Origin: Salinivenus sp.
GTDB lineage: Bacteria > Bacteroidota > Rhodothermia > Rhodothermales > Salinibacteraceae
Direction: 5' to 3'
Length of the DNA: 44,770 nucleotides
NCBI GenBank assembly: GCA_018609755.1
Contig: JAHENZ010000043.1
Span: 1 to 44,770 of the forward strand
Shown here: in pieces, positions 1 through 44,770 of the stretch
How the letters are laid out: each line of letters starts with the position of its first letter
Position numbering within the stretch: the first letter of the stretch is position 1
Notes under the pieces: generated by a model
The model's database searches: none
What the model was told of the DNA's origin: nothing
Seen by the model: the letters and a program-made list of their open reading frames with translations, nothing else
Position numbers and translations under genes: made by a program

Positions 1-84
1 AGCCTCCCAGAAGCGAGCAGCTTCGCCAAGAATATTTCTCGACTGGAGATCTCAGATCTCCTTGCTCGAAATGACGTGCCGTAA
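1..84 (+). CDS. C-terminal fragment of a UPF0175-like small protein (partial)
   Basis: An open frame enters from the left edge and ends at a TAA at 82-84, giving 27 residues. The pattern S-L-x-E-A, then I-S-R-x-E, then D-L-L-A-R-x-x-V-P resembles the C-terminal half of UPF0175 proteins, where a predicted helix-turn-helix of the type 'SLGKAAELAG-SRWEF-ELLARRGVP' is usual; this copy has one extra residue before the I-S-R. UPF0175 proteins are small, often paired with PIN-type toxins, and viewed as possible antitoxins or regulators. The fragment is short and most of the gene lies outside the window, so the family call is tentative. It is followed by an AT-richer gap before the glycan operon. Confidence 0.4.
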   Translation, partial: SLPEASSFAKNISRLEISDLLARNDVP

Positions 85-331
85 TTCGGGAATTTTGAGA
101 TCGCGGCTTCAACCCGCAAATTCATCTGTAACGGTCCACTACTCCCCCTAAGGGAAAATTTCCAAACAATGCATTTCATCAGGACAGATTCTCAACTATT
201 GGGTTTCCTCTTACAAAAGCAATGCCCGGTCGCACCACGCCCCCTCCCCTCACGTCAAAAGCATCAATTTTTCAGGGAGTGTTCTCCTTTTCACTCGAGT
301 GGAGACAACCGCCGAACGGGTTCTCCCTTCT
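85..331. other. gene-free stretch before the glycan operon
   Basis: No coding frame with recognisable protein character was found on either strand. The short frames here (64 residues from 169, for example) are rich in Ser, Pro and Arg and match no family I recognise. The stretch is visibly less GC-rich than the genes after it and leads into the candidate promoter at 332-361. Confidence 0.5.
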
Positions 332-361
332 TTGACCTCTACCGGTCCCCATTCGTATTAT
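332..361 (+). promoter_or_regulatory. candidate sigma-70-like promoter for the glycan operon
   Basis: TTGACC at 332-337 and TATTAT at 356-361 are separated by 18 bases, and the second box lies 38 bases before the ATG of the aminotransferase gene at 400. Spacing and boxes fit a primary-sigma-factor promoter. No operator-like palindrome is evident between it and the gene. This is a prediction from sequence only; Bacteroidota-type promoters (TTTG / TAnnTTTG) differ, so the box assignment is uncertain. Confidence 0.4.
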
Positions 362-399
362 AAGACTCTTTTCGTACTTCAGTCCAGCTTCTCTCATCC

Positions 400-1545
400 A
401 TGCCCGTTGGCTCTCCCTCGGACGGTTCCATTCCGCTCGCCCGGCCGTCGGTCTCGGCGAACGCCAAGGCGCGCGTCCAAAAGGTTCTGGACTCGTCCCG
501 CCTGTCTCGGGGGCCGTATCTGGAGCGGTTTGAGGAAAAGATGGCGGATCGGTGCGGCACGCGCCACGCGGTGGCGGTCAGCAGTGGCACCGCCGCGCTC
601 CACTGCATCGTCCGGGCGCTGGACCTGGAGCCGGGAGCCGAGGTGCTTACCCCCCCGTTCAGCTTCGTTGCCTCCACGAACGTCCTGCTCTACGAAGCCC
701 TCACGCCCACCTTCGTCGACATCGACCCGCACACCTATAACATCGACGTCGAGCGGATCGAAGAGCAGATCACGTCTCGGACGGAGGCGATCCTGGCGGT
801 GGACGTGTTCGGTCTCCCTGCCAACTGGCCCGCTCTCACTCAGCTGGCCGACACGCACGACCTGTCGCTCATTGACGATTCCTGCGAGGCCCTCGGCGCC
901 ACGATTGCCGACCGGCCCCTCGGCGCCTGGGGGGACGCCGCCTCGTTCGGGTTCTACCCCAACAAACAAATCACGACGGGCGAAGGCGGATGTATCACGA
1001 CGGATCGCGACGACCTGGCCCGGATTTGCCGCTCCCTTCGCAATCAAGGCCGATCCGACGACGGGCAAATGCGCCACCCGCGCCTGGGCTACAACTACCG
1101 CCTGGACGAGCTCTCTGCGGCCCTGGGGTGCGCTCAGCTCGACCGCCTCGACGAGATGCTCGACCAGCGGGCCGCCGTCGCCGACGCCTACTGGGACGCC
1201 CTTGCCCCTCTCGCCGATGACCTTCACCGCCCCTCCGCGTCAACGTCGGACGGGACGCGAAGCTGGTTCGTCTACGTCGTCCGTCTTCGGGATCACTTCG
1301 ACGAACGTGATCGGGACCGCGTGATGGAGCACTTGCAGTCCAACGGCATTGGGTGCGCCCCGTATTTTCCGTCCATCCACCTCCAGCCGTACCATCGGGA
1401 CCGGCTGGGGCATACGCCGGGGGACTTCCCCGTGTGCGAGCACGTATCAGATCGCACGCTTGCGCTGCCCTTTTTCGGCACCCTTTCTGCGGACGAGATC
1501 ACCCAAGTGGCCCACGCCCTGAAAGATGCCCTCTCTTCCCTGTAG
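400..1545 (+). CDS. DegT/DnrJ/EryC1/StrS-family sugar aminotransferase (PglE/WbpE/PorR-like)
   Basis: This 381-residue enzyme is a fold-type I PLP aminotransferase that moves an amino group, normally from glutamate, to a nucleotide-linked keto-sugar in the cytoplasm. Visible hallmarks are the S-S-G-T-A-A phosphate-binding turn (residues 61-66), the Asp pair before S-C-E-A-L-G (159-160) that contacts the PLP ring nitrogen, and Y-P-N-K-Q-I-T-T-G-E-G-G with the Schiff-base lysine at 189. Length is normal for the family. It heads an operon with a phosphoglycosyl transferase and a CapD-type dehydratase, which would supply the 4-keto substrate. That context points to a 4-amino sugar for a surface glycan, although 3-amino products (WbpE type) cannot be excluded by eye. 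Confidence 0.93.
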   Translation: MPVGSPSDGSIPLARPSVSANAKARVQKVLDSSRLSRGPYLERFEEKMADRCGTRHAVAVSSGTAALHCIVRALDLEPGAEVLTPPFSFVASTNVLLYEALTPTFVDIDPHTYNIDVERIEEQITSRTEAILAVDVFGLPANWPALTQLADTHDLSLIDDSCEALGATIADRPLGAWGDAASFGFYPNKQITTGEGGCITTDRDDLARICRSLRNQGRSDDGQMRHPRLGYNYRLDELSAALGCAQLDRLDEMLDQRAAVADAYWDALAPLADDLHRPSASTSDGTRSWFVYVVRLRDHFDERDRDRVMEHLQSNGIGCAPYFPSIHLQPYHRDRLGHTPGDFPVCEHVSDRTLALPFFGTLSADEITQVAHALKDALSSL

Positions 1546-1590
1546 AACTGCGTCTCTCCCGTGCTGCCGTCTTCCACTCCATACCCAGTC

Positions 1591-2187
1591 ATGAAGCGTC
1601 TGATGGACATTGTCGGGGCAGCGGGACTTCTCCTCGGAAGCTCGCCCCTTCTGGCCCTTACGGCACTGGCCATCTGGCTGGAGGACGGGGGCCCGGTCTT
1701 TTTCACCCAGATGCGTGCGGGAAAGAACGGAGATCCGTTCCGGATCGTGAAATTTCGCACCCTCGAAACAGGGCCAAAAGACCCAACCCGCCCGTCCGAC
1801 CACGCAACACGGATTGGCACCTTTCTTCGACGGTGGGCAATTGATGAGCTCCCTCAGTTGTGGAACGTTTTATGTGGGGAAATGAGTCTCGTGGGACCGC
1901 GGCCGCCCCTGCCGAGTCAGGTCGAGAAATATTCTTCTCAGGAGCGTAGACGCCTGAAGGTGCGTCCCGGCCTGACCGGGTGGGCACAAATTCACGGACG
2001 AAATGCACTGCCGTGGTCCGATCGGATCGCGCTTGACGTGTGGTACGTCCAGAATCGAAGTCTCACGCTCGATCTCCGAATTCTCCTACGCACCCCTGCG
2101 GTGCTTCTTTCTCACACTGGAGTAAGCGGTCCGAATGGCCGAAATCCTCGCCTTCGCCCGAGTGATTCCAACCGCCCGTCTTCATGA
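1591..2187 (+). CDS. bacterial sugar transferase (phosphoglycosyl transferase, PglC/WcaJ type)
   Basis: A 198-residue monotopic phosphoglycosyl transferase that moves a sugar-1-phosphate from a UDP-sugar onto undecaprenyl phosphate at the inner membrane, the first committed step of a lipid-linked glycan. An N-terminal hydrophobic re-entrant helix (residues 7-29) follows a basic start. The family signatures are present: F-R-I-V-K-F-R-T, I-D-E-L-P-Q-L-W-N-V with the catalytic Asp-Glu pair at 85-86, S-L-V-G-P-R-P, and R-P-G-L-T-G-W-A-Q. The ATG at 1591 is preferred over an in-frame GTG at 1561 because it gives the canonical basic-hydrophobic N-terminus. It is a short PglC-sized form without the extra membrane domain of WcaJ. 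The last codons overlap the next gene as ATGA. Confidence 0.93.
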   Translation: MKRLMDIVGAAGLLLGSSPLLALTALAIWLEDGGPVFFTQMRAGKNGDPFRIVKFRTLETGPKDPTRPSDHATRIGTFLRRWAIDELPQLWNVLCGEMSLVGPRPPLPSQVEKYSSQERRRLKVRPGLTGWAQIHGRNALPWSDRIALDVWYVQNRSLTLDLRILLRTPAVLLSHTGVSGPNGRNPRLRPSDSNRPSS

Positions 2188-3152
2188 ATGTACTCCTTAC
2201 TAGTGCGGGTCGTCGTACGTCGCTCGCACAGGCATTCCAGTCTGCCGTCGAAACGAGGGGAGGACAAGTCTGGGCTGGAGATCTGGATCCGCTGGCTGCG
2301 ACGCTTCAAGTTGCCGATGAGAGTGTGGTCCTCCCTCCCGTCGACAGCCCTGAGTACGTTCCGATGCTGGTGGAGCACGTCCGGACCCATGACATTGATC
2401 TTCTCGTGCCCTTGATCGATACCGAACTCGGCATTCTCGCCGAGGCTCGCGAACAATTTCAGGAAGCAGGGTGCCACCTCCTCGTGTCCCAGGAGTCCCT
2501 GCTCAACCTTGCGCTCGACAAGTGGTCGTCACTTCAGCGGCTTTCCCGTGCCGACATTCGCACCCCGGCCACGTGGCTTCCCAACCAGTCCACTCCAAAT
2601 GACTGGCCCGACCCCGTATTCGTCAAGCCGCGGTGGGGAAGTGCGAGCCGGAATGCGCGGCAGATGTCCAGAGAGGACGCTGCTCGGGCCGTGGCTGCCC
2701 TCGACACTCCCGTCGTGCAAGAGGTCATCGATGCCTCCGAAATCACAGTCGATGCCCTCTTTGACCTCGACGGAACGCTGATCCACTACGTCCCTCGCCT
2801 TCGGATCCGAACCAAAGCCGGGGAGTCGATCCAGGGACGAACGCTCCCCGACGACGAATGGGCGCCGTGGCTCCGTCGCGTCCTGCGAACGATTGGAGAC
2901 CTGGGCGCCCGAGGCCCGGTCACCGTACAGGCCTTCCGCACAGAGCCCGAACCTACCTTTTCCGAAATTAACCCACGGTTTGGAGGAGGATTTCCGCTAT
3001 CCCATGCCGCCGGCGCACGCTACCCGGACTGGATTCTCCAAATGTGTGCTGGCGCCTCCCTCTCCCCTCGCTTGGGCCACTATACCGAAGGCCTCTGCAT
3101 GACCCGCGCCTACACGGAGTGGTTCGTCGAGGCCACCACATTAGACAACTAA
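2184..3152 (+). CDS. ATP-grasp ligase-like protein (PylC/carbamoyl-phosphate-synthase-like)
   Basis: This 322-residue protein starts M-N-V-L-L-T-S-A-G-R-R with a pre-ATP-grasp Rossmann-like half, followed by the D-K-W and V-F-V-K-P-R-W-G-S-A-S nucleotide-binding segments and a C-terminal E-I-N-P-R-F-G-G-G-F-P metal/ATP-binding motif. ATP-grasp enzymes activate a carboxylate as acyl phosphate and join it to an amine or similar nucleophile. The start codon overlaps the stop of the phosphoglycosyl transferase (ATGA), implying translational coupling. Related proteins are often seen in capsule and O-antigen loci, without an assigned substrate as far as I know. Here it could acylate the amino group made by the upstream aminotransferase; that is inference. 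No separate acetyltransferase lies in this operon. Confidence 0.82.
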   Translation: MNVLLTSAGRRTSLAQAFQSAVETRGGQVWAGDLDPLAATLQVADESVVLPPVDSPEYVPMLVEHVRTHDIDLLVPLIDTELGILAEAREQFQEAGCHLLVSQESLLNLALDKWSSLQRLSRADIRTPATWLPNQSTPNDWPDPVFVKPRWGSASRNARQMSREDAARAVAALDTPVVQEVIDASEITVDALFDLDGTLIHYVPRLRIRTKAGESIQGRTLPDDEWAPWLRRVLRTIGDLGARGPVTVQAFRTEPEPTFSEINPRFGGGFPLSHAAGARYPDWILQMCAGASLSPRLGHYTEGLCMTRAYTEWFVEATTLDN

Positions 3153-3180
3153 TCCCCTTCGGTTTTCTGGATACAACTGG

Positions 3181-4392
3181 GTGACCTTCCCTGTGCACGT
3201 CGCTGTTTTCCTCCAATACTACCACACGCCGGACTGCCCCACGGCCGCCCGGCCCTATGCGCTCGTCAAGCGCCTGGCGCAGACCCACGACGTGACGGTC
3301 ATTACGACCCGCACCTGGGAGACCAAACGACTCAGCAATAACGTTCCCTGGGTCCCCTCGGGGGTCAATCTCATCCGTTTCGACGTGCCCTACGAAAACT
3401 CGATGGCGCCCCTCGAACGCCTTCGCGCATTCCTCTCCTACGCGGGCCGGGCCGTTGCGTACGGCCTCCAGATGCCCGCTCCCGACCTGATCATCGGCTC
3501 CTCGACGCCCCTAACGGCTGCTATGGCCGCAGGACTCGTGGCCTCTCTTCGCGGCATTCCATGGATCTTTGAGGTCCGCGACCTCTGGCCCGACTTCCCA
3601 ATCCAGATGGGGGCTCTTCCAAACTTTGGTTTGCATCGTCTCCTGCGCAACCTTGAGACTGTACTCTATCGAAGTGCGGCCCACGTCGTTACGCTTTCCG
3701 ACGACATGGAACAGCACGTCCGCACGGCTGCCCCCGCCGCGGACACAACAACACTGGAGTACGGCGCCGACCTGCAACTCGTTGACGACATCACGGAAAA
3801 CCAACGGTCGAGGTTGCGGCAAAAATACGGCCTCGATCGCCGGAAGCTCGTTCTCTACGCCGGAACGTTCGGTCGGGCCAACACCATTCCCACGCTGCTC
3901 GACGCGGCTAAGCAATTCGCCCACCGCTCCGACGTACTCTTTGCGTTTGCCGGACGGGGCTACTACGAATCCGCTGTCCAGCGAACCGCAGATCGACACG
4001 ATCACATTCGGGTCGTCGACCCTCTTCCCTATCCGGATACGCTGGCGCTCTTTTCTCTGGCGGACGTTTCACTGGTCTCCTTCCTCGATCGCCCCGTACT
4101 GACAACCAACTCCCCTGGGAAACTCTACGATAGCCTTGCCACCGGGACGCCCGTCGTTATCACCAATCCCGGGTGGACCAAACGGCTCGTGGAGCAACAC
4201 GAATGTGGTTGGTACGTCCCGCCCGAATCGCCGAATCGCCTCGCACACCAGCTTCAACACGTCTTTGAGACCCCGAATGATCTGGAAAAAGCAGCAGCTA
4301 ATGCTCGAATAACTGCACGTCAGCGGTTTGATCGGGCGGAGCTGATGGACCAATACGCTCGTCTCGTTGATAACGTGAAGGACGCGTCGTGA
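3181..4392 (+). CDS. glycosyltransferase family 4 (WbuB-like)
   Basis: A 403-residue GT-B fold retaining glycosyltransferase. The N-terminal half carries F-E-V-R-D-L-W-P, typical of the WbuB-like GT4 subgroup that adds amino sugars to lipid-linked intermediates. The C-terminal half has Y-A-G-T-F-G-R-A-N and K-L-Y-D-S-L-A-T-G-T-P-V-V, the donor-binding region. Translation appears to begin at a GTG 28 bases after the ATP-grasp stop; no in-frame ATG lies close upstream. Its position after the phosphoglycosyl transferase suggests it adds the second sugar to the undecaprenyl-linked primer. Donor and linkage cannot be read from the sequence. Confidence 0.9.
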   Translation: MTFPVHVAVFLQYYHTPDCPTAARPYALVKRLAQTHDVTVITTRTWETKRLSNNVPWVPSGVNLIRFDVPYENSMAPLERLRAFLSYAGRAVAYGLQMPAPDLIIGSSTPLTAAMAAGLVASLRGIPWIFEVRDLWPDFPIQMGALPNFGLHRLLRNLETVLYRSAAHVVTLSDDMEQHVRTAAPAADTTTLEYGADLQLVDDITENQRSRLRQKYGLDRRKLVLYAGTFGRANTIPTLLDAAKQFAHRSDVLFAFAGRGYYESAVQRTADRHDHIRVVDPLPYPDTLALFSLADVSLVSFLDRPVLTTNSPGKLYDSLATGTPVVITNPGWTKRLVEQHECGWYVPPESPNRLAHQLQHVFETPNDLEKAAANARITARQRFDRAELMDQYARLVDNVKDAS

Positions 4393-4451
4393 TTTTATAC
4401 GGCACGTTGCCCCTTCCCCCTTCGATTCTCAGATCTCTCGGTCATTGACTG

Positions 4452-6011
4452 ATGTCTCGCCCCTTCAACCACATCCGCTCCGTGCTCGCTGGAAAGACCG
4501 TTGGAGGGATGTCCATTTTCCTTCTGCTTCCAGACCTGCTCGTCCTCTATCTCGGGCTGCTGGTAGGCCACAAAGTTCGCTTCGGAAACTGGCTCCTTCC
4601 GCACATCATGGAGTGGAGCCTGGCGGCCTTTATTATCCTGGGCGTGTACCTGCTCGCCCTCGTCTCCAGCGGGGTCTACACGACGGATCCGCGAGACATG
4701 CACCTGGACGAGTTTATCGACGTAGGGGGGCGCCTCGTCGGCGCCTGGGTCCTCTCCATCGCCGTCACCTACGTAACGGATCCGGCCAACCTGCCCCCTC
4801 GGGGCATGATGGCGACACATGGACTCGTCACCCTCGTGGGCGTGCTTGGGCTCCGGGCGGTCCTCCGACGGGTCCTCGAATATGTGAGCGGCTCCCCGGA
4901 TTCGGACCCGTCGCTCTCCTCTCCCCCTACCGTTCAGCTGAGCGACCTGATTTCTCGCAACCCGATCACCATCGATCGATCGGCCCTCCGCGATTTTTTG
5001 TCCGACCGGACGGTGCTCGTCACGGGCGCCGGGGGATCCATCGGTTCCGAACTAAGTGCTCAGCTGCTCGACCTCAATCCGTTCCGTCTCGTGCTGGTGG
5101 ACGTGAGCGAGCACAACCTCTACCAGCTCGAACATTCGCTCCGGTCCCGTTCCTACGACGGCGACCTCGAATTCTGCATTGCGGACGTGCGTGACAAAAC
5201 GGTGATCAACGGCCTCATGGCCCGCGAACAGCCGGACGTCGTACTCCACACTGCTGCCTACAAGCACGTGCCGCTCATGGAGCGGCATCCGGCGGAGGCC
5301 TTCCGCAACAACACCATGGCCACCGTCCACCTCCTCCGCCTCTCGGAGCAACACAACGTAGAGCAGTTCACGTTCGTCTCGACCGACAAAGCCGTCGAGC
5401 CCACCAGCGTCCTTGGGGCCACGAAGCAGTTGGCCGAGTGGTACGTCCACACGGCCCCGTCGTCCCTGCAGAGCACGACGGTTCGCTTCGGCAACGTGTT
5501 TGGCAGTCAGGGAAGTGTGATCCCGCGCTTCGAGGAGCGACTGGCGGCGGGCGATCCGCTCCCGGTGACCCACCCGGACATGGAGCGGTATTTCATGACG
5601 AGCGGAGAGGCCTGCCAGCTCATCCTGCAAACGCTGCTGTTCAGTGACCATCCCATCCACATCCTGAAGATGGGCGACCCGGTGCGGATTCAGTGGCTGG
5701 CCGAGCAATTGATCAAGCGATACTACCCCCACGTGGACCCCGAGTCGATGATTGAGTTCGTGGGCCGCCGCCCGGGCGAAAAACTCAGTGAACAGCTCAC
5801 GCACGTCAGCGAAACGGTCCATTCTACGGCCCACTCAAGCATCCTTGGGCTTGACGCCCCAGCCCCCTACAGCCGAAACGTACTCGAAGACTACTTCCGC
5901 CAACTGCAGGCACTGTGCGATCCGACCCGGGGATCGCGGGAACAGCTCCGGCAGCGCCTGCTGAGTGGGGCTCCTGAAACGTCCTTCTCGTCCTCGACGT
6001 CGGCCTCTTGA
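4452..6011 (+). CDS. membrane-bound nucleotide-sugar 4,6-dehydratase (CapD/PglF family), shortened form
   Basis: A 519-residue extended SDR enzyme with an N-terminal membrane region (hydrophobic segments roughly at residues 20-40, 55-72, 95-108 and 122-138). The NAD-binding motif V-T-G-A-G-G-S-I-G is at 190-198, then H-T-A-A-Y-K-H-V-P (266-274), S-T-D-K-A-V-E-P (310-317) and G-A-T-K with the catalytic lysine at 325. The family converts UDP-GlcNAc to a 4-keto-6-deoxy sugar, the substrate for DegT aminotransferases such as the one at 400. Usual members are about 600-660 residues with a Rossmann-like domain between membrane part and SDR; here the membrane part runs almost directly into the SDR. 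The residue normally Met in the active-site V-M-G-A-T-K is Leu (321). Confidence 0.9.
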   Translation: MSRPFNHIRSVLAGKTVGGMSIFLLLPDLLVLYLGLLVGHKVRFGNWLLPHIMEWSLAAFIILGVYLLALVSSGVYTTDPRDMHLDEFIDVGGRLVGAWVLSIAVTYVTDPANLPPRGMMATHGLVTLVGVLGLRAVLRRVLEYVSGSPDSDPSLSSPPTVQLSDLISRNPITIDRSALRDFLSDRTVLVTGAGGSIGSELSAQLLDLNPFRLVLVDVSEHNLYQLEHSLRSRSYDGDLEFCIADVRDKTVINGLMAREQPDVVLHTAAYKHVPLMERHPAEAFRNNTMATVHLLRLSEQHNVEQFTFVSTDKAVEPTSVLGATKQLAEWYVHTAPSSLQSTTVRFGNVFGSQGSVIPRFEERLAAGDPLPVTHPDMERYFMTSGEACQLILQTLLFSDHPIHILKMGDPVRIQWLAEQLIKRYYPHVDPESMIEFVGRRPGEKLSEQLTHVSETVHSTAHSSILGLDAPAPYSRNVLEDYFRQLQALCDPTRGSREQLRQRLLSGAPETSFSSSTSAS

Positions 6012-6230
6012 CCTCAATCCGCTTTCCCCCGTACGAACCGGAGCGCAATCCCCACCGTAACAGCCGTCTACGCTTTCCTGTCATAGTCGTCCTGCCTCCT
6101 CGCTTCCCTTCGCACTCCAGTCCTTCCGCCCCGACCTGCCGTCACATACGTTCTGCTCTCTCACGTAGGGTTCCCGCGTGCCGACCCGAACGGCGTACGC
6201 GTTCCTCCCGAGCACTCTGTTTGCAGTTTT

Positions 6231-9200
6231 ATGCTTCGCTCCCTGTTGCTCGCCGTCCTGGCGTACAGTCTCGTCCTTGTCCCCGGTCTTGCTCGGGGCC
6301 AAGTAACCACCACGTATGACGCCTCCTGGTACGACCCGGACGCCCCCTACGTCCGCCTTGCCGTCGCCGAAGACGGGGTGTACCGCGTAACGGGGGAAGC
6401 GCTTCAGTCGGCGTTGCCCGAGGGAACGACGCTCGACGACATTCCTCGCTCTACGATGCGCTTATACGAAAACGGCCGGGAGATCCCAATCCACCTGAGC
6501 GGCGCATCGGGCGGATCGTTTGACTCCTCGGATGCACTTCACTTCGTGGGGCACCGAAATCGCGGCACCGACGAGCAGTGGGCGTACGAGACCCCGACGG
6601 ACCAGAGCAGCCCGTACCGGAGCCTCTATACAGATACGACCCACTACTGGCTCACGTGGGGTGGGGAAACGACGGGACGCCGTTACTCGTCTCCCTCGTT
6701 CGAATCGACGACGCCCACGTCCACCCTCCGCGACACCGTCCACCTGGAGCAAGAAAACCGGTACTATTACGGACGTCCCTACGAGAGCGGCGATTCCTTC
6801 TACACCGAGTCGGAGGGCTACTACTGGCGTCGCTTCTCCCACAACGACACCGGGACGATTCAATCCACCTATACCCTCCCGGTGTCGCGGCACACCAACT
6901 CTTCAGACTCACTACATTTGTCGGTCCGGCTCGACGCCGAGACGAACTCGTGCCACCGGGTGCGGGTCGAGGCAGAGCTCCAGCAGAGTGGGGGCGACGT
7001 TGCCTTTGAGTCGCTCAGCACCGTGGAATGGCAGGGGTACCAGCGACAAACGGTAGAGGCAGCCGTCGCCCAGAATCGGATTCCCGACGACCTGCGTGTG
7101 CGCCTCGTCTCTATCAACGAGAATTTCTCCGATTCCAACTGCCCCGATCCCGGTAGCACGCCGAACTACGTCCTCCTCGACTACCTGGAAGCCAATTACG
7201 TCCGGCGCCTTGCCGCCGATGGAGATACGCAACGCTTCGTGGCCCCGGCCGGCACCAATTACACCTTCTCCCTGAGCGGCCATTCGAGCGACAGTGTGGA
7301 GGTATACAATCCGGCCGACGCTCGACGGTATCAAGTGTCCGCCGCCAGCGGCCCAGCGAACGTTTCCGTCTCCCCGTCGAACGCGAACACGCCGTTTTGG
7401 GCCGTCGGCCAGCAGTCGTACAAATCGCCCGCGTCGCTGCAGCCCGACGAATCGAGCAACTGGTCCGTGGCCTCGGCGCATGGGGCCGACTACGTCATCC
7501 TGACCACCGAGGCCCTGCAGTCCTCCGCGCAGAGCCTGGCGGAGTATCGGCGCACGCAGAGCGGCTACGAGGTGGCGGTCGTCGAGGTCCAGAACGTGTT
7601 CGACGAGTTCGACTACGGCCGTCCCACGCCCATTGCCATCCGTCGATTTGCTCGCACCACCCAAGAATGGACCACGCCGCCGCAGTTCCTCACCATTTTC
7701 GCCGACGCCGAGTTTCCCATCGATCCGGGCCTCTCGCGCCCCCGGGCCGACTGGAGTGTGCCGGCGTTCGGGTACTCGGTCTCCGACGGCTGGTACGCCA
7801 TGCAGGCCACCGGCCCAAACGACTGGACGGAATTCCTGGCGATTGGCCGCATTCCGGTTCGAAATAATGCGCAGGGAGAGCTCTTCGTCGACAAGCTGTC
7901 GGCCTACGAGAATTCCGAGCCGGCGGCCTGGCAGAAACGCATGCTACTCATGGCCGGGGGCACAAGCGAAAGCGAGCAAAACTCCCTGCAGTTCTACTCG
8001 AACCAGTGGGGCGAGCTGGCCACCGGCACGCCCGACACGATTTATGCTGCGGGGATGGACACCTTGCGCTACTACAAGCAAGTAGACGATGCCCTCGACA
8101 CGAGCTTCCAGGACTCTCTTTCCGCGGATCTTGAACGCGGAACTGGCTGGCTGAGTTATTTCGGCCACTCAGCGGCACGGACGTGGGAGATCGTGACCGA
8201 TCCTCCACGCGAGTGGGACAATTCGGGGAAACTCCCGGTGATTCTGTCACTCGGCTGCAAAACGGGATCCTACGCAGGCGATCAATTCGGCGAGCGCGGC
8301 GCTCCCGCTCTCGGCGAGCAGTTTGTCGTCGGCTCTCTCTCTGATGACGGCACTCCGGTGGAAGGCGCTCGGAATGGCGGGATTGCCCACTGGGGAACGT
8401 CAGCCCTCGGGAATCGGCTCCCCTCGGCTCGCCTCGGCGATGAGTTGACCCAACGTGTGTTCACGGACACGATGCGAGTGCTCGGGACAGCCATCCAACA
8501 GGCGAAGGCCGCCATCGCCCGCGACTTTGGATCGAGCAGTCTCTATCAGCGCCACCTGCTTACGTACGGCCTCCTTGGGGACCCGGCGACCCGTATCTCT
8601 CTCCCAGATCAGCCAGAGCTGAGCGTCCAGCCTCGGAACATTCAGACCTCCCCCACACGGCCGATTCTCTCCGAACCGCTCACTGTGGACGTATCGGTCG
8701 ATAACTTCGGTCTCGTCCCCTCCGATAGCGTCAACCTATCGTTCCGCTGGCAACGCCCGGATGGATCTCAGGTGCAGCGGAGTCAGAACGTGCCGCGCTT
8801 CCGCTTGAGCCACACCACTTCCTTCAACCTAGACACAGACAACCGCGCCGTGGGGACGAACCAGTTCCAAGCGACGGTTGACCCAGCGAACCAGTACGAC
8901 GAAGTGGACGAGACAAATAATACCGCGAGTCAGGAGCAGGTGGTCTTCGGCACCGGCCTCATTCTCATATCCCCTTCTCCTGAAGGAGCAGTACCCACTC
9001 AGCGCCCAATCCTTCGCACCAATCTCCTCCGACAGACCTCAGGGGACGCCACCGTCGAGATTCAAATTGATTCCGTGTCGTCGTTCGACTCTCCTGGCCT
9101 ACAGGAAACGACCCAAGAGACGGGCGACCTGGTCGTCGATTGGACACCGCCCCGAGACCTGCGCACCAACCAGACCTACTTCTGGCGTGCCCGTCCCGTC

Positions 9201-11255
9201 ACGGACGAAGAAAGTGCCTGGCGTGAGAGCCAGTTCACCGTCAAATCGGCAGAGACCTCCCTGGAATGGTTTCAAACGGACCAGCTCTTCCAGAACAACA
9301 CGCACACCCGTCTCCGTCCAATGTCTGGAACGTGGTCGTTCGGTAATTACGCCGTGTCCGTGCGAGCCGTCTCGGACCGACCAGGAGCCACCAACGGGGC
9401 GTCGGGATTTGTCGTGAACACGACCCAGCGATATTTGAGACTCGCCCTGGGCTTTGGCGTGCTGGTGCTGGATGGCGTGTCGGGGGCCGTAAAAGCTGTC
9501 GACACCTTTCCAACGTACGATCTGCCAGATGACCTGGAAGGGGAGAACGGCGATCAGCAGCAGGCCATCAACGCACTGCGCAGCTTCTTGGACACGAATG
9601 TCGACGAGGGAGACTACGTGTTCGTTCGCACACGCCACTTTGCCCGACAGAGTAGCGCGACCATCCCGAGCGAGGTAAAAGACCTCTTCCGAAATCTCGG
9701 CTCGTCCTCCTCGGTCGACCACACAACTGCTATCGACACCCTCACGTACGACCACCTGTGGATTCTGGAAGCACGCAAGGGCGATCCGTCGGCCACAAAG
9801 GAGCTGGTTTCTCCCCCCAGCGAGTCCGATGACGTGCGAGGCATTCTCCGGGAGTCAGAGCTCTCGTTTCGCCACGCCTCGGGACGGACCCTCACTCAGC
9901 GGATCGGGCCATCTCAATCCTGGGACCACCTGGAGTGGGACGTGCAAACCGAGGGATCCGAGGAAATCCAGGTTGACGTGCTTGCGGCTCAGGACTCCTC
10001 CGTCCTGCGTTCGACACAGGCCGGTGTCTCCGGCGAACTCAGTCTCTCGTCCATTGAGGCGGACACCCATCCGTATCTTCTGTTTCGGGCAACCCTCACG
10101 GACTCGACCGAGCGCACTGCCCCACAGCTTCGGGAGTGGGGGGCCTCATTCACCCCTGTGCCGGAGCTTTCGGTCGACCCCTCCTCCCTGGCACGTCTGC
10201 CGGATACCCTGCGTCTGGGGGAGACCCTTTCCCCGACCGTGTCGGTTCGGCATCTGAGCGGCCCTCCTGCATCCAACGTACGGCTAGAAGCCACCCTCAC
10301 GGACCCGTCGAACCAGACCACCCCGGTACGAACGGACACCCTCGGCACACTGGAGATCGATAGTACTGCGTCCGTTGACTTCGACGTTTCGACCGACCAG
10401 CGTCAGGGCACCAATACTCTGACGGTCACGACCACGAGCGATGCGTCTCCCGAGCGGGTGTCGTTCAACAACACCGCGCTCCACACCTTTCGGGTGCAGC
10501 CCGATGATCGCCCGCCCTCGCTCAAAGTACTGGCCGAGGGACGCGAGCTCCCGCCCACCGCCGATCCCATTCAGAACCTCCAGGATCCCAGCCTGCCGTT
10601 CGTCTCCACGAACCCCACGCTCGAAATTCAGATCCAGGACGACAATCCGTACCTTCGGCTCCAGGACACCTCGTACGTCGAGGTGTACCTCAAAGAGGGC
10701 CTGCCGTCCGACGGGCCGGACCTAATTTCCAATTACCGACGCATCCCCTTCTCCGGACCGAGCCTCACGTTTAACCCCGCAGAGGAGGAGGCGGAAAACA
10801 CCGCGCGTGTTCTCTTCGAACCGACACTTCCCGCCGAGGACCAGACCTACACCCTGAAGGTGGAAGCGCAGGACGCCCAGGGCAATGAGGGAGAGCCGTA
10901 TACTGTGACCTTTCGGGTGCAACAACAACAGGTCATCGAGGACCTGTATCCGTACCCGAATCCGATGAGCGATCACACGCAGTTCTCGTTCCTCATTCGG
11001 GGGGGCAACACCCGTCCCAGCGATTTCCGTCTCCGCATCTATACACTCAGCGGACGCCTCGTTCGCGAGTTCACGGGCGCGGAGGCAAACGACGGCGCGG
11101 GCCTCCGGACCACAGGCTGGAACCATCTCACTTGGGACGGACGGGATGCCGATGGGGACCGCGTGGCCACGGGCGTCTATCTGTACCGCGTGCGGATGGA
11201 GGGAGCAAACGGAACCTTCGAGGGGGATGTCGAGAAGGTGGTCGTCATCCGATAA
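6231..11255 (+). CDS. porU: T9SS C25-family signal peptidase/sortase, long PorU-like protein
   Basis: A 1674-residue secreted protein with a signal peptide (residues 1 to about 23, cleaved near A-R-G-Q). The gingipain-type C25 peptidase domain spans about 420-790, with catalytic His646 in Y-F-G-H-S-A and Cys676 in S-L-G-C-K-T-G; the 30-residue spacing fits gingipains. L-L-G-D-P-A-T-R-I closes the domain. After it come a CARDB-like beta domain (794-895), further beta-rich modules, a second CARDB-like segment (about 1311-1425), and a FlgD-like C-terminal domain (about 1570-1674) with Y-P-N-P-M and G-V-Y-L-Y-R-V. In T9SS, PorU cleaves the cargo C-terminal signal and links cargo to a surface glycolipid. 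P. gingivalis PorU is about 1160 residues, so this is a long (PorU2-like) variant. It sits 219 bases after the glycan operon. Confidence 0.85.
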   Translation: MLRSLLLAVLAYSLVLVPGLARGQVTTTYDASWYDPDAPYVRLAVAEDGVYRVTGEALQSALPEGTTLDDIPRSTMRLYENGREIPIHLSGASGGSFDSSDALHFVGHRNRGTDEQWAYETPTDQSSPYRSLYTDTTHYWLTWGGETTGRRYSSPSFESTTPTSTLRDTVHLEQENRYYYGRPYESGDSFYTESEGYYWRRFSHNDTGTIQSTYTLPVSRHTNSSDSLHLSVRLDAETNSCHRVRVEAELQQSGGDVAFESLSTVEWQGYQRQTVEAAVAQNRIPDDLRVRLVSINENFSDSNCPDPGSTPNYVLLDYLEANYVRRLAADGDTQRFVAPAGTNYTFSLSGHSSDSVEVYNPADARRYQVSAASGPANVSVSPSNANTPFWAVGQQSYKSPASLQPDESSNWSVASAHGADYVILTTEALQSSAQSLAEYRRTQSGYEVAVVEVQNVFDEFDYGRPTPIAIRRFARTTQEWTTPPQFLTIFADAEFPIDPGLSRPRADWSVPAFGYSVSDGWYAMQATGPNDWTEFLAIGRIPVRNNAQGELFVDKLSAYENSEPAAWQKRMLLMAGGTSESEQNSLQFYSNQWGELATGTPDTIYAAGMDTLRYYKQVDDALDTSFQDSLSADLERGTGWLSYFGHSAARTWEIVTDPPREWDNSGKLPVILSLGCKTGSYAGDQFGERGAPALGEQFVVGSLSDDGTPVEGARNGGIAHWGTSALGNRLPSARLGDELTQRVFTDTMRVLGTAIQQAKAAIARDFGSSSLYQRHLLTYGLLGDPATRISLPDQPELSVQPRNIQTSPTRPILSEPLTVDVSVDNFGLVPSDSVNLSFRWQRPDGSQVQRSQNVPRFRLSHTTSFNLDTDNRAVGTNQFQATVDPANQYDEVDETNNTASQEQVVFGTGLILISPSPEGAVPTQRPILRTNLLRQTSGDATVEIQIDSVSSFDSPGLQETTQETGDLVVDWTPPRDLRTNQTYFWRARPVTDEESAWRESQFTVKSAETSLEWFQTDQLFQNNTHTRLRPMSGTWSFGNYAVSVRAVSDRPGATNGASGFVVNTTQRYLRLALGFGVLVLDGVSGAVKAVDTFPTYDLPDDLEGENGDQQQAINALRSFLDTNVDEGDYVFVRTRHFARQSSATIPSEVKDLFRNLGSSSSVDHTTAIDTLTYDHLWILEARKGDPSATKELVSPPSESDDVRGILRESELSFRHASGRTLTQRIGPSQSWDHLEWDVQTEGSEEIQVDVLAAQDSSVLRSTQAGVSGELSLSSIEADTHPYLLFRATLTDSTERTAPQLREWGASFTPVPELSVDPSSLARLPDTLRLGETLSPTVSVRHLSGPPASNVRLEATLTDPSNQTTPVRTDTLGTLEIDSTASVDFDVSTDQRQGTNTLTVTTTSDASPERVSFNNTALHTFRVQPDDRPPSLKVLAEGRELPPTADPIQNLQDPSLPFVSTNPTLEIQIQDDNPYLRLQDTSYVEVYLKEGLPSDGPDLISNYRRIPFSGPSLTFNPAEEEAENTARVLFEPTLPAEDQTYTLKVEAQDAQGNEGEPYTVTFRVQQQQVIEDLYPYPNPMSDHTQFSFLIRGGNTRPSDFRLRIYTLSGRLVREFTGAEANDGAGLRTTGWNHLTWDGRDADGDRVATGVYLYRVRMEGANGTFEGDVEKVVVIR

Positions 11256-11284
11256 CCTTCGTTCCTGTATTGACGGCGCCCTGC

Positions 11285-12658
11285 CTATCCGAACGGGGAG
11301 TACGCGTAGGTAAAGTACGCATACTCAAGCTGCATGAGAAGAAACACTCCGATGGTAGCGTAAAGATATTTCTTCGACTGAAGCACTCGCCGCCCGTGCC
11401 AGACGTCCCAGAGCACCGTTCCCCCAGCGCCGGCGAACGGGACCAGAAGCGCAACGACGGTATAATGGTAGGTCCCGGCAGAAAACGCAATCCAGTACGG
11501 AAGTTGGTAGCCCAGAATGAGAAGGCCTATACGTTTTGTCTCGAAGGAGCGCCAGCCCCCCTCCAGGAGCCCGACGAGGACGAGAAGCATCATCGCGGCG
11601 TAGCCCCCAGCCTCCAGAGCCAACAATCCAAGCAGGGGCCCCATTCCGAGATTATAGTTAATCTGGATTCGGCGGGAGGTCACGTAGTCAAACCCCCAGA
11701 ATTCCCGAATGCGATTGAGCGTACGAAGGAGCGTTTCTCCAGGATGGGCCGCGACGAACTGGGCAACTGCGCCAAGCATTGCTGTCTGGGGATTGTCCTT
11801 CCGGCGAAAGGAGTCTAGGGACTCTTGTACCTCCAGAGGAAGCTCACCGGGCGAGCGTGATGCGAGGTGATTGGTCTTATACAACGGGGTGTGTGGATTA
11901 TTGCCCAGATAGAGGTTGTATCGGCTACTCGTCGCAATCGTAGCTCCTCCTCCGCGGGAGGCGTTGTAGGAAAGAACTGGACCAACAATTGCCCCCAGTA
12001 AAAGCAGGCCTACTCCCCCTCCATACAGGAGGGTTCTCACTGACCTCTCGGTCGAGCAGCGGAGTGCACGATAGAGCGCAACACTTCCCCCTGCTCCCCC
12101 CATTGCCACGAGACTAAGAAGCGATGGCCGAGTGAGCACCCCTACGCCGAGGGCCGCTCCGGCACCGGCCAGCCACGGCCACCACTCCTGCCTCAGTCCC
12201 TTCAGGATGCAAATTACTGCGGTGAGGAGAGCCGTCATTTCAACTGGTTGAGACACCACCTGGCTCGTCATCATGATGCTCGGAGGGTAGAAGACCATCA
12301 TCCATCCTGCCCAACGAGCCCCCCGCTCCCCTACCACCAGACGGGCTAACCGCTCCACCAGAAGGACGTTCGCCGTGCTGACCGTGATGGCGAAGAGCCG
12401 CGCCGTCCACACTCCCGTGCCGAATGTGCCGTACCACAACGCCAAGAGGTACGGCAAGCCCGGAGGCCAATAGTACGGTTCGGTGCCGGGAAACGACCGG
12501 AGGAGCTCCCTGGCAACCGCGTCGTACGAGCCAGCATCGGACATCAAGGGCATGTCGCCCACAAGTCCGAGTGCGAAGACGAGCCGTATACAAAGAGCAA
12601 TGCCTCCAAGAATAAATACGCGTCCGGGCCCCTTCGCAGTAGCGTGATCCCAGTTCAT
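11285..12658 (-). CDS. GT39/ArnT-type polytopic membrane glycosyltransferase
   Basis: A 457-residue integral membrane protein with about ten hydrophobic segments. The first periplasmic loop carries S-D-A-G-S-Y-D-A-V-A-R-E-L, the acidic loop typical of GT-C enzymes, and W-P-P-G-L-P-Y-L-L follows, as in the GT39 family. Such enzymes use polyprenyl-phosphate sugars and transfer them at the periplasmic face of the inner membrane. It is the last gene of the minus-strand glycan operon, 54 bases after another GT-C gene, and converges with the PorU-like gene with only 29 bases between stops. Sugar and acceptor are unknown; a protein or glycan acceptor are both possible. Confidence 0.78.
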   Translation of the reverse strand: MNWDHATAKGPGRVFILGGIALCIRLVFALGLVGDMPLMSDAGSYDAVARELLRSFPGTEPYYWPPGLPYLLALWYGTFGTGVWTARLFAITVSTANVLLVERLARLVVGERGARWAGWMMVFYPPSIMMTSQVVSQPVEMTALLTAVICILKGLRQEWWPWLAGAGAALGVGVLTRPSLLSLVAMGGAGGSVALYRALRCSTERSVRTLLYGGGVGLLLLGAIVGPVLSYNASRGGGATIATSSRYNLYLGNNPHTPLYKTNHLASRSPGELPLEVQESLDSFRRKDNPQTAMLGAVAQFVAAHPGETLLRTLNRIREFWGFDYVTSRRIQINYNLGMGPLLGLLALEAGGYAAMMLLVLVGLLEGGWRSFETKRIGLLILGYQLPYWIAFSAGTYHYTVVALLVPFAGAGGTVLWDVWHGRRVLQSKKYLYATIGVFLLMQLEYAYFTYAYSPFG

Positions 12659-12712
12659 TTCTCTGCTGGCTTCCGTTTCGGAGAAAGCTGAGGAATGGTG
12701 CGGCCGCGAATC

Positions 12713-14293
12713 TCAACGCCCCCCGCGTTCTTCGGTGGGCCCCGTCTCCGACACCCGCTCAATGCGCCATCCTTCTTTGCGGAGGTGAAGACGAATTGTG
12801 GAGTCCAGTCCTAAGGGGCAGCGGCCAGAACCGGTGACCAACTGGAGATCGGGGCGCGAGCTGTAATGCTGAACTACGGGCCCCGCAAACCGAAGCGGCA
12901 GGGCTCCGGGCATCCGGTACACCGAGTAGGCCGTCGTGTCCGTCGGTGCATCCAGAACGCAAAGGGTTGCCCCAGTCAGAGCAGTCTTTCCCACTGGAAC
13001 GAGCTGCTTCAAAAGTGACTGGGTGCGCTCCCCGGTGACGTTCATGAGCGTCGCTTTCTGCCGCACCCCGGCAATCTGACTCCCAAGATACACCAGCAGA
13101 AGAACCCCACCTGCAATCCGCCATCCCTGCGGCGCACACCGCCACAACGTGCCCATCCCGATCCCTGCTACCAAACAGAGGGACGGCATGGCCGAGTAGA
13201 CGTACAATTCGCTCACGTCATTCAGCACGAGCACCGGCCCGAGACTCCCGATCGCCACTACGAGAAGCCCGACCGCTACCAATCGGGATCTGCTACGATA
13301 CACGCCATAGGCCACGACTGAGATGAGAAGAACACTTCCGAAGAGGACCCCTCCGAGCTTTCCCCACTGGGCAGTTTGGGCCCACTGCGCGACACTCGCG
13401 GTGGACACCGGACTTGTGGCGGCTGCCCCAAAGAGCGCAGCATTTCGGAAGAGGTTCATTCCAATGTGAAGCTGGTACGCCTCTGTCCCAAATCCGGGCC
13501 CCATCGAACCAGCTGCAGCTCGTACGAGGAGGTATGCTCCCGCCAGTAGCGCGACGGAAAGACTCCGTGTCCACAGGGAAGCGCTTCCCGATGCGCTTCT
13601 GCCCCCGAAAAGGATACCGGCAGCGGCCCCGTCGACCAGCAGAAGCAGCACCACGAACGCAAACCCTGTCTCCTTGAACAGAAGGGCTGCGCCCAGTGAC
13701 AGAAGCGCGCCCCCGTACGTCAGCACGGAGCGCCTCTCCTGCCGGTCAAAGAGCGACTCTGTGTACCATCGAAGGCTCAAATAGCCAAAGAACGTGCTTG
13801 CAACCTGAGAGAGCGTGTCATTCCCGAGCACGGCAGCGGCATTTGCCTGACTGACTGCCATAAGTGCAGCGGCGATCCCCGACTGCAGCCGGGTGGCCCC
13901 AAGCCATCGTCCCCCTTCGTATACGAGAAGCACCGTCCCCAAATGGAAGACCAGTGTCACCAAATGGACAGGAACCGGATTCATTCCGAAGGCCGACTGC
14001 AAGACGGTCAGAACGGCATTCTGCAGCGGACGATAGAATCCTGTGGTCGGACCCGTCTCCACAAAATGATCCATCCATTCCATCTCCACCGCCGGGAAAT
14101 AGAATTGAAAATCATCGGCATAATAGGGAATGGTAAGCCCCGACGCGTACGTGCCCAGCACGACGACCACGCTTACCGACAGGACCACGACGTAGAAGTC
14201 CCATTCCTCTCCCTGATCTGCCCCATTTCTGAGTGCATTCGGTCCCCGATTCATCGTCGCGGTATGGTTTCTTGCGTCAACTCCGTCCTCCAT
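12713..14293 (-). CDS. polytopic GT-C-like membrane protein
   Basis: A 526-residue protein with roughly eleven hydrophobic segments after a polar N-terminus of about 30 residues. The first loop has Y-Y-A-D-D-F-Q-F-Y with paired Asp, followed by G-F-Y-R-P-L-Q and, further on, L-L-F-K-E-T-G. The D-D-F, Y-R-P-L and K-E-T/G sequence order recurs in TMTC/GT39-like membrane glycosyltransferases. No W-W-D-Y-G motif is present, which argues against an STT3/PglB oligosaccharyltransferase. A polar C-terminal domain (about residues 430-526) probably lies in the periplasm. An ATG at residue 15 is an alternative start. It is adjacent to another GT-C gene, so the two may act at successive steps. Confidence 0.65.
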   Translation of the reverse strand: MEDGVDARNHTATMNRGPNALRNGADQGEEWDFYVVVLSVSVVVVLGTYASGLTIPYYADDFQFYFPAVEMEWMDHFVETGPTTGFYRPLQNAVLTVLQSAFGMNPVPVHLVTLVFHLGTVLLVYEGGRWLGATRLQSGIAAALMAVSQANAAAVLGNDTLSQVASTFFGYLSLRWYTESLFDRQERRSVLTYGGALLSLGAALLFKETGFAFVVLLLLVDGAAAGILFGGRSASGSASLWTRSLSVALLAGAYLLVRAAAGSMGPGFGTEAYQLHIGMNLFRNAALFGAAATSPVSTASVAQWAQTAQWGKLGGVLFGSVLLISVVAYGVYRSRSRLVAVGLLVVAIGSLGPVLVLNDVSELYVYSAMPSLCLVAGIGMGTLWRCAPQGWRIAGGVLLLVYLGSQIAGVRQKATLMNVTGERTQSLLKQLVPVGKTALTGATLCVLDAPTDTTAYSVYRMPGALPLRFAGPVVQHYSSRPDLQLVTGSGRCPLGLDSTIRLHLRKEGWRIERVSETGPTEERGGR

Positions 14294-14353
14294 TCACTCT
14301 ATCCTGTCACCTCAGTCCCCGATGGCCGGAACGAGCTCCTCTCAGTCGGACTC

Positions 14354-15502
14354 TCAATCCTCAGCGAGGAGATCATCGTAGAGCCGAACGAGGCGTGCTG
14401 CCGTATTCTCCCACTGGTACTCCTTCGCTGCCTTCAAGGCTGCCTCGGACCGTGTCCGATACGCTTCCGGATGCTCTCGCCAGTACCGAATCACGTCGAG
14501 CGCCTGACGAGAATCGCCCGGAGGTACCACCTCTCCACACTCGTGCTCTTCCACGAAGCGCCGCCAGACGGGAAAATCACTGCAGAGAATGGGGAGACCG
14601 TAGTGCAGATACTCGTAAAACTTCGTCGGGATCTTCTCGATCTGATTCGGATGGTCCCTACCCAAGACGATGCCTACGTGAGCCTCATTGTAGTGCTGGA
14701 CGAGCTGCTCCCAGGGGACGTACGTGTCCCATCCCACGCGCTCGATCACGTCGTCAAGATTCTTCCGTCGAATGCGTCGCTCCGCTCGACGACGGGACGC
14801 CTCGACGTAGCACACGCCGACCAATTTGAGACGCGCGTCCAGGTCCCCGGCTTTCATGTGACCGGCCAGATCGATTAGTTCTGAAAGCCCTCGCCCTCCT
14901 CCCTCCCCCATGACGCCCGTGTAGATTGCCCGGATCGGCCCCGAAGTCGGAAGCGAGCGTGGCGCCTGCCCCTCTACCTCCTGCTCTTGCGTTTCCTCAA
15001 CAGGTTTGAAGTGGTTGGCAATCCGCGTCGTCGGCACCCCGGCCGCCTCCGCAATGGACACGTGCGGTGCATTGGCCACCACCACGTGGTCCACCCACCG
15101 GAAGCACCACCGTTCCACTCCTCGAATCAAACGACCAACGATGGGCCCATGCCACCGGTAGTCCTCGTGCATGTCGTAGATGATCCGTCCTCCGGTTCGA
15201 TGCTTGAGGACGTAGGCAAGCGGGATGAGCTCCGGATCGTGAACGTGATAGCAGTCGGCGCTGAGTGAAACAGCCGTCTGGTATACGTTCCACTGAAGGG
15301 GGAGGCGCTGAATCCGACGGTGTACGACCGGCAACGCCCATATCGGAACCCCGTCGTGCACCTCCGAGGACTCATTCTGGGCAATCAAATGAACGTCGTA
15401 CCCGGCATCCCGCAAGGTGCAAAGCTCCTTTCGGAAAATTCTGGGGTCCTGAGGATGATGCACCGTCGTAATGTGCACGGCACGCTGGTCTCGTCTCCGC
15501 AT
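14354..15502 (-). CDS. glycosyltransferase family 4
   Basis: A 382-residue cytoplasmic GT-B enzyme. The N-terminal half has V-H-H-P-Q-D-P-R-I-F-R-K-E and Y-H-V-H-D-P-E-L, a pattern seen in many GT4 proteins of exopolysaccharide loci. The C-terminal half has P-T-K-F-Y-E-Y-L-H-Y-G-L-P-I, the donor-binding region with the conserved Glu. Length is normal. It follows the GT2 gene by 54 bases and precedes the GT-C gene by 60 bases, so it is probably co-transcribed with both. The sugar transferred cannot be deduced. Confidence 0.88.
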   Translation of the reverse strand: MRRRDQRAVHITTVHHPQDPRIFRKELCTLRDAGYDVHLIAQNESSEVHDGVPIWALPVVHRRIQRLPLQWNVYQTAVSLSADCYHVHDPELIPLAYVLKHRTGGRIIYDMHEDYRWHGPIVGRLIRGVERWCFRWVDHVVVANAPHVSIAEAAGVPTTRIANHFKPVEETQEQEVEGQAPRSLPTSGPIRAIYTGVMGEGGGRGLSELIDLAGHMKAGDLDARLKLVGVCYVEASRRRAERRIRRKNLDDVIERVGWDTYVPWEQLVQHYNEAHVGIVLGRDHPNQIEKIPTKFYEYLHYGLPILCSDFPVWRRFVEEHECGEVVPPGDSRQALDVIRYWREHPEAYRTRSEAALKAAKEYQWENTAARLVRLYDDLLAED

Positions 15503-15556
15503 CAGTGAAGGGCATTGTTACAAAAGAGCAGCCGGGAACCCGTTCAGACTTGCCTT

Positions 15557-16540
15557 TCAGCGGGATTCCGGAAACTGTGCTGGGTCGTAGTACTTTCCCG
15601 AGCGACCCGTTACACCGTGCCAGTACGCTCGCAGGAGCACCGAGAGTCGCAGCCGCTTGTGACTATCGAAGCACAGGACAGCAACAGCGCTCCGTAGAAA
15701 ATGGTACAGTCCCGTCGCATATCCTCCCCATCGCTGCCACGAACTCTCTGCGTGCTTACGTACGATTAAGAGCTTGTTGCGAAGAAGATAGTACCGTCGC
15801 CAGTAGGAGCTGATCGGGCGCTCTCCCCGAAAGCGTGCCAGTAGAGCGGTCGGAACCTCCTTGCTCTTCGAAGCATCGTGATGCACGACGCGACTGTCCC
15901 GCACTAAATACACGTGCCCCCACTGCGAGAGTCGAAGGACATACTCGTTGTCGTCCCCCCAGATAAAAAAGCCTGCCTCGGGCAACCCAACCTCCCGAAC
16001 GGCCTGCGCCCGAACCATTAGCCCCACGAATGTGGCGTACCCAATTTCTGTGACGGGATTCTCACCGTCCACGTCATAATCGTACGTCATACGGAATGGA
16101 TCATACCACCCCACAGAGCCTTTCTGGACCGTTCCATCGGGATTTACCCGTAGTGATGCGAGCCCTGCTGTGCTCTCGTCGAGGTGACATGTCGAAGAAA
16201 AGAGCTGCTCAAGAGCAGTCGCCTGAGGCTCCGCATCGTCGTCCATCACCCAGATCCACTCCACGTCCCGCGACACTGCCTCCTTCATCCCCTCGTGGAA
16301 ACCGCCCGCCCCTCCCCGGTTTTCGTCAAGCACCCGCAGAGTCACCTCCGGAAAGTCAGTCCGCACCATCGCCGCGGTGCCGTCGGCGCTCGCGTTGTCG
16401 ACAACGATAATCTCCGGAATCGGATGCGTCTGGTTCTGGAGCGCCTCCAGGCATTGTCGCAGAAGGGTCTTGCGGTTGTAGGTCACTACGACGGCGGCGA
16501 CCCGCGGCTCGGGAATGGACGTGTTGGCAGAATCTGTCAT
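15557..16540 (-). CDS. glycosyltransferase family 2, GlfT1/rhamnosyltransferase-like
   Basis: A 327-residue GT-A enzyme. It shows V-V-V-T-Y-N-R near the N-terminus, the sugar-nucleotide motif V-V-D-N-A-S, then N-R-G-G-A-G-G-F-H-E-G-M, and W-V-M-D-D-D-A-E-P with the metal-binding acidic cluster. The G-G-A-G-G-F...G-M plus D-D-D arrangement is characteristic of GlfT1-like galactofuranosyltransferases and related rhamnosyltransferases. The ATG at 16540 is chosen because it overlaps the stop of the upstream FAD gene as ATGA and begins the domain correctly; an in-frame start 51 codons earlier would lie inside that gene. A C-terminal tail of about 80 residues is rich in aromatic and basic residues and could associate with membrane. 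Confidence 0.88.
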   Translation of the reverse strand: MTDSANTSIPEPRVAAVVVTYNRKTLLRQCLEALQNQTHPIPEIIVVDNASADGTAAMVRTDFPEVTLRVLDENRGGAGGFHEGMKEAVSRDVEWIWVMDDDAEPQATALEQLFSSTCHLDESTAGLASLRVNPDGTVQKGSVGWYDPFRMTYDYDVDGENPVTEIGYATFVGLMVRAQAVREVGLPEAGFFIWGDDNEYVLRLSQWGHVYLVRDSRVVHHDASKSKEVPTALLARFRGERPISSYWRRYYLLRNKLLIVRKHAESSWQRWGGYATGLYHFLRSAVAVLCFDSHKRLRLSVLLRAYWHGVTGRSGKYYDPAQFPESR

Positions 16541-17829
16541 TCGCGCACCGTGCCTCCAACGAACAAGCCGTCCTGCAGTGACTCGGCGATGCCCTGGAAA
16601 ACCCATCGCCCGTACCGCCCGACCATGAGAATGTCGTGATCGTCCAGGACGCTCAGGGCCTCCTCTTTCCAGGTCGACTGCGGCCACGACCACGTGTACG
16701 CCACGTCAATCCACGTCGGATCTACCACCTCCGCCGCCTCAATGTACCCCCATCGCGTCAACTCGTCGACCACCGCCTCCGCATAGCGGTCCACCTCTTC
16801 GGGCGACGGCTGTTCGCCCCCTCGGTACGCACGCTCCACGTAAATACTCACGCGATTGTCTAACCCACTCGGAAGAAAGTCCTCCTCGACGTTCGAATAG
16901 AAGCCTACGCGGTGGAAGCCGGACGTGCTTTGCGGAACGTAGATCCAGTGGTCGTGGGGACACTCCGGTCCACGCACAGCCCCTACGTTCAAGACGAGGA
17001 CGGACGTGTGCGGATCTGGACGCGACGGCGTAGACAGATCCGTCATCTCCATCATCTCGTTGAGGGGAAGCGTCGAGACGAGGCGGTCGTAGGACTCGGT
17101 TGAACCGTCTTCGAAGGCCACCGTCTTCGTCTCCACGTCCACCTCTTCCGCCCGCTTGCCGTAGCGCACGTCGCACCGCTGAGCGAGGCGTTGCATGAGC
17201 GTGTTGAGTCCCTCCTCCGGGTAGAGAAACTCGACGTTGTACCCCACCTCGTCGGCCTGTCCAAATGCCCCCTCTACCACATCCTCCACGTCGGCGGGCG
17301 ACTTATACGGGTCCTGCGGCGCAATCTCCTCGTAGAGCCCGGCCGTGTAGAGGTCGTGGAACGGATCGAAGAAGACCTCACAGAGCGTCTCGCCGAAGCT
17401 ACAGTAGAGCCAGTCCTTCATCTTCTGCCGAGGCTCGTCCGGCGCATCGAGCATGTCGGTGAGGGCCGCCGCCGCGAGTTCGTCCTCAAACCGCTCCAGG
17501 TGATTCTGCAGGGGATACGGGACCCGGAGATCTCGCTTCGGAAGATAGACGGCCGACTGGCGCCGGTACTTTTGCATCGGCGTGAGCCGACGCATGAAGC
17601 GCTTGGCCGCCGGATGTCCCCCAAAGATCCAGTGGCCGCCCCCAATCTCGAACCGGTAGGTCGGGCGCGACGCCGGACGCTCGTGCAACCGTTCGGTGCC
17701 TCCCGGTTCCACGTAGTACGACGCGCAAATGCCTCCGGGAGCATCCCGTGCCTCATACACGGGACGGCCCGAGGCGTACCCGGCGGAGAGTCCCGTGATT
17801 CCCCCACCCAAAATGATACAATCGCTCAT
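16537..17829 (-). CDS. FAD-dependent oxidoreductase, UDP-galactopyranose mutase/protoporphyrinogen oxidase-like
   Basis: A 430-residue flavoprotein. The N-terminal dinucleotide-binding motif I-I-L-G-G-G-I-T-G-L-S-A-G is followed by Y-E-A-R and G-G-I-C. The C-terminal end has V-G-R-Y-G-R-W-V-F-Q-G-I and S-L-Q-D-G-L-F-V-G-G, which closes the FAD site. G-G-G-H-W-I-F-G-G-H near residue 75 recalls the substrate region of UDP-galactopyranose-mutase-like proteins. The adjacent, overlapping gene encodes a GlfT1-like GT2, so a role in making a furanose or otherwise modified nucleotide sugar is plausible; this is inference. It is the first gene of the five-gene minus-strand operon and diverges from the flippase gene. 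Confidence 0.72.
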   Translation of the reverse strand: MSDCIILGGGITGLSAGYASGRPVYEARDAPGGICASYYVEPGGTERLHERPASRPTYRFEIGGGHWIFGGHPAAKRFMRRLTPMQKYRRQSAVYLPKRDLRVPYPLQNHLERFEDELAAAALTDMLDAPDEPRQKMKDWLYCSFGETLCEVFFDPFHDLYTAGLYEEIAPQDPYKSPADVEDVVEGAFGQADEVGYNVEFLYPEEGLNTLMQRLAQRCDVRYGKRAEEVDVETKTVAFEDGSTESYDRLVSTLPLNEMMEMTDLSTPSRPDPHTSVLVLNVGAVRGPECPHDHWIYVPQSTSGFHRVGFYSNVEEDFLPSGLDNRVSIYVERAYRGGEQPSPEEVDRYAEAVVDELTRWGYIEAAEVVDPTWIDVAYTWSWPQSTWKEEALSVLDDHDILMVGRYGRWVFQGIAESLQDGLFVGGTVRE

Positions 17830-17883
17830 AAGGACATCCGTGGTACATGGAAAAATTCCAACCGCGTCGCCCGGAGGCCGTGT

Positions 17884-17911
17884 TTGATGAACTTTCTACC
17901 GTCAGTATATA
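17884..17911 (+). promoter_or_regulatory. candidate promoter for flippase-sulfotransferase
   Basis: TTGATG at 17884-17889 and TATATA at 17906-17911 are separated by 16 bases, about 60 bases before the flippase ATG at 17972. The boxes lie in a 142-base divergent intergenic region that must also hold the promoter for the opposite operon. Prediction from sequence only. Confidence 0.35.
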
Positions 17912-17971
17912 TGTTTCACGGACTCATTTCCAGCCGGCGTTTCCCTAGCCCCCGTCACCCCACCACATCCT

Positions 17972-19327
17972 ATGCTCCGGTATGTACTGATCTTCCTCCG
18001 GCGGTGGAGCCGATCAATCGCGGCGCGCGGGGCGAGTCTCGTCTTCGGGACGCGGGTGATGGGTGCCGGTCTCAGTCTCGTCGTTCACGTCCTCCTGGCC
18101 CGATGGGCGGGGCCCACCGTATACGGCACCTACAGCTACGCCATCGCTTGGGTCTCCACTCTCTCCATTGCCGTGAGCCTCGGTTTCCCGGAGGCCTCGC
18201 TTCGATTTATTCCTACGTACATCCAAACGGAAAGCTGGGGGGCGCTACACGGAATTGTCCAGCGGAGTGAGCGTCTCATTCTCCTCGCGAGCGTGGCGGT
18301 GAGCCTGCTCGCCACAGCAGGCATCTGGGGACTTCCGTTCATCCCGTCCAGTCCCACCACGCAGGCAATCCTCATCGCATTCTGGGCGCTCCCGCTCTCC
18401 GCCCTCGTCCGCTACTACAGTGAAGCGTGCCGGGCCGTCGACCAAATCGCGGCCGCCTATGCGGCCCCACGCCTGCTCCGCCCCGGCATTATGATCGTAG
18501 GGATCATGGCAATGGCGGGACTTCCCAGCGGCGTCTTGAGCGGCCCAGCGGTAACGGCGCTGTTCGGGGTTGCCCTTCTCCCAATTCTCGCCGTTCAATG
18601 GATTTCGTTTCACCATCACCTCGCAGCGAATGTCCCAACGGGGCCGGTCGCCAAGTTCGAGACGCGGCGGTGGCTGCACGTAGCCTTCCCGCTTCTTCTC
18701 GTTACTGGCTTCACCACCCTTCTCCGTAAGACGGACCTCTTCCTGGTTGGATGGATGCTCGACATGAGGGCAACTGGCGTCTATCAGTCGGCGATGACCG
18801 TAGCGGCCCCAACCGGCTTTGTGATTAGTGCCATTAACGCCGTAGCCGCCCCGCGGTTTGCTCGATTGCATGCCAACAACGATGAGGAGATATTCCGCCG
18901 CTTCGTGCACACCCTCGCCCATTGGCTCTTTTGGCCGACCCTCGGCGTTTCCATAATCATAGCGATCGGGGCTCCGTATTTTCTTCAGCTGTTCGGCTCG
19001 GAATTCGAGCAAGCTCGCCTTCCCCTCATGATTCTAACTTTCAGTCACCTCATCAACGCTGGTTCTGGATCCGTTGGATATCTTCTGAATATGACTGGTC
19101 ACCATATGGACAGTGCTCGTGTGTATGGAATTACGACCATCCTGCACGTCGGCTTGAGCGTGATCGCAATCCACGTCCTCGGGCTTACAGGTGCTGCAAT
19201 CGCCACCGCGTTTACTGCTCTTATTTGGAATACGTGGTTGCACGTTATCGTCCAGAAACGGCTGCAAGTGTCCCCCTCCATCCTGTCTGTGCTAATCTCA
19301 TTAGGGGATCCCTCCTCGGACGCCTGA
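17972..19327 (+). CDS. lipid-linked glycan flippase (Wzx/MATE-MOP superfamily)
   Basis: A 451-residue polytopic protein with about twelve to fourteen hydrophobic segments and no large soluble domain, as in Wzx flippases of the MOP exporter superfamily. The N-terminus R-G-A-S-L-V-F-G-T-R-V-M-G-A-G-L-S matches the usual first helix of this family. It would move undecaprenyl-diphosphate-linked oligosaccharide across the inner membrane. It lies among glycosyltransferase genes and 74 bases before the sulfotransferase gene. Base composition changes within the gene: 43 G+C in 60 bases at 18001-18060 but 28 in 60 at 19021-19080. Confidence 0.87.
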   Translation: MLRYVLIFLRRWSRSIAARGASLVFGTRVMGAGLSLVVHVLLARWAGPTVYGTYSYAIAWVSTLSIAVSLGFPEASLRFIPTYIQTESWGALHGIVQRSERLILLASVAVSLLATAGIWGLPFIPSSPTTQAILIAFWALPLSALVRYYSEACRAVDQIAAAYAAPRLLRPGIMIVGIMAMAGLPSGVLSGPAVTALFGVALLPILAVQWISFHHHLAANVPTGPVAKFETRRWLHVAFPLLLVTGFTTLLRKTDLFLVGWMLDMRATGVYQSAMTVAAPTGFVISAINAVAAPRFARLHANNDEEIFRRFVHTLAHWLFWPTLGVSIIIAIGAPYFLQLFGSEFEQARLPLMILTFSHLINAGSGSVGYLLNMTGHHMDSARVYGITTILHVGLSVIAIHVLGLTGAAIATAFTALIWNTWLHVIVQKRLQVSPSILSVLISLGDPSSDA

Positions 19328-19401
19328 TCCCTGCTTGACACAACAGCTTGCTACACTCTCCTCAGCGTGTCCCTATTTCTCATTCGACAACCTAGCGGCT
19401 C

Positions 19402-20343
19402 TTGCCCCCTGAATTTCTCCTCCTTGGTGCTGCTCGGTCTGGCACAACGGCCCTCTATGCGTTTTTAGACCAGCATCCAGACCTCTTCATGTGCACCCCA
19501 AAGGAGCCCCACTTTTTTGCCTACGGCGAAGGAAAATTTCACTTTGAAGGCCCAAAAGACAACCAGTTCACTCACTCGTCACTATCGCGCAGAAAGTACG
19601 AAGCGCTCTTTGCAGAAGCACGCCACGACCAGTTGCGTGGGGATGCCTCAACATCGTCACTTTACGTGCCTCGAGCCGCCAGGCGGATCGAGCAGTACGT
19701 CCCCGAAGCGAAGATGATCATTCTACTGCGCAATCCGGTGGACCGTGCGTTCTCAAACTATCTGCTTCTCCTCCGAGACGGACGCGAGCCCTGCAATTCA
19801 TTTCGAGAGGCGCTCGATCGGGAGCCATCGCGCATCAATCAAAACTGGGAGCATGGATGGCATTACCGACGAATGGGCTTCTACTACAATCAAGTCCGCC
19901 GCTTCTACGAACACTTCGATCAGGCACAAATCCGTATTTTCCTCTTCGATAACTTCACCGCGGATCCGGTTTCTATAGCTCAAGACGTATTCTGCTTTCT
20001 AGGCGTCGACGACTCATTCGTACCCGACACCTCCCTCCAACACAACCCCTCAGGATGTCCCCGATCTCGAACCCTGCATTGGCTTCTGCAACTCGCAGGA
20101 GTCGGTGCCCAGATCCGCTCGGTGCTCCCCGATGTTATCGTGGAAATGGTAGGTCACCACGCCGGGTCCTTCATTCAGGGCATACGGCGTTTAAAAAAGA
20201 AAGTCATTCATCACAACCTAGAACGTCCCTCCCTCTCCAGCGCCGTCCGTACTCGTCTTCTAGATGTATACCGCGACGACATCCACCGCCTCGAAGATCT
20301 CATCGACCGCGACCTCTCCCACTGGCTCGACCATCCGGCCTGA
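19402..20343 (+). CDS. PAPS-dependent sulfotransferase
   Basis: A 313-residue sulfotransferase that would move sulfate from PAPS to a hydroxyl or amine of a glycan or lipid. The 5'-phosphosulfate loop is G-A-A-R-S-G-T-T-A-L (residues 8-17) and the 3'-phosphate site is L-L-R-N-P-V-D-R-A-F-S-N-Y (about 109-121). A TAG lies in frame at 19393-19395, so translation must begin at the TTG at 19402 or at a rarer codon; the fold begins at once, so the TTG is favoured. The gene is less GC-rich than its neighbours (29 of 60 at 19861-19920; 27 of 60 at 20161-20220), suggesting recent transfer. Next to a flippase, it probably decorates the surface glycan. Confidence 0.88.
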   Translation: MPPEFLLLGAARSGTTALYAFLDQHPDLFMCTPKEPHFFAYGEGKFHFEGPKDNQFTHSSLSRRKYEALFAEARHDQLRGDASTSSLYVPRAARRIEQYVPEAKMIILLRNPVDRAFSNYLLLLRDGREPCNSFREALDREPSRINQNWEHGWHYRRMGFYYNQVRRFYEHFDQAQIRIFLFDNFTADPVSIAQDVFCFLGVDDSFVPDTSLQHNPSGCPRSRTLHWLLQLAGVGAQIRSVLPDVIVEMVGHHAGSFIQGIRRLKKKVIHHNLERPSLSSAVRTRLLDVYRDDIHRLEDLIDRDLSHWLDHPA

Positions 20344-20531
20344 CTGGCCCGCCCAACCGCCCACGCTGCTGTAACGGATGTACACACACGGCCCGGCCCA
20401 TCGAGGGGAAACTGGGACCGATGATCGAAACGAGCGTCCTGGAACCCCACCGAAATCTCGCATTACGATCTCTGGGCCTCTACTCCTCTCCCCCTGCCCT
20501 CCCACTCCTCTCTTCACAACCTCTGTTTCCC

Positions 20532-21290
20532 ATGTCCCCCGCCAACGGCCCCACAACGGATACCGAAAATGCCCGCCTGCTCATCGTGGAAGACGACCCG
20601 GACGTGGGCACCGGCCTCGAAGACTTCTTCTCGATCAAGGGCTACGACGTGGAGCGCGTGGTGGACGGGGAGGAGGCGATCCAGGAGATGACCATGCTGC
20701 CGCCCTACGACGTCATTCTTCTGGACGTGATGCTCCCAGACAAGGATGGGTTCGAGGTCCTTCGCGAAGCGCGGAAGGCGGGCGTCGACTCGCCCGTCAT
20801 CATGCTCACGGCCAAGTCCGAATCCAAGCACAAGCTCCGGGGCTTTGACCTGGGGGCCGACGACTACGTGACAAAGCCGTTCGACGCGGAAGAACTGGCC
20901 GCCCGGGTGCGAGCCGTGCTCCAGCGCAGTCAGGAGCCCGATGAGACACCGGACGTGGGCGACGTATACTCATTCGCCGACTACACGGTGGACTTTACCG
21001 CCGAAACCGCCACGAAGGACGGGGAGGAGATCAAATTCACGGACCTGGAGTTCGACATCCTGGAGTACTTCATCAATCACCGCGGTCGCACCGTAAGCCG
21101 CAAGCAGCTGCTCCGCGACGTGTGGGGCATCAGCGGCGACATTACCACCCGTACCATCGACCGCCACGTCGCCTCCCTCCGCAAAAAAATTGAGCCGGAC
21201 CCCGACGATCCCACCTACATCCAGACGGTGTACGGCATCGGATATAAGTTCGTTGAGGAGGACGCGTCCAGCGACGCCGACGAGACGTAG
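20532..21290 (+). CDS. OmpR/PhoB-type response regulator, no adjacent kinase
   Basis: A 252-residue two-domain regulator. The receiver domain (about 15-130) has the acidic pair at 21-22, phospho-acceptor Asp65 in I-L-L-D-V-M-L-P, Thr93 and Lys115 in V-T-K-P-F. The C-terminal winged-helix DNA-binding domain (about 150-240) ends in Y-I-Q-T-V-Y-G-I-G-Y-K-F, typical of the OmpR/PhoB family. The ATG at 20532 is chosen because the receiver fold starts 15 residues later; the frame stays open far upstream, but that part overlaps the sulfotransferase gene. No histidine kinase gene is present in the window, so its signal is unknown. An acidic tail of about ten residues follows the DNA-binding domain. 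Confidence 0.93.
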   Translation: MSPANGPTTDTENARLLIVEDDPDVGTGLEDFFSIKGYDVERVVDGEEAIQEMTMLPPYDVILLDVMLPDKDGFEVLREARKAGVDSPVIMLTAKSESKHKLRGFDLGADDYVTKPFDAEELAARVRAVLQRSQEPDETPDVGDVYSFADYTVDFTAETATKDGEEIKFTDLEFDILEYFINHRGRTVSRKQLLRDVWGISGDITTRTIDRHVASLRKKIEPDPDDPTYIQTVYGIGYKFVEEDASSDADET

Positions 21291-21305
21291 ACCCTCCTCA
21301 ACGCG

Positions 21306-22349
21306 TTACCGCGACGACCCGTCTGCCTCCCGCTCGCGCCGGTCGAGCTCCCTGTGGTACTCTGCCGCTGCCCGGTTGTGCTCGCGCAGGGTACGGCTGA
21401 AGTTGTGCCCCCCGGACCCGTCGGCGGCAAAGTAAAAGTACTCGTGCTGCTCCGGGTCTACGGCCGCCCGGAGCGAGGACGGCGACGGATTCGTGATGGG
21501 CCCCGGCGGCAGGCCGTCGATCCGATAGGTGTTGTAGGGATGATCGATTTCCAGATCGCGGTAGAGCACGCGGCCCGTACGCTCCCCGCGCGTCTGAATG
21601 AGCACGTACTGAATCGTCGGGTCGGCCTGCAGGCGCCAGCCTCGGTCCAATCGATTGAGGTACACCCCGGCAATGCGGGGCTTTTCCTGATCCTGCAACG
21701 CCTCCCACTCCACGATCGACGCGAGCGTCACCACCTCCCGCTTCGTGAGCCCAAGACTGTCGGCCCCAAGCGCCAACTGCCGGTCGTAGAAGCGGTCGAA
21801 CGACTGTTTAATCCGGCGCACCACCGTGCGGGCGTCGGTCTGCCAGTAAAAGTCGTACGTTTCGGGAAGCATGTACCCGAAGAGCCGCGACGGCGTCGTA
21901 CCCAGCTCACGAGCGAGACTCGTGTCCCGCAGCGCCTCGAGAAACGCATCGGCCTCCAACTTGAGCCGCTTCCCCATCACCTTTGCTACCGTGGGCGGAC
22001 GCGAGCCCGGCGGAATGGTGACTCGAATGGGCGCCTGCAGGCCGCGCCGCAGCATGTCGAGCAAGTGGTAGTTGGACGTATAGGGCTCGACGCGATAGTG
22101 GCCGGCTTTAATCTGTTCTCCCCATCCCGTAGCCTTGGCGACGAGGCGGAAGGTCGAGCCAGAAACGAGAATGTCTTCGGCCCGAAGCGAATCGACTGCC
22201 TGGTCCAGTGAGGCATCGGTTGGAATGATGAGATCCCTCGCACCGTCGTAGCCTCCCGTATTGGGGGCAAAGAGGATCGCCCCTCCCACCCCGACACTCA
22301 GTCCGAGGAGGAGGGCACCGACCAGTACGAGAAGGGACTGGGTTCGCAT
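21306..22349 (-). CDS. mltG: endolytic murein transglycosylase MltG (YceG-like)
   Basis: A 347-residue membrane-anchored enzyme that cuts nascent peptidoglycan strands and is thought to set glycan chain length. A basic start and one transmembrane helix (about residues 5-28) are followed by the YceG domain. The catalytic Glu is residue 214 in A-S-I-V-E-W-E, and the downstream V-Y-L-N-R-L, W-R-L-Q-A-D-P-T-I-Q-Y and I-D-G-L-P-P-G-P-I-T-N-P motifs are all present. The ATG at 22349 is preferred over a TTG seven codons upstream. It converges with the response regulator, with 15 bases between the stops, and follows the GDSL esterase gene by 46 bases. Confidence 0.95.
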   Translation of the reverse strand: MRTQSLLVLVGALLLGLSVGVGGAILFAPNTGGYDGARDLIIPTDASLDQAVDSLRAEDILVSGSTFRLVAKATGWGEQIKAGHYRVEPYTSNYHLLDMLRRGLQAPIRVTIPPGSRPPTVAKVMGKRLKLEADAFLEALRDTSLARELGTTPSRLFGYMLPETYDFYWQTDARTVVRRIKQSFDRFYDRQLALGADSLGLTKREVVTLASIVEWEALQDQEKPRIAGVYLNRLDRGWRLQADPTIQYVLIQTRGERTGRVLYRDLEIDHPYNTYRIDGLPPGPITNPSPSSLRAAVDPEQHEYFYFAADGSGGHNFSRTLREHNRAAAEYHRELDRREREADGSSR

Positions 22350-22395
22350 TAGCAAAAAGACCTGAGTCAAAGGGATACAACGATCAATTCCGTCG

Positions 22396-23064
22396 TCACG
22401 TCCGCTCGTCCAGCGTGCGGAACGCGTTCAGCCACGCCTGTGCCATGCGGTAGTGGCCGGCGGGCGTGGGGTGTACCCCGTCCGCCGCCCAGTACGACAC
22501 CGGCGCCTCGTCGAGCGCATCCTCGAACGTGGACTGATAGGGAATCCAGAGAGCATCGTACGCCTCGGCCACGCGCCGGGCGGCCTGCTGATACGCGTCG
22601 AAGTGAAGGTTCCACTCTTCGTCGATCGTCGAGCTTCCGGGAAGCGCGAAGGGTTCCCCAATTAAAAGTGAAACGTCCGGATGCGCCTCCCGGGTCCGAT
22701 CAAGCAACTCGCGATACCCACGCTCATACCGCTCAGGCGTCCCGTCGTGATCGCCCGACACCGTGTACCAGAAGTCGTTTACCCCGACCAGAACACTCAG
22801 TACGTCCGGCGCCAGAGACAGGCAGTCCGCGTCCCACCGAGCCGCAAGGTCCTCCACTTTGTCGCCCCCCACCCCTCGGTTGTAGCAGGTCCACCCGCGC
22901 TCCGGCTGAGTCCCCGTCAGCGTCGAGGCCACGAGCGCCGCGTACCCGCTGCCAAGCCCGGCGGGCCGGTTGGGGGCTGTCTCCGCCCGGCGACGCCCCG
23001 CGTCGGTAATCGAGTCCCCCTGAAATACAAGCACGGGGCCGTCAGGCACGTCGGAAGACGACAT
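22396..23064 (-). CDS. SGNH/GDSL-family esterase
   Basis: A 222-residue hydrolase with the block-I motif V-F-Q-G-D-S-I-T-D-A-G (nucleophile Ser18), a block-II glycine in G-V-G-G-D-K, block III G-V-N-D-F-W and block V D-G-V-H-P-T-P-A-G-H with the catalytic Asp and His. No signal peptide is seen, so it is probably cytoplasmic. This subfamily includes acetyl-xylan-type and other carbohydrate esterases as well as lysophospholipases; the substrate cannot be chosen from sequence. It lies between tsaD and mltG on the same strand with gaps of 90 and 46 bases. Confidence 0.9.
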   Translation of the reverse strand: MSSSDVPDGPVLVFQGDSITDAGRRRAETAPNRPAGLGSGYAALVASTLTGTQPERGWTCYNRGVGGDKVEDLAARWDADCLSLAPDVLSVLVGVNDFWYTVSGDHDGTPERYERGYRELLDRTREAHPDVSLLIGEPFALPGSSTIDEEWNLHFDAYQQAARRVAEAYDALWIPYQSTFEDALDEAPVSYWAADGVHPTPAGHYRMAQAWLNAFRTLDERT

Positions 23065-23154
23065 GGAATGGAAAGATGATCAGTCCGGCGAAATACAAAC
23101 ACGGAAAAACCCCCAACCAAGCGCCCCCGCCACTGATCCGCGAACGAGGACGCG

Positions 23155-24162
23155 CTAGCCCAATTTCAACTGAGGTGTTACGTCGAGCGTGGAGGGATGC
23201 TCATCCCCGGCAGCAAGGTGGAGTTCCCCGGCCTTCGCGATCATAGCGGCGTTGTCCATGCAGTACGAACGGGCGGGCACGTAGACCTCGAATCCGTCCT
23301 CTTCCCCGGCAGCGTCCACCCGGTGCCGCAGTTCGCGATTGGCCGCCACTCCCCCCACCACGGCTACGTGCTCGGCCTCCGTCTCGTCGGCGGCCCGGCG
23401 TACCGCGTCCACGAGCACGTCCACAATGGCGGCCTGCACCGACGCACAGAGGTCGTCTCTGTGCGTATCGAGCACCCGTTCCCGCTCGTCGTCCGAGAAG
23501 TCGCGCAGGTAGTAGAGAACCGACGTTTTGAGGCCGCTGAACGAGAAGTCGAAATCCTCGAGTTGCGTGCGGGGAAAGTCGTGGAAGGTCGAGTCCCCGT
23601 CCGCGGCGTACTGATCGATCTCCGGTCCGCCGGGATACCCGAGCCCAAAGAGCTGCGCAATTTTGTCGAAGGCCTCGCCGGCCGCGTCGTCGCGGGTGCG
23701 CCCGAGAACCGAGTGGGAAAAGTGATCGCCCACGTGCACGAGCTCCGTGTGGCCCCCGGACACGATGAGGCACAAATACGGACGAGGCGGGACCGGCGGC
23801 GCCAAATCGCCCGAGTACAGGTGGCCTTCCAGGTGATTGACCCCGATCAGGGGCACGTCCAATCCTCGAGCAAACGCCTTCGCGAAACTGACGCCCACCA
23901 GCAGCGAGCCGGGCAGGCCCGGACCATACGTGACGGCCACCGCATCGAGCGTGTCGGCCCGTACCTCAGCGTCGGACAGTGCCTTCTGAACGACCGGCAC
24001 GATGAGACGCTGGTGATCGCGCGAGGCCAGCTCCGGCACCACCCCCCCGTACTCGTCGTGGAGGTCGTGCTGCGAGGAGATGATGTTTGATCGCACCGTG
24101 CCCCCCTCCAACACGGCAGCAGCGGTGTCGTCGCACGAGCTTTCAATGCCGAGAATACGCAT
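23155..24162 (-). CDS. tsaD: tRNA N6-adenosine threonylcarbamoyltransferase TsaD
   Basis: A 335-residue enzyme of the universal t6A pathway; with TsaB and TsaE it transfers threonylcarbamoyl from threonylcarbamoyl-AMP to A37 of ANN-decoding tRNAs. The start M-R-I-L-G-I-E-S-S-C-D-D-T, the metal ligands His110 and His114 in N-H-L-E-G-H, and the nucleotide-binding S-G-G-H-T-E-L and V-G-G-V-A-A-N are visible. The frame stays open 62 codons further upstream, but the family always begins at the M-R-I-L-G-I-E motif, so 24162 is the start. Neighbouring TsaB and TsaE genes are not in the window. Confidence 0.97.
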   Translation of the reverse strand: MRILGIESSCDDTAAAVLEGGTVRSNIISSQHDLHDEYGGVVPELASRDHQRLIVPVVQKALSDAEVRADTLDAVAVTYGPGLPGSLLVGVSFAKAFARGLDVPLIGVNHLEGHLYSGDLAPPVPPRPYLCLIVSGGHTELVHVGDHFSHSVLGRTRDDAAGEAFDKIAQLFGLGYPGGPEIDQYAADGDSTFHDFPRTQLEDFDFSFSGLKTSVLYYLRDFSDDERERVLDTHRDDLCASVQAAIVDVLVDAVRRAADETEAEHVAVVGGVAANRELRHRVDAAGEEDGFEVYVPARSYCMDNAAMIAKAGELHLAAGDEHPSTLDVTPQLKLG

Positions 24163-24370
24163 TCGCACCTTGACCGATCTAGCAACAAAGAGGATCACGA
24201 CGACCGACGCCCCGTCGTCCGATTGGTGTTCTCCCACGCCCCGGCGTCGGCGTAGATTCGGATCGCACGTCAAGCGTGAACAAATCGAGGCGCTCGGGGT
24301 ATTGTGAAGTGACAGCGATGCTTCTGCGACGCTCCCTTCCGCATCCACTCCAAATACGATTTAGGCATCC

Positions 24371-24910
24371 ATGCGCACCGCGCTCCCGCTCCTGTGCCTC
24401 GTTCTCACGCTGAGCCTCACGGCCCCGGCTGAGGCCCAGTTCCGCGAAACGGCTCAGCAGAATCGGTCGGTTCAAACTCAGCTATACGATTCCGGTTCGG
24501 CTGCCGCCAACGCGCTTGAGTCGCTGTTCGGCGCCGAACACTTTCGCATGGGCCACAGCTACTCGGCCTCCTTTACGTCCTTCGGCGGACAGGCATCCTC
24601 CATGGGGATGTATACAAACTCGATGATGTGGCAATTTAACTCCGACTGGGCGGCTCGCATGGACGTGAGCGTCTCGCACCCGTTCACGCAGACGAGCGGA
24701 TTCGGACAGCAGGAGGCGCGGGTGTTCATTCGCAACGCGGAGGTGGCCTACAAACCCTCCGACAACTTCCAGGTCCGGATGCAATTTCAGCAGAGTCCCT
24801 ACGGGCGATATATGAGCCCCTACGGCTATCATAGTCCCTACCGCAGCAGCCCCTATCGCAGCGGCTTCGCCTCGCCCACGCCCACCGGCGACCTCTTCTG
24901 GAAAAATTAG
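24371..24910 (+). CDS. secreted hypothetical protein with aromatic/Ser-rich tail
   Basis: A 179-residue protein with a clear signal peptide (M-R-T-A-L-P-L-L then a hydrophobic core, cleavage near A-E-A-Q at residues 20-23). The mature part alternates polar and hydrophobic residues in segments that could be outer-membrane beta strands (for example around residues 60-75, 95-110 and 118-140). The last 40 residues contain several P-Y-G, P-Y-R and S-P-Y units. I do not recognise a named family. It is divergent from tsaD with 208 bases between and is followed, 100 bases on, by the LytR_C gene. It is too short for a full barrel unless it oligomerises. Confidence 0.75.
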   Translation: MRTALPLLCLVLTLSLTAPAEAQFRETAQQNRSVQTQLYDSGSAAANALESLFGAEHFRMGHSYSASFTSFGGQASSMGMYTNSMMWQFNSDWAARMDVSVSHPFTQTSGFGQQEARVFIRNAEVAYKPSDNFQVRMQFQQSPYGRYMSPYGYHSPYRSSPYRSGFASPTPTGDLFWKN

Positions 24911-25010
24911 CCGCGCTGGATGGTTGGACGTCACTCGCAGCATCACGGCGCGGCATGCCTCGGGGCGTGTCGCGCTTTTGTGTTGACCCCTTCGCCCCCT
25001 CCGGTCGCCT

Positions 25011-25466
25011 ATGGTCTCGTGGTCCCGCGTTCGGAACGGCCTTCTGAACGCCGCGCTCGTGATCGGGGGCGTGTGCGTGGGGGTGCTCCTCTACGGCCTC
25101 GTGACGCGCGTGCTCATCCCTCAGCCCGACCCTCGGCGCTCGTCCGACGGCTCAGAGCTCGTGGGCTCTATCATCCAGGTCGAGGTGCGCAACGGCGCCG
25201 GGGTCGACCACCTGGCCGCCGAGACCACGCACTACCTCCGCAGACGGGGGTTCGACGTGGTGGACGTGGGCAACTACGAGACGTTCACCCAGGAGCGCTC
25301 CGTCGTCATCGACCGGGTGGGCGACCTCGAAGCCGCCCGCAGAGTGGCCGAGGCCCTCGGCCTGCCCGCCGATCGCGTGCAACAGGACATTCGACGCCAG
25401 TACTACCTCGACGCCTCCGTCATTATCGGACACGACTATAAGCAGCTTCGCCCGTTTCAAGAGTAG
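25011..25466 (+). CDS. stand-alone LytR C-terminal-domain membrane protein
   Basis: A 151-residue protein with an N-terminal transmembrane helix (about residues 12-34) and a soluble domain that matches the LytR_C family: I-Q-V-E-V-R-N-G-A-G-V, then L-R-R-R-G-F-D-V-V-D-V-G-N, the V-V-I-D-R segment and A-S-V-I-I-G-H-D at the end. In Gram-positive LytR-CpsA-Psr proteins this domain follows the catalytic phosphotransferase domain, which is absent here. Single LytR_C proteins are found in Bacteroidota with unknown role in the envelope. It precedes rsfS on the same strand with 148 bases between; the pairing may be functional or just syntenic. Confidence 0.85.
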   Translation: MVSWSRVRNGLLNAALVIGGVCVGVLLYGLVTRVLIPQPDPRRSSDGSELVGSIIQVEVRNGAGVDHLAAETTHYLRRRGFDVVDVGNYETFTQERSVVIDRVGDLEAARRVAEALGLPADRVQQDIRRQYYLDASVIIGHDYKQLRPFQE

Positions 25467-25614
25467 CCCGAAAACCCGATCCGTGAAGAAGCGTCTATGG
25501 ACCGTTTCTGCTTCGGTGGAATACGGTCCCCCACGTGTTTAGATCATTTCGACGGATCGGCCGAACGATTCTCCGTTTTCCTACACGCATTCCCGCACCC
25601 AATGCCTTAAGTGT

Positions 25615-26085
25615 ATGGCTTCCCCCGACCAAACGTCCTCGACCGCAGACCCCTCTGCCCGTCGCACTCCGCGCAACGCCGGCCACGTGCTGGCCGCCCA
25701 CGCCGTGAACGCCATGGCCGACAAGAAGGCCAAAGACATCACGGTGATCGACTTGCGCGACGTGAGCAACATGGCGGACTTCTTCGTAATCAGCACCGGT
25801 GAGTCCGATCTTCAGGTACGCGCCATCGCCAACGGCGTCATCGACCGGATCGAGGAGGAATGCGAGGAACTTCCCTGGAAAAAAGAAGGCTTCGACCACC
25901 TCCGATGGGCTCTACTCGACTACGTCGACCTGGTGGTGCACGTCTTCTTGCCCTCGCGTCGCGACCACTACCGCATCGAGCGGCTCTGGGGGGAAGCCGA
26001 GCGAGAGCAGGTGCCCGAAAACGGAGACGTGTCGGACGTTGAGCTGCTGCAGGAGCTGCTCAACCAGTCGCCGGAAGAGGATTGA
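25615..26085 (+). CDS. rsfS: ribosome silencing factor RsfS
   Basis: A 156-residue member of the RsfS/Iojap family, which binds ribosomal protein uL14 and blocks joining of the subunits in starvation. The conserved core begins at about residue 37 with K-A-K-D-I-T-V-I-D-L-R-D-V-S and continues with A-D-F-F-V-I-S-T-G, then W-A-L-L-D-Y-V-D-L-V-V-H-V-F and Y-R-I-E-R-L-W-G. The N-terminal 30 residues are polar and low in complexity, and an acidic tail follows the domain; both are longer than in E. coli (105 residues). Confidence 0.95.
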   Translation: MASPDQTSSTADPSARRTPRNAGHVLAAHAVNAMADKKAKDITVIDLRDVSNMADFFVISTGESDLQVRAIANGVIDRIEEECEELPWKKEGFDHLRWALLDYVDLVVHVFLPSRRDHYRIERLWGEAEREQVPENGDVSDVELLQELLNQSPEED

Positions 26086-26211
26086 GTCTGAATTTTGCAG
26101 AATTCGGGTACGGGAGTATCGAAGCGTGGAGAACTGGAAGTAATAGACCTCTCCTCTTCCCTATCTCAATTGGCATAATCGAGCACATTTCCGCCCAGGC
26201 ACCAGCTCAAC

Positions 26212-26583
26212 ATGACACGCTTTTTCCTTGCGGTGGGGGCAATCTTTGCTGGCCTGGCCGTTGCGGCCGGGGCCTTTGGGGCGCACGGGCTTGAGAGCCG
26301 CGTGTCGCCCGACCGGCTGGAGACGTTCCGCACCGCCGTCACGTACCAGATGTATCACGCGCTGGCGCTTCTCGTCGTGGCCTGGGCGACAACGCAGGGG
26401 TGGGGAGCACTCGTGCACGGGGCCGGCTACTGCTTCATCGCCGGCATTCTGATTTTTTCCGGCAGCCTGTACGTGCTCGTCCTCACCGACACGGGCTGGC
26501 TCGGGGCCGTCACGCCCTTCGGCGGCGTGGCGCTCATCGTGGGGTGGGGCCTGCTGGCGTGGGGCGTCCTTTCGGGCGGATAA
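26212..26583 (+). CDS. DUF423 small membrane protein (YgdD-like)
   Basis: A 123-residue protein with four predicted transmembrane helices. The signatures A-G-A-F-G-A-H-G-L, T-A-V-T-Y-Q-M-Y-H-A-L-A and F-S-G-S-L-Y, and a final G-G-V-A-L-I-V-G-W segment, are those of the DUF423 family. The cellular role of the family is unknown. It is convergent with the YheT-type hydrolase gene; the 91 bases between them show no clear hairpin-plus-T terminator. Confidence 0.93.
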   Translation: MTRFFLAVGAIFAGLAVAAGAFGAHGLESRVSPDRLETFRTAVTYQMYHALALLVVAWATTQGWGALVHGAGYCFIAGILIFSGSLYVLVLTDTGWLGAVTPFGGVALIVGWGLLAWGVLSGG

Positions 26584-26674
26584 CCACGTCTCGTTGATGG
26601 CGTCCCTGCTTCTTTCAGTTGTTTTGCCGGGTGAGCGCGGGAGCATGGGCGAGAGGCGCGATTGCGCAACCGTT

Positions 26675-27700
26675 CTATTGGACCCGCTTTTTTGCTTCCC
26701 TCCACTTCTCTTTCTTTTCGTTTCGAAGGGCTGTCGCCAGAAACGAAGCGGCGCGGCGCTCCGACCAGTAGTCGCCCATCTCGGTGAAGCTCACGAATCC
26801 CACGTGTCCTCCGCTCTCCGGCACCTCCAGCGTGAAGGCCGAGTGCCCCTCCGCCGCCGTCCGCGGGTAGCAGGTCTCGCTCAGAAAGGGATCGTTGGCC
26901 GCATTGACGAGAAGTGTGGGAACGGTAAGGTCTGACAGGAGCGGCTTGCTGCTCGCCGCCCGGTAGTACGCGTCGGCGTCCCGAAAGCCGTTGAGCGGCG
27001 CGGTGTAGGCATCGTCGAAGTCGCGGAGCGTGCGCACGTGACGGAGCGCGTCGGTGGTCACTTCGCCATGCTGCCCAGCCTTCTGCCGGATTTTTTCGCG
27101 GAGCGTGCGGAGGAAGTACTGCGTGTAGTGCCAGTTCGAACGTCGCCCAATCTGGTGCGACGAGCGCTTCAAGTCGACGGGTGCAGAAAACACGGCGGCC
27201 CCGCCCACCCGATCGTCGACCGCCGCGCCTCGTTCGCCAAGATACTTGAGGGTGAGGTTGCCGCCGAGGCTGAAGCCGACGAGCGCGACGGAGGCGTACC
27301 CGGTATCCAACACGTGGTTAACCACGCACGCCAGATCCTCCGTCTTCCCACTGTGGTAAGTGGCGGCCTGTCGGTTCATGTCGCCACTGCATCCCCGCAG
27401 GTTCCAGGCACACACGTCCCACCCGCGCCGGACGAGCGCCCGGGCCATGCCCCGCATGTACGTGCCGTCAGCACTCCCCTCTAGCCCGTGCGTGAGAATC
27501 GCGACCCGATCCGTCCCGGACGTCCCGTTCGTGCGAGCCGTCGCCCAGTCCAGATCCAGGAAGTCATCGTCCGGCGTGTCGATGCGCTCCCGACCGTCAT
27601 AGTGAAAATCCACGCGTCGAACGAGGGATGCAAAAAGCGTCTGCGTGTGGCCGCCCGAGAGCAGCGGGGGCGGCGTATACGTGGACGATGCGATGAACAC
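26675..27700 (-). CDS. YheT-family alpha/beta hydrolase
   Basis: A 341-residue hydrolase of the YheT/EMB8 group. After the short start, L-S-G-G-H-T-Q-T-L matches the family's N-terminal signature. The nucleophile elbow is G-F-S-L-G-G-N, with L-T-H-G-L-E-G-S (oxyanion region) before it and G-G-H-V-G-F near the C-terminus holding the catalytic His. Substrates in bacteria are poorly defined; esterase activity is usual. The GTG at 27700 is chosen because it lies 13 bases after the pgeF stop and begins the conserved domain; the frame remains open upstream but overlaps pgeF. Confidence 0.9.
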   Translation of the reverse strand: MFIASSTYTPPPLLSGGHTQTLFASLVRRVDFHYDGRERIDTPDDDFLDLDWATARTNGTSGTDRVAILTHGLEGSADGTYMRGMARALVRRGWDVCAWNLRGCSGDMNRQAATYHSGKTEDLACVVNHVLDTGYASVALVGFSLGGNLTLKYLGERGAAVDDRVGGAAVFSAPVDLKRSSHQIGRRSNWHYTQYFLRTLREKIRQKAGQHGEVTTDALRHVRTLRDFDDAYTAPLNGFRDADAYYRAASSKPLLSDLTVPTLLVNAANDPFLSETCYPRTAAEGHSAFTLEVPESGGHVGFVSFTEMGDYWSERRAASFLATALRNEKKEKWREAKKRVQ

Positions 27701-27713
27701 CAGCGGGAACGGC

Positions 27714-28466
27714 TTAATTCCGAAGAACGATGGCGCCGAACATCCGCCCCGTCGTGCCGTCGGACGCACGGTACGAGAAGAAGGTGTCCGAATCCGACAT
27801 CGTGCAGCAGTCCGACACTTCGATCGCCTCGCTCGGCACTCCGGCCTCCTCCAGTTGACGGCGGAGAGCGGCCTTGAGGTCGACGTGGGGACGGGGCCAT
27901 TCTTCCCGTCGGTAGACGAAGTCCTCGTCGAAGCGGGTCGCCACCTCGGGCCCCACCTCAAAGACGGACCGGGAGAGACACGGACTCACGTACGCTCGAA
28001 TCTGGGCGGGATCGGCCCCCTCCTCCTCCATCCGAGTCACCGTGCGGGGCACGATGCGGGCGACCGTTCCACGCCAGCCCGCGTGACAGGCCCCCGCCAC
28101 AGTGTTCTCCGGATCGGCCAGGAGCACCGCCGCGCAGTCCGCCGTCGCGATGGCGAGAAGGAGCTTCGGAGTGGTGGTCACGAGTCCGTCGCAGAAGGGC
28201 TCGTGGCGCGGGGCATCGATGACGCGGACGGTGGAGCCGTGCACCTGCCCGGCCGTCGCCAGCCAGGCCGGATCCGTGTCGAGGGCGGCACAGAAGCGGC
28301 GACGATTCTCTTCGACACTGCTCGAATCATCGCCCACGTGGCGCCCCAGGTTGAGCGTGTCGTAGGGCGCCCCGCTCACGCCCCCCTTCCGCGTGCTCAC
28401 GCCGGCCGTCACCGACGGCACCTCGGCAAAGATGCGGGGGCGAAGCACAGGTGCACGGGTCTGCAT
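27714..28466 (-). CDS. pgeF: multicopper-type purine nucleoside phosphorylase/polyphenol oxidase PgeF (YfiH, YlmD)
   Basis: A 250-residue member of the CNF1/YfiH-like fold. The motifs are G-V-S-T-R-K-G-G-V-S, then T-A-D-C-A-A-V-L-L-A-D, C-H-A-G-W-R-G-T with the metal-binding Cys and His, S-P-C-L-S near the middle and G-R-M-F-G-A-I-V-L at the end. Members cleave purine nucleosides or act in peptidoglycan precursor quality control. The ATG at 28466 starts 15 residues before the first motif; earlier in-frame ATGs (28535, 28658) add residues without family character and the furthest overlaps the divergent zinc-ribbon gene. Confidence 0.92.
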   Translation of the reverse strand: MQTRAPVLRPRIFAEVPSVTAGVSTRKGGVSGAPYDTLNLGRHVGDDSSSVEENRRRFCAALDTDPAWLATAGQVHGSTVRVIDAPRHEPFCDGLVTTTPKLLLAIATADCAAVLLADPENTVAGACHAGWRGTVARIVPRTVTRMEEEGADPAQIRAYVSPCLSRSVFEVGPEVATRFDEDFVYRREEWPRPHVDLKAALRRQLEEAGVPSEAIEVSDCCTMSDSDTFFSYRASDGTTGRMFGAIVLRN

Positions 28467-28611
28467 CGGGGACGTAAGCACGACACCGGAGGATAATTTG
28501 ACGTTCGCGAGTGGTGTTCTCAACTGCTCATCCATCCGTCGGTTCGCCGCGAAGCCGAAAGGAGTTCCGCCCAAAATGCGCCCGCAGATCGTGTACTTTT
28601 CGTGAACAGTA

Positions 28612-28914
28612 ATGGACGTCGCCCCGTTCGACGCCTCGTCATCCTTTTCACGCCCCAACGCCCTGACCCCGATGGAGATCTACTGCCCGAAGTGCGAGTG
28701 GGAGCCACCGTCCAGTGCCCAATGGACCTGCGAGTGCGGGCACTCCTGGCACACGTTCGACACGCACGGTCAATGCCCGGAGTGCGGCAAGGTGTGGCGC
28801 GAGACGCAATGCCATCAGTGCCACGAGTGGTCGCCCCACCACGACTGGTACCACGATCTCCCGCCCGTAGACGTGGACGAGATCACAGAGAGCGAAGAAG
28901 CCCCCGCTGAATGA
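28612..28914 (+). CDS. small zinc-ribbon protein
   Basis: A 100-residue protein whose core begins at a second ATG (28672) with M-E-I-Y-C-P-K-C. Cysteine pairs C-P-K-C, C-E-C-G-H, C-P-E-C-G-K and C-H-Q-C-H can form two zinc ribbons, and the order H-T-F-D-T-H-G-Q-C-P-E-C resembles a small uncharacterised family I recall from Bacteroidota. The C-terminus is acidic. Translation from 28672 would give 80 residues, which may be the true start since residues 1-20 are not family-like. It diverges from pgeF and ends 24 bases before the GH31 gene. Function unknown. Confidence 0.72.
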   Translation: MDVAPFDASSSFSRPNALTPMEIYCPKCEWEPPSSAQWTCECGHSWHTFDTHGQCPECGKVWRETQCHQCHEWSPHHDWYHDLPPVDVDEITESEEAPAE

Positions 28915-28938
28915 GCGCTCCTCCCACCGAAACGCTCT

Positions 28939-31719
28939 ATGCCGTCCCCACGACTCGTCCAAATCACCCTCTCGTTCCTCTGCCTTCTTCTCCTTGCCGG
29001 GCCCACACGAGCCCAAACGCCCCTCGGCCCCTACACCGATCACAGGGTCGATTCGACGACCGTCACCGTGTGGGCGGACAGTTCGGGTCTTCGATTAACC
29101 TGGTACCGGCCGACGGTCCTCCGGGTCGACCTGCTTCCGAACCGGTCCACGTCCCACGACTCGTCCCTCGTCGTCATCCGCGAGCCCGACGCACAGACAA
29201 CCGTCGACGTAGAGGAGACAGCGGACGCCCTGACGGTCTCGTCGTCTGTCCTTTCGGCCCGCGTGCAGAAGAATCCGGTTCGGCTCCACGTCCAGAATCA
29301 GGGCGGAGGCACGATGCTCGAAGAGCACGACGCCGCTGGCTTTGTGGCGGACGGCGAGAAGCGCCGCGCCCAATTCACCCTTCCGTCCGGCACACGGTTC
29401 TACGGAACAGGGGAGCGCGGACTCAACCTCAATCTGCGAGGCGAACGCTTTCGGAGCTACAACCAGTCCGTCTACGGCTACGACCAGCCGGAGCCCACGA
29501 TGAACATCAACGTGCCCCTGCTGCTCTCCTCGGAGGGGTACGCCCTGCTCTTCGACAATTCCTACCCCGGCACGTTCGACCTCGGAGCTCGTGATCCGTC
29601 GACATTCTGGTACGAGTCCGACGGCGGGGAGCTTTCCTATTACGTGCTGGCGGGAGAAAACGCCGCGACTCAGCTGGAGCGGTATACCTGGCTCACGGGT
29701 CGTCCTCCCATGCCGCCGAAGTGGGCACTCGGCTTTTTGCAGTCCAAGTACGGCTACCGATCCGAGCAAGCCGCCCGCGAAACGGTTAATCAGCTCCGCG
29801 AGAACGACATCCCTGCGGATGGTTTGATTCTCGACCTCTTCTGGTTCGAACACATGGGAGACTTGAGCTGGAATCGAGGGGCCTTTCCGAATCCTTCCCA
29901 GATGATCGAGGATTTCGAGTCCCGAGGCATCAAGACCCTCGTCATTACGGAGCCCTACATCACAGAGCCGTCGCAGTGGTTCTCGGCGTCGGTCCAGCCG
30001 GGCACCCCGCGAGCGGCGACGACGGAGGACGGATCGGCGTATCGCATCTCAGGCTGGTTCACGTGCGGAACCTGCGAGGTCGTGCTGAGCGACCTTACCC
30101 ATGCCCCTACCCGTGCCTGGTGGAAGGACCGGTACGCGGACATTCTGAGCACGGGCGTCCACGGGCTCTGGACGGACCTCGGCGAGCCGGAGGTGCACCC
30201 GTCCGGCATGCAGCACGTCGCCGGTCCGGCCGACGCCGTTCACAACGTGTACAATCTGATCTGGGCCCGTACCGTCCACGAGGCCTTTTCTCAGCAGCGG
30301 CCCAATCGACGTCTCGTCAATCTGACCCGGTCCGGGTACGCGGGCATCCAGCGCTACGGCGTCTTCACGTGGTCGGCCGACGTGGCACGGACGTTCGACG
30401 GCCTGTCCCTACAGCCTCCCATCATGCTCAACACCACGCTCTCGGGGCTCTACTACCATAGCTCAGACCTTGGGGGCTTCACGGGAGAGGCCTCGCCGGA
30501 GCTCTACACGCGGTGGATGCAGATGGGCGCGTTTACGCCCGTCGCCCGGGCGCACGGCGTCGACAATGAGCCGACGGAGCCGTGGCGCATCGACCCGCCG
30601 GCCCCCTCCATCAGCCGGCGCTATCTGGAGTTGCGGTACCGCCTCCTCCCGTACCTATACACGATGGCCTACCGGGCCCACGACCGGGGGCTCCCCATCG
30701 TCCGGCCCCTGTTTTTCGAGGACCCCGACGCCGAGTGGCTTGCGGAAGAAGACGACGCGTACCTCTTCGGCGACTCGTTCCTCGTGGCGCCTGTCGTAGA
30801 GGAGAACAAACGGCAAAAAGACGTGCCCCTTCCCCCCGGCGTCTGGATCAACTACTGGACGGACGAGGCCGTGCAGGGCAACCAAACGGTGACCGTCGAC
30901 GCGCCGCTCGGCCGCCTCCCTCTCTTTGTGCGCCAGGGGGCGATCGTGCCCATGCGGCCCACCGCCCCCGACCACGTAGGCCACTCGATCCCCGACTCGC
31001 TCCAGCTCGCCGTCTACCCGAGCGCGGACGGCGGCCAGTTTACCCTCTACGAAGACGACGGACACACGCAGGCCTACACGCAAGGCGCCTTCGCCCAAAC
31101 GACCGTCGAGCAGCAGTTTACGACGGTGGAGGGCACCTCGACCCTCGACATCACGCTCGGCGCCGCGCAGGGCACCTTCGAGGAGCATCCCGCCAAGCGA
31201 ACCTATTCCGTCGTGACCCACCGCGTCTTCCAACGGCCTCATCAGGTCACCCTCGACGGTCGCCCGCTGCCGGAGCAAAGAACGGTGTCCGCCCTCCAGC
31301 AACAATCGGAGGGATACGCCTACGACCCCGGCAGTCGACGCCTGCACGTTCAGTTCGAGGCCGGTACGCGTACGGGGCATCGCCTTCAGATGCAGGGCAT
31401 TCAGCCGGCCGGAGCCGGCGCAGCGAACGTGGACGCGTACGAACTGGACGCGCCCTCTCCGCACCCTGTCCGCAACACCACGACCCTTTCCTTTCGCCTC
31501 CGGGAGCCAAGTCACGTCACGCTTGCGCTGTACGACGTGCTCGGGCGCCGCGTTGCCACCCTCGTCGACGACCGTCGGAGGAAAGGACCGTACACGGTTT
31601 CCGTGTCGCCTAGCGCACTGGGCCTGCCGAGTGGGGTGTACTTCTACCGGCTCACGGCGCAGGACGGCTTCGATCGCACGCGCTTCCAGAAGACGCGAAA
31701 AATGGTGATTGTGAAGTGA
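28939..31719 (+). CDS. secreted glycoside hydrolase family 31 with T9SS C-terminal domain
   Basis: A 926-residue enzyme with a signal peptide (residues 1 to about 26), an N-terminal beta domain and a GH31 (beta/alpha)8 barrel. The nucleophile is Asp413 in L-W-T-D-L-G-E-P-E and the acid/base Asp481 in W-S-A-D-V. GH31 enzymes are retaining alpha-glucosidases, alpha-xylosidases and related transglycosylases. C-terminal to the barrel are beta sandwiches and, from about residue 840, a T9SS type-A-like sorting domain with P-H-P-V-R-N, Y-D-V-L-G-R-R-V-A and G-V-Y-F-Y-R-L and a basic end, so the enzyme should be exported by T9SS and probably attached to the cell surface. It converges with lipB. Confidence 0.92.
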   Translation: MPSPRLVQITLSFLCLLLLAGPTRAQTPLGPYTDHRVDSTTVTVWADSSGLRLTWYRPTVLRVDLLPNRSTSHDSSLVVIREPDAQTTVDVEETADALTVSSSVLSARVQKNPVRLHVQNQGGGTMLEEHDAAGFVADGEKRRAQFTLPSGTRFYGTGERGLNLNLRGERFRSYNQSVYGYDQPEPTMNINVPLLLSSEGYALLFDNSYPGTFDLGARDPSTFWYESDGGELSYYVLAGENAATQLERYTWLTGRPPMPPKWALGFLQSKYGYRSEQAARETVNQLRENDIPADGLILDLFWFEHMGDLSWNRGAFPNPSQMIEDFESRGIKTLVITEPYITEPSQWFSASVQPGTPRAATTEDGSAYRISGWFTCGTCEVVLSDLTHAPTRAWWKDRYADILSTGVHGLWTDLGEPEVHPSGMQHVAGPADAVHNVYNLIWARTVHEAFSQQRPNRRLVNLTRSGYAGIQRYGVFTWSADVARTFDGLSLQPPIMLNTTLSGLYYHSSDLGGFTGEASPELYTRWMQMGAFTPVARAHGVDNEPTEPWRIDPPAPSISRRYLELRYRLLPYLYTMAYRAHDRGLPIVRPLFFEDPDAEWLAEEDDAYLFGDSFLVAPVVEENKRQKDVPLPPGVWINYWTDEAVQGNQTVTVDAPLGRLPLFVRQGAIVPMRPTAPDHVGHSIPDSLQLAVYPSADGGQFTLYEDDGHTQAYTQGAFAQTTVEQQFTTVEGTSTLDITLGAAQGTFEEHPAKRTYSVVTHRVFQRPHQVTLDGRPLPEQRTVSALQQQSEGYAYDPGSRRLHVQFEAGTRTGHRLQMQGIQPAGAGAANVDAYELDAPSPHPVRNTTTLSFRLREPSHVTLALYDVLGRRVATLVDDRRRKGPYTVSVSPSALGLPSGVYFYRLTAQDGFDRTRFQKTRKMVIVK

Positions 31720-31739
31720 TCCCCGCATTTCTGTCCCCC

Positions 31740-32498
31740 TCACTCCGGTACCGCCTCGGCACCAGCAAGGAATTGCAGAAAGGATCGGGCGTCCTCCCCC
31801 CGTCGCTCCGTCACCTCGACCTCAAATAACTCCGCGAAGTGGCGCACAACCGGTGTCCGCACCGCATCCACGTCTACCGACGCGTCGGTCTCTTCCAAGA
31901 GAGATGTCACGCCCCGGTCGTTGATGCCACACGGCACGATGTGGTCGAAGTAGTCGAGGTCCGTCGTCACGTTCACAGCGAAGCCGTGCATCGTAACCCA
32001 GCGACTGCAGCGCACGCCCATCGCACAAATTTTTCGCTCCAGCCCCCGCTCATCGGGACCGACCCACACGCCCGTCCGCCCGTCCACGCGCGTGCCGGTC
32101 ACGTCGTACTCCGCGCAGGTGCGGATGATGACCTCTTCGAGCGTGCGCAGGTAGCGGCCCAGGTCCGTAAAGAGACGGTCGAGGTCGAGGATCGGGTACC
32201 CCACGAGCTGGCCGGGCCCGTGGTACGTCACGTCGCCCCCGCGCCCGATGCGATGAAAGGTGGCGTCCAGCGCGTCGAGCCGGTCCTCCGACACCAGCAG
32301 ATTCTCGGCGTCCCCGCTCTTGCCGAGCGTATAGACGTGCGGATGCTCCAGCAGGATCAGAATGTGCGGCACCGGATCGGCCTCCGGGTCTCGCTTCGCC
32401 GCAATCAGCCGCTCTTGAATTGCCTCCTGCATTTCCCACGCCGGTGCGTACGGCGTGCGGCCCAGATGGCAGACGACAAGCTCTTCGGGGGCGGGCAT
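31740..32498 (-). CDS. lipB: octanoyl-ACP:protein octanoyltransferase LipB
   Basis: A 252-residue enzyme that moves octanoyl from acyl carrier protein to lipoyl domains, the first step of endogenous lipoate synthesis. [17 protein letters not shown] (about residues 86-102) is the family signature. The catalytic pair is Lys156 in R-K-I-C-A-M-G-V and Cys190 in I-V-P-C-G-I. Length is slightly above the usual 210-230 because of a C-terminal extension. It follows sprA on the same strand by 87 bases. A lipA gene is not in the window. Confidence 0.96.
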
Positions 32499-32585
32499 GC
32501 GCTTCGGATGATTGAGCGACAGAGGAGAGGAAAACGCTGAGCGCCTCGTTCTGAACCGTCAGCATCCGTACCCGAGCCGGGCGGG

Positions 32586-35500
32586 TTAGTTTTCCGAGAT
32601 ACTAACGCTGACGTTAAACGTGCCGTTGACGTTCGTGTACGAGGTCTGCTGCCCCTGCGTGACGTCGAACCGCTCAAAATCTAGCTGAAAGTCCGCCGTA
32701 ACCCGATTGCTGACGCTGTAGGAAATTTTCGGCGTCATGGTAATGCGCGTCGTCTCCGTCAAAATGTCCACGTTCTCGCCCTGTGTGGCCTGCTGCGGAT
32801 CGAACCCATCCAGGTCCGACTGAGCCTGCTGCAGGGCCTGCACCACCAAAAACTCGCGTTCGTCGCTGACCGACCGGCTGAGGGTGAAGGAGAAGCGGAT
32901 GCGGTTCTCGATGCGGGCGAAAAACGGCAGCCGAAGGCCGCGCTTGCTAAACGACAGCCGCCCGGACAGCTCTCCGGTCTTCCGCTGCACAACGTTTTTT
33001 CCACGGAGCGCCGTGGTGATCCGCCGATTCCATTCGAGGCTCGTCTGCAGATCCCACGGCCACGTAATGTCCACCCCAATGAGCGGCTGGTACTGCTCCT
33101 GGAGCTGGATGGACTGGGGTTCAAACTCGGCCTCGATGTAGTCGAACGTCTCTCCCACGACGGTGATCGAGGTCGAGTCGCCGGCCGTCGCGAGGGAATT
33201 GTAGCCGGTCTGATATTCGGCGTTGTAACTGTGATTGAGCGAGATGCTCTCAGCCATTCGCCCGAGGAGAGGCCAGTCCGAGAGTCCGGAGTAGCGCACC
33301 GTCCAGCCCGGCATAGGGAACGGTGCGAGTCCGCGCCCTCCAATGCTGCCCCCTCCGGTCACGAAGGCCTCTCGGAAGTCGGCCACCACCGACGATTGGG
33401 AAAGGGCAACCTCGTCGGCCTTCCACACCGTTCCCGGCGACTCGACGTTGCGTCGAAAGGTATTCAGCTGTCGTTCGAAGAAGGCCTGGTATGAGCCAAA
33501 TGCCCAGATCGACGCGCTGGCACTCCCGCTTTCGCTCCGGAAGCGCTGGATTCCCGACGACGTCTCGCCTCCCGGCTCCGGACCAGGGACCTGCGAATCT
33601 TGGCGGGCCGGTTGAAACTGGATTTGCGGCTGCGTGCTCCAGCTCACGTTCCAGTTCAGATCGATATTCAGTGCGGAGCTCGGGGACAACGCCGTCCGGG
33701 CCTCAAACCGGTGACGGTTCGTACGACTGTCCGTCACCTGTACGTCCTCAAACACCCGATTTTCGATGTCGATCGACCGGCGGAGACCGAGCCGATAGCC
33801 CAGAGGCGGCCCGTGCCCACGCGCAGCGTCGAGAAGGCTGTAGTGGGTATCCACGCCTACGGTGTCCATACCAGTGGGCGTCGATTCGGTGATGAGCCCA
33901 TCCCCTACGCCGGTGGAGCGCGACGAAAACTCCCCATTGTAGTTGACGGTGACATCCTGAATGTCCATCACTGTGAGCGCGGCACTCCGTAAAATGCCGA
34001 TTGGGCTCGGCAGGGGAAGATCGCTGAGCTGAAAACCGCCACCCGTGCTATCGGCTGCTTCGCCTTCTCCATTCGCGGAGGAGGACTCGGTGGACCCCTG
34101 GTCGGCCTCGCGCTGCGCCTCCTTCAGGCGCTCAAAGAATCCAAACCGCTCCCATACTCGGTTCGGATGCAGGCTCACCCCCGTCCGCAGCGTCACGGAA
34201 TTCTGCACGCTCGCCCCCGTGAGGCTCCCCTGCGCCCCGTTTTGCCAGTTGAACGACGACTGGTAGTTCACGTCCTGCACCCCAATCCAGTTGAGCGCCT
34301 TCCGGTCCAGGAGCCCCATCCGGAGCGTGGCCGACAGCCGTTGCTGATACCGATTGGTGCGGGGACTTCCCTCCCCCTGCAGAAGATCCCGAATAATCTC
34401 CCCCTCCGACCGCTCGATCAGACGCTCCTCCAGGAAAATCGTCTCTCCCAACTGGTCGCGGAGGTTGCCGGTGCTATCCGGCAGGCCGGAGAGGAAGCTC
34501 CCCGGGTCCCGAAAGAACGCACTAGTGTCCACGTCCGCCAGCGTGCGCCGACCGGCGATCGACGTCTCCCCAAAGATGAGATTCCGCTGCGTTCGCGCCG
34601 CCAGGTCGTTCAGGGTCTGCTGCGTGTTTGTGTCGAAGCTGAGGCCCAGGAACCCGAACGGGTCGTACTGAAGACTGAAGTTGCGGCTGTGCGTAAAATT
34701 CTGGTTCTCGCGAAAGGGATTCGCGATGCGAAGCGGCTGTGACGGGTCCTCTCGGGCCGACGGCCGGCTGCGCGTGGTCCGAAGCTCGCGCTCGGCACTT
34801 CCGCTGAAGGAGAGGGAGGTGGGCACGTAGTTGAATTCAACCCCCTCCAGCAGGCCCAGTACCGGCACCTCCGGCAAAAACCACAGAGGCTGCACGGTGC
34901 GCGGCTGCCCAAAGTCCACCTGATACTCGAACGATCCCGACCAACTCCACTGGTCGTTGAGCAGATTCTGAGGGCTTCGAGCCGTGCGGTCGAAGTACGA
35001 AAAATTCAGGGTCGTGGCGTCCATCGTATTCCGGACCCACCAGGACTCGGAGCCGCTCTTCGACAGGTTGGCCGTAAGGGTGCGGCGAAGGTTGTAGGAC
35101 TGCGAGGCAGTCCGAACGCTGTCTTTCAACGTCTCCCGAATCTGCTCGGTGGACTGGTCCGGATATCGCGAGCCAAACTCCCGCTGGATGGTCGTGTCCG
35201 GCAAAATGTCGAACTGGTCCTGGATCTCCGTAATGCGAACGTCGCCGCGGTCGGGGTCGAACCGGGGGGCCGTGAGACTAGACTGGACCTGCATGGTCAC
35301 CGGGATGCTCCACCCTTGCTGGCGGGGCAAGAGGGCGTCGAGGTTCACGTCGGTACGCACGCTCCAGTTCATACTGTTGGCCTGCTCCCGCTCGTCGAGG
35401 GTGCTGGAGAGGGCCCCAAACCCGTCCGTCTGGCGCTGGAAATTGCCCTGTACGCTGGCAAAGTCGGCCAGGTCCAGGTTTGCGCTCGTCGTTGTGGCCC

Positions 35501-38500
35501 AGCCGCCCTCCTCATCGAATCCGCTCACGCGAAGCTCATTCACCCAGAGCTCCACGTTGCGGAGGGGCGGGGCAGAGGTGGGCTCCCCCACGTGCCGGAC
35601 CCCAATGACGACGGTGTTGACGCCGTCGAGGGAGGGGGTGCCACGGATCTTGAGCCGCGTCCCCTCCGGAGCAAAGTCGAGCGGCAGGTCCACGCGGTCG
35701 GACGTGAAGGTCGTGTCAGGCCGTACGCCGCTCTGGTCGCGCGCCGTCTTGAGCTGCGACAGGGTGCTCATAACGAGGTTCATCTCATTCTCTTCGAGCC
35801 ACAACGAGGACGCGCCCTGTGTCCCCGGCACATTATTCGGCGTCAGGGGCTGCTCGTACTCGTAGTAGTCCCCCGCCTCGTTGGCCCCCAGCCGCACGAA
35901 TAAGCGAAGGTTCTCTCGAATCTGCTCCTTCTCCTGCGGACTGTTCGAGGATCCGTGCACGTGCGTGTACATCCGCAGATTGGAATACTTGAGCAGATTG
36001 AGGCCCTGCTGATACGTCTTGAAGACCCCCCGCTGCTGCCCGGCTTCCAGTTCGCTCACGTTGAGCAGAAGCGACTGCTCGTTTTCCTCCTGCTGCACGC
36101 CTGTAGAGGTCCGATTTCGACTCACGATGGCCCCCACCGGCGGCTCGTAGTTGGGATCCTCCTCTTTGTTGATGCTCGCCACGCGAAGCTCGCTCCCGCC
36201 CGGGTCCATCACCGTGCCCCGATCTACCGGCTGCTGCGCCACCGGCGACGACTTGCGCCACTGGCTTCCTACCAGCTCCAGGGACGCAAACCGCATCGTG
36301 ATGGGCGCCCGATGCCCCGTCGTCCACATCCGAATGGACTGGATGCGCGTAAAGTCTTGGATGTTGCCCACGCGGTCCGTAAACTCGCTCACCGGAATCC
36401 GCACCTTGTACCAGTCGCGGTTCCGGCCCACCTTGCTCACCACGTAGTCGGTGGGCCCGCGGTCGGACGCGGCGCGCTGCTCCAGGGAGTCGAGCGGGAT
36501 GGCGTACTGGTAGTAGTTGTTGGTGATGGTGGCACTGCCGCCCGTTCCGTCGAGGTCCTCCGTGTCCGGCGAGCCGGTGACGCCGCGTCGGGTGGACACG
36601 TTTTCCGCCAGCTGATTTTGCGCCTCGAAGCTGTTGAGCTCGTGCCCCACGTAGTAGTGCGCAAAGCGCTGCTGCAGGGTGGCCCCGTCCGGAAAAATCT
36701 CTTCGTCGCGGAAGAACCGGTCGTTGCCGTAGAAATGATAATCGTCACCCGAGGGATCGCCTTGAATGCGCGCGATTTCCGCCTCCAGCCGGTCGCGCTG
36801 GGCTGCGGTGAGCCCAGGCTGTCCCCCTAAGTCCTGGAGGCTGTCGGCCTGGGCTACGAAGTCGTCGAAGAAATTGCGTTCGAGCATGCCGGCCTCGTAG
36901 GGATCGTTGGTGTACGACACGAGCCCGTCGAGGCCCAGGTCCTCCGTGCGCCCGTTCCGCACGTCGATGGACGATCCGGCCTGGCTCCCGCTCGCGATGC
37001 GACTCAGCGCGTCGAGGTCGTTCTCATTGAAGGTGAGGGCGAGTCCATTCTCGGAGTTGAGCCGATCGTTCGGGACTACGTCCTCGGAAATGGTGCCGAG
37101 ATTGACGTAGAGCTTCGACCCGTCGGTGATTTCGCCGTTTTCGGGATACGGCTTCACGATGAACTCGACGAATTCGACGTTCTGCACCGAAAAGTCGGTG
37201 TATCCCTCCGGGAGTTGGCGGGTGACGCCGCCCCACACGCGGGTGGGGTTGCGGAAGAAGGACGTGAGGTCCGAGGTGTAGTTGTACGGCCCACGCCTCC
37301 AGGGATTAAAGTAGAAGTCGAGGGACCGGAGCGTGGGGTCGGCCGAGCCGCGAGTGTCGCGGTCGAAGACGTCGCGCACGTCGAGGAGCTCCGTCGCTTC
37401 CGCCGGCCCGCGCTGCGCCACCTCGCCCTCCAGGTCTTCCGTGATCTGCTGGTTGAGCTGGTACCAGGCCAGGCTGCCCCGCCAGTACGTGCGCTCAACG
37501 TCGTCCGCCCCGGGGCCGAGCCCCAGAGAGTCCGGTGCGGCGCTGACCTGCCAGGCGTTCAACTGCTCCCGGAGCGAAAAGGTGTTTTCGAAGCCCTCGA
37601 AGTCGTCGACGTAGGAGACGCCGTTGAGCTCGTCGGAGGCATAGCTGTCTGTGCTGTCGTCCTGCACGTCTTCCACCGTGCGCTCGAACGCCTCCGTGTT
37701 GGTGTGGCCGGGCCGCAACTGGGCAAACTCGCCCGAGACGGAGACCTGACTTTCGGCCCGCGTTTGTACGAGAGGCAGCGCGTCGACGGCCTGTGTGAGC
37801 CAGCGCGGCTCCAGCTCCATCGACCCATCCACTCCCCAGATGGTGTTTTTGATCGGCTCCTGTCCGATCCGGAATTTGTCGACGGGGGACCGCTGGCTGA
37901 GCCGCATGACCGTGGCCCCGAGGGCAAACTGATCCTGCAGGCTCCAGTCGGCCCGGGCGCCGAGCAGCGTCTTTTTCTGCAGGTTCGCAACGCTCTGCTG
38001 CTCGTACGAGATGTCGATCTCCCGCCCGTCCGTAAGGTACGACTGATTCGTGATGTTCACGGTGCCGCTCTGGTAGTCCACCACGTAATCGGTCCCCTCT
38101 TGGAGCGTCTGTCCGCCGGAGGTGACCTCCACGGAGCCCTCCACGAGTCCCGTAAACGCCTTCAGGTCGTAGAAGCCCTGGGACTCCCCCTTGTAGGAGC
38201 CCGTCATGCTGAATACGTTTTTTTCGGTGTCCTCCTTCTCGGCGTTGCTCTTTTTCTTGACGTACAGGTTTTCAAACGCAAACGGCTGGCCGTCCGTGCT
38301 ACTGCCGTTCTCCTCTGCCACGTCCAGGATGCGCTCGCCGAACGGCCGGAGGTAGGGGAAGTAGATAATGCCTTCCCCTTCGTTGATGACCTGGCTCGTG
38401 AAGTCGAACTCGTTGTCTGGGTTCGGCCGCCCGGACTGATCGACGCGGTCGAGCCCGAGGATCTGCAGAAGGGGGGCATTCGAGATCTCCGTGAGGGTGT

Positions 38501-40388
38501 TCGTCGCGCCCTGTCCCGACGGCTGATATTCGATGTCCATTTCAAAATTTTCCGCGCTGAAGCCGCGCCCACTCAGCCGGTAGATGTTTCGCATCTCCAA
38601 GTACCAGGCGGGGGGTTCGTCGGTGGCGTTCGGTCCGGGGGCCACCGGATTGGTGGGACGGAGCAGCTTGAGCACGAGCCGGTCGGCCCGCACCCCGCCC
38701 GTGGTGCCGCCCTGCTCCGTGGCAAAATCCCCAATCTGCCGCACCTGCCCGTTCACGCGATACTTGTAGGCCACCGCCAGGGCCTCGTTGGGGCGCAGGC
38801 GCTGGTTCAAGGAAATAAAGCCGAGTCGGTCGTCGAGCCGGTAATCCCGCCCCTTCTCCAGCTTCTTGAAGTTGCCTTCTTCCCAGTCCTGCGTTTCGAG
38901 AGGTTGTGTCAGATTGTTCTCGACGTAGGTGGACACCGACGTGTTTTCTCCGTCGCGCAGTGCGGAAATGTCGGCCTCCGCGTACTGATCGCCGGCCGGT
39001 GCCGGGAGTTGGCGCTCTGTGTACGCATCGGCTTGCTGGAGCATCTGGGGTGACTCGCCCAGGTCCACGAGTGCAGCCACGCGCCGGACGTCGGCCTCTT
39101 CGCTGGCACTGCTGGAGGTCTGCAGCTTCCACACCTCAATGTTTTCAATCTGATCCACGGGCGGGCGAATGCTCGTCGGATCCTGGTGGGCCACGTTCCA
39201 GCTGTTGCGGAAGTAGTAGCCGAGAAAGAAGTGGGTGTCCTGATCGTAATCGGTGGGCTTCAGGGAAAACTCCGTCGTCTCGGCCCCACCCTCGATGGAG
39301 AGGCTGTTGGACTGCCCCTCTTGCTGGCTGGCGATGGTGGTCACGTTCAGGTTGCCGAGCTGCAGCTCGCTCTTGATGCCGAAAAGGCTCTGCCCTCCGC
39401 TAATGAGCTGGGAGGGGGTTTCGAGAAATACGTTGCCGGCCTCAACGCTCTGAACGATTTCGTCCTCGTATCCGGTGTACTCCAGCTTCACCTGATTCTG
39501 GTAGTCGAACTGGTTGTTCGTATCCCAGTCGACGTTGATTTGCAGTTTGTCGCCGATCGTGCCCGTGATGCCGAGCCGCAGGTCCTGCTTGAAGCTTGGG
39601 TCAAGCTGGGTCGCGTCGCCGGTCCGGGCCCCCTGCCGGTCGTTTTTGCTGTATTGGAATCCCGCGTTGATGTCGGCCTGGCCGTTCACCCGAAGATCGA
39701 CCTGCGGCTTGCCGAAGATGGTGGTAAAGGCACTCTCGCGTCCTCCCGGCACCTCCATGCTGACCCCGAACCCGCCCCGCTGGTTGCGCTGCTGCTGGCG
39801 CTGCTCGACCAGCGTCGTCCAGTTTTCCTGCACGTTGGCCCGATAGTTCTGGCGCCGGTACACGTCCGCGTCCAGGCGCATCTGTCCCCGAGTGCTCCCG
39901 TCGAGGGTATAGTCGTAGCTCGTAGAATCGAGTGAGACGGAGTGGTCCTGCAACGGAGGGGCACGGGGCCCGAAAAATGCAGAGTGGGGGGCAAAGAGCT
40001 CGCCGGAGCGACGCCGAAACGAGGGCAGATACCGGGCCACGAGGCCCGTGTCGGGCACGGAGATTCGCCTGTCCTCCGTGAGGGTGTCGGGGGCAAGCCG
40101 TTCGGTGGAAAGGGGATCCGCGGTAGGCTGCTCAGCGCCGAGACTGTCGACGGGCAAGGGAAGAAGCGGTCGAACCGGCGACTCCGTCAGCTGTCGGGAG
40201 GGGGCCTGAGCTGTGTCGGCGACCGTCGTGTCGGTCGAAACCGTGTCGGGGGACGGACGCTCCTGAGCAACTGCCGCCCCCAACCCACTCAGCAGTCCCC
40301 AGAGCAGCACCACACACACACCGGCTCGCCCAGCCCAGGAACGAGGGGACGCCGCCCGTCGCAGGCACGTACGTCGCGCCCGACGCAT
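32586..40388 (-). CDS. sprA: type IX secretion translocon outer-membrane protein SprA (Sov)
   Basis: A 2600-residue outer-membrane protein. SprA forms the very large beta-barrel pore through which T9SS cargo crosses the outer membrane. A basic and hydrophobic signal sequence (M-R-R-A-R-R, hydrophobic core, cleavage near A-V-A-Q) precedes a long succession of beta-rich segments. F-T-T-I-F-G-K-P-Q-V-D-L-R near residue 220 matches the family's repeated 'TIFG...DIR' strand. Length fits known SprA/Sov proteins (about 2300-2500) with some excess. The ATG at 40388 is preferred to one 11 codons upstream because it starts the signal peptide. It is not next to the other T9SS gene in the window, and lipB follows it. 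Confidence 0.93.
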   Translation of the reverse strand: MRRARRTCLRRAASPRSWAGRAGVCVVLLWGLLSGLGAAVAQERPSPDTVSTDTTVADTAQAPSRQLTESPVRPLLPLPVDSLGAEQPTADPLSTERLAPDTLTEDRRISVPDTGLVARYLPSFRRRSGELFAPHSAFFGPRAPPLQDHSVSLDSTSYDYTLDGSTRGQMRLDADVYRRQNYRANVQENWTTLVEQRQQQRNQRGGFGVSMEVPGGRESAFTTIFGKPQVDLRVNGQADINAGFQYSKNDRQGARTGDATQLDPSFKQDLRLGITGTIGDKLQINVDWDTNNQFDYQNQVKLEYTGYEDEIVQSVEAGNVFLETPSQLISGGQSLFGIKSELQLGNLNVTTIASQQEGQSNSLSIEGGAETTEFSLKPTDYDQDTHFFLGYYFRNSWNVAHQDPTSIRPPVDQIENIEVWKLQTSSSASEEADVRRVAALVDLGESPQMLQQADAYTERQLPAPAGDQYAEADISALRDGENTSVSTYVENNLTQPLETQDWEEGNFKKLEKGRDYRLDDRLGFISLNQRLRPNEALAVAYKYRVNGQVRQIGDFATEQGGTTGGVRADRLVLKLLRPTNPVAPGPNATDEPPAWYLEMRNIYRLSGRGFSAENFEMDIEYQPSGQGATNTLTEISNAPLLQILGLDRVDQSGRPNPDNEFDFTSQVINEGEGIIYFPYLRPFGERILDVAEENGSSTDGQPFAFENLYVKKKSNAEKEDTEKNVFSMTGSYKGESQGFYDLKAFTGLVEGSVEVTSGGQTLQEGTDYVVDYQSGTVNITNQSYLTDGREIDISYEQQSVANLQKKTLLGARADWSLQDQFALGATVMRLSQRSPVDKFRIGQEPIKNTIWGVDGSMELEPRWLTQAVDALPLVQTRAESQVSVSGEFAQLRPGHTNTEAFERTVEDVQDDSTDSYASDELNGVSYVDDFEGFENTFSLREQLNAWQVSAAPDSLGLGPGADDVERTYWRGSLAWYQLNQQITEDLEGEVAQRGPAEATELLDVRDVFDRDTRGSADPTLRSLDFYFNPWRRGPYNYTSDLTSFFRNPTRVWGGVTRQLPEGYTDFSVQNVEFVEFIVKPYPENGEITDGSKLYVNLGTISEDVVPNDRLNSENGLALTFNENDLDALSRIASGSQAGSSIDVRNGRTEDLGLDGLVSYTNDPYEAGMLERNFFDDFVAQADSLQDLGGQPGLTAAQRDRLEAEIARIQGDPSGDDYHFYGNDRFFRDEEIFPDGATLQQRFAHYYVGHELNSFEAQNQLAENVSTRRGVTGSPDTEDLDGTGGSATITNNYYQYAIPLDSLEQRAASDRGPTDYVVSKVGRNRDWYKVRIPVSEFTDRVGNIQDFTRIQSIRMWTTGHRAPITMRFASLELVGSQWRKSSPVAQQPVDRGTVMDPGGSELRVASINKEEDPNYEPPVGAIVSRNRTSTGVQQEENEQSLLLNVSELEAGQQRGVFKTYQQGLNLLKYSNLRMYTHVHGSSNSPQEKEQIRENLRLFVRLGANEAGDYYEYEQPLTPNNVPGTQGASSLWLEENEMNLVMSTLSQLKTARDQSGVRPDTTFTSDRVDLPLDFAPEGTRLKIRGTPSLDGVNTVVIGVRHVGEPTSAPPLRNVELWVNELRVSGFDEEGGWATTTSANLDLADFASVQGNFQRQTDGFGALSSTLDEREQANSMNWSVRTDVNLDALLPRQQGWSIPVTMQVQSSLTAPRFDPDRGDVRITEIQDQFDILPDTTIQREFGSRYPDQSTEQIRETLKDSVRTASQSYNLRRTLTANLSKSGSESWWVRNTMDATTLNFSYFDRTARSPQNLLNDQWSWSGSFEYQVDFGQPRTVQPLWFLPEVPVLGLLEGVEFNYVPTSLSFSGSAERELRTTRSRPSAREDPSQPLRIANPFRENQNFTHSRNFSLQYDPFGFLGLSFDTNTQQTLNDLAARTQRNLIFGETSIAGRRTLADVDTSAFFRDPGSFLSGLPDSTGNLRDQLGETIFLEERLIERSEGEIIRDLLQGEGSPRTNRYQQRLSATLRMGLLDRKALNWIGVQDVNYQSSFNWQNGAQGSLTGASVQNSVTLRTGVSLHPNRVWERFGFFERLKEAQREADQGSTESSSANGEGEAADSTGGGFQLSDLPLPSPIGILRSAALTVMDIQDVTVNYNGEFSSRSTGVGDGLITESTPTGMDTVGVDTHYSLLDAARGHGPPLGYRLGLRRSIDIENRVFEDVQVTDSRTNRHRFEARTALSPSSALNIDLNWNVSWSTQPQIQFQPARQDSQVPGPEPGGETSSGIQRFRSESGSASASIWAFGSYQAFFERQLNTFRRNVESPGTVWKADEVALSQSSVVADFREAFVTGGGSIGGRGLAPFPMPGWTVRYSGLSDWPLLGRMAESISLNHSYNAEYQTGYNSLATAGDSTSITVVGETFDYIEAEFEPQSIQLQEQYQPLIGVDITWPWDLQTSLEWNRRITTALRGKNVVQRKTGELSGRLSFSKRGLRLPFFARIENRIRFSFTLSRSVSDEREFLVVQALQQAQSDLDGFDPQQATQGENVDILTETTRITMTPKISYSVSNRVTADFQLDFERFDVTQGQQTSYTNVNGTFNVSVSISEN

Positions 40389-40841
40389 ACTATACTGAAA
40401 AGTAATGGAGACAAACGGCACGAAACGAACAACACCGGTAGTATGCCATCATACAAATCGGGCCTCGCCGTTTTGCGGACCCGAGAACCGCAACGCAAGG
40501 TGCGTGCTGTATCAATCAGTGCCGATACGCAATCAAGTAGATTGTGAGCGTAGTACAGCGTGATTTTTCGACCTCGAGAAGTGGCCTCTGTTCTCCTCCC
40601 AGTTTAGCGTGCACCTGAAGGGCGGCAAGGATGCAACGGCACAATATTCGACTGCCTGTGTGCACCGTAGCCACAGCTCCCGTACACCTCACTTCCGGAG
40701 CCTCTTTCCTCTCGGGCCTCACGGTACGCATCCGTGCATCAACGGTCCTCCTTCAAGCGGAGTGCGCGTCCAGCGTTCCCAGAGGCGGCCTGCCCTCTCC
40801 CTGTTCGAAATGCGTTTGCTCTCCACTCCCTGAGACAAAAC
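40389..40841. other. gene-free stretch upstream of sprA
   Basis: About 450 bases between the start of sprA and the end of the saccharopine-dehydrogenase-like gene contain no coding frame with family character. The short frames present are Arg/Ser/Pro-rich. The part nearest sprA is less GC-rich and probably holds its promoter (for example TTACTTTTCAGTATAGT just before the ATG on the minus strand) plus a small palindrome at 40441-40454. No tRNA or recognisable riboswitch was seen. Confidence 0.5.
40441..40454. repeat. short palindrome upstream of sprA
   Basis: GTATG at 40441-40445 and CATAC at 40450-40454 are complementary arms around four bases, 52 bases upstream of the sprA ATG. The size and site would suit a regulator-binding site, but a five-base arm can arise by chance. 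No second copy was noticed. Confidence 0.2.
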
Positions 40842-42044
40842 CTACGCGTGCTCCCCCTCCAACGGACTCTTCGCGGTGATCTCGCGGTGATCCTCGTAGA
40901 CGTTGTGTTGGATGTTGAGCCCGCGCTCGGCCACCTCGTCGAGAAAACGCTGTCGGGGCAGTATGTTCTCCGGAACGTCGGCTCCGCCCCCCGTGACCGC
41001 CTCTTCCCGCGCGAGGAGGAGGGCCACCACCACTGTCGGGATGGCAGTGCACCGCATAACGGCCGTTTGGTGGGCACTCTCGTTGTAGCGCTCGATCATT
41101 TCGTACACGATCGTCGCGGGGTCCCCGTTCTGCTCGCCTCGCACGAGCACGCGCAGGAGGACGGCATCCTCATGGTCCCCGCCCAAACGATCCCGCATGC
41201 GGCGCACCAGGATGTCACGATACGTGAGGTGCGTGCGCACGCCAATCTTTCGATCCTCCCCCAATCCCAGCCCCATGATGAACCGCATCTGGTGCGCGTG
41301 GCCGGGCCAGCGAATGGTCTTGTGATCGAGTTCATTGACGCGACCCGAGAGCGTATCCGTAAGCGTCGAGAGCCCTCCCTGTGTGCAGAAGGCCTCCATT
41401 TTGCCGAAGGGCTCTTCTTCGAAGTGAATCTCCTCGTCCCGCGACAGAGAATCGACCTCCACCACCGTCCCGTTCTCAATGAGCCGCGCCGGATTCGTGT
41501 AGTCGTCGATCACCCGGTCGGCCGACCACGAGATGCGAAAGTTGAAGGGGGGCTCCGGATGCAGCGGTACGTCCCCGACGCGCAGGTGCGCCGCCTCGGC
41601 CCGATCGAGCTGGTCGAGGGCCCGGAAGCAGAGCATGTTCACGAGTCCGGGCGCGAGGCCGCAGTTGGGCACGATCCACACCGACTTTTCGCGGGCCTCC
41701 TCGGCCAGCTCAAGCTGCTGCTGAACGTGCTCGTCAACGCCGCCGAGGTCGCAGAAGTGGACCCCGACCTCGAGGCAGAGTTCGGCGAGTTCCGGGTTCA
41801 ATTCCGCCGGCACGCAGCTGATGACGCAGTCGCTCCCTTGCACGATCTGGGAGAGAACCGTCATGTCCCGCGCGTCGACCTGGAAGGAACGGAGAAATTG
41901 ACTGTCGACCTCCTCGTGGAGCTGCTGAAGGGCCCGTGAGCGCGTGTCGCACACCTGTACCTGATCGACCTCGTCGGTGCGTCGACACAATTCTCGCACG
42001 ACGGCGCTTCCAATAGAGCCTGCGCCAATAACCGTGATTCTCAT
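40842..42044 (-). CDS. saccharopine dehydrogenase-family protein
   Basis: A 400-residue oxidoreductase. M-R-I-T-V-I-G-A-G-S-I-G-S-A-V at the N-terminus is the NAD(P)-binding Rossmann motif, followed by D-C-V-I-S-C-V-P and the family's C-terminal region around C-G-L-A-P-G-L-V-N-M. Relatives reduce or oxidise saccharopine in lysine metabolism or act on related carboxyamine substrates such as carboxynorspermidine; the substrate is not evident here. The ATG at 42044 begins the Rossmann fold; an in-frame ATG 13 codons earlier adds residues without family character. It follows recR by 201 bases on the same strand. Confidence 0.88.
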   Translation of the reverse strand: MRITVIGAGSIGSAVVRELCRRTDEVDQVQVCDTRSRALQQLHEEVDSQFLRSFQVDARDMTVLSQIVQGSDCVISCVPAELNPELAELCLEVGVHFCDLGGVDEHVQQQLELAEEAREKSVWIVPNCGLAPGLVNMLCFRALDQLDRAEAAHLRVGDVPLHPEPPFNFRISWSADRVIDDYTNPARLIENGTVVEVDSLSRDEEIHFEEEPFGKMEAFCTQGGLSTLTDTLSGRVNELDHKTIRWPGHAHQMRFIMGLGLGEDRKIGVRTHLTYRDILVRRMRDRLGGDHEDAVLLRVLVRGEQNGDPATIVYEMIERYNESAHQTAVMRCTAIPTVVVALLLAREEAVTGGGADVPENILPRQRFLDEVAERGLNIQHNVYEDHREITAKSPLEGEHA

Positions 42045-42076
42045 AACGTCGGAAGGGTCTGTCCGGTGAAAAGTAT

Positions 42077-42090
42077 GCCCCAAACGGGGC
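42077..42090. repeat. short GC hairpin upstream of the saccharopine dehydrogenase-like gene
   Basis: GCCCC and GGGGC surround AAAC, making a five-base-pair stem with a four-base loop, 32 bases before the ATG of the minus-strand gene at 42044. No T tract follows on either strand, so it is not a convincing intrinsic terminator. Possibly a leader hairpin. Confidence 0.2.
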
Positions 42091-42245
42091 CCTGGCTCAC
42101 GCGTGTAGATCTCCGCTCATAGCTAGTGATGGGGCGTCCATGTCGAGTCGAGCGTCGATCGACGGACTGTATCCATGCCACTAGCATTCAGGGCAAACGT
42201 GTCCAATTCGGCATCTGACACTGTCGATTTAGCGGCCCATTCGGA

Positions 42246-42971
42246 TCAGGAGCGGTCGCCGTCCTCTACCCCTCCCCGTCCCTCCAGGGCCCGGGAAAGG
42301 GTGGCCTCGTCCGCATATTCGAGGTCGCCGCCGATCGGAAGGCCGCGCGCAATGCGGGTCACCTCCACGTCAAACGGCTCCAGTAGTTGAGAGATGTAGT
42401 AGGCCGTCGTGTCGCCCTCCACATTCGGATTCACTGCCAGAATGACTTCGTCGACCCGTCCCCCCTGAGCTTCCACGGCCTCGGTCGGTTCGCCGTTCGT
42501 GGAGGCGCCGGTCCCCGCCTCATCCGCGTCTGCGTCGAGGTCCCCGTTCGTCGCTGTGTCGTCAAACGACGGATCGATGCGGCTCGCCAGTTCGTGGACG
42601 CGCAGATCGTCTGGTCCCACGCCATCGAGCGGCGAGATGACGCCGCCGAGCACGTGGTACACGCCCCGGTACTCGCCGGTGCGCTCGATGGCGAGCAGGT
42701 CGCTGGACTCCTCGACGACACAGATGGTGGACTGGTCGCGCTTGTCGGATCCGCAGATGGGGCACGGATCCTCATCGGCCACGACAAAACACGTGGAGCA
42801 GCGCTGTACCTGCTCCTTCACCGCCATCAGGGCATCGGCGATGGCCTCCACCTCCTCGCGCGGCATCTTCAGGACGTAGTTGGCCAGTCGCCGCGCCGTC
42901 TTCGTCCCAATGGTGGGCAGCTTCGAAAACTGCTCCACCAGGGTTTCGACGGACTCCGAGGTAAACTGCAT
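42246..42971 (-). CDS. recR: recombination mediator RecR with acidic insert
   Basis: A 241-residue RecR, which with RecO loads RecA on SSB-coated DNA. The helix-hairpin-helix region has [13 protein letters not shown] (18-30). The zinc finger uses Cys58, Cys61, Cys70 and Cys73. The Toprim domain has [12 protein letters not shown] and, after the insert, [16 protein letters not shown], and the Walker-B-like [14 protein letters not shown] follows. E. coli RecR is 201 residues; this one has about 35 extra residues at 132-170, rich in Asp, Thr, Gly and Ala, between H-E-L-A-S-R and V-D-E-V-I. It lies downstream of ebfC, as in many bacteria. Confidence 0.95.
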
Positions 42972-42980
42972 GGCAATCTC

Positions 42981-43049
42981 GAATTGCGAATGTCGAATTT
43001 CGAATACGAACAGCGAGCTCATTCATTCGACACTCGCCATTCGCAATTC
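42981..43049. repeat. intergenic inverted repeat of the GAATTGCGAATG type
   Basis: GAATTGCGAATG at 42981-42992 is matched exactly by its reverse complement CATTCGCAATTC at 43038-43049, giving a 12-base arm around 45 bases. The left side continues in short tandem units (TGCGAA, TGTCGAA, TTTCGAA, TACGAA) and the right arm has a near match to the same units. It lies between ebfC and recR and is probably transcribed in both mRNA parts. Repeats of this 'ATTCGAAATTCGCAATTC' kind are known to me from intergenic regions of unrelated bacteria, so a dispersed element is possible; no second copy is present in the window. Confidence 0.6.
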
Positions 43050-43057
43050 ACCAGTGT

Positions 43058-43405
43058 CTAGAGGCCGAGCTGGCTCAGGTCCATGCCCGGAGGCAGCATC
43101 CCTCCCATCTGCTCCTTCATTTGCTCCTGCGCCATTTCGGACGCATCTTCGAGGGCCTTGTTGACGCCTGCGATGATCAGGTCTTCCAGCAGCTCCAGAT
43201 CGTCCGGATCCACAGCCTCCGGGTCGATCTCGATGCCCGTAATCTTCTGATTGCCGTTCGCGGTCACCTTCACCATGCCGCCACCGGCCTCTGCCGTGAC
43301 GGTCTCGTCTTCCAGCCCTTCCTGGGCGGCATTCATCTTCTCTTGCATCTTCATCATCTTGCCGAACATGTCCGACATGTTCATGCCTCCGGGTCCGTTA
43401 GCCAT
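43058..43405 (-). CDS. ebfC: nucleoid-associated protein EbfC/YbaB
   Basis: A 115-residue DNA-binding protein with the usual M-F-G-K-M-M-K-M-Q-E-K-M start of the coiled alpha segment and the central A-G-G-G-M-V-K-V-T-A-N-G. The final segment is Met- and Gly-rich (G-G-M-L-P-P-G-M), as in many members. EbfC dimers bind DNA as small tweezers and affect expression and compaction. The ATG at 43405 starts the known domain; a longer in-frame extension upstream is not family-like. dnaX, ebfC and recR in that order form a conserved cluster. Confidence 0.95.
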   Translation of the reverse strand: MANGPGGMNMSDMFGKMMKMQEKMNAAQEGLEDETVTAEAGGGMVKVTANGNQKITGIEIDPEAVDPDDLELLEDLIIAGVNKALEDASEMAQEQMKEQMGGMLPPGMDLSQLGL

Positions 43406-43573
43406 AGGTCTGGGGTGTGTCTCGTACCAAAAAGAATCGAGTCGTAGAACCGCTAGGTGCACAGTGCGGCACCGAGTGGTTGGTCTATCCACTTTAGTTT
43501 CAACGTACGAAGCGAACGGGCGATCCCTTTCCTCAGAACCCAACGTTTTCCGTATTTTAATGCGAGGGGCCCG

Positions 43574-44770
43574 CTACCACACCGGTTCGGCGCCAAACTC
43601 GTTGAAGAGTACGTCGAGGGCCGGATACGTGTCCCGCAGCTCCTGGAGTTGCTCACGGGGGCTCATGGGATCGCCCGCATCGTTCGTCGTTTCCGGATCG
43701 GGCGACGACTCCTCCACCACAAACCGGATCTCGGTGATCGCGGTGTCGAACGTGGACGTGAGCCGCTCAAGAACAAACCGCTGCTCGTCGCGGAGCGAGT
43801 CGCGGTGAAAAGATTTCGGGACGGCAACGGTAAGCTCCTCCCCCATGATCTCGACCGGCTCGGCCTCGTCGAGAAGTGAGCCGAGGCGGATGCGCTCCTG
43901 CTTGACCGACTTCACGAACTGGGGCCACTGCTGCACCAGCCCCTCCACGCTCGGCCCGTCGCCCGCAATGGCGGGCTCGGCGACGGCGGCCTGCGCCCCG
44001 GCCCCGGACCCGCCGTCCGAATCGGAGGAGCGGCCCCGTGCGTCCGTCGAGGCATCGCCGGAGGCTCCGTCACCCCCAGATGAACTGTCGTCGAGGGCGG
44101 GCGTCCCGAACAAATCGTCGTACCCGACGCTGGAGCCGTCATCGTCTGCGTCGTCGGGGGGCGAATCGTCGCGGTCCGAATCGGGGGAATCCGACGGGGA
44201 CGGACGGGCCTCTTCGGCCTCCGACGTCTCTGCGTTCGTCGAGGGATCCGAGGGAGGACTGAACTCGCTCTTCTCGTCCTCGTCCACTGCGTCTTCCGGC
44301 GTCGCCTCGTCGGAATCGGAGGCGGATGGGCTCGTCGACACCTCGGCCTCGTCCGCCTCGGAATCGGGAGTAGGTGCATCGGACGAGGAGCTGGCCGCGT
44401 CGTCGGGCGACGCGTCCTCCGTCGGGGACTCGTACGACGGCGTGGGCTCGGCGGCTGTATTCTTAGGATCCTGCAGATCGTCGGCCGATGCCTCCGAAGA
44501 GGTCTCCGACGACGGCGCGGAGGGCGACTCAGCCCCACCACTGGGAAGCGATTCGGGGAGCTCCCCGGACGCGGCCATCTGCTCCAGGCGATCGATCTTC
44601 TGGATCACCTCCCGCAGGTCGGCCGCGCGGCGCATCTGGGCCATCTTGAGGAGCGTCGTTTCCAGCTTCAAGCGCGGCTGCGGGCTGTTCTTCACGTCGT
44701 CCTCCGCCTCCCCCGCCACCGTCAGCAGGCGCAGCAGGTCGGCTTCTCCGAAGCGCTCGGCCTCGTCCGC
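43574..44770 (-). CDS. dnaX: DNA polymerase III subunit gamma/tau, C-terminal part (partial)
   Basis: The gene enters from the right edge; 398 residues of its C-terminal part are present. From the edge it reads A-D-E-A-E-R-F-G-E-A-D-L-L-R-L-L-T-V-A-G, then S-P-Q-P-R-L-K-L-E-T-T-L-L-K-M-A, which is domain III of DnaX, the clamp-loader collar. About 200 residues of Ser/Asp/Glu/Pro-rich low-complexity sequence follow (nt about 44000-44560), and then a compact C-terminal domain with W-P-Q-F-V-K-S-V-K and L-T-V-A-V-P as in Bacteroidota DnaX tails. The ATPase domain is outside the window. The stop at 43574 precedes ebfC by 168 bases. The acidic linker is longer than in E. coli. Confidence 0.93.
   Translation of the reverse strand, partial: ADEAERFGEADLLRLLTVAGEAEDDVKNSPQPRLKLETTLLKMAQMRRAADLREVIQKIDRLEQMAASGELPESLPSGGAESPSAPSSETSSEASADDLQDPKNTAAEPTPSYESPTEDASPDDAASSSSDAPTPDSEADEAEVSTSPSASDSDEATPEDAVDEDEKSEFSPPSDPSTNAETSEAEEARPSPSDSPDSDRDDSPPDDADDDGSSVGYDDLFGTPALDDSSSGGDGASGDASTDARGRSSDSDGGSGAGAQAAVAEPAIAGDGPSVEGLVQQWPQFVKSVKQERIRLGSLLDEAEPVEIMGEELTVAVPKSFHRDSLRDEQRFVLERLTSTFDTAITEIRFVVEESSPDPETTNDAGDPMSPREQLQELRDTYPALDVLFNEFGAEPVW

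Follow-up and report, generated by a model that had tools for sequence, protein, structure and literature searches.

In Porphyromonas gingivalis, the attachment complex of the type IX secretion system (T9SS) is made up of PorU, PorV, PorQ and PorZ, with PorZ acting as the delivery protein for A-LPS. Most of what is known about the anchoring of T9SS cargo comes from Porphyromonas, Tannerella and Prevotella. In P. gingivalis and T. forsythia, the Wbp/Vim pathway serves the C-terminal sortase by making a linking sugar, a uronic-acid 3-amino sugar with a seryl or glycyl group (PMC7468200); judged by locus number, wbp and vim genes lie dispersed over the genome (PMC13086638). The exosortase/PEP-CTERM systems offer a case in which the enzyme acting on a C-terminal sorting signal is encoded among exopolysaccharide genes (PMC7468200), although the exosortase is an unrelated inner-membrane enzyme with an unrelated sorting signal.

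Here we describe a locus of Salinivenus sp. (Rhodothermales, Salinibacteraceae), one of the halophilic Salinibacter-type bacteria, in which a PorU paralogue lies among glycan genes. The window, that is the whole stretch of DNA analysed (44,770 nucleotides), is an entire contig, and the sequence 5' of position 400 is limited by the contig start. Our comparisons were made from sequence and cover gene content, catalytic residues, domain fold, conservation, co-occurrence, co-loss and the presence of PorZ. The features of the window are as follows.

400..1545, + strand: DegT/DnrJ/EryC1 aminotransferase of the C4 (perosamine synthetase/PseC/PglE-like) type (PF01041, 376 bits)
1561..2187, + strand: small PglC-like phosphoglycosyl transferase (PGT), GTG start (PF02397, Bac_transf, 205 bits)
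2184..3152, + strand: PylC-like ATP-grasp ligase (Pfam PF21360 plus ATP-grasp; PDB 2pn1)
3181..4392, + strand: GT4-family glycosyltransferase, kept in most relatives (PF13579/PF00534)
4452..6011, + strand: PglF-like membrane UDP-GlcNAc 4,6-dehydratase, short form of 519 aa (PF02719, Polysacc_synt_2, 294 bits)
6231..11255, + strand: PorU2-type C25 sortase-like protein, 1674 aa (NF052324; PorU, PDB 6za2; tree)
7491..8594, + strand: its C25 catalytic domain, residues 421-788 (PF01364, 204 bits)
8166-8168, + strand: catalytic His646 (C25 domain alignment)
8256-8258, + strand: catalytic Cys676 (C25 domain alignment)
9348..9875, + strand: ILEI/FAM3 (POMGnT1-stem-like) domain, residues about 1040-1215 (Pfam, profile, structure model)
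10953..11252, + strand: type-A T9SS sorting-like domain at the C-terminus of the PorU2 protein (TIGR04183, 23.0 bits, exactly the cut-off)
11285..12658, - strand: PMT_2-type membrane glycosyltransferase-like protein (PF13231, 37 bits)
12713..14293, - strand: 526-aa protein, possibly membrane, with no Pfam or NCBIfam match; a Wzy- or GT39-like role is a guess
14354..15502, - strand: GT4 glycosyltransferase (d3); most relatives also have it beside PorU2 in convergent orientation (PF13579)
15557..16693, - strand: GT2 glycosyltransferase (PF00535)
16537..17829, - strand: FAD amine-oxidase-like protein (PF01593)
17972..19327, + strand: Wzx-type polysaccharide flippase (PF01943)
19402..20343, + strand: sulfotransferase-like ORF (480 bits against a sulfotransferase profile taken from the PorU2 locus of a relative)
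28939-31719, + strand: GH31 protein with a T9SS sorting domain (CTD; TIGR04183, 28.0 bits)
32586-40421, - strand: SprA (1690 bits)

The first-pass annotation had proposed a run of aminotransferase, PGT, ATP-grasp, GT4, dehydratase and C25 genes on one strand, with a GH31 cargo protein and SprA in the same window, and all of these were found in place. From the aminotransferase to the C25 gene, the intergenic gaps are, in order, 15, -4, 28, 59 and 219 nt; a search of the last of these, between the PglF-like and C25 genes, found no consensus promoter or terminator. Since further glycan genes follow downstream (PMT_2, GT4, GT2, FAD oxidase, Wzx and the sulfotransferase-like ORF), the C25 gene lies inside a larger polysaccharide locus. 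An FAD amine-oxidase-like gene is also present at the PorU2 loci L053, L066, L069 and L071. Contamination of the contig was considered and rejected, because genome G208, a member of this genus, carries all of these genes but the ATP-grasp one in matching order, with identities of 65-84%. SprA lies at the same distance from the locus in both, about 26 kb.

The best-scoring family for the C25 protein was NF052324 ('putative type IX secretion system sortase PorU2'). The match is full length, N-terminal part plus C25 (profile positions 5-879 of 879), and at 435.7-436.9 bits falls 14 bits short of the curated cut-off of 450; an orthologue from the same clade, in G171, scored 472 bits. In contrast, the canonical PorU model NF033707 gave only about 254 bits against a cut-off of 420. 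In a tree, PorU2 and PorU were split by a branch with 100% support, and the window protein grouped with NF052324 members that exceed the cut-off. On sequence grounds the protein belongs to the PorU2 paralogue clade and not to canonical PorU, to which it had been likened in the first-pass annotation. Like P. gingivalis PorU (6za2), it has the C25 fold, the catalytic His and Cys and a CTD-like C-terminal domain: His646 and Cys676 align with their PorU counterparts, this pair is invariant in 41 PorU2 and 20 PorU proteins, and the tail aligns with the end of PorU. PorV and SprA are likewise present in the genome. Unlike PorU, it is about 330 aa longer, carries an ILEI-type domain and is encoded inside a polysaccharide locus instead of next to PorV. 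It is the single C25 protein of the window genome, which has 51 CTD matches, and throughout the window's family PorU2 is the sole C25 protein beside many CTD proteins. Our literature search found no paper describing PorU2 and none relevant on T9SS in Salinibacter.

The ILEI-type domain is assigned to the POMGnT1 stem/FAM3 (ILEI/PANDER) fold by modelling. The structure model (pLDDT 91.8) matched the POMGnT1 stem with Z 16.8 and an rmsd of 2.7 over 145 aa at 23% identity, and a profile comparison with the same stem gave E 8e-13. The Pfam ILEI family (PF15711) itself scored 23.2 bits in the window (E 9.9e-5), below the 27-bit cut-off, and 65.8, 41.9 and 30.6 bits in the PorU2 proteins L050, L047 and L040. 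All 25 PorU2 proteins of the order have this domain, compared with none of 20 PorU proteins. The POMGnT1 stem contacts GlcNAc through R129, D179 and R207 (PMC9802357). In the order these residues are replaced, the window having L, H and D instead, and all three are retained only in PorU2 proteins of other classes (L046-L048 and L051). A CBM61-like jelly roll (Z 9.9) surrounds the ILEI insert, and was given no weight. When the whole C-terminal half was submitted to Foldseek, complement C5 and macroglobulin came out on top; we took these hits to reflect strings of Ig-like domains (TM-score <0.2) and used the domain-level match alone.

By sequence, the sugar pathway of the locus is Pgl-like, with an aminotransferase of the C4/perosamine type. 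The aminotransferase found its best PDB match in perosamine synthetase (240 bits, versus 149 for WbpE), the dehydratase matched PglF/WlaL (5bju, 218 bits) and the PGT was closest to N,N'-diacetylbacillosaminyl-1-phosphate transferase (8e37), so that the nearest structures of the latter two come from the bacillosamine pathway (PglF, PglE, PglD, PglC). These three predicted activities occur together. Because a C4-type aminotransferase is paired with a dehydratase that would yield a 4-keto-6-deoxy sugar, the predicted product is a 4-amino-6-deoxy sugar, as opposed to the 3-amino uronic acid of the Wbp/Vim pathway. The parallel with PorR drawn in the first-pass annotation is thus not borne out, and it fails also on position: the sugar added by a PglC-type PGT is the one next to the lipid, while that of the Porphyromonas linker has been proposed to occupy the opposite end of the chain (PMC13086638). 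The window operon differs from the Pgl pathway in that it contains no PglD/NeuD acetyltransferase and has the ATP-grasp gene in that slot, which in G208 and other relatives holds a NeuD/PglD-type sugar acetyltransferase (in L053 a NeuD with 188 bits to TIGR03570, above cut-off). Among the loci examined, only the window has the ATP-grasp enzyme, and the idea that it adds an amine at every locus of this kind was rejected. The best match to VimA/femAB (TIGR03019) reached 68.7 bits against a cut-off of 260 and lies on another contig, with none at the locus.

We examined whether the association of PorU2 with glycan genes extends across the order. The arrangement aminotransferase-PGT-(acetyltransferase)-GT4-PglF-C25 is conserved in families f1 and f4, and shorter or spread versions occur in f36 and f40; the proposed gene order therefore stands in several families, apart from the ATP-grasp gene. 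Glycan genes lie within 10 kb of PorU2 at 25/25 loci of the order and of canonical PorU at 0/20. Indeed, all 20 true PorU genes are away from glycan genes, and adjoin PorV where checked. Both paralogues are present in seven of the sampled genomes, so the contrast in neighbourhood also holds within genomes. A PglF-like gene was detected in 27/38 PorU2 genomes and in 0/76 others of the order (Fisher p 1e-17, uncorrected for kinship); G214 and families f3, f35 and f41 have PorU2 without it. Outside the order, the strongest NF052324 members had no glycan neighbours in our scan, an absence less certain than a presence would be, since the glycan profiles were partly derived from these loci. PorZ exceeded its cut-off only in the four tested genomes that have canonical PorU, and none did so in the window's family.

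A natural deletion bears on the same association. Relative to its sister G207, Salinibacter ruber DSM 13855 is missing PorU2 with three glycosyltransferases (9.9 kb) and also the five-gene Pgl operon (6.0 kb). Between the two, 12.3 kb of unrelated DNA is retained at 96% identity; S. ruber has thus lost two separate blocks. Both lie outside hypervariable island 2, mapped at 775936-845933 (PMC2800850). S. ruber retains SprA, PorV and CTD cargo, with 15 CTD proteins in each strain, 11 of them orthologous. Since it keeps this cargo without any C25 protein, PorU2 is not required for cargo secretion. In an SprA tree of the family, co-loss is supported by two independent losses, too few for significance; G193, whose branch there is too long to be plausible, probably through a wrong reading frame, was set aside. 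What stands of the original proposal is the linkage of sortase and glycan genes, through conserved order, co-occurrence, co-loss and a glycan-binding-type domain; the PorU identity and the PorR parallel do not.

The glycan of the locus is likely to be an attachment point for secreted proteins, because PorU2 has a sugar-binding-type domain, sits within surface-glycan genes and is lost with them. For export, catalysis, acceptor and amine source we infer the following scheme, in which the locus would be an anchoring module whose PorU2 joins CTD cargo to the glycan made there. The Pgl-type pathway (PglF-like dehydratase, C4 aminotransferase and PglC-like PGT), together with the glycosyltransferases and Wzx, would produce a lipid-linked surface polysaccharide starting with a 4-amino-4,6-dideoxy sugar. 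PorU2 would be exported by the T9SS and act as a sortase, Cys676 and His646 forming a thioester with the cargo as the CTD is released, and an amine on the polysaccharide would resolve the thioester. The ILEI-type domain may hold the glycan, the role that PorZ has for PorU in Porphyromonas. In the window species the amine could arise if the ATP-grasp enzyme puts an amino acid on the 4-amino group. We give the anchoring module an even chance of being correct. Against it, an amino sugar placed at the reducing end by a PglC-type PGT is not an obvious acceptor, the GlcNAc-contact residues are replaced, some PorU2 genomes have no PglF-like gene, S. ruber keeps its CTD cargo in the absence of a C25 protein, only two independent losses on the tree speak for co-loss, and polysaccharide loci generally turn over fast.

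Such turnover might by itself bring these genes together: genes for surface structures may form clusters that are exchanged or deleted as whole cassettes, phage pressure being one possible cause, and the sortase and the glycan would then have no biochemical connection. S. ruber does contain large variable polysaccharide islands that have been explained by phage escape (PMC2800850), the glycosyltransferase content of PorU2 loci varies widely, and losses on the tree are few. However, canonical PorU, likewise a surface protein, is never found in such loci (0/20) and has no sugar-binding-type domain, and the two S. ruber blocks went separately while the DNA between them stayed. We consider co-inheritance alone somewhat unlikely. 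It seems more doubtful still that PorU2, as a C25 protease or sortase, handles a special class of substrates, such as a surface protein bound to glycan, or acts in the maturation of proteins associated with the polysaccharide, and is not the general T9SS sortase. The coexistence of PorU and PorU2 in many genomes of the order and the CTD proteins retained by S. ruber would fit this, but we found no special cargo gene common to PorU2 loci, and the many CTD proteins of the window's family have no C25 protein beside them other than PorU2. Finally, the earlier model taken literally, with PorU using an A-LPS-like anchor whose synthesis depends on a PorR-like aminotransferase, is disfavoured and very improbable. 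It shares the same broad families (a DegT aminotransferase and a C25 protein), but the aminotransferase is closer to perosamine synthetase than to WbpE, its dehydratase partner is PglF, the VimA-like match is far under cut-off and away from the locus, and the family has no PorZ. Moreover, S. ruber is reported to have no lipid A/core genes (PMC2800850); LPS therefore looks unavailable as an anchor in this group, which would require a different one.

A fuller form of the anchoring module, which is possible and which we put forward tentatively, is that PorU2 is a sortase complete in itself, glycan-recognition domain included. It would attach T9SS cargo to a non-LPS glycan, such as an exopolysaccharide, whose genes accompany its own, replace the PorU-PorZ-A-LPS route and be droppable without loss of T9SS secretion, with the ATP-grasp enzyme aminoacylating the 4-amino sugar in the window species. 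The locus links a sortase paralogue with a specific glycan pathway by position, shared presence and shared loss, and S. ruber DSM 13855 can be set against G207, a close relative that does carry PorU2, as a natural knock-out pair.

The window is one entire contig of a 5.0 Mb genome, in which the following genes were observed directly:

400-6011, + strand: C4-type DegT aminotransferase, PglC-like PGT, ATP-grasp ligase, GT4 and PglF-like membrane dehydratase, in that order, tightly packed
6231-11255, + strand: C25 protein of 1674 aa, directly after the PglF-like dehydratase
Past the C25 gene: PMT_2, a protein without assignment, GT4, GT2, FAD oxidase, Wzx and a sulfotransferase-like ORF

Since glycan genes flank it on both sides, the C25 gene lies within a polysaccharide locus and not just at its edge. 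SprA (window 32586-40421) is ~20-26 kb from this gene in the window and its sister genome G208, ~10 kb in G214, and on a separate contig in G203, G204 and G206. The genome's relatives include the named species Salinivenus iranica and S. lutea, and G147, of the same genus, was identified as Salinibacter ruber DSM 13855 (plasmid identity 100%).

The first-pass annotation had placed a PorU-like sortase beside the glycan genes. The adjacency holds and extends to membership of the locus, but the protein best matches the paralogue PorU2 (NCBIfam; full-length, 436 bits, below the cut-off of 450) and not PorU (254 bits, below the cut-off of 420). In a tree of 61 proteins, PorU2 of the order Rhodothermales and canonical PorU formed separate groups, each with full support. 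The catalytic His646 and Cys676, invariant in 41 PorU2 and 20 PorU proteins, align in the window protein with P. gingivalis PorU (6za2). PorU2-class genes occur in 38 of 114 genomes of the order, canonical PorU being more common; in the window's family, each genome searched with the C25 model had either one C25 protein, a PorU2-class one, or no such protein. A genome from another class (locus L039) carries a tandem pair of PorU2 genes. The PorU-type sortase is already known, as is 'PorU2' as a database name; we found no open-access paper on PorU2, nor anything on its occurrence at glycan loci, on the ILEI-type domain it carries or on its joint loss with a Pgl operon.

Using glycan-gene profiles within 10 kb of the sortase gene, we found at least two glycan genes at all 25 PorU2 loci of the order, whereas canonical PorU of the same order had none nearby (0/20, including genomes with both paralogues). 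Within the order, the PorU-like genes that lie apart from glycan genes were canonical PorU. The predicted conservation of gene order was borne out in part: families f1 and f4 share the arrangement aminotransferase-PGT-acetyltransferase-GT4-PglF-PorU2, which is shortened or dispersed in f36 and f40, but different GT or export genes occupy the position in f3, f35 and f41. About 20 kb separates PorU2 from the Pgl operon in G203, G204 and G207. A polysaccharide deacetylase-like gene directly after PorU2 in G171 (L067:15718-16707) recalls VimE of the Porphyromonas linker pathway.

The window protein also contains an ILEI/FAM3 domain (residues ~1040-1215) that matches the POMGnT1 stem by profile (E 8e-13) and, in a structure model, by predicted fold (Z 16.8, rmsd 2.7, 145 residues). 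It is present in 25/25 PorU2 of the order, clear in 6/16 other PorU2 and absent from all 20 PorU. Glycan neighbours accompany 30 of the 31 PorU2 with a clear domain, and 1/30 of the remainder (ten PorU2 with weak or no match, plus PorU). The POMGnT1 stem contacts beta-linked GlcNAc via R129, D179 and R207 (PMC9802357). These residues are retained in several PorU2 from other classes and substituted in the order, so that glycan binding by the window's domain is plausible, although its ligand may differ. Residues ~1009-1040 and 1216-1310 resemble a CBM61-like jelly roll (Z 9.9), into which the ILEI domain is apparently inserted.

A short PglF-like gene was found in 27 of 38 PorU2 genomes versus 0 of 76 lacking PorU2 (Fisher p ~1e-17, a value inflated by kinship). 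The clearest co-loss is that of S. ruber relative to its sister G207, in a region ~96% identical. S. ruber lacks G207 2639291-2649218 (GT4, PorU2, GT4, GT2) and a separate block, 2663359-2669329 (PglF, GT4, NeuD, PGT, aminotransferase), while the intervening 12.3 kb, with trehalose-phosphate genes and others that are unrelated, has been kept whole. Both missing blocks lie outside hypervariable island 2 of S. ruber (775936-845933; PMC2800850). This is a single lineage; with genus g90 it makes two independent losses, insufficient for statistics. S. ruber retains SprA, PorV and 15 proteins with the C-terminal sorting domain (CTD), 11 orthologous to those of G207. G147 and G215-G217 have SprA and 15-23 CTD proteins, with PorV in the three tested (G147, G215, G217), and no C25 protein of any type; by sequence, theirs is a T9SS without a recognisable sortase. 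The 35.5 kb S. ruber plasmid carries a CTD cargo gene (G147:C2:6058). The window's whole genome has 51 CTD matches, more than twice most same-genus genomes, in an assembly of 4.96% estimated contamination.

The proposed parallel with P. gingivalis, in which the DegT aminotransferase corresponds to PorR, was rejected. By homology, the aminotransferase and dehydratase would yield a C4-amino-6-deoxy sugar of the Pgl type, whereas Porphyromonas has as its linking sugar a 3-amino uronic acid bearing serine or glycine (PMC7468200). The ATP-grasp ligase (2184-3152) takes the position held by a NeuD/PglD acetyltransferase in G208, and among the loci examined does so only in the window's species. Our guess, by analogy, is that it might add an amino acid, giving a free amine resembling that of the Porphyromonas linker. 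PorZ, the A-LPS-binding partner of PorU in P. gingivalis (PMC8545088), scored above cut-off in all four canonical-PorU genomes tested (G003, G013, G030, G180) and in none of the ten examined from the window's family. All 14 genomes have PorV.

We infer the export and catalysis of PorU2, its acceptor and the amine source. Our preferred reading, held at about even odds, is that the locus encodes an anchoring module, in which PorU2, as the sortase, would transfer CTD cargo onto the glycan made by the same locus.
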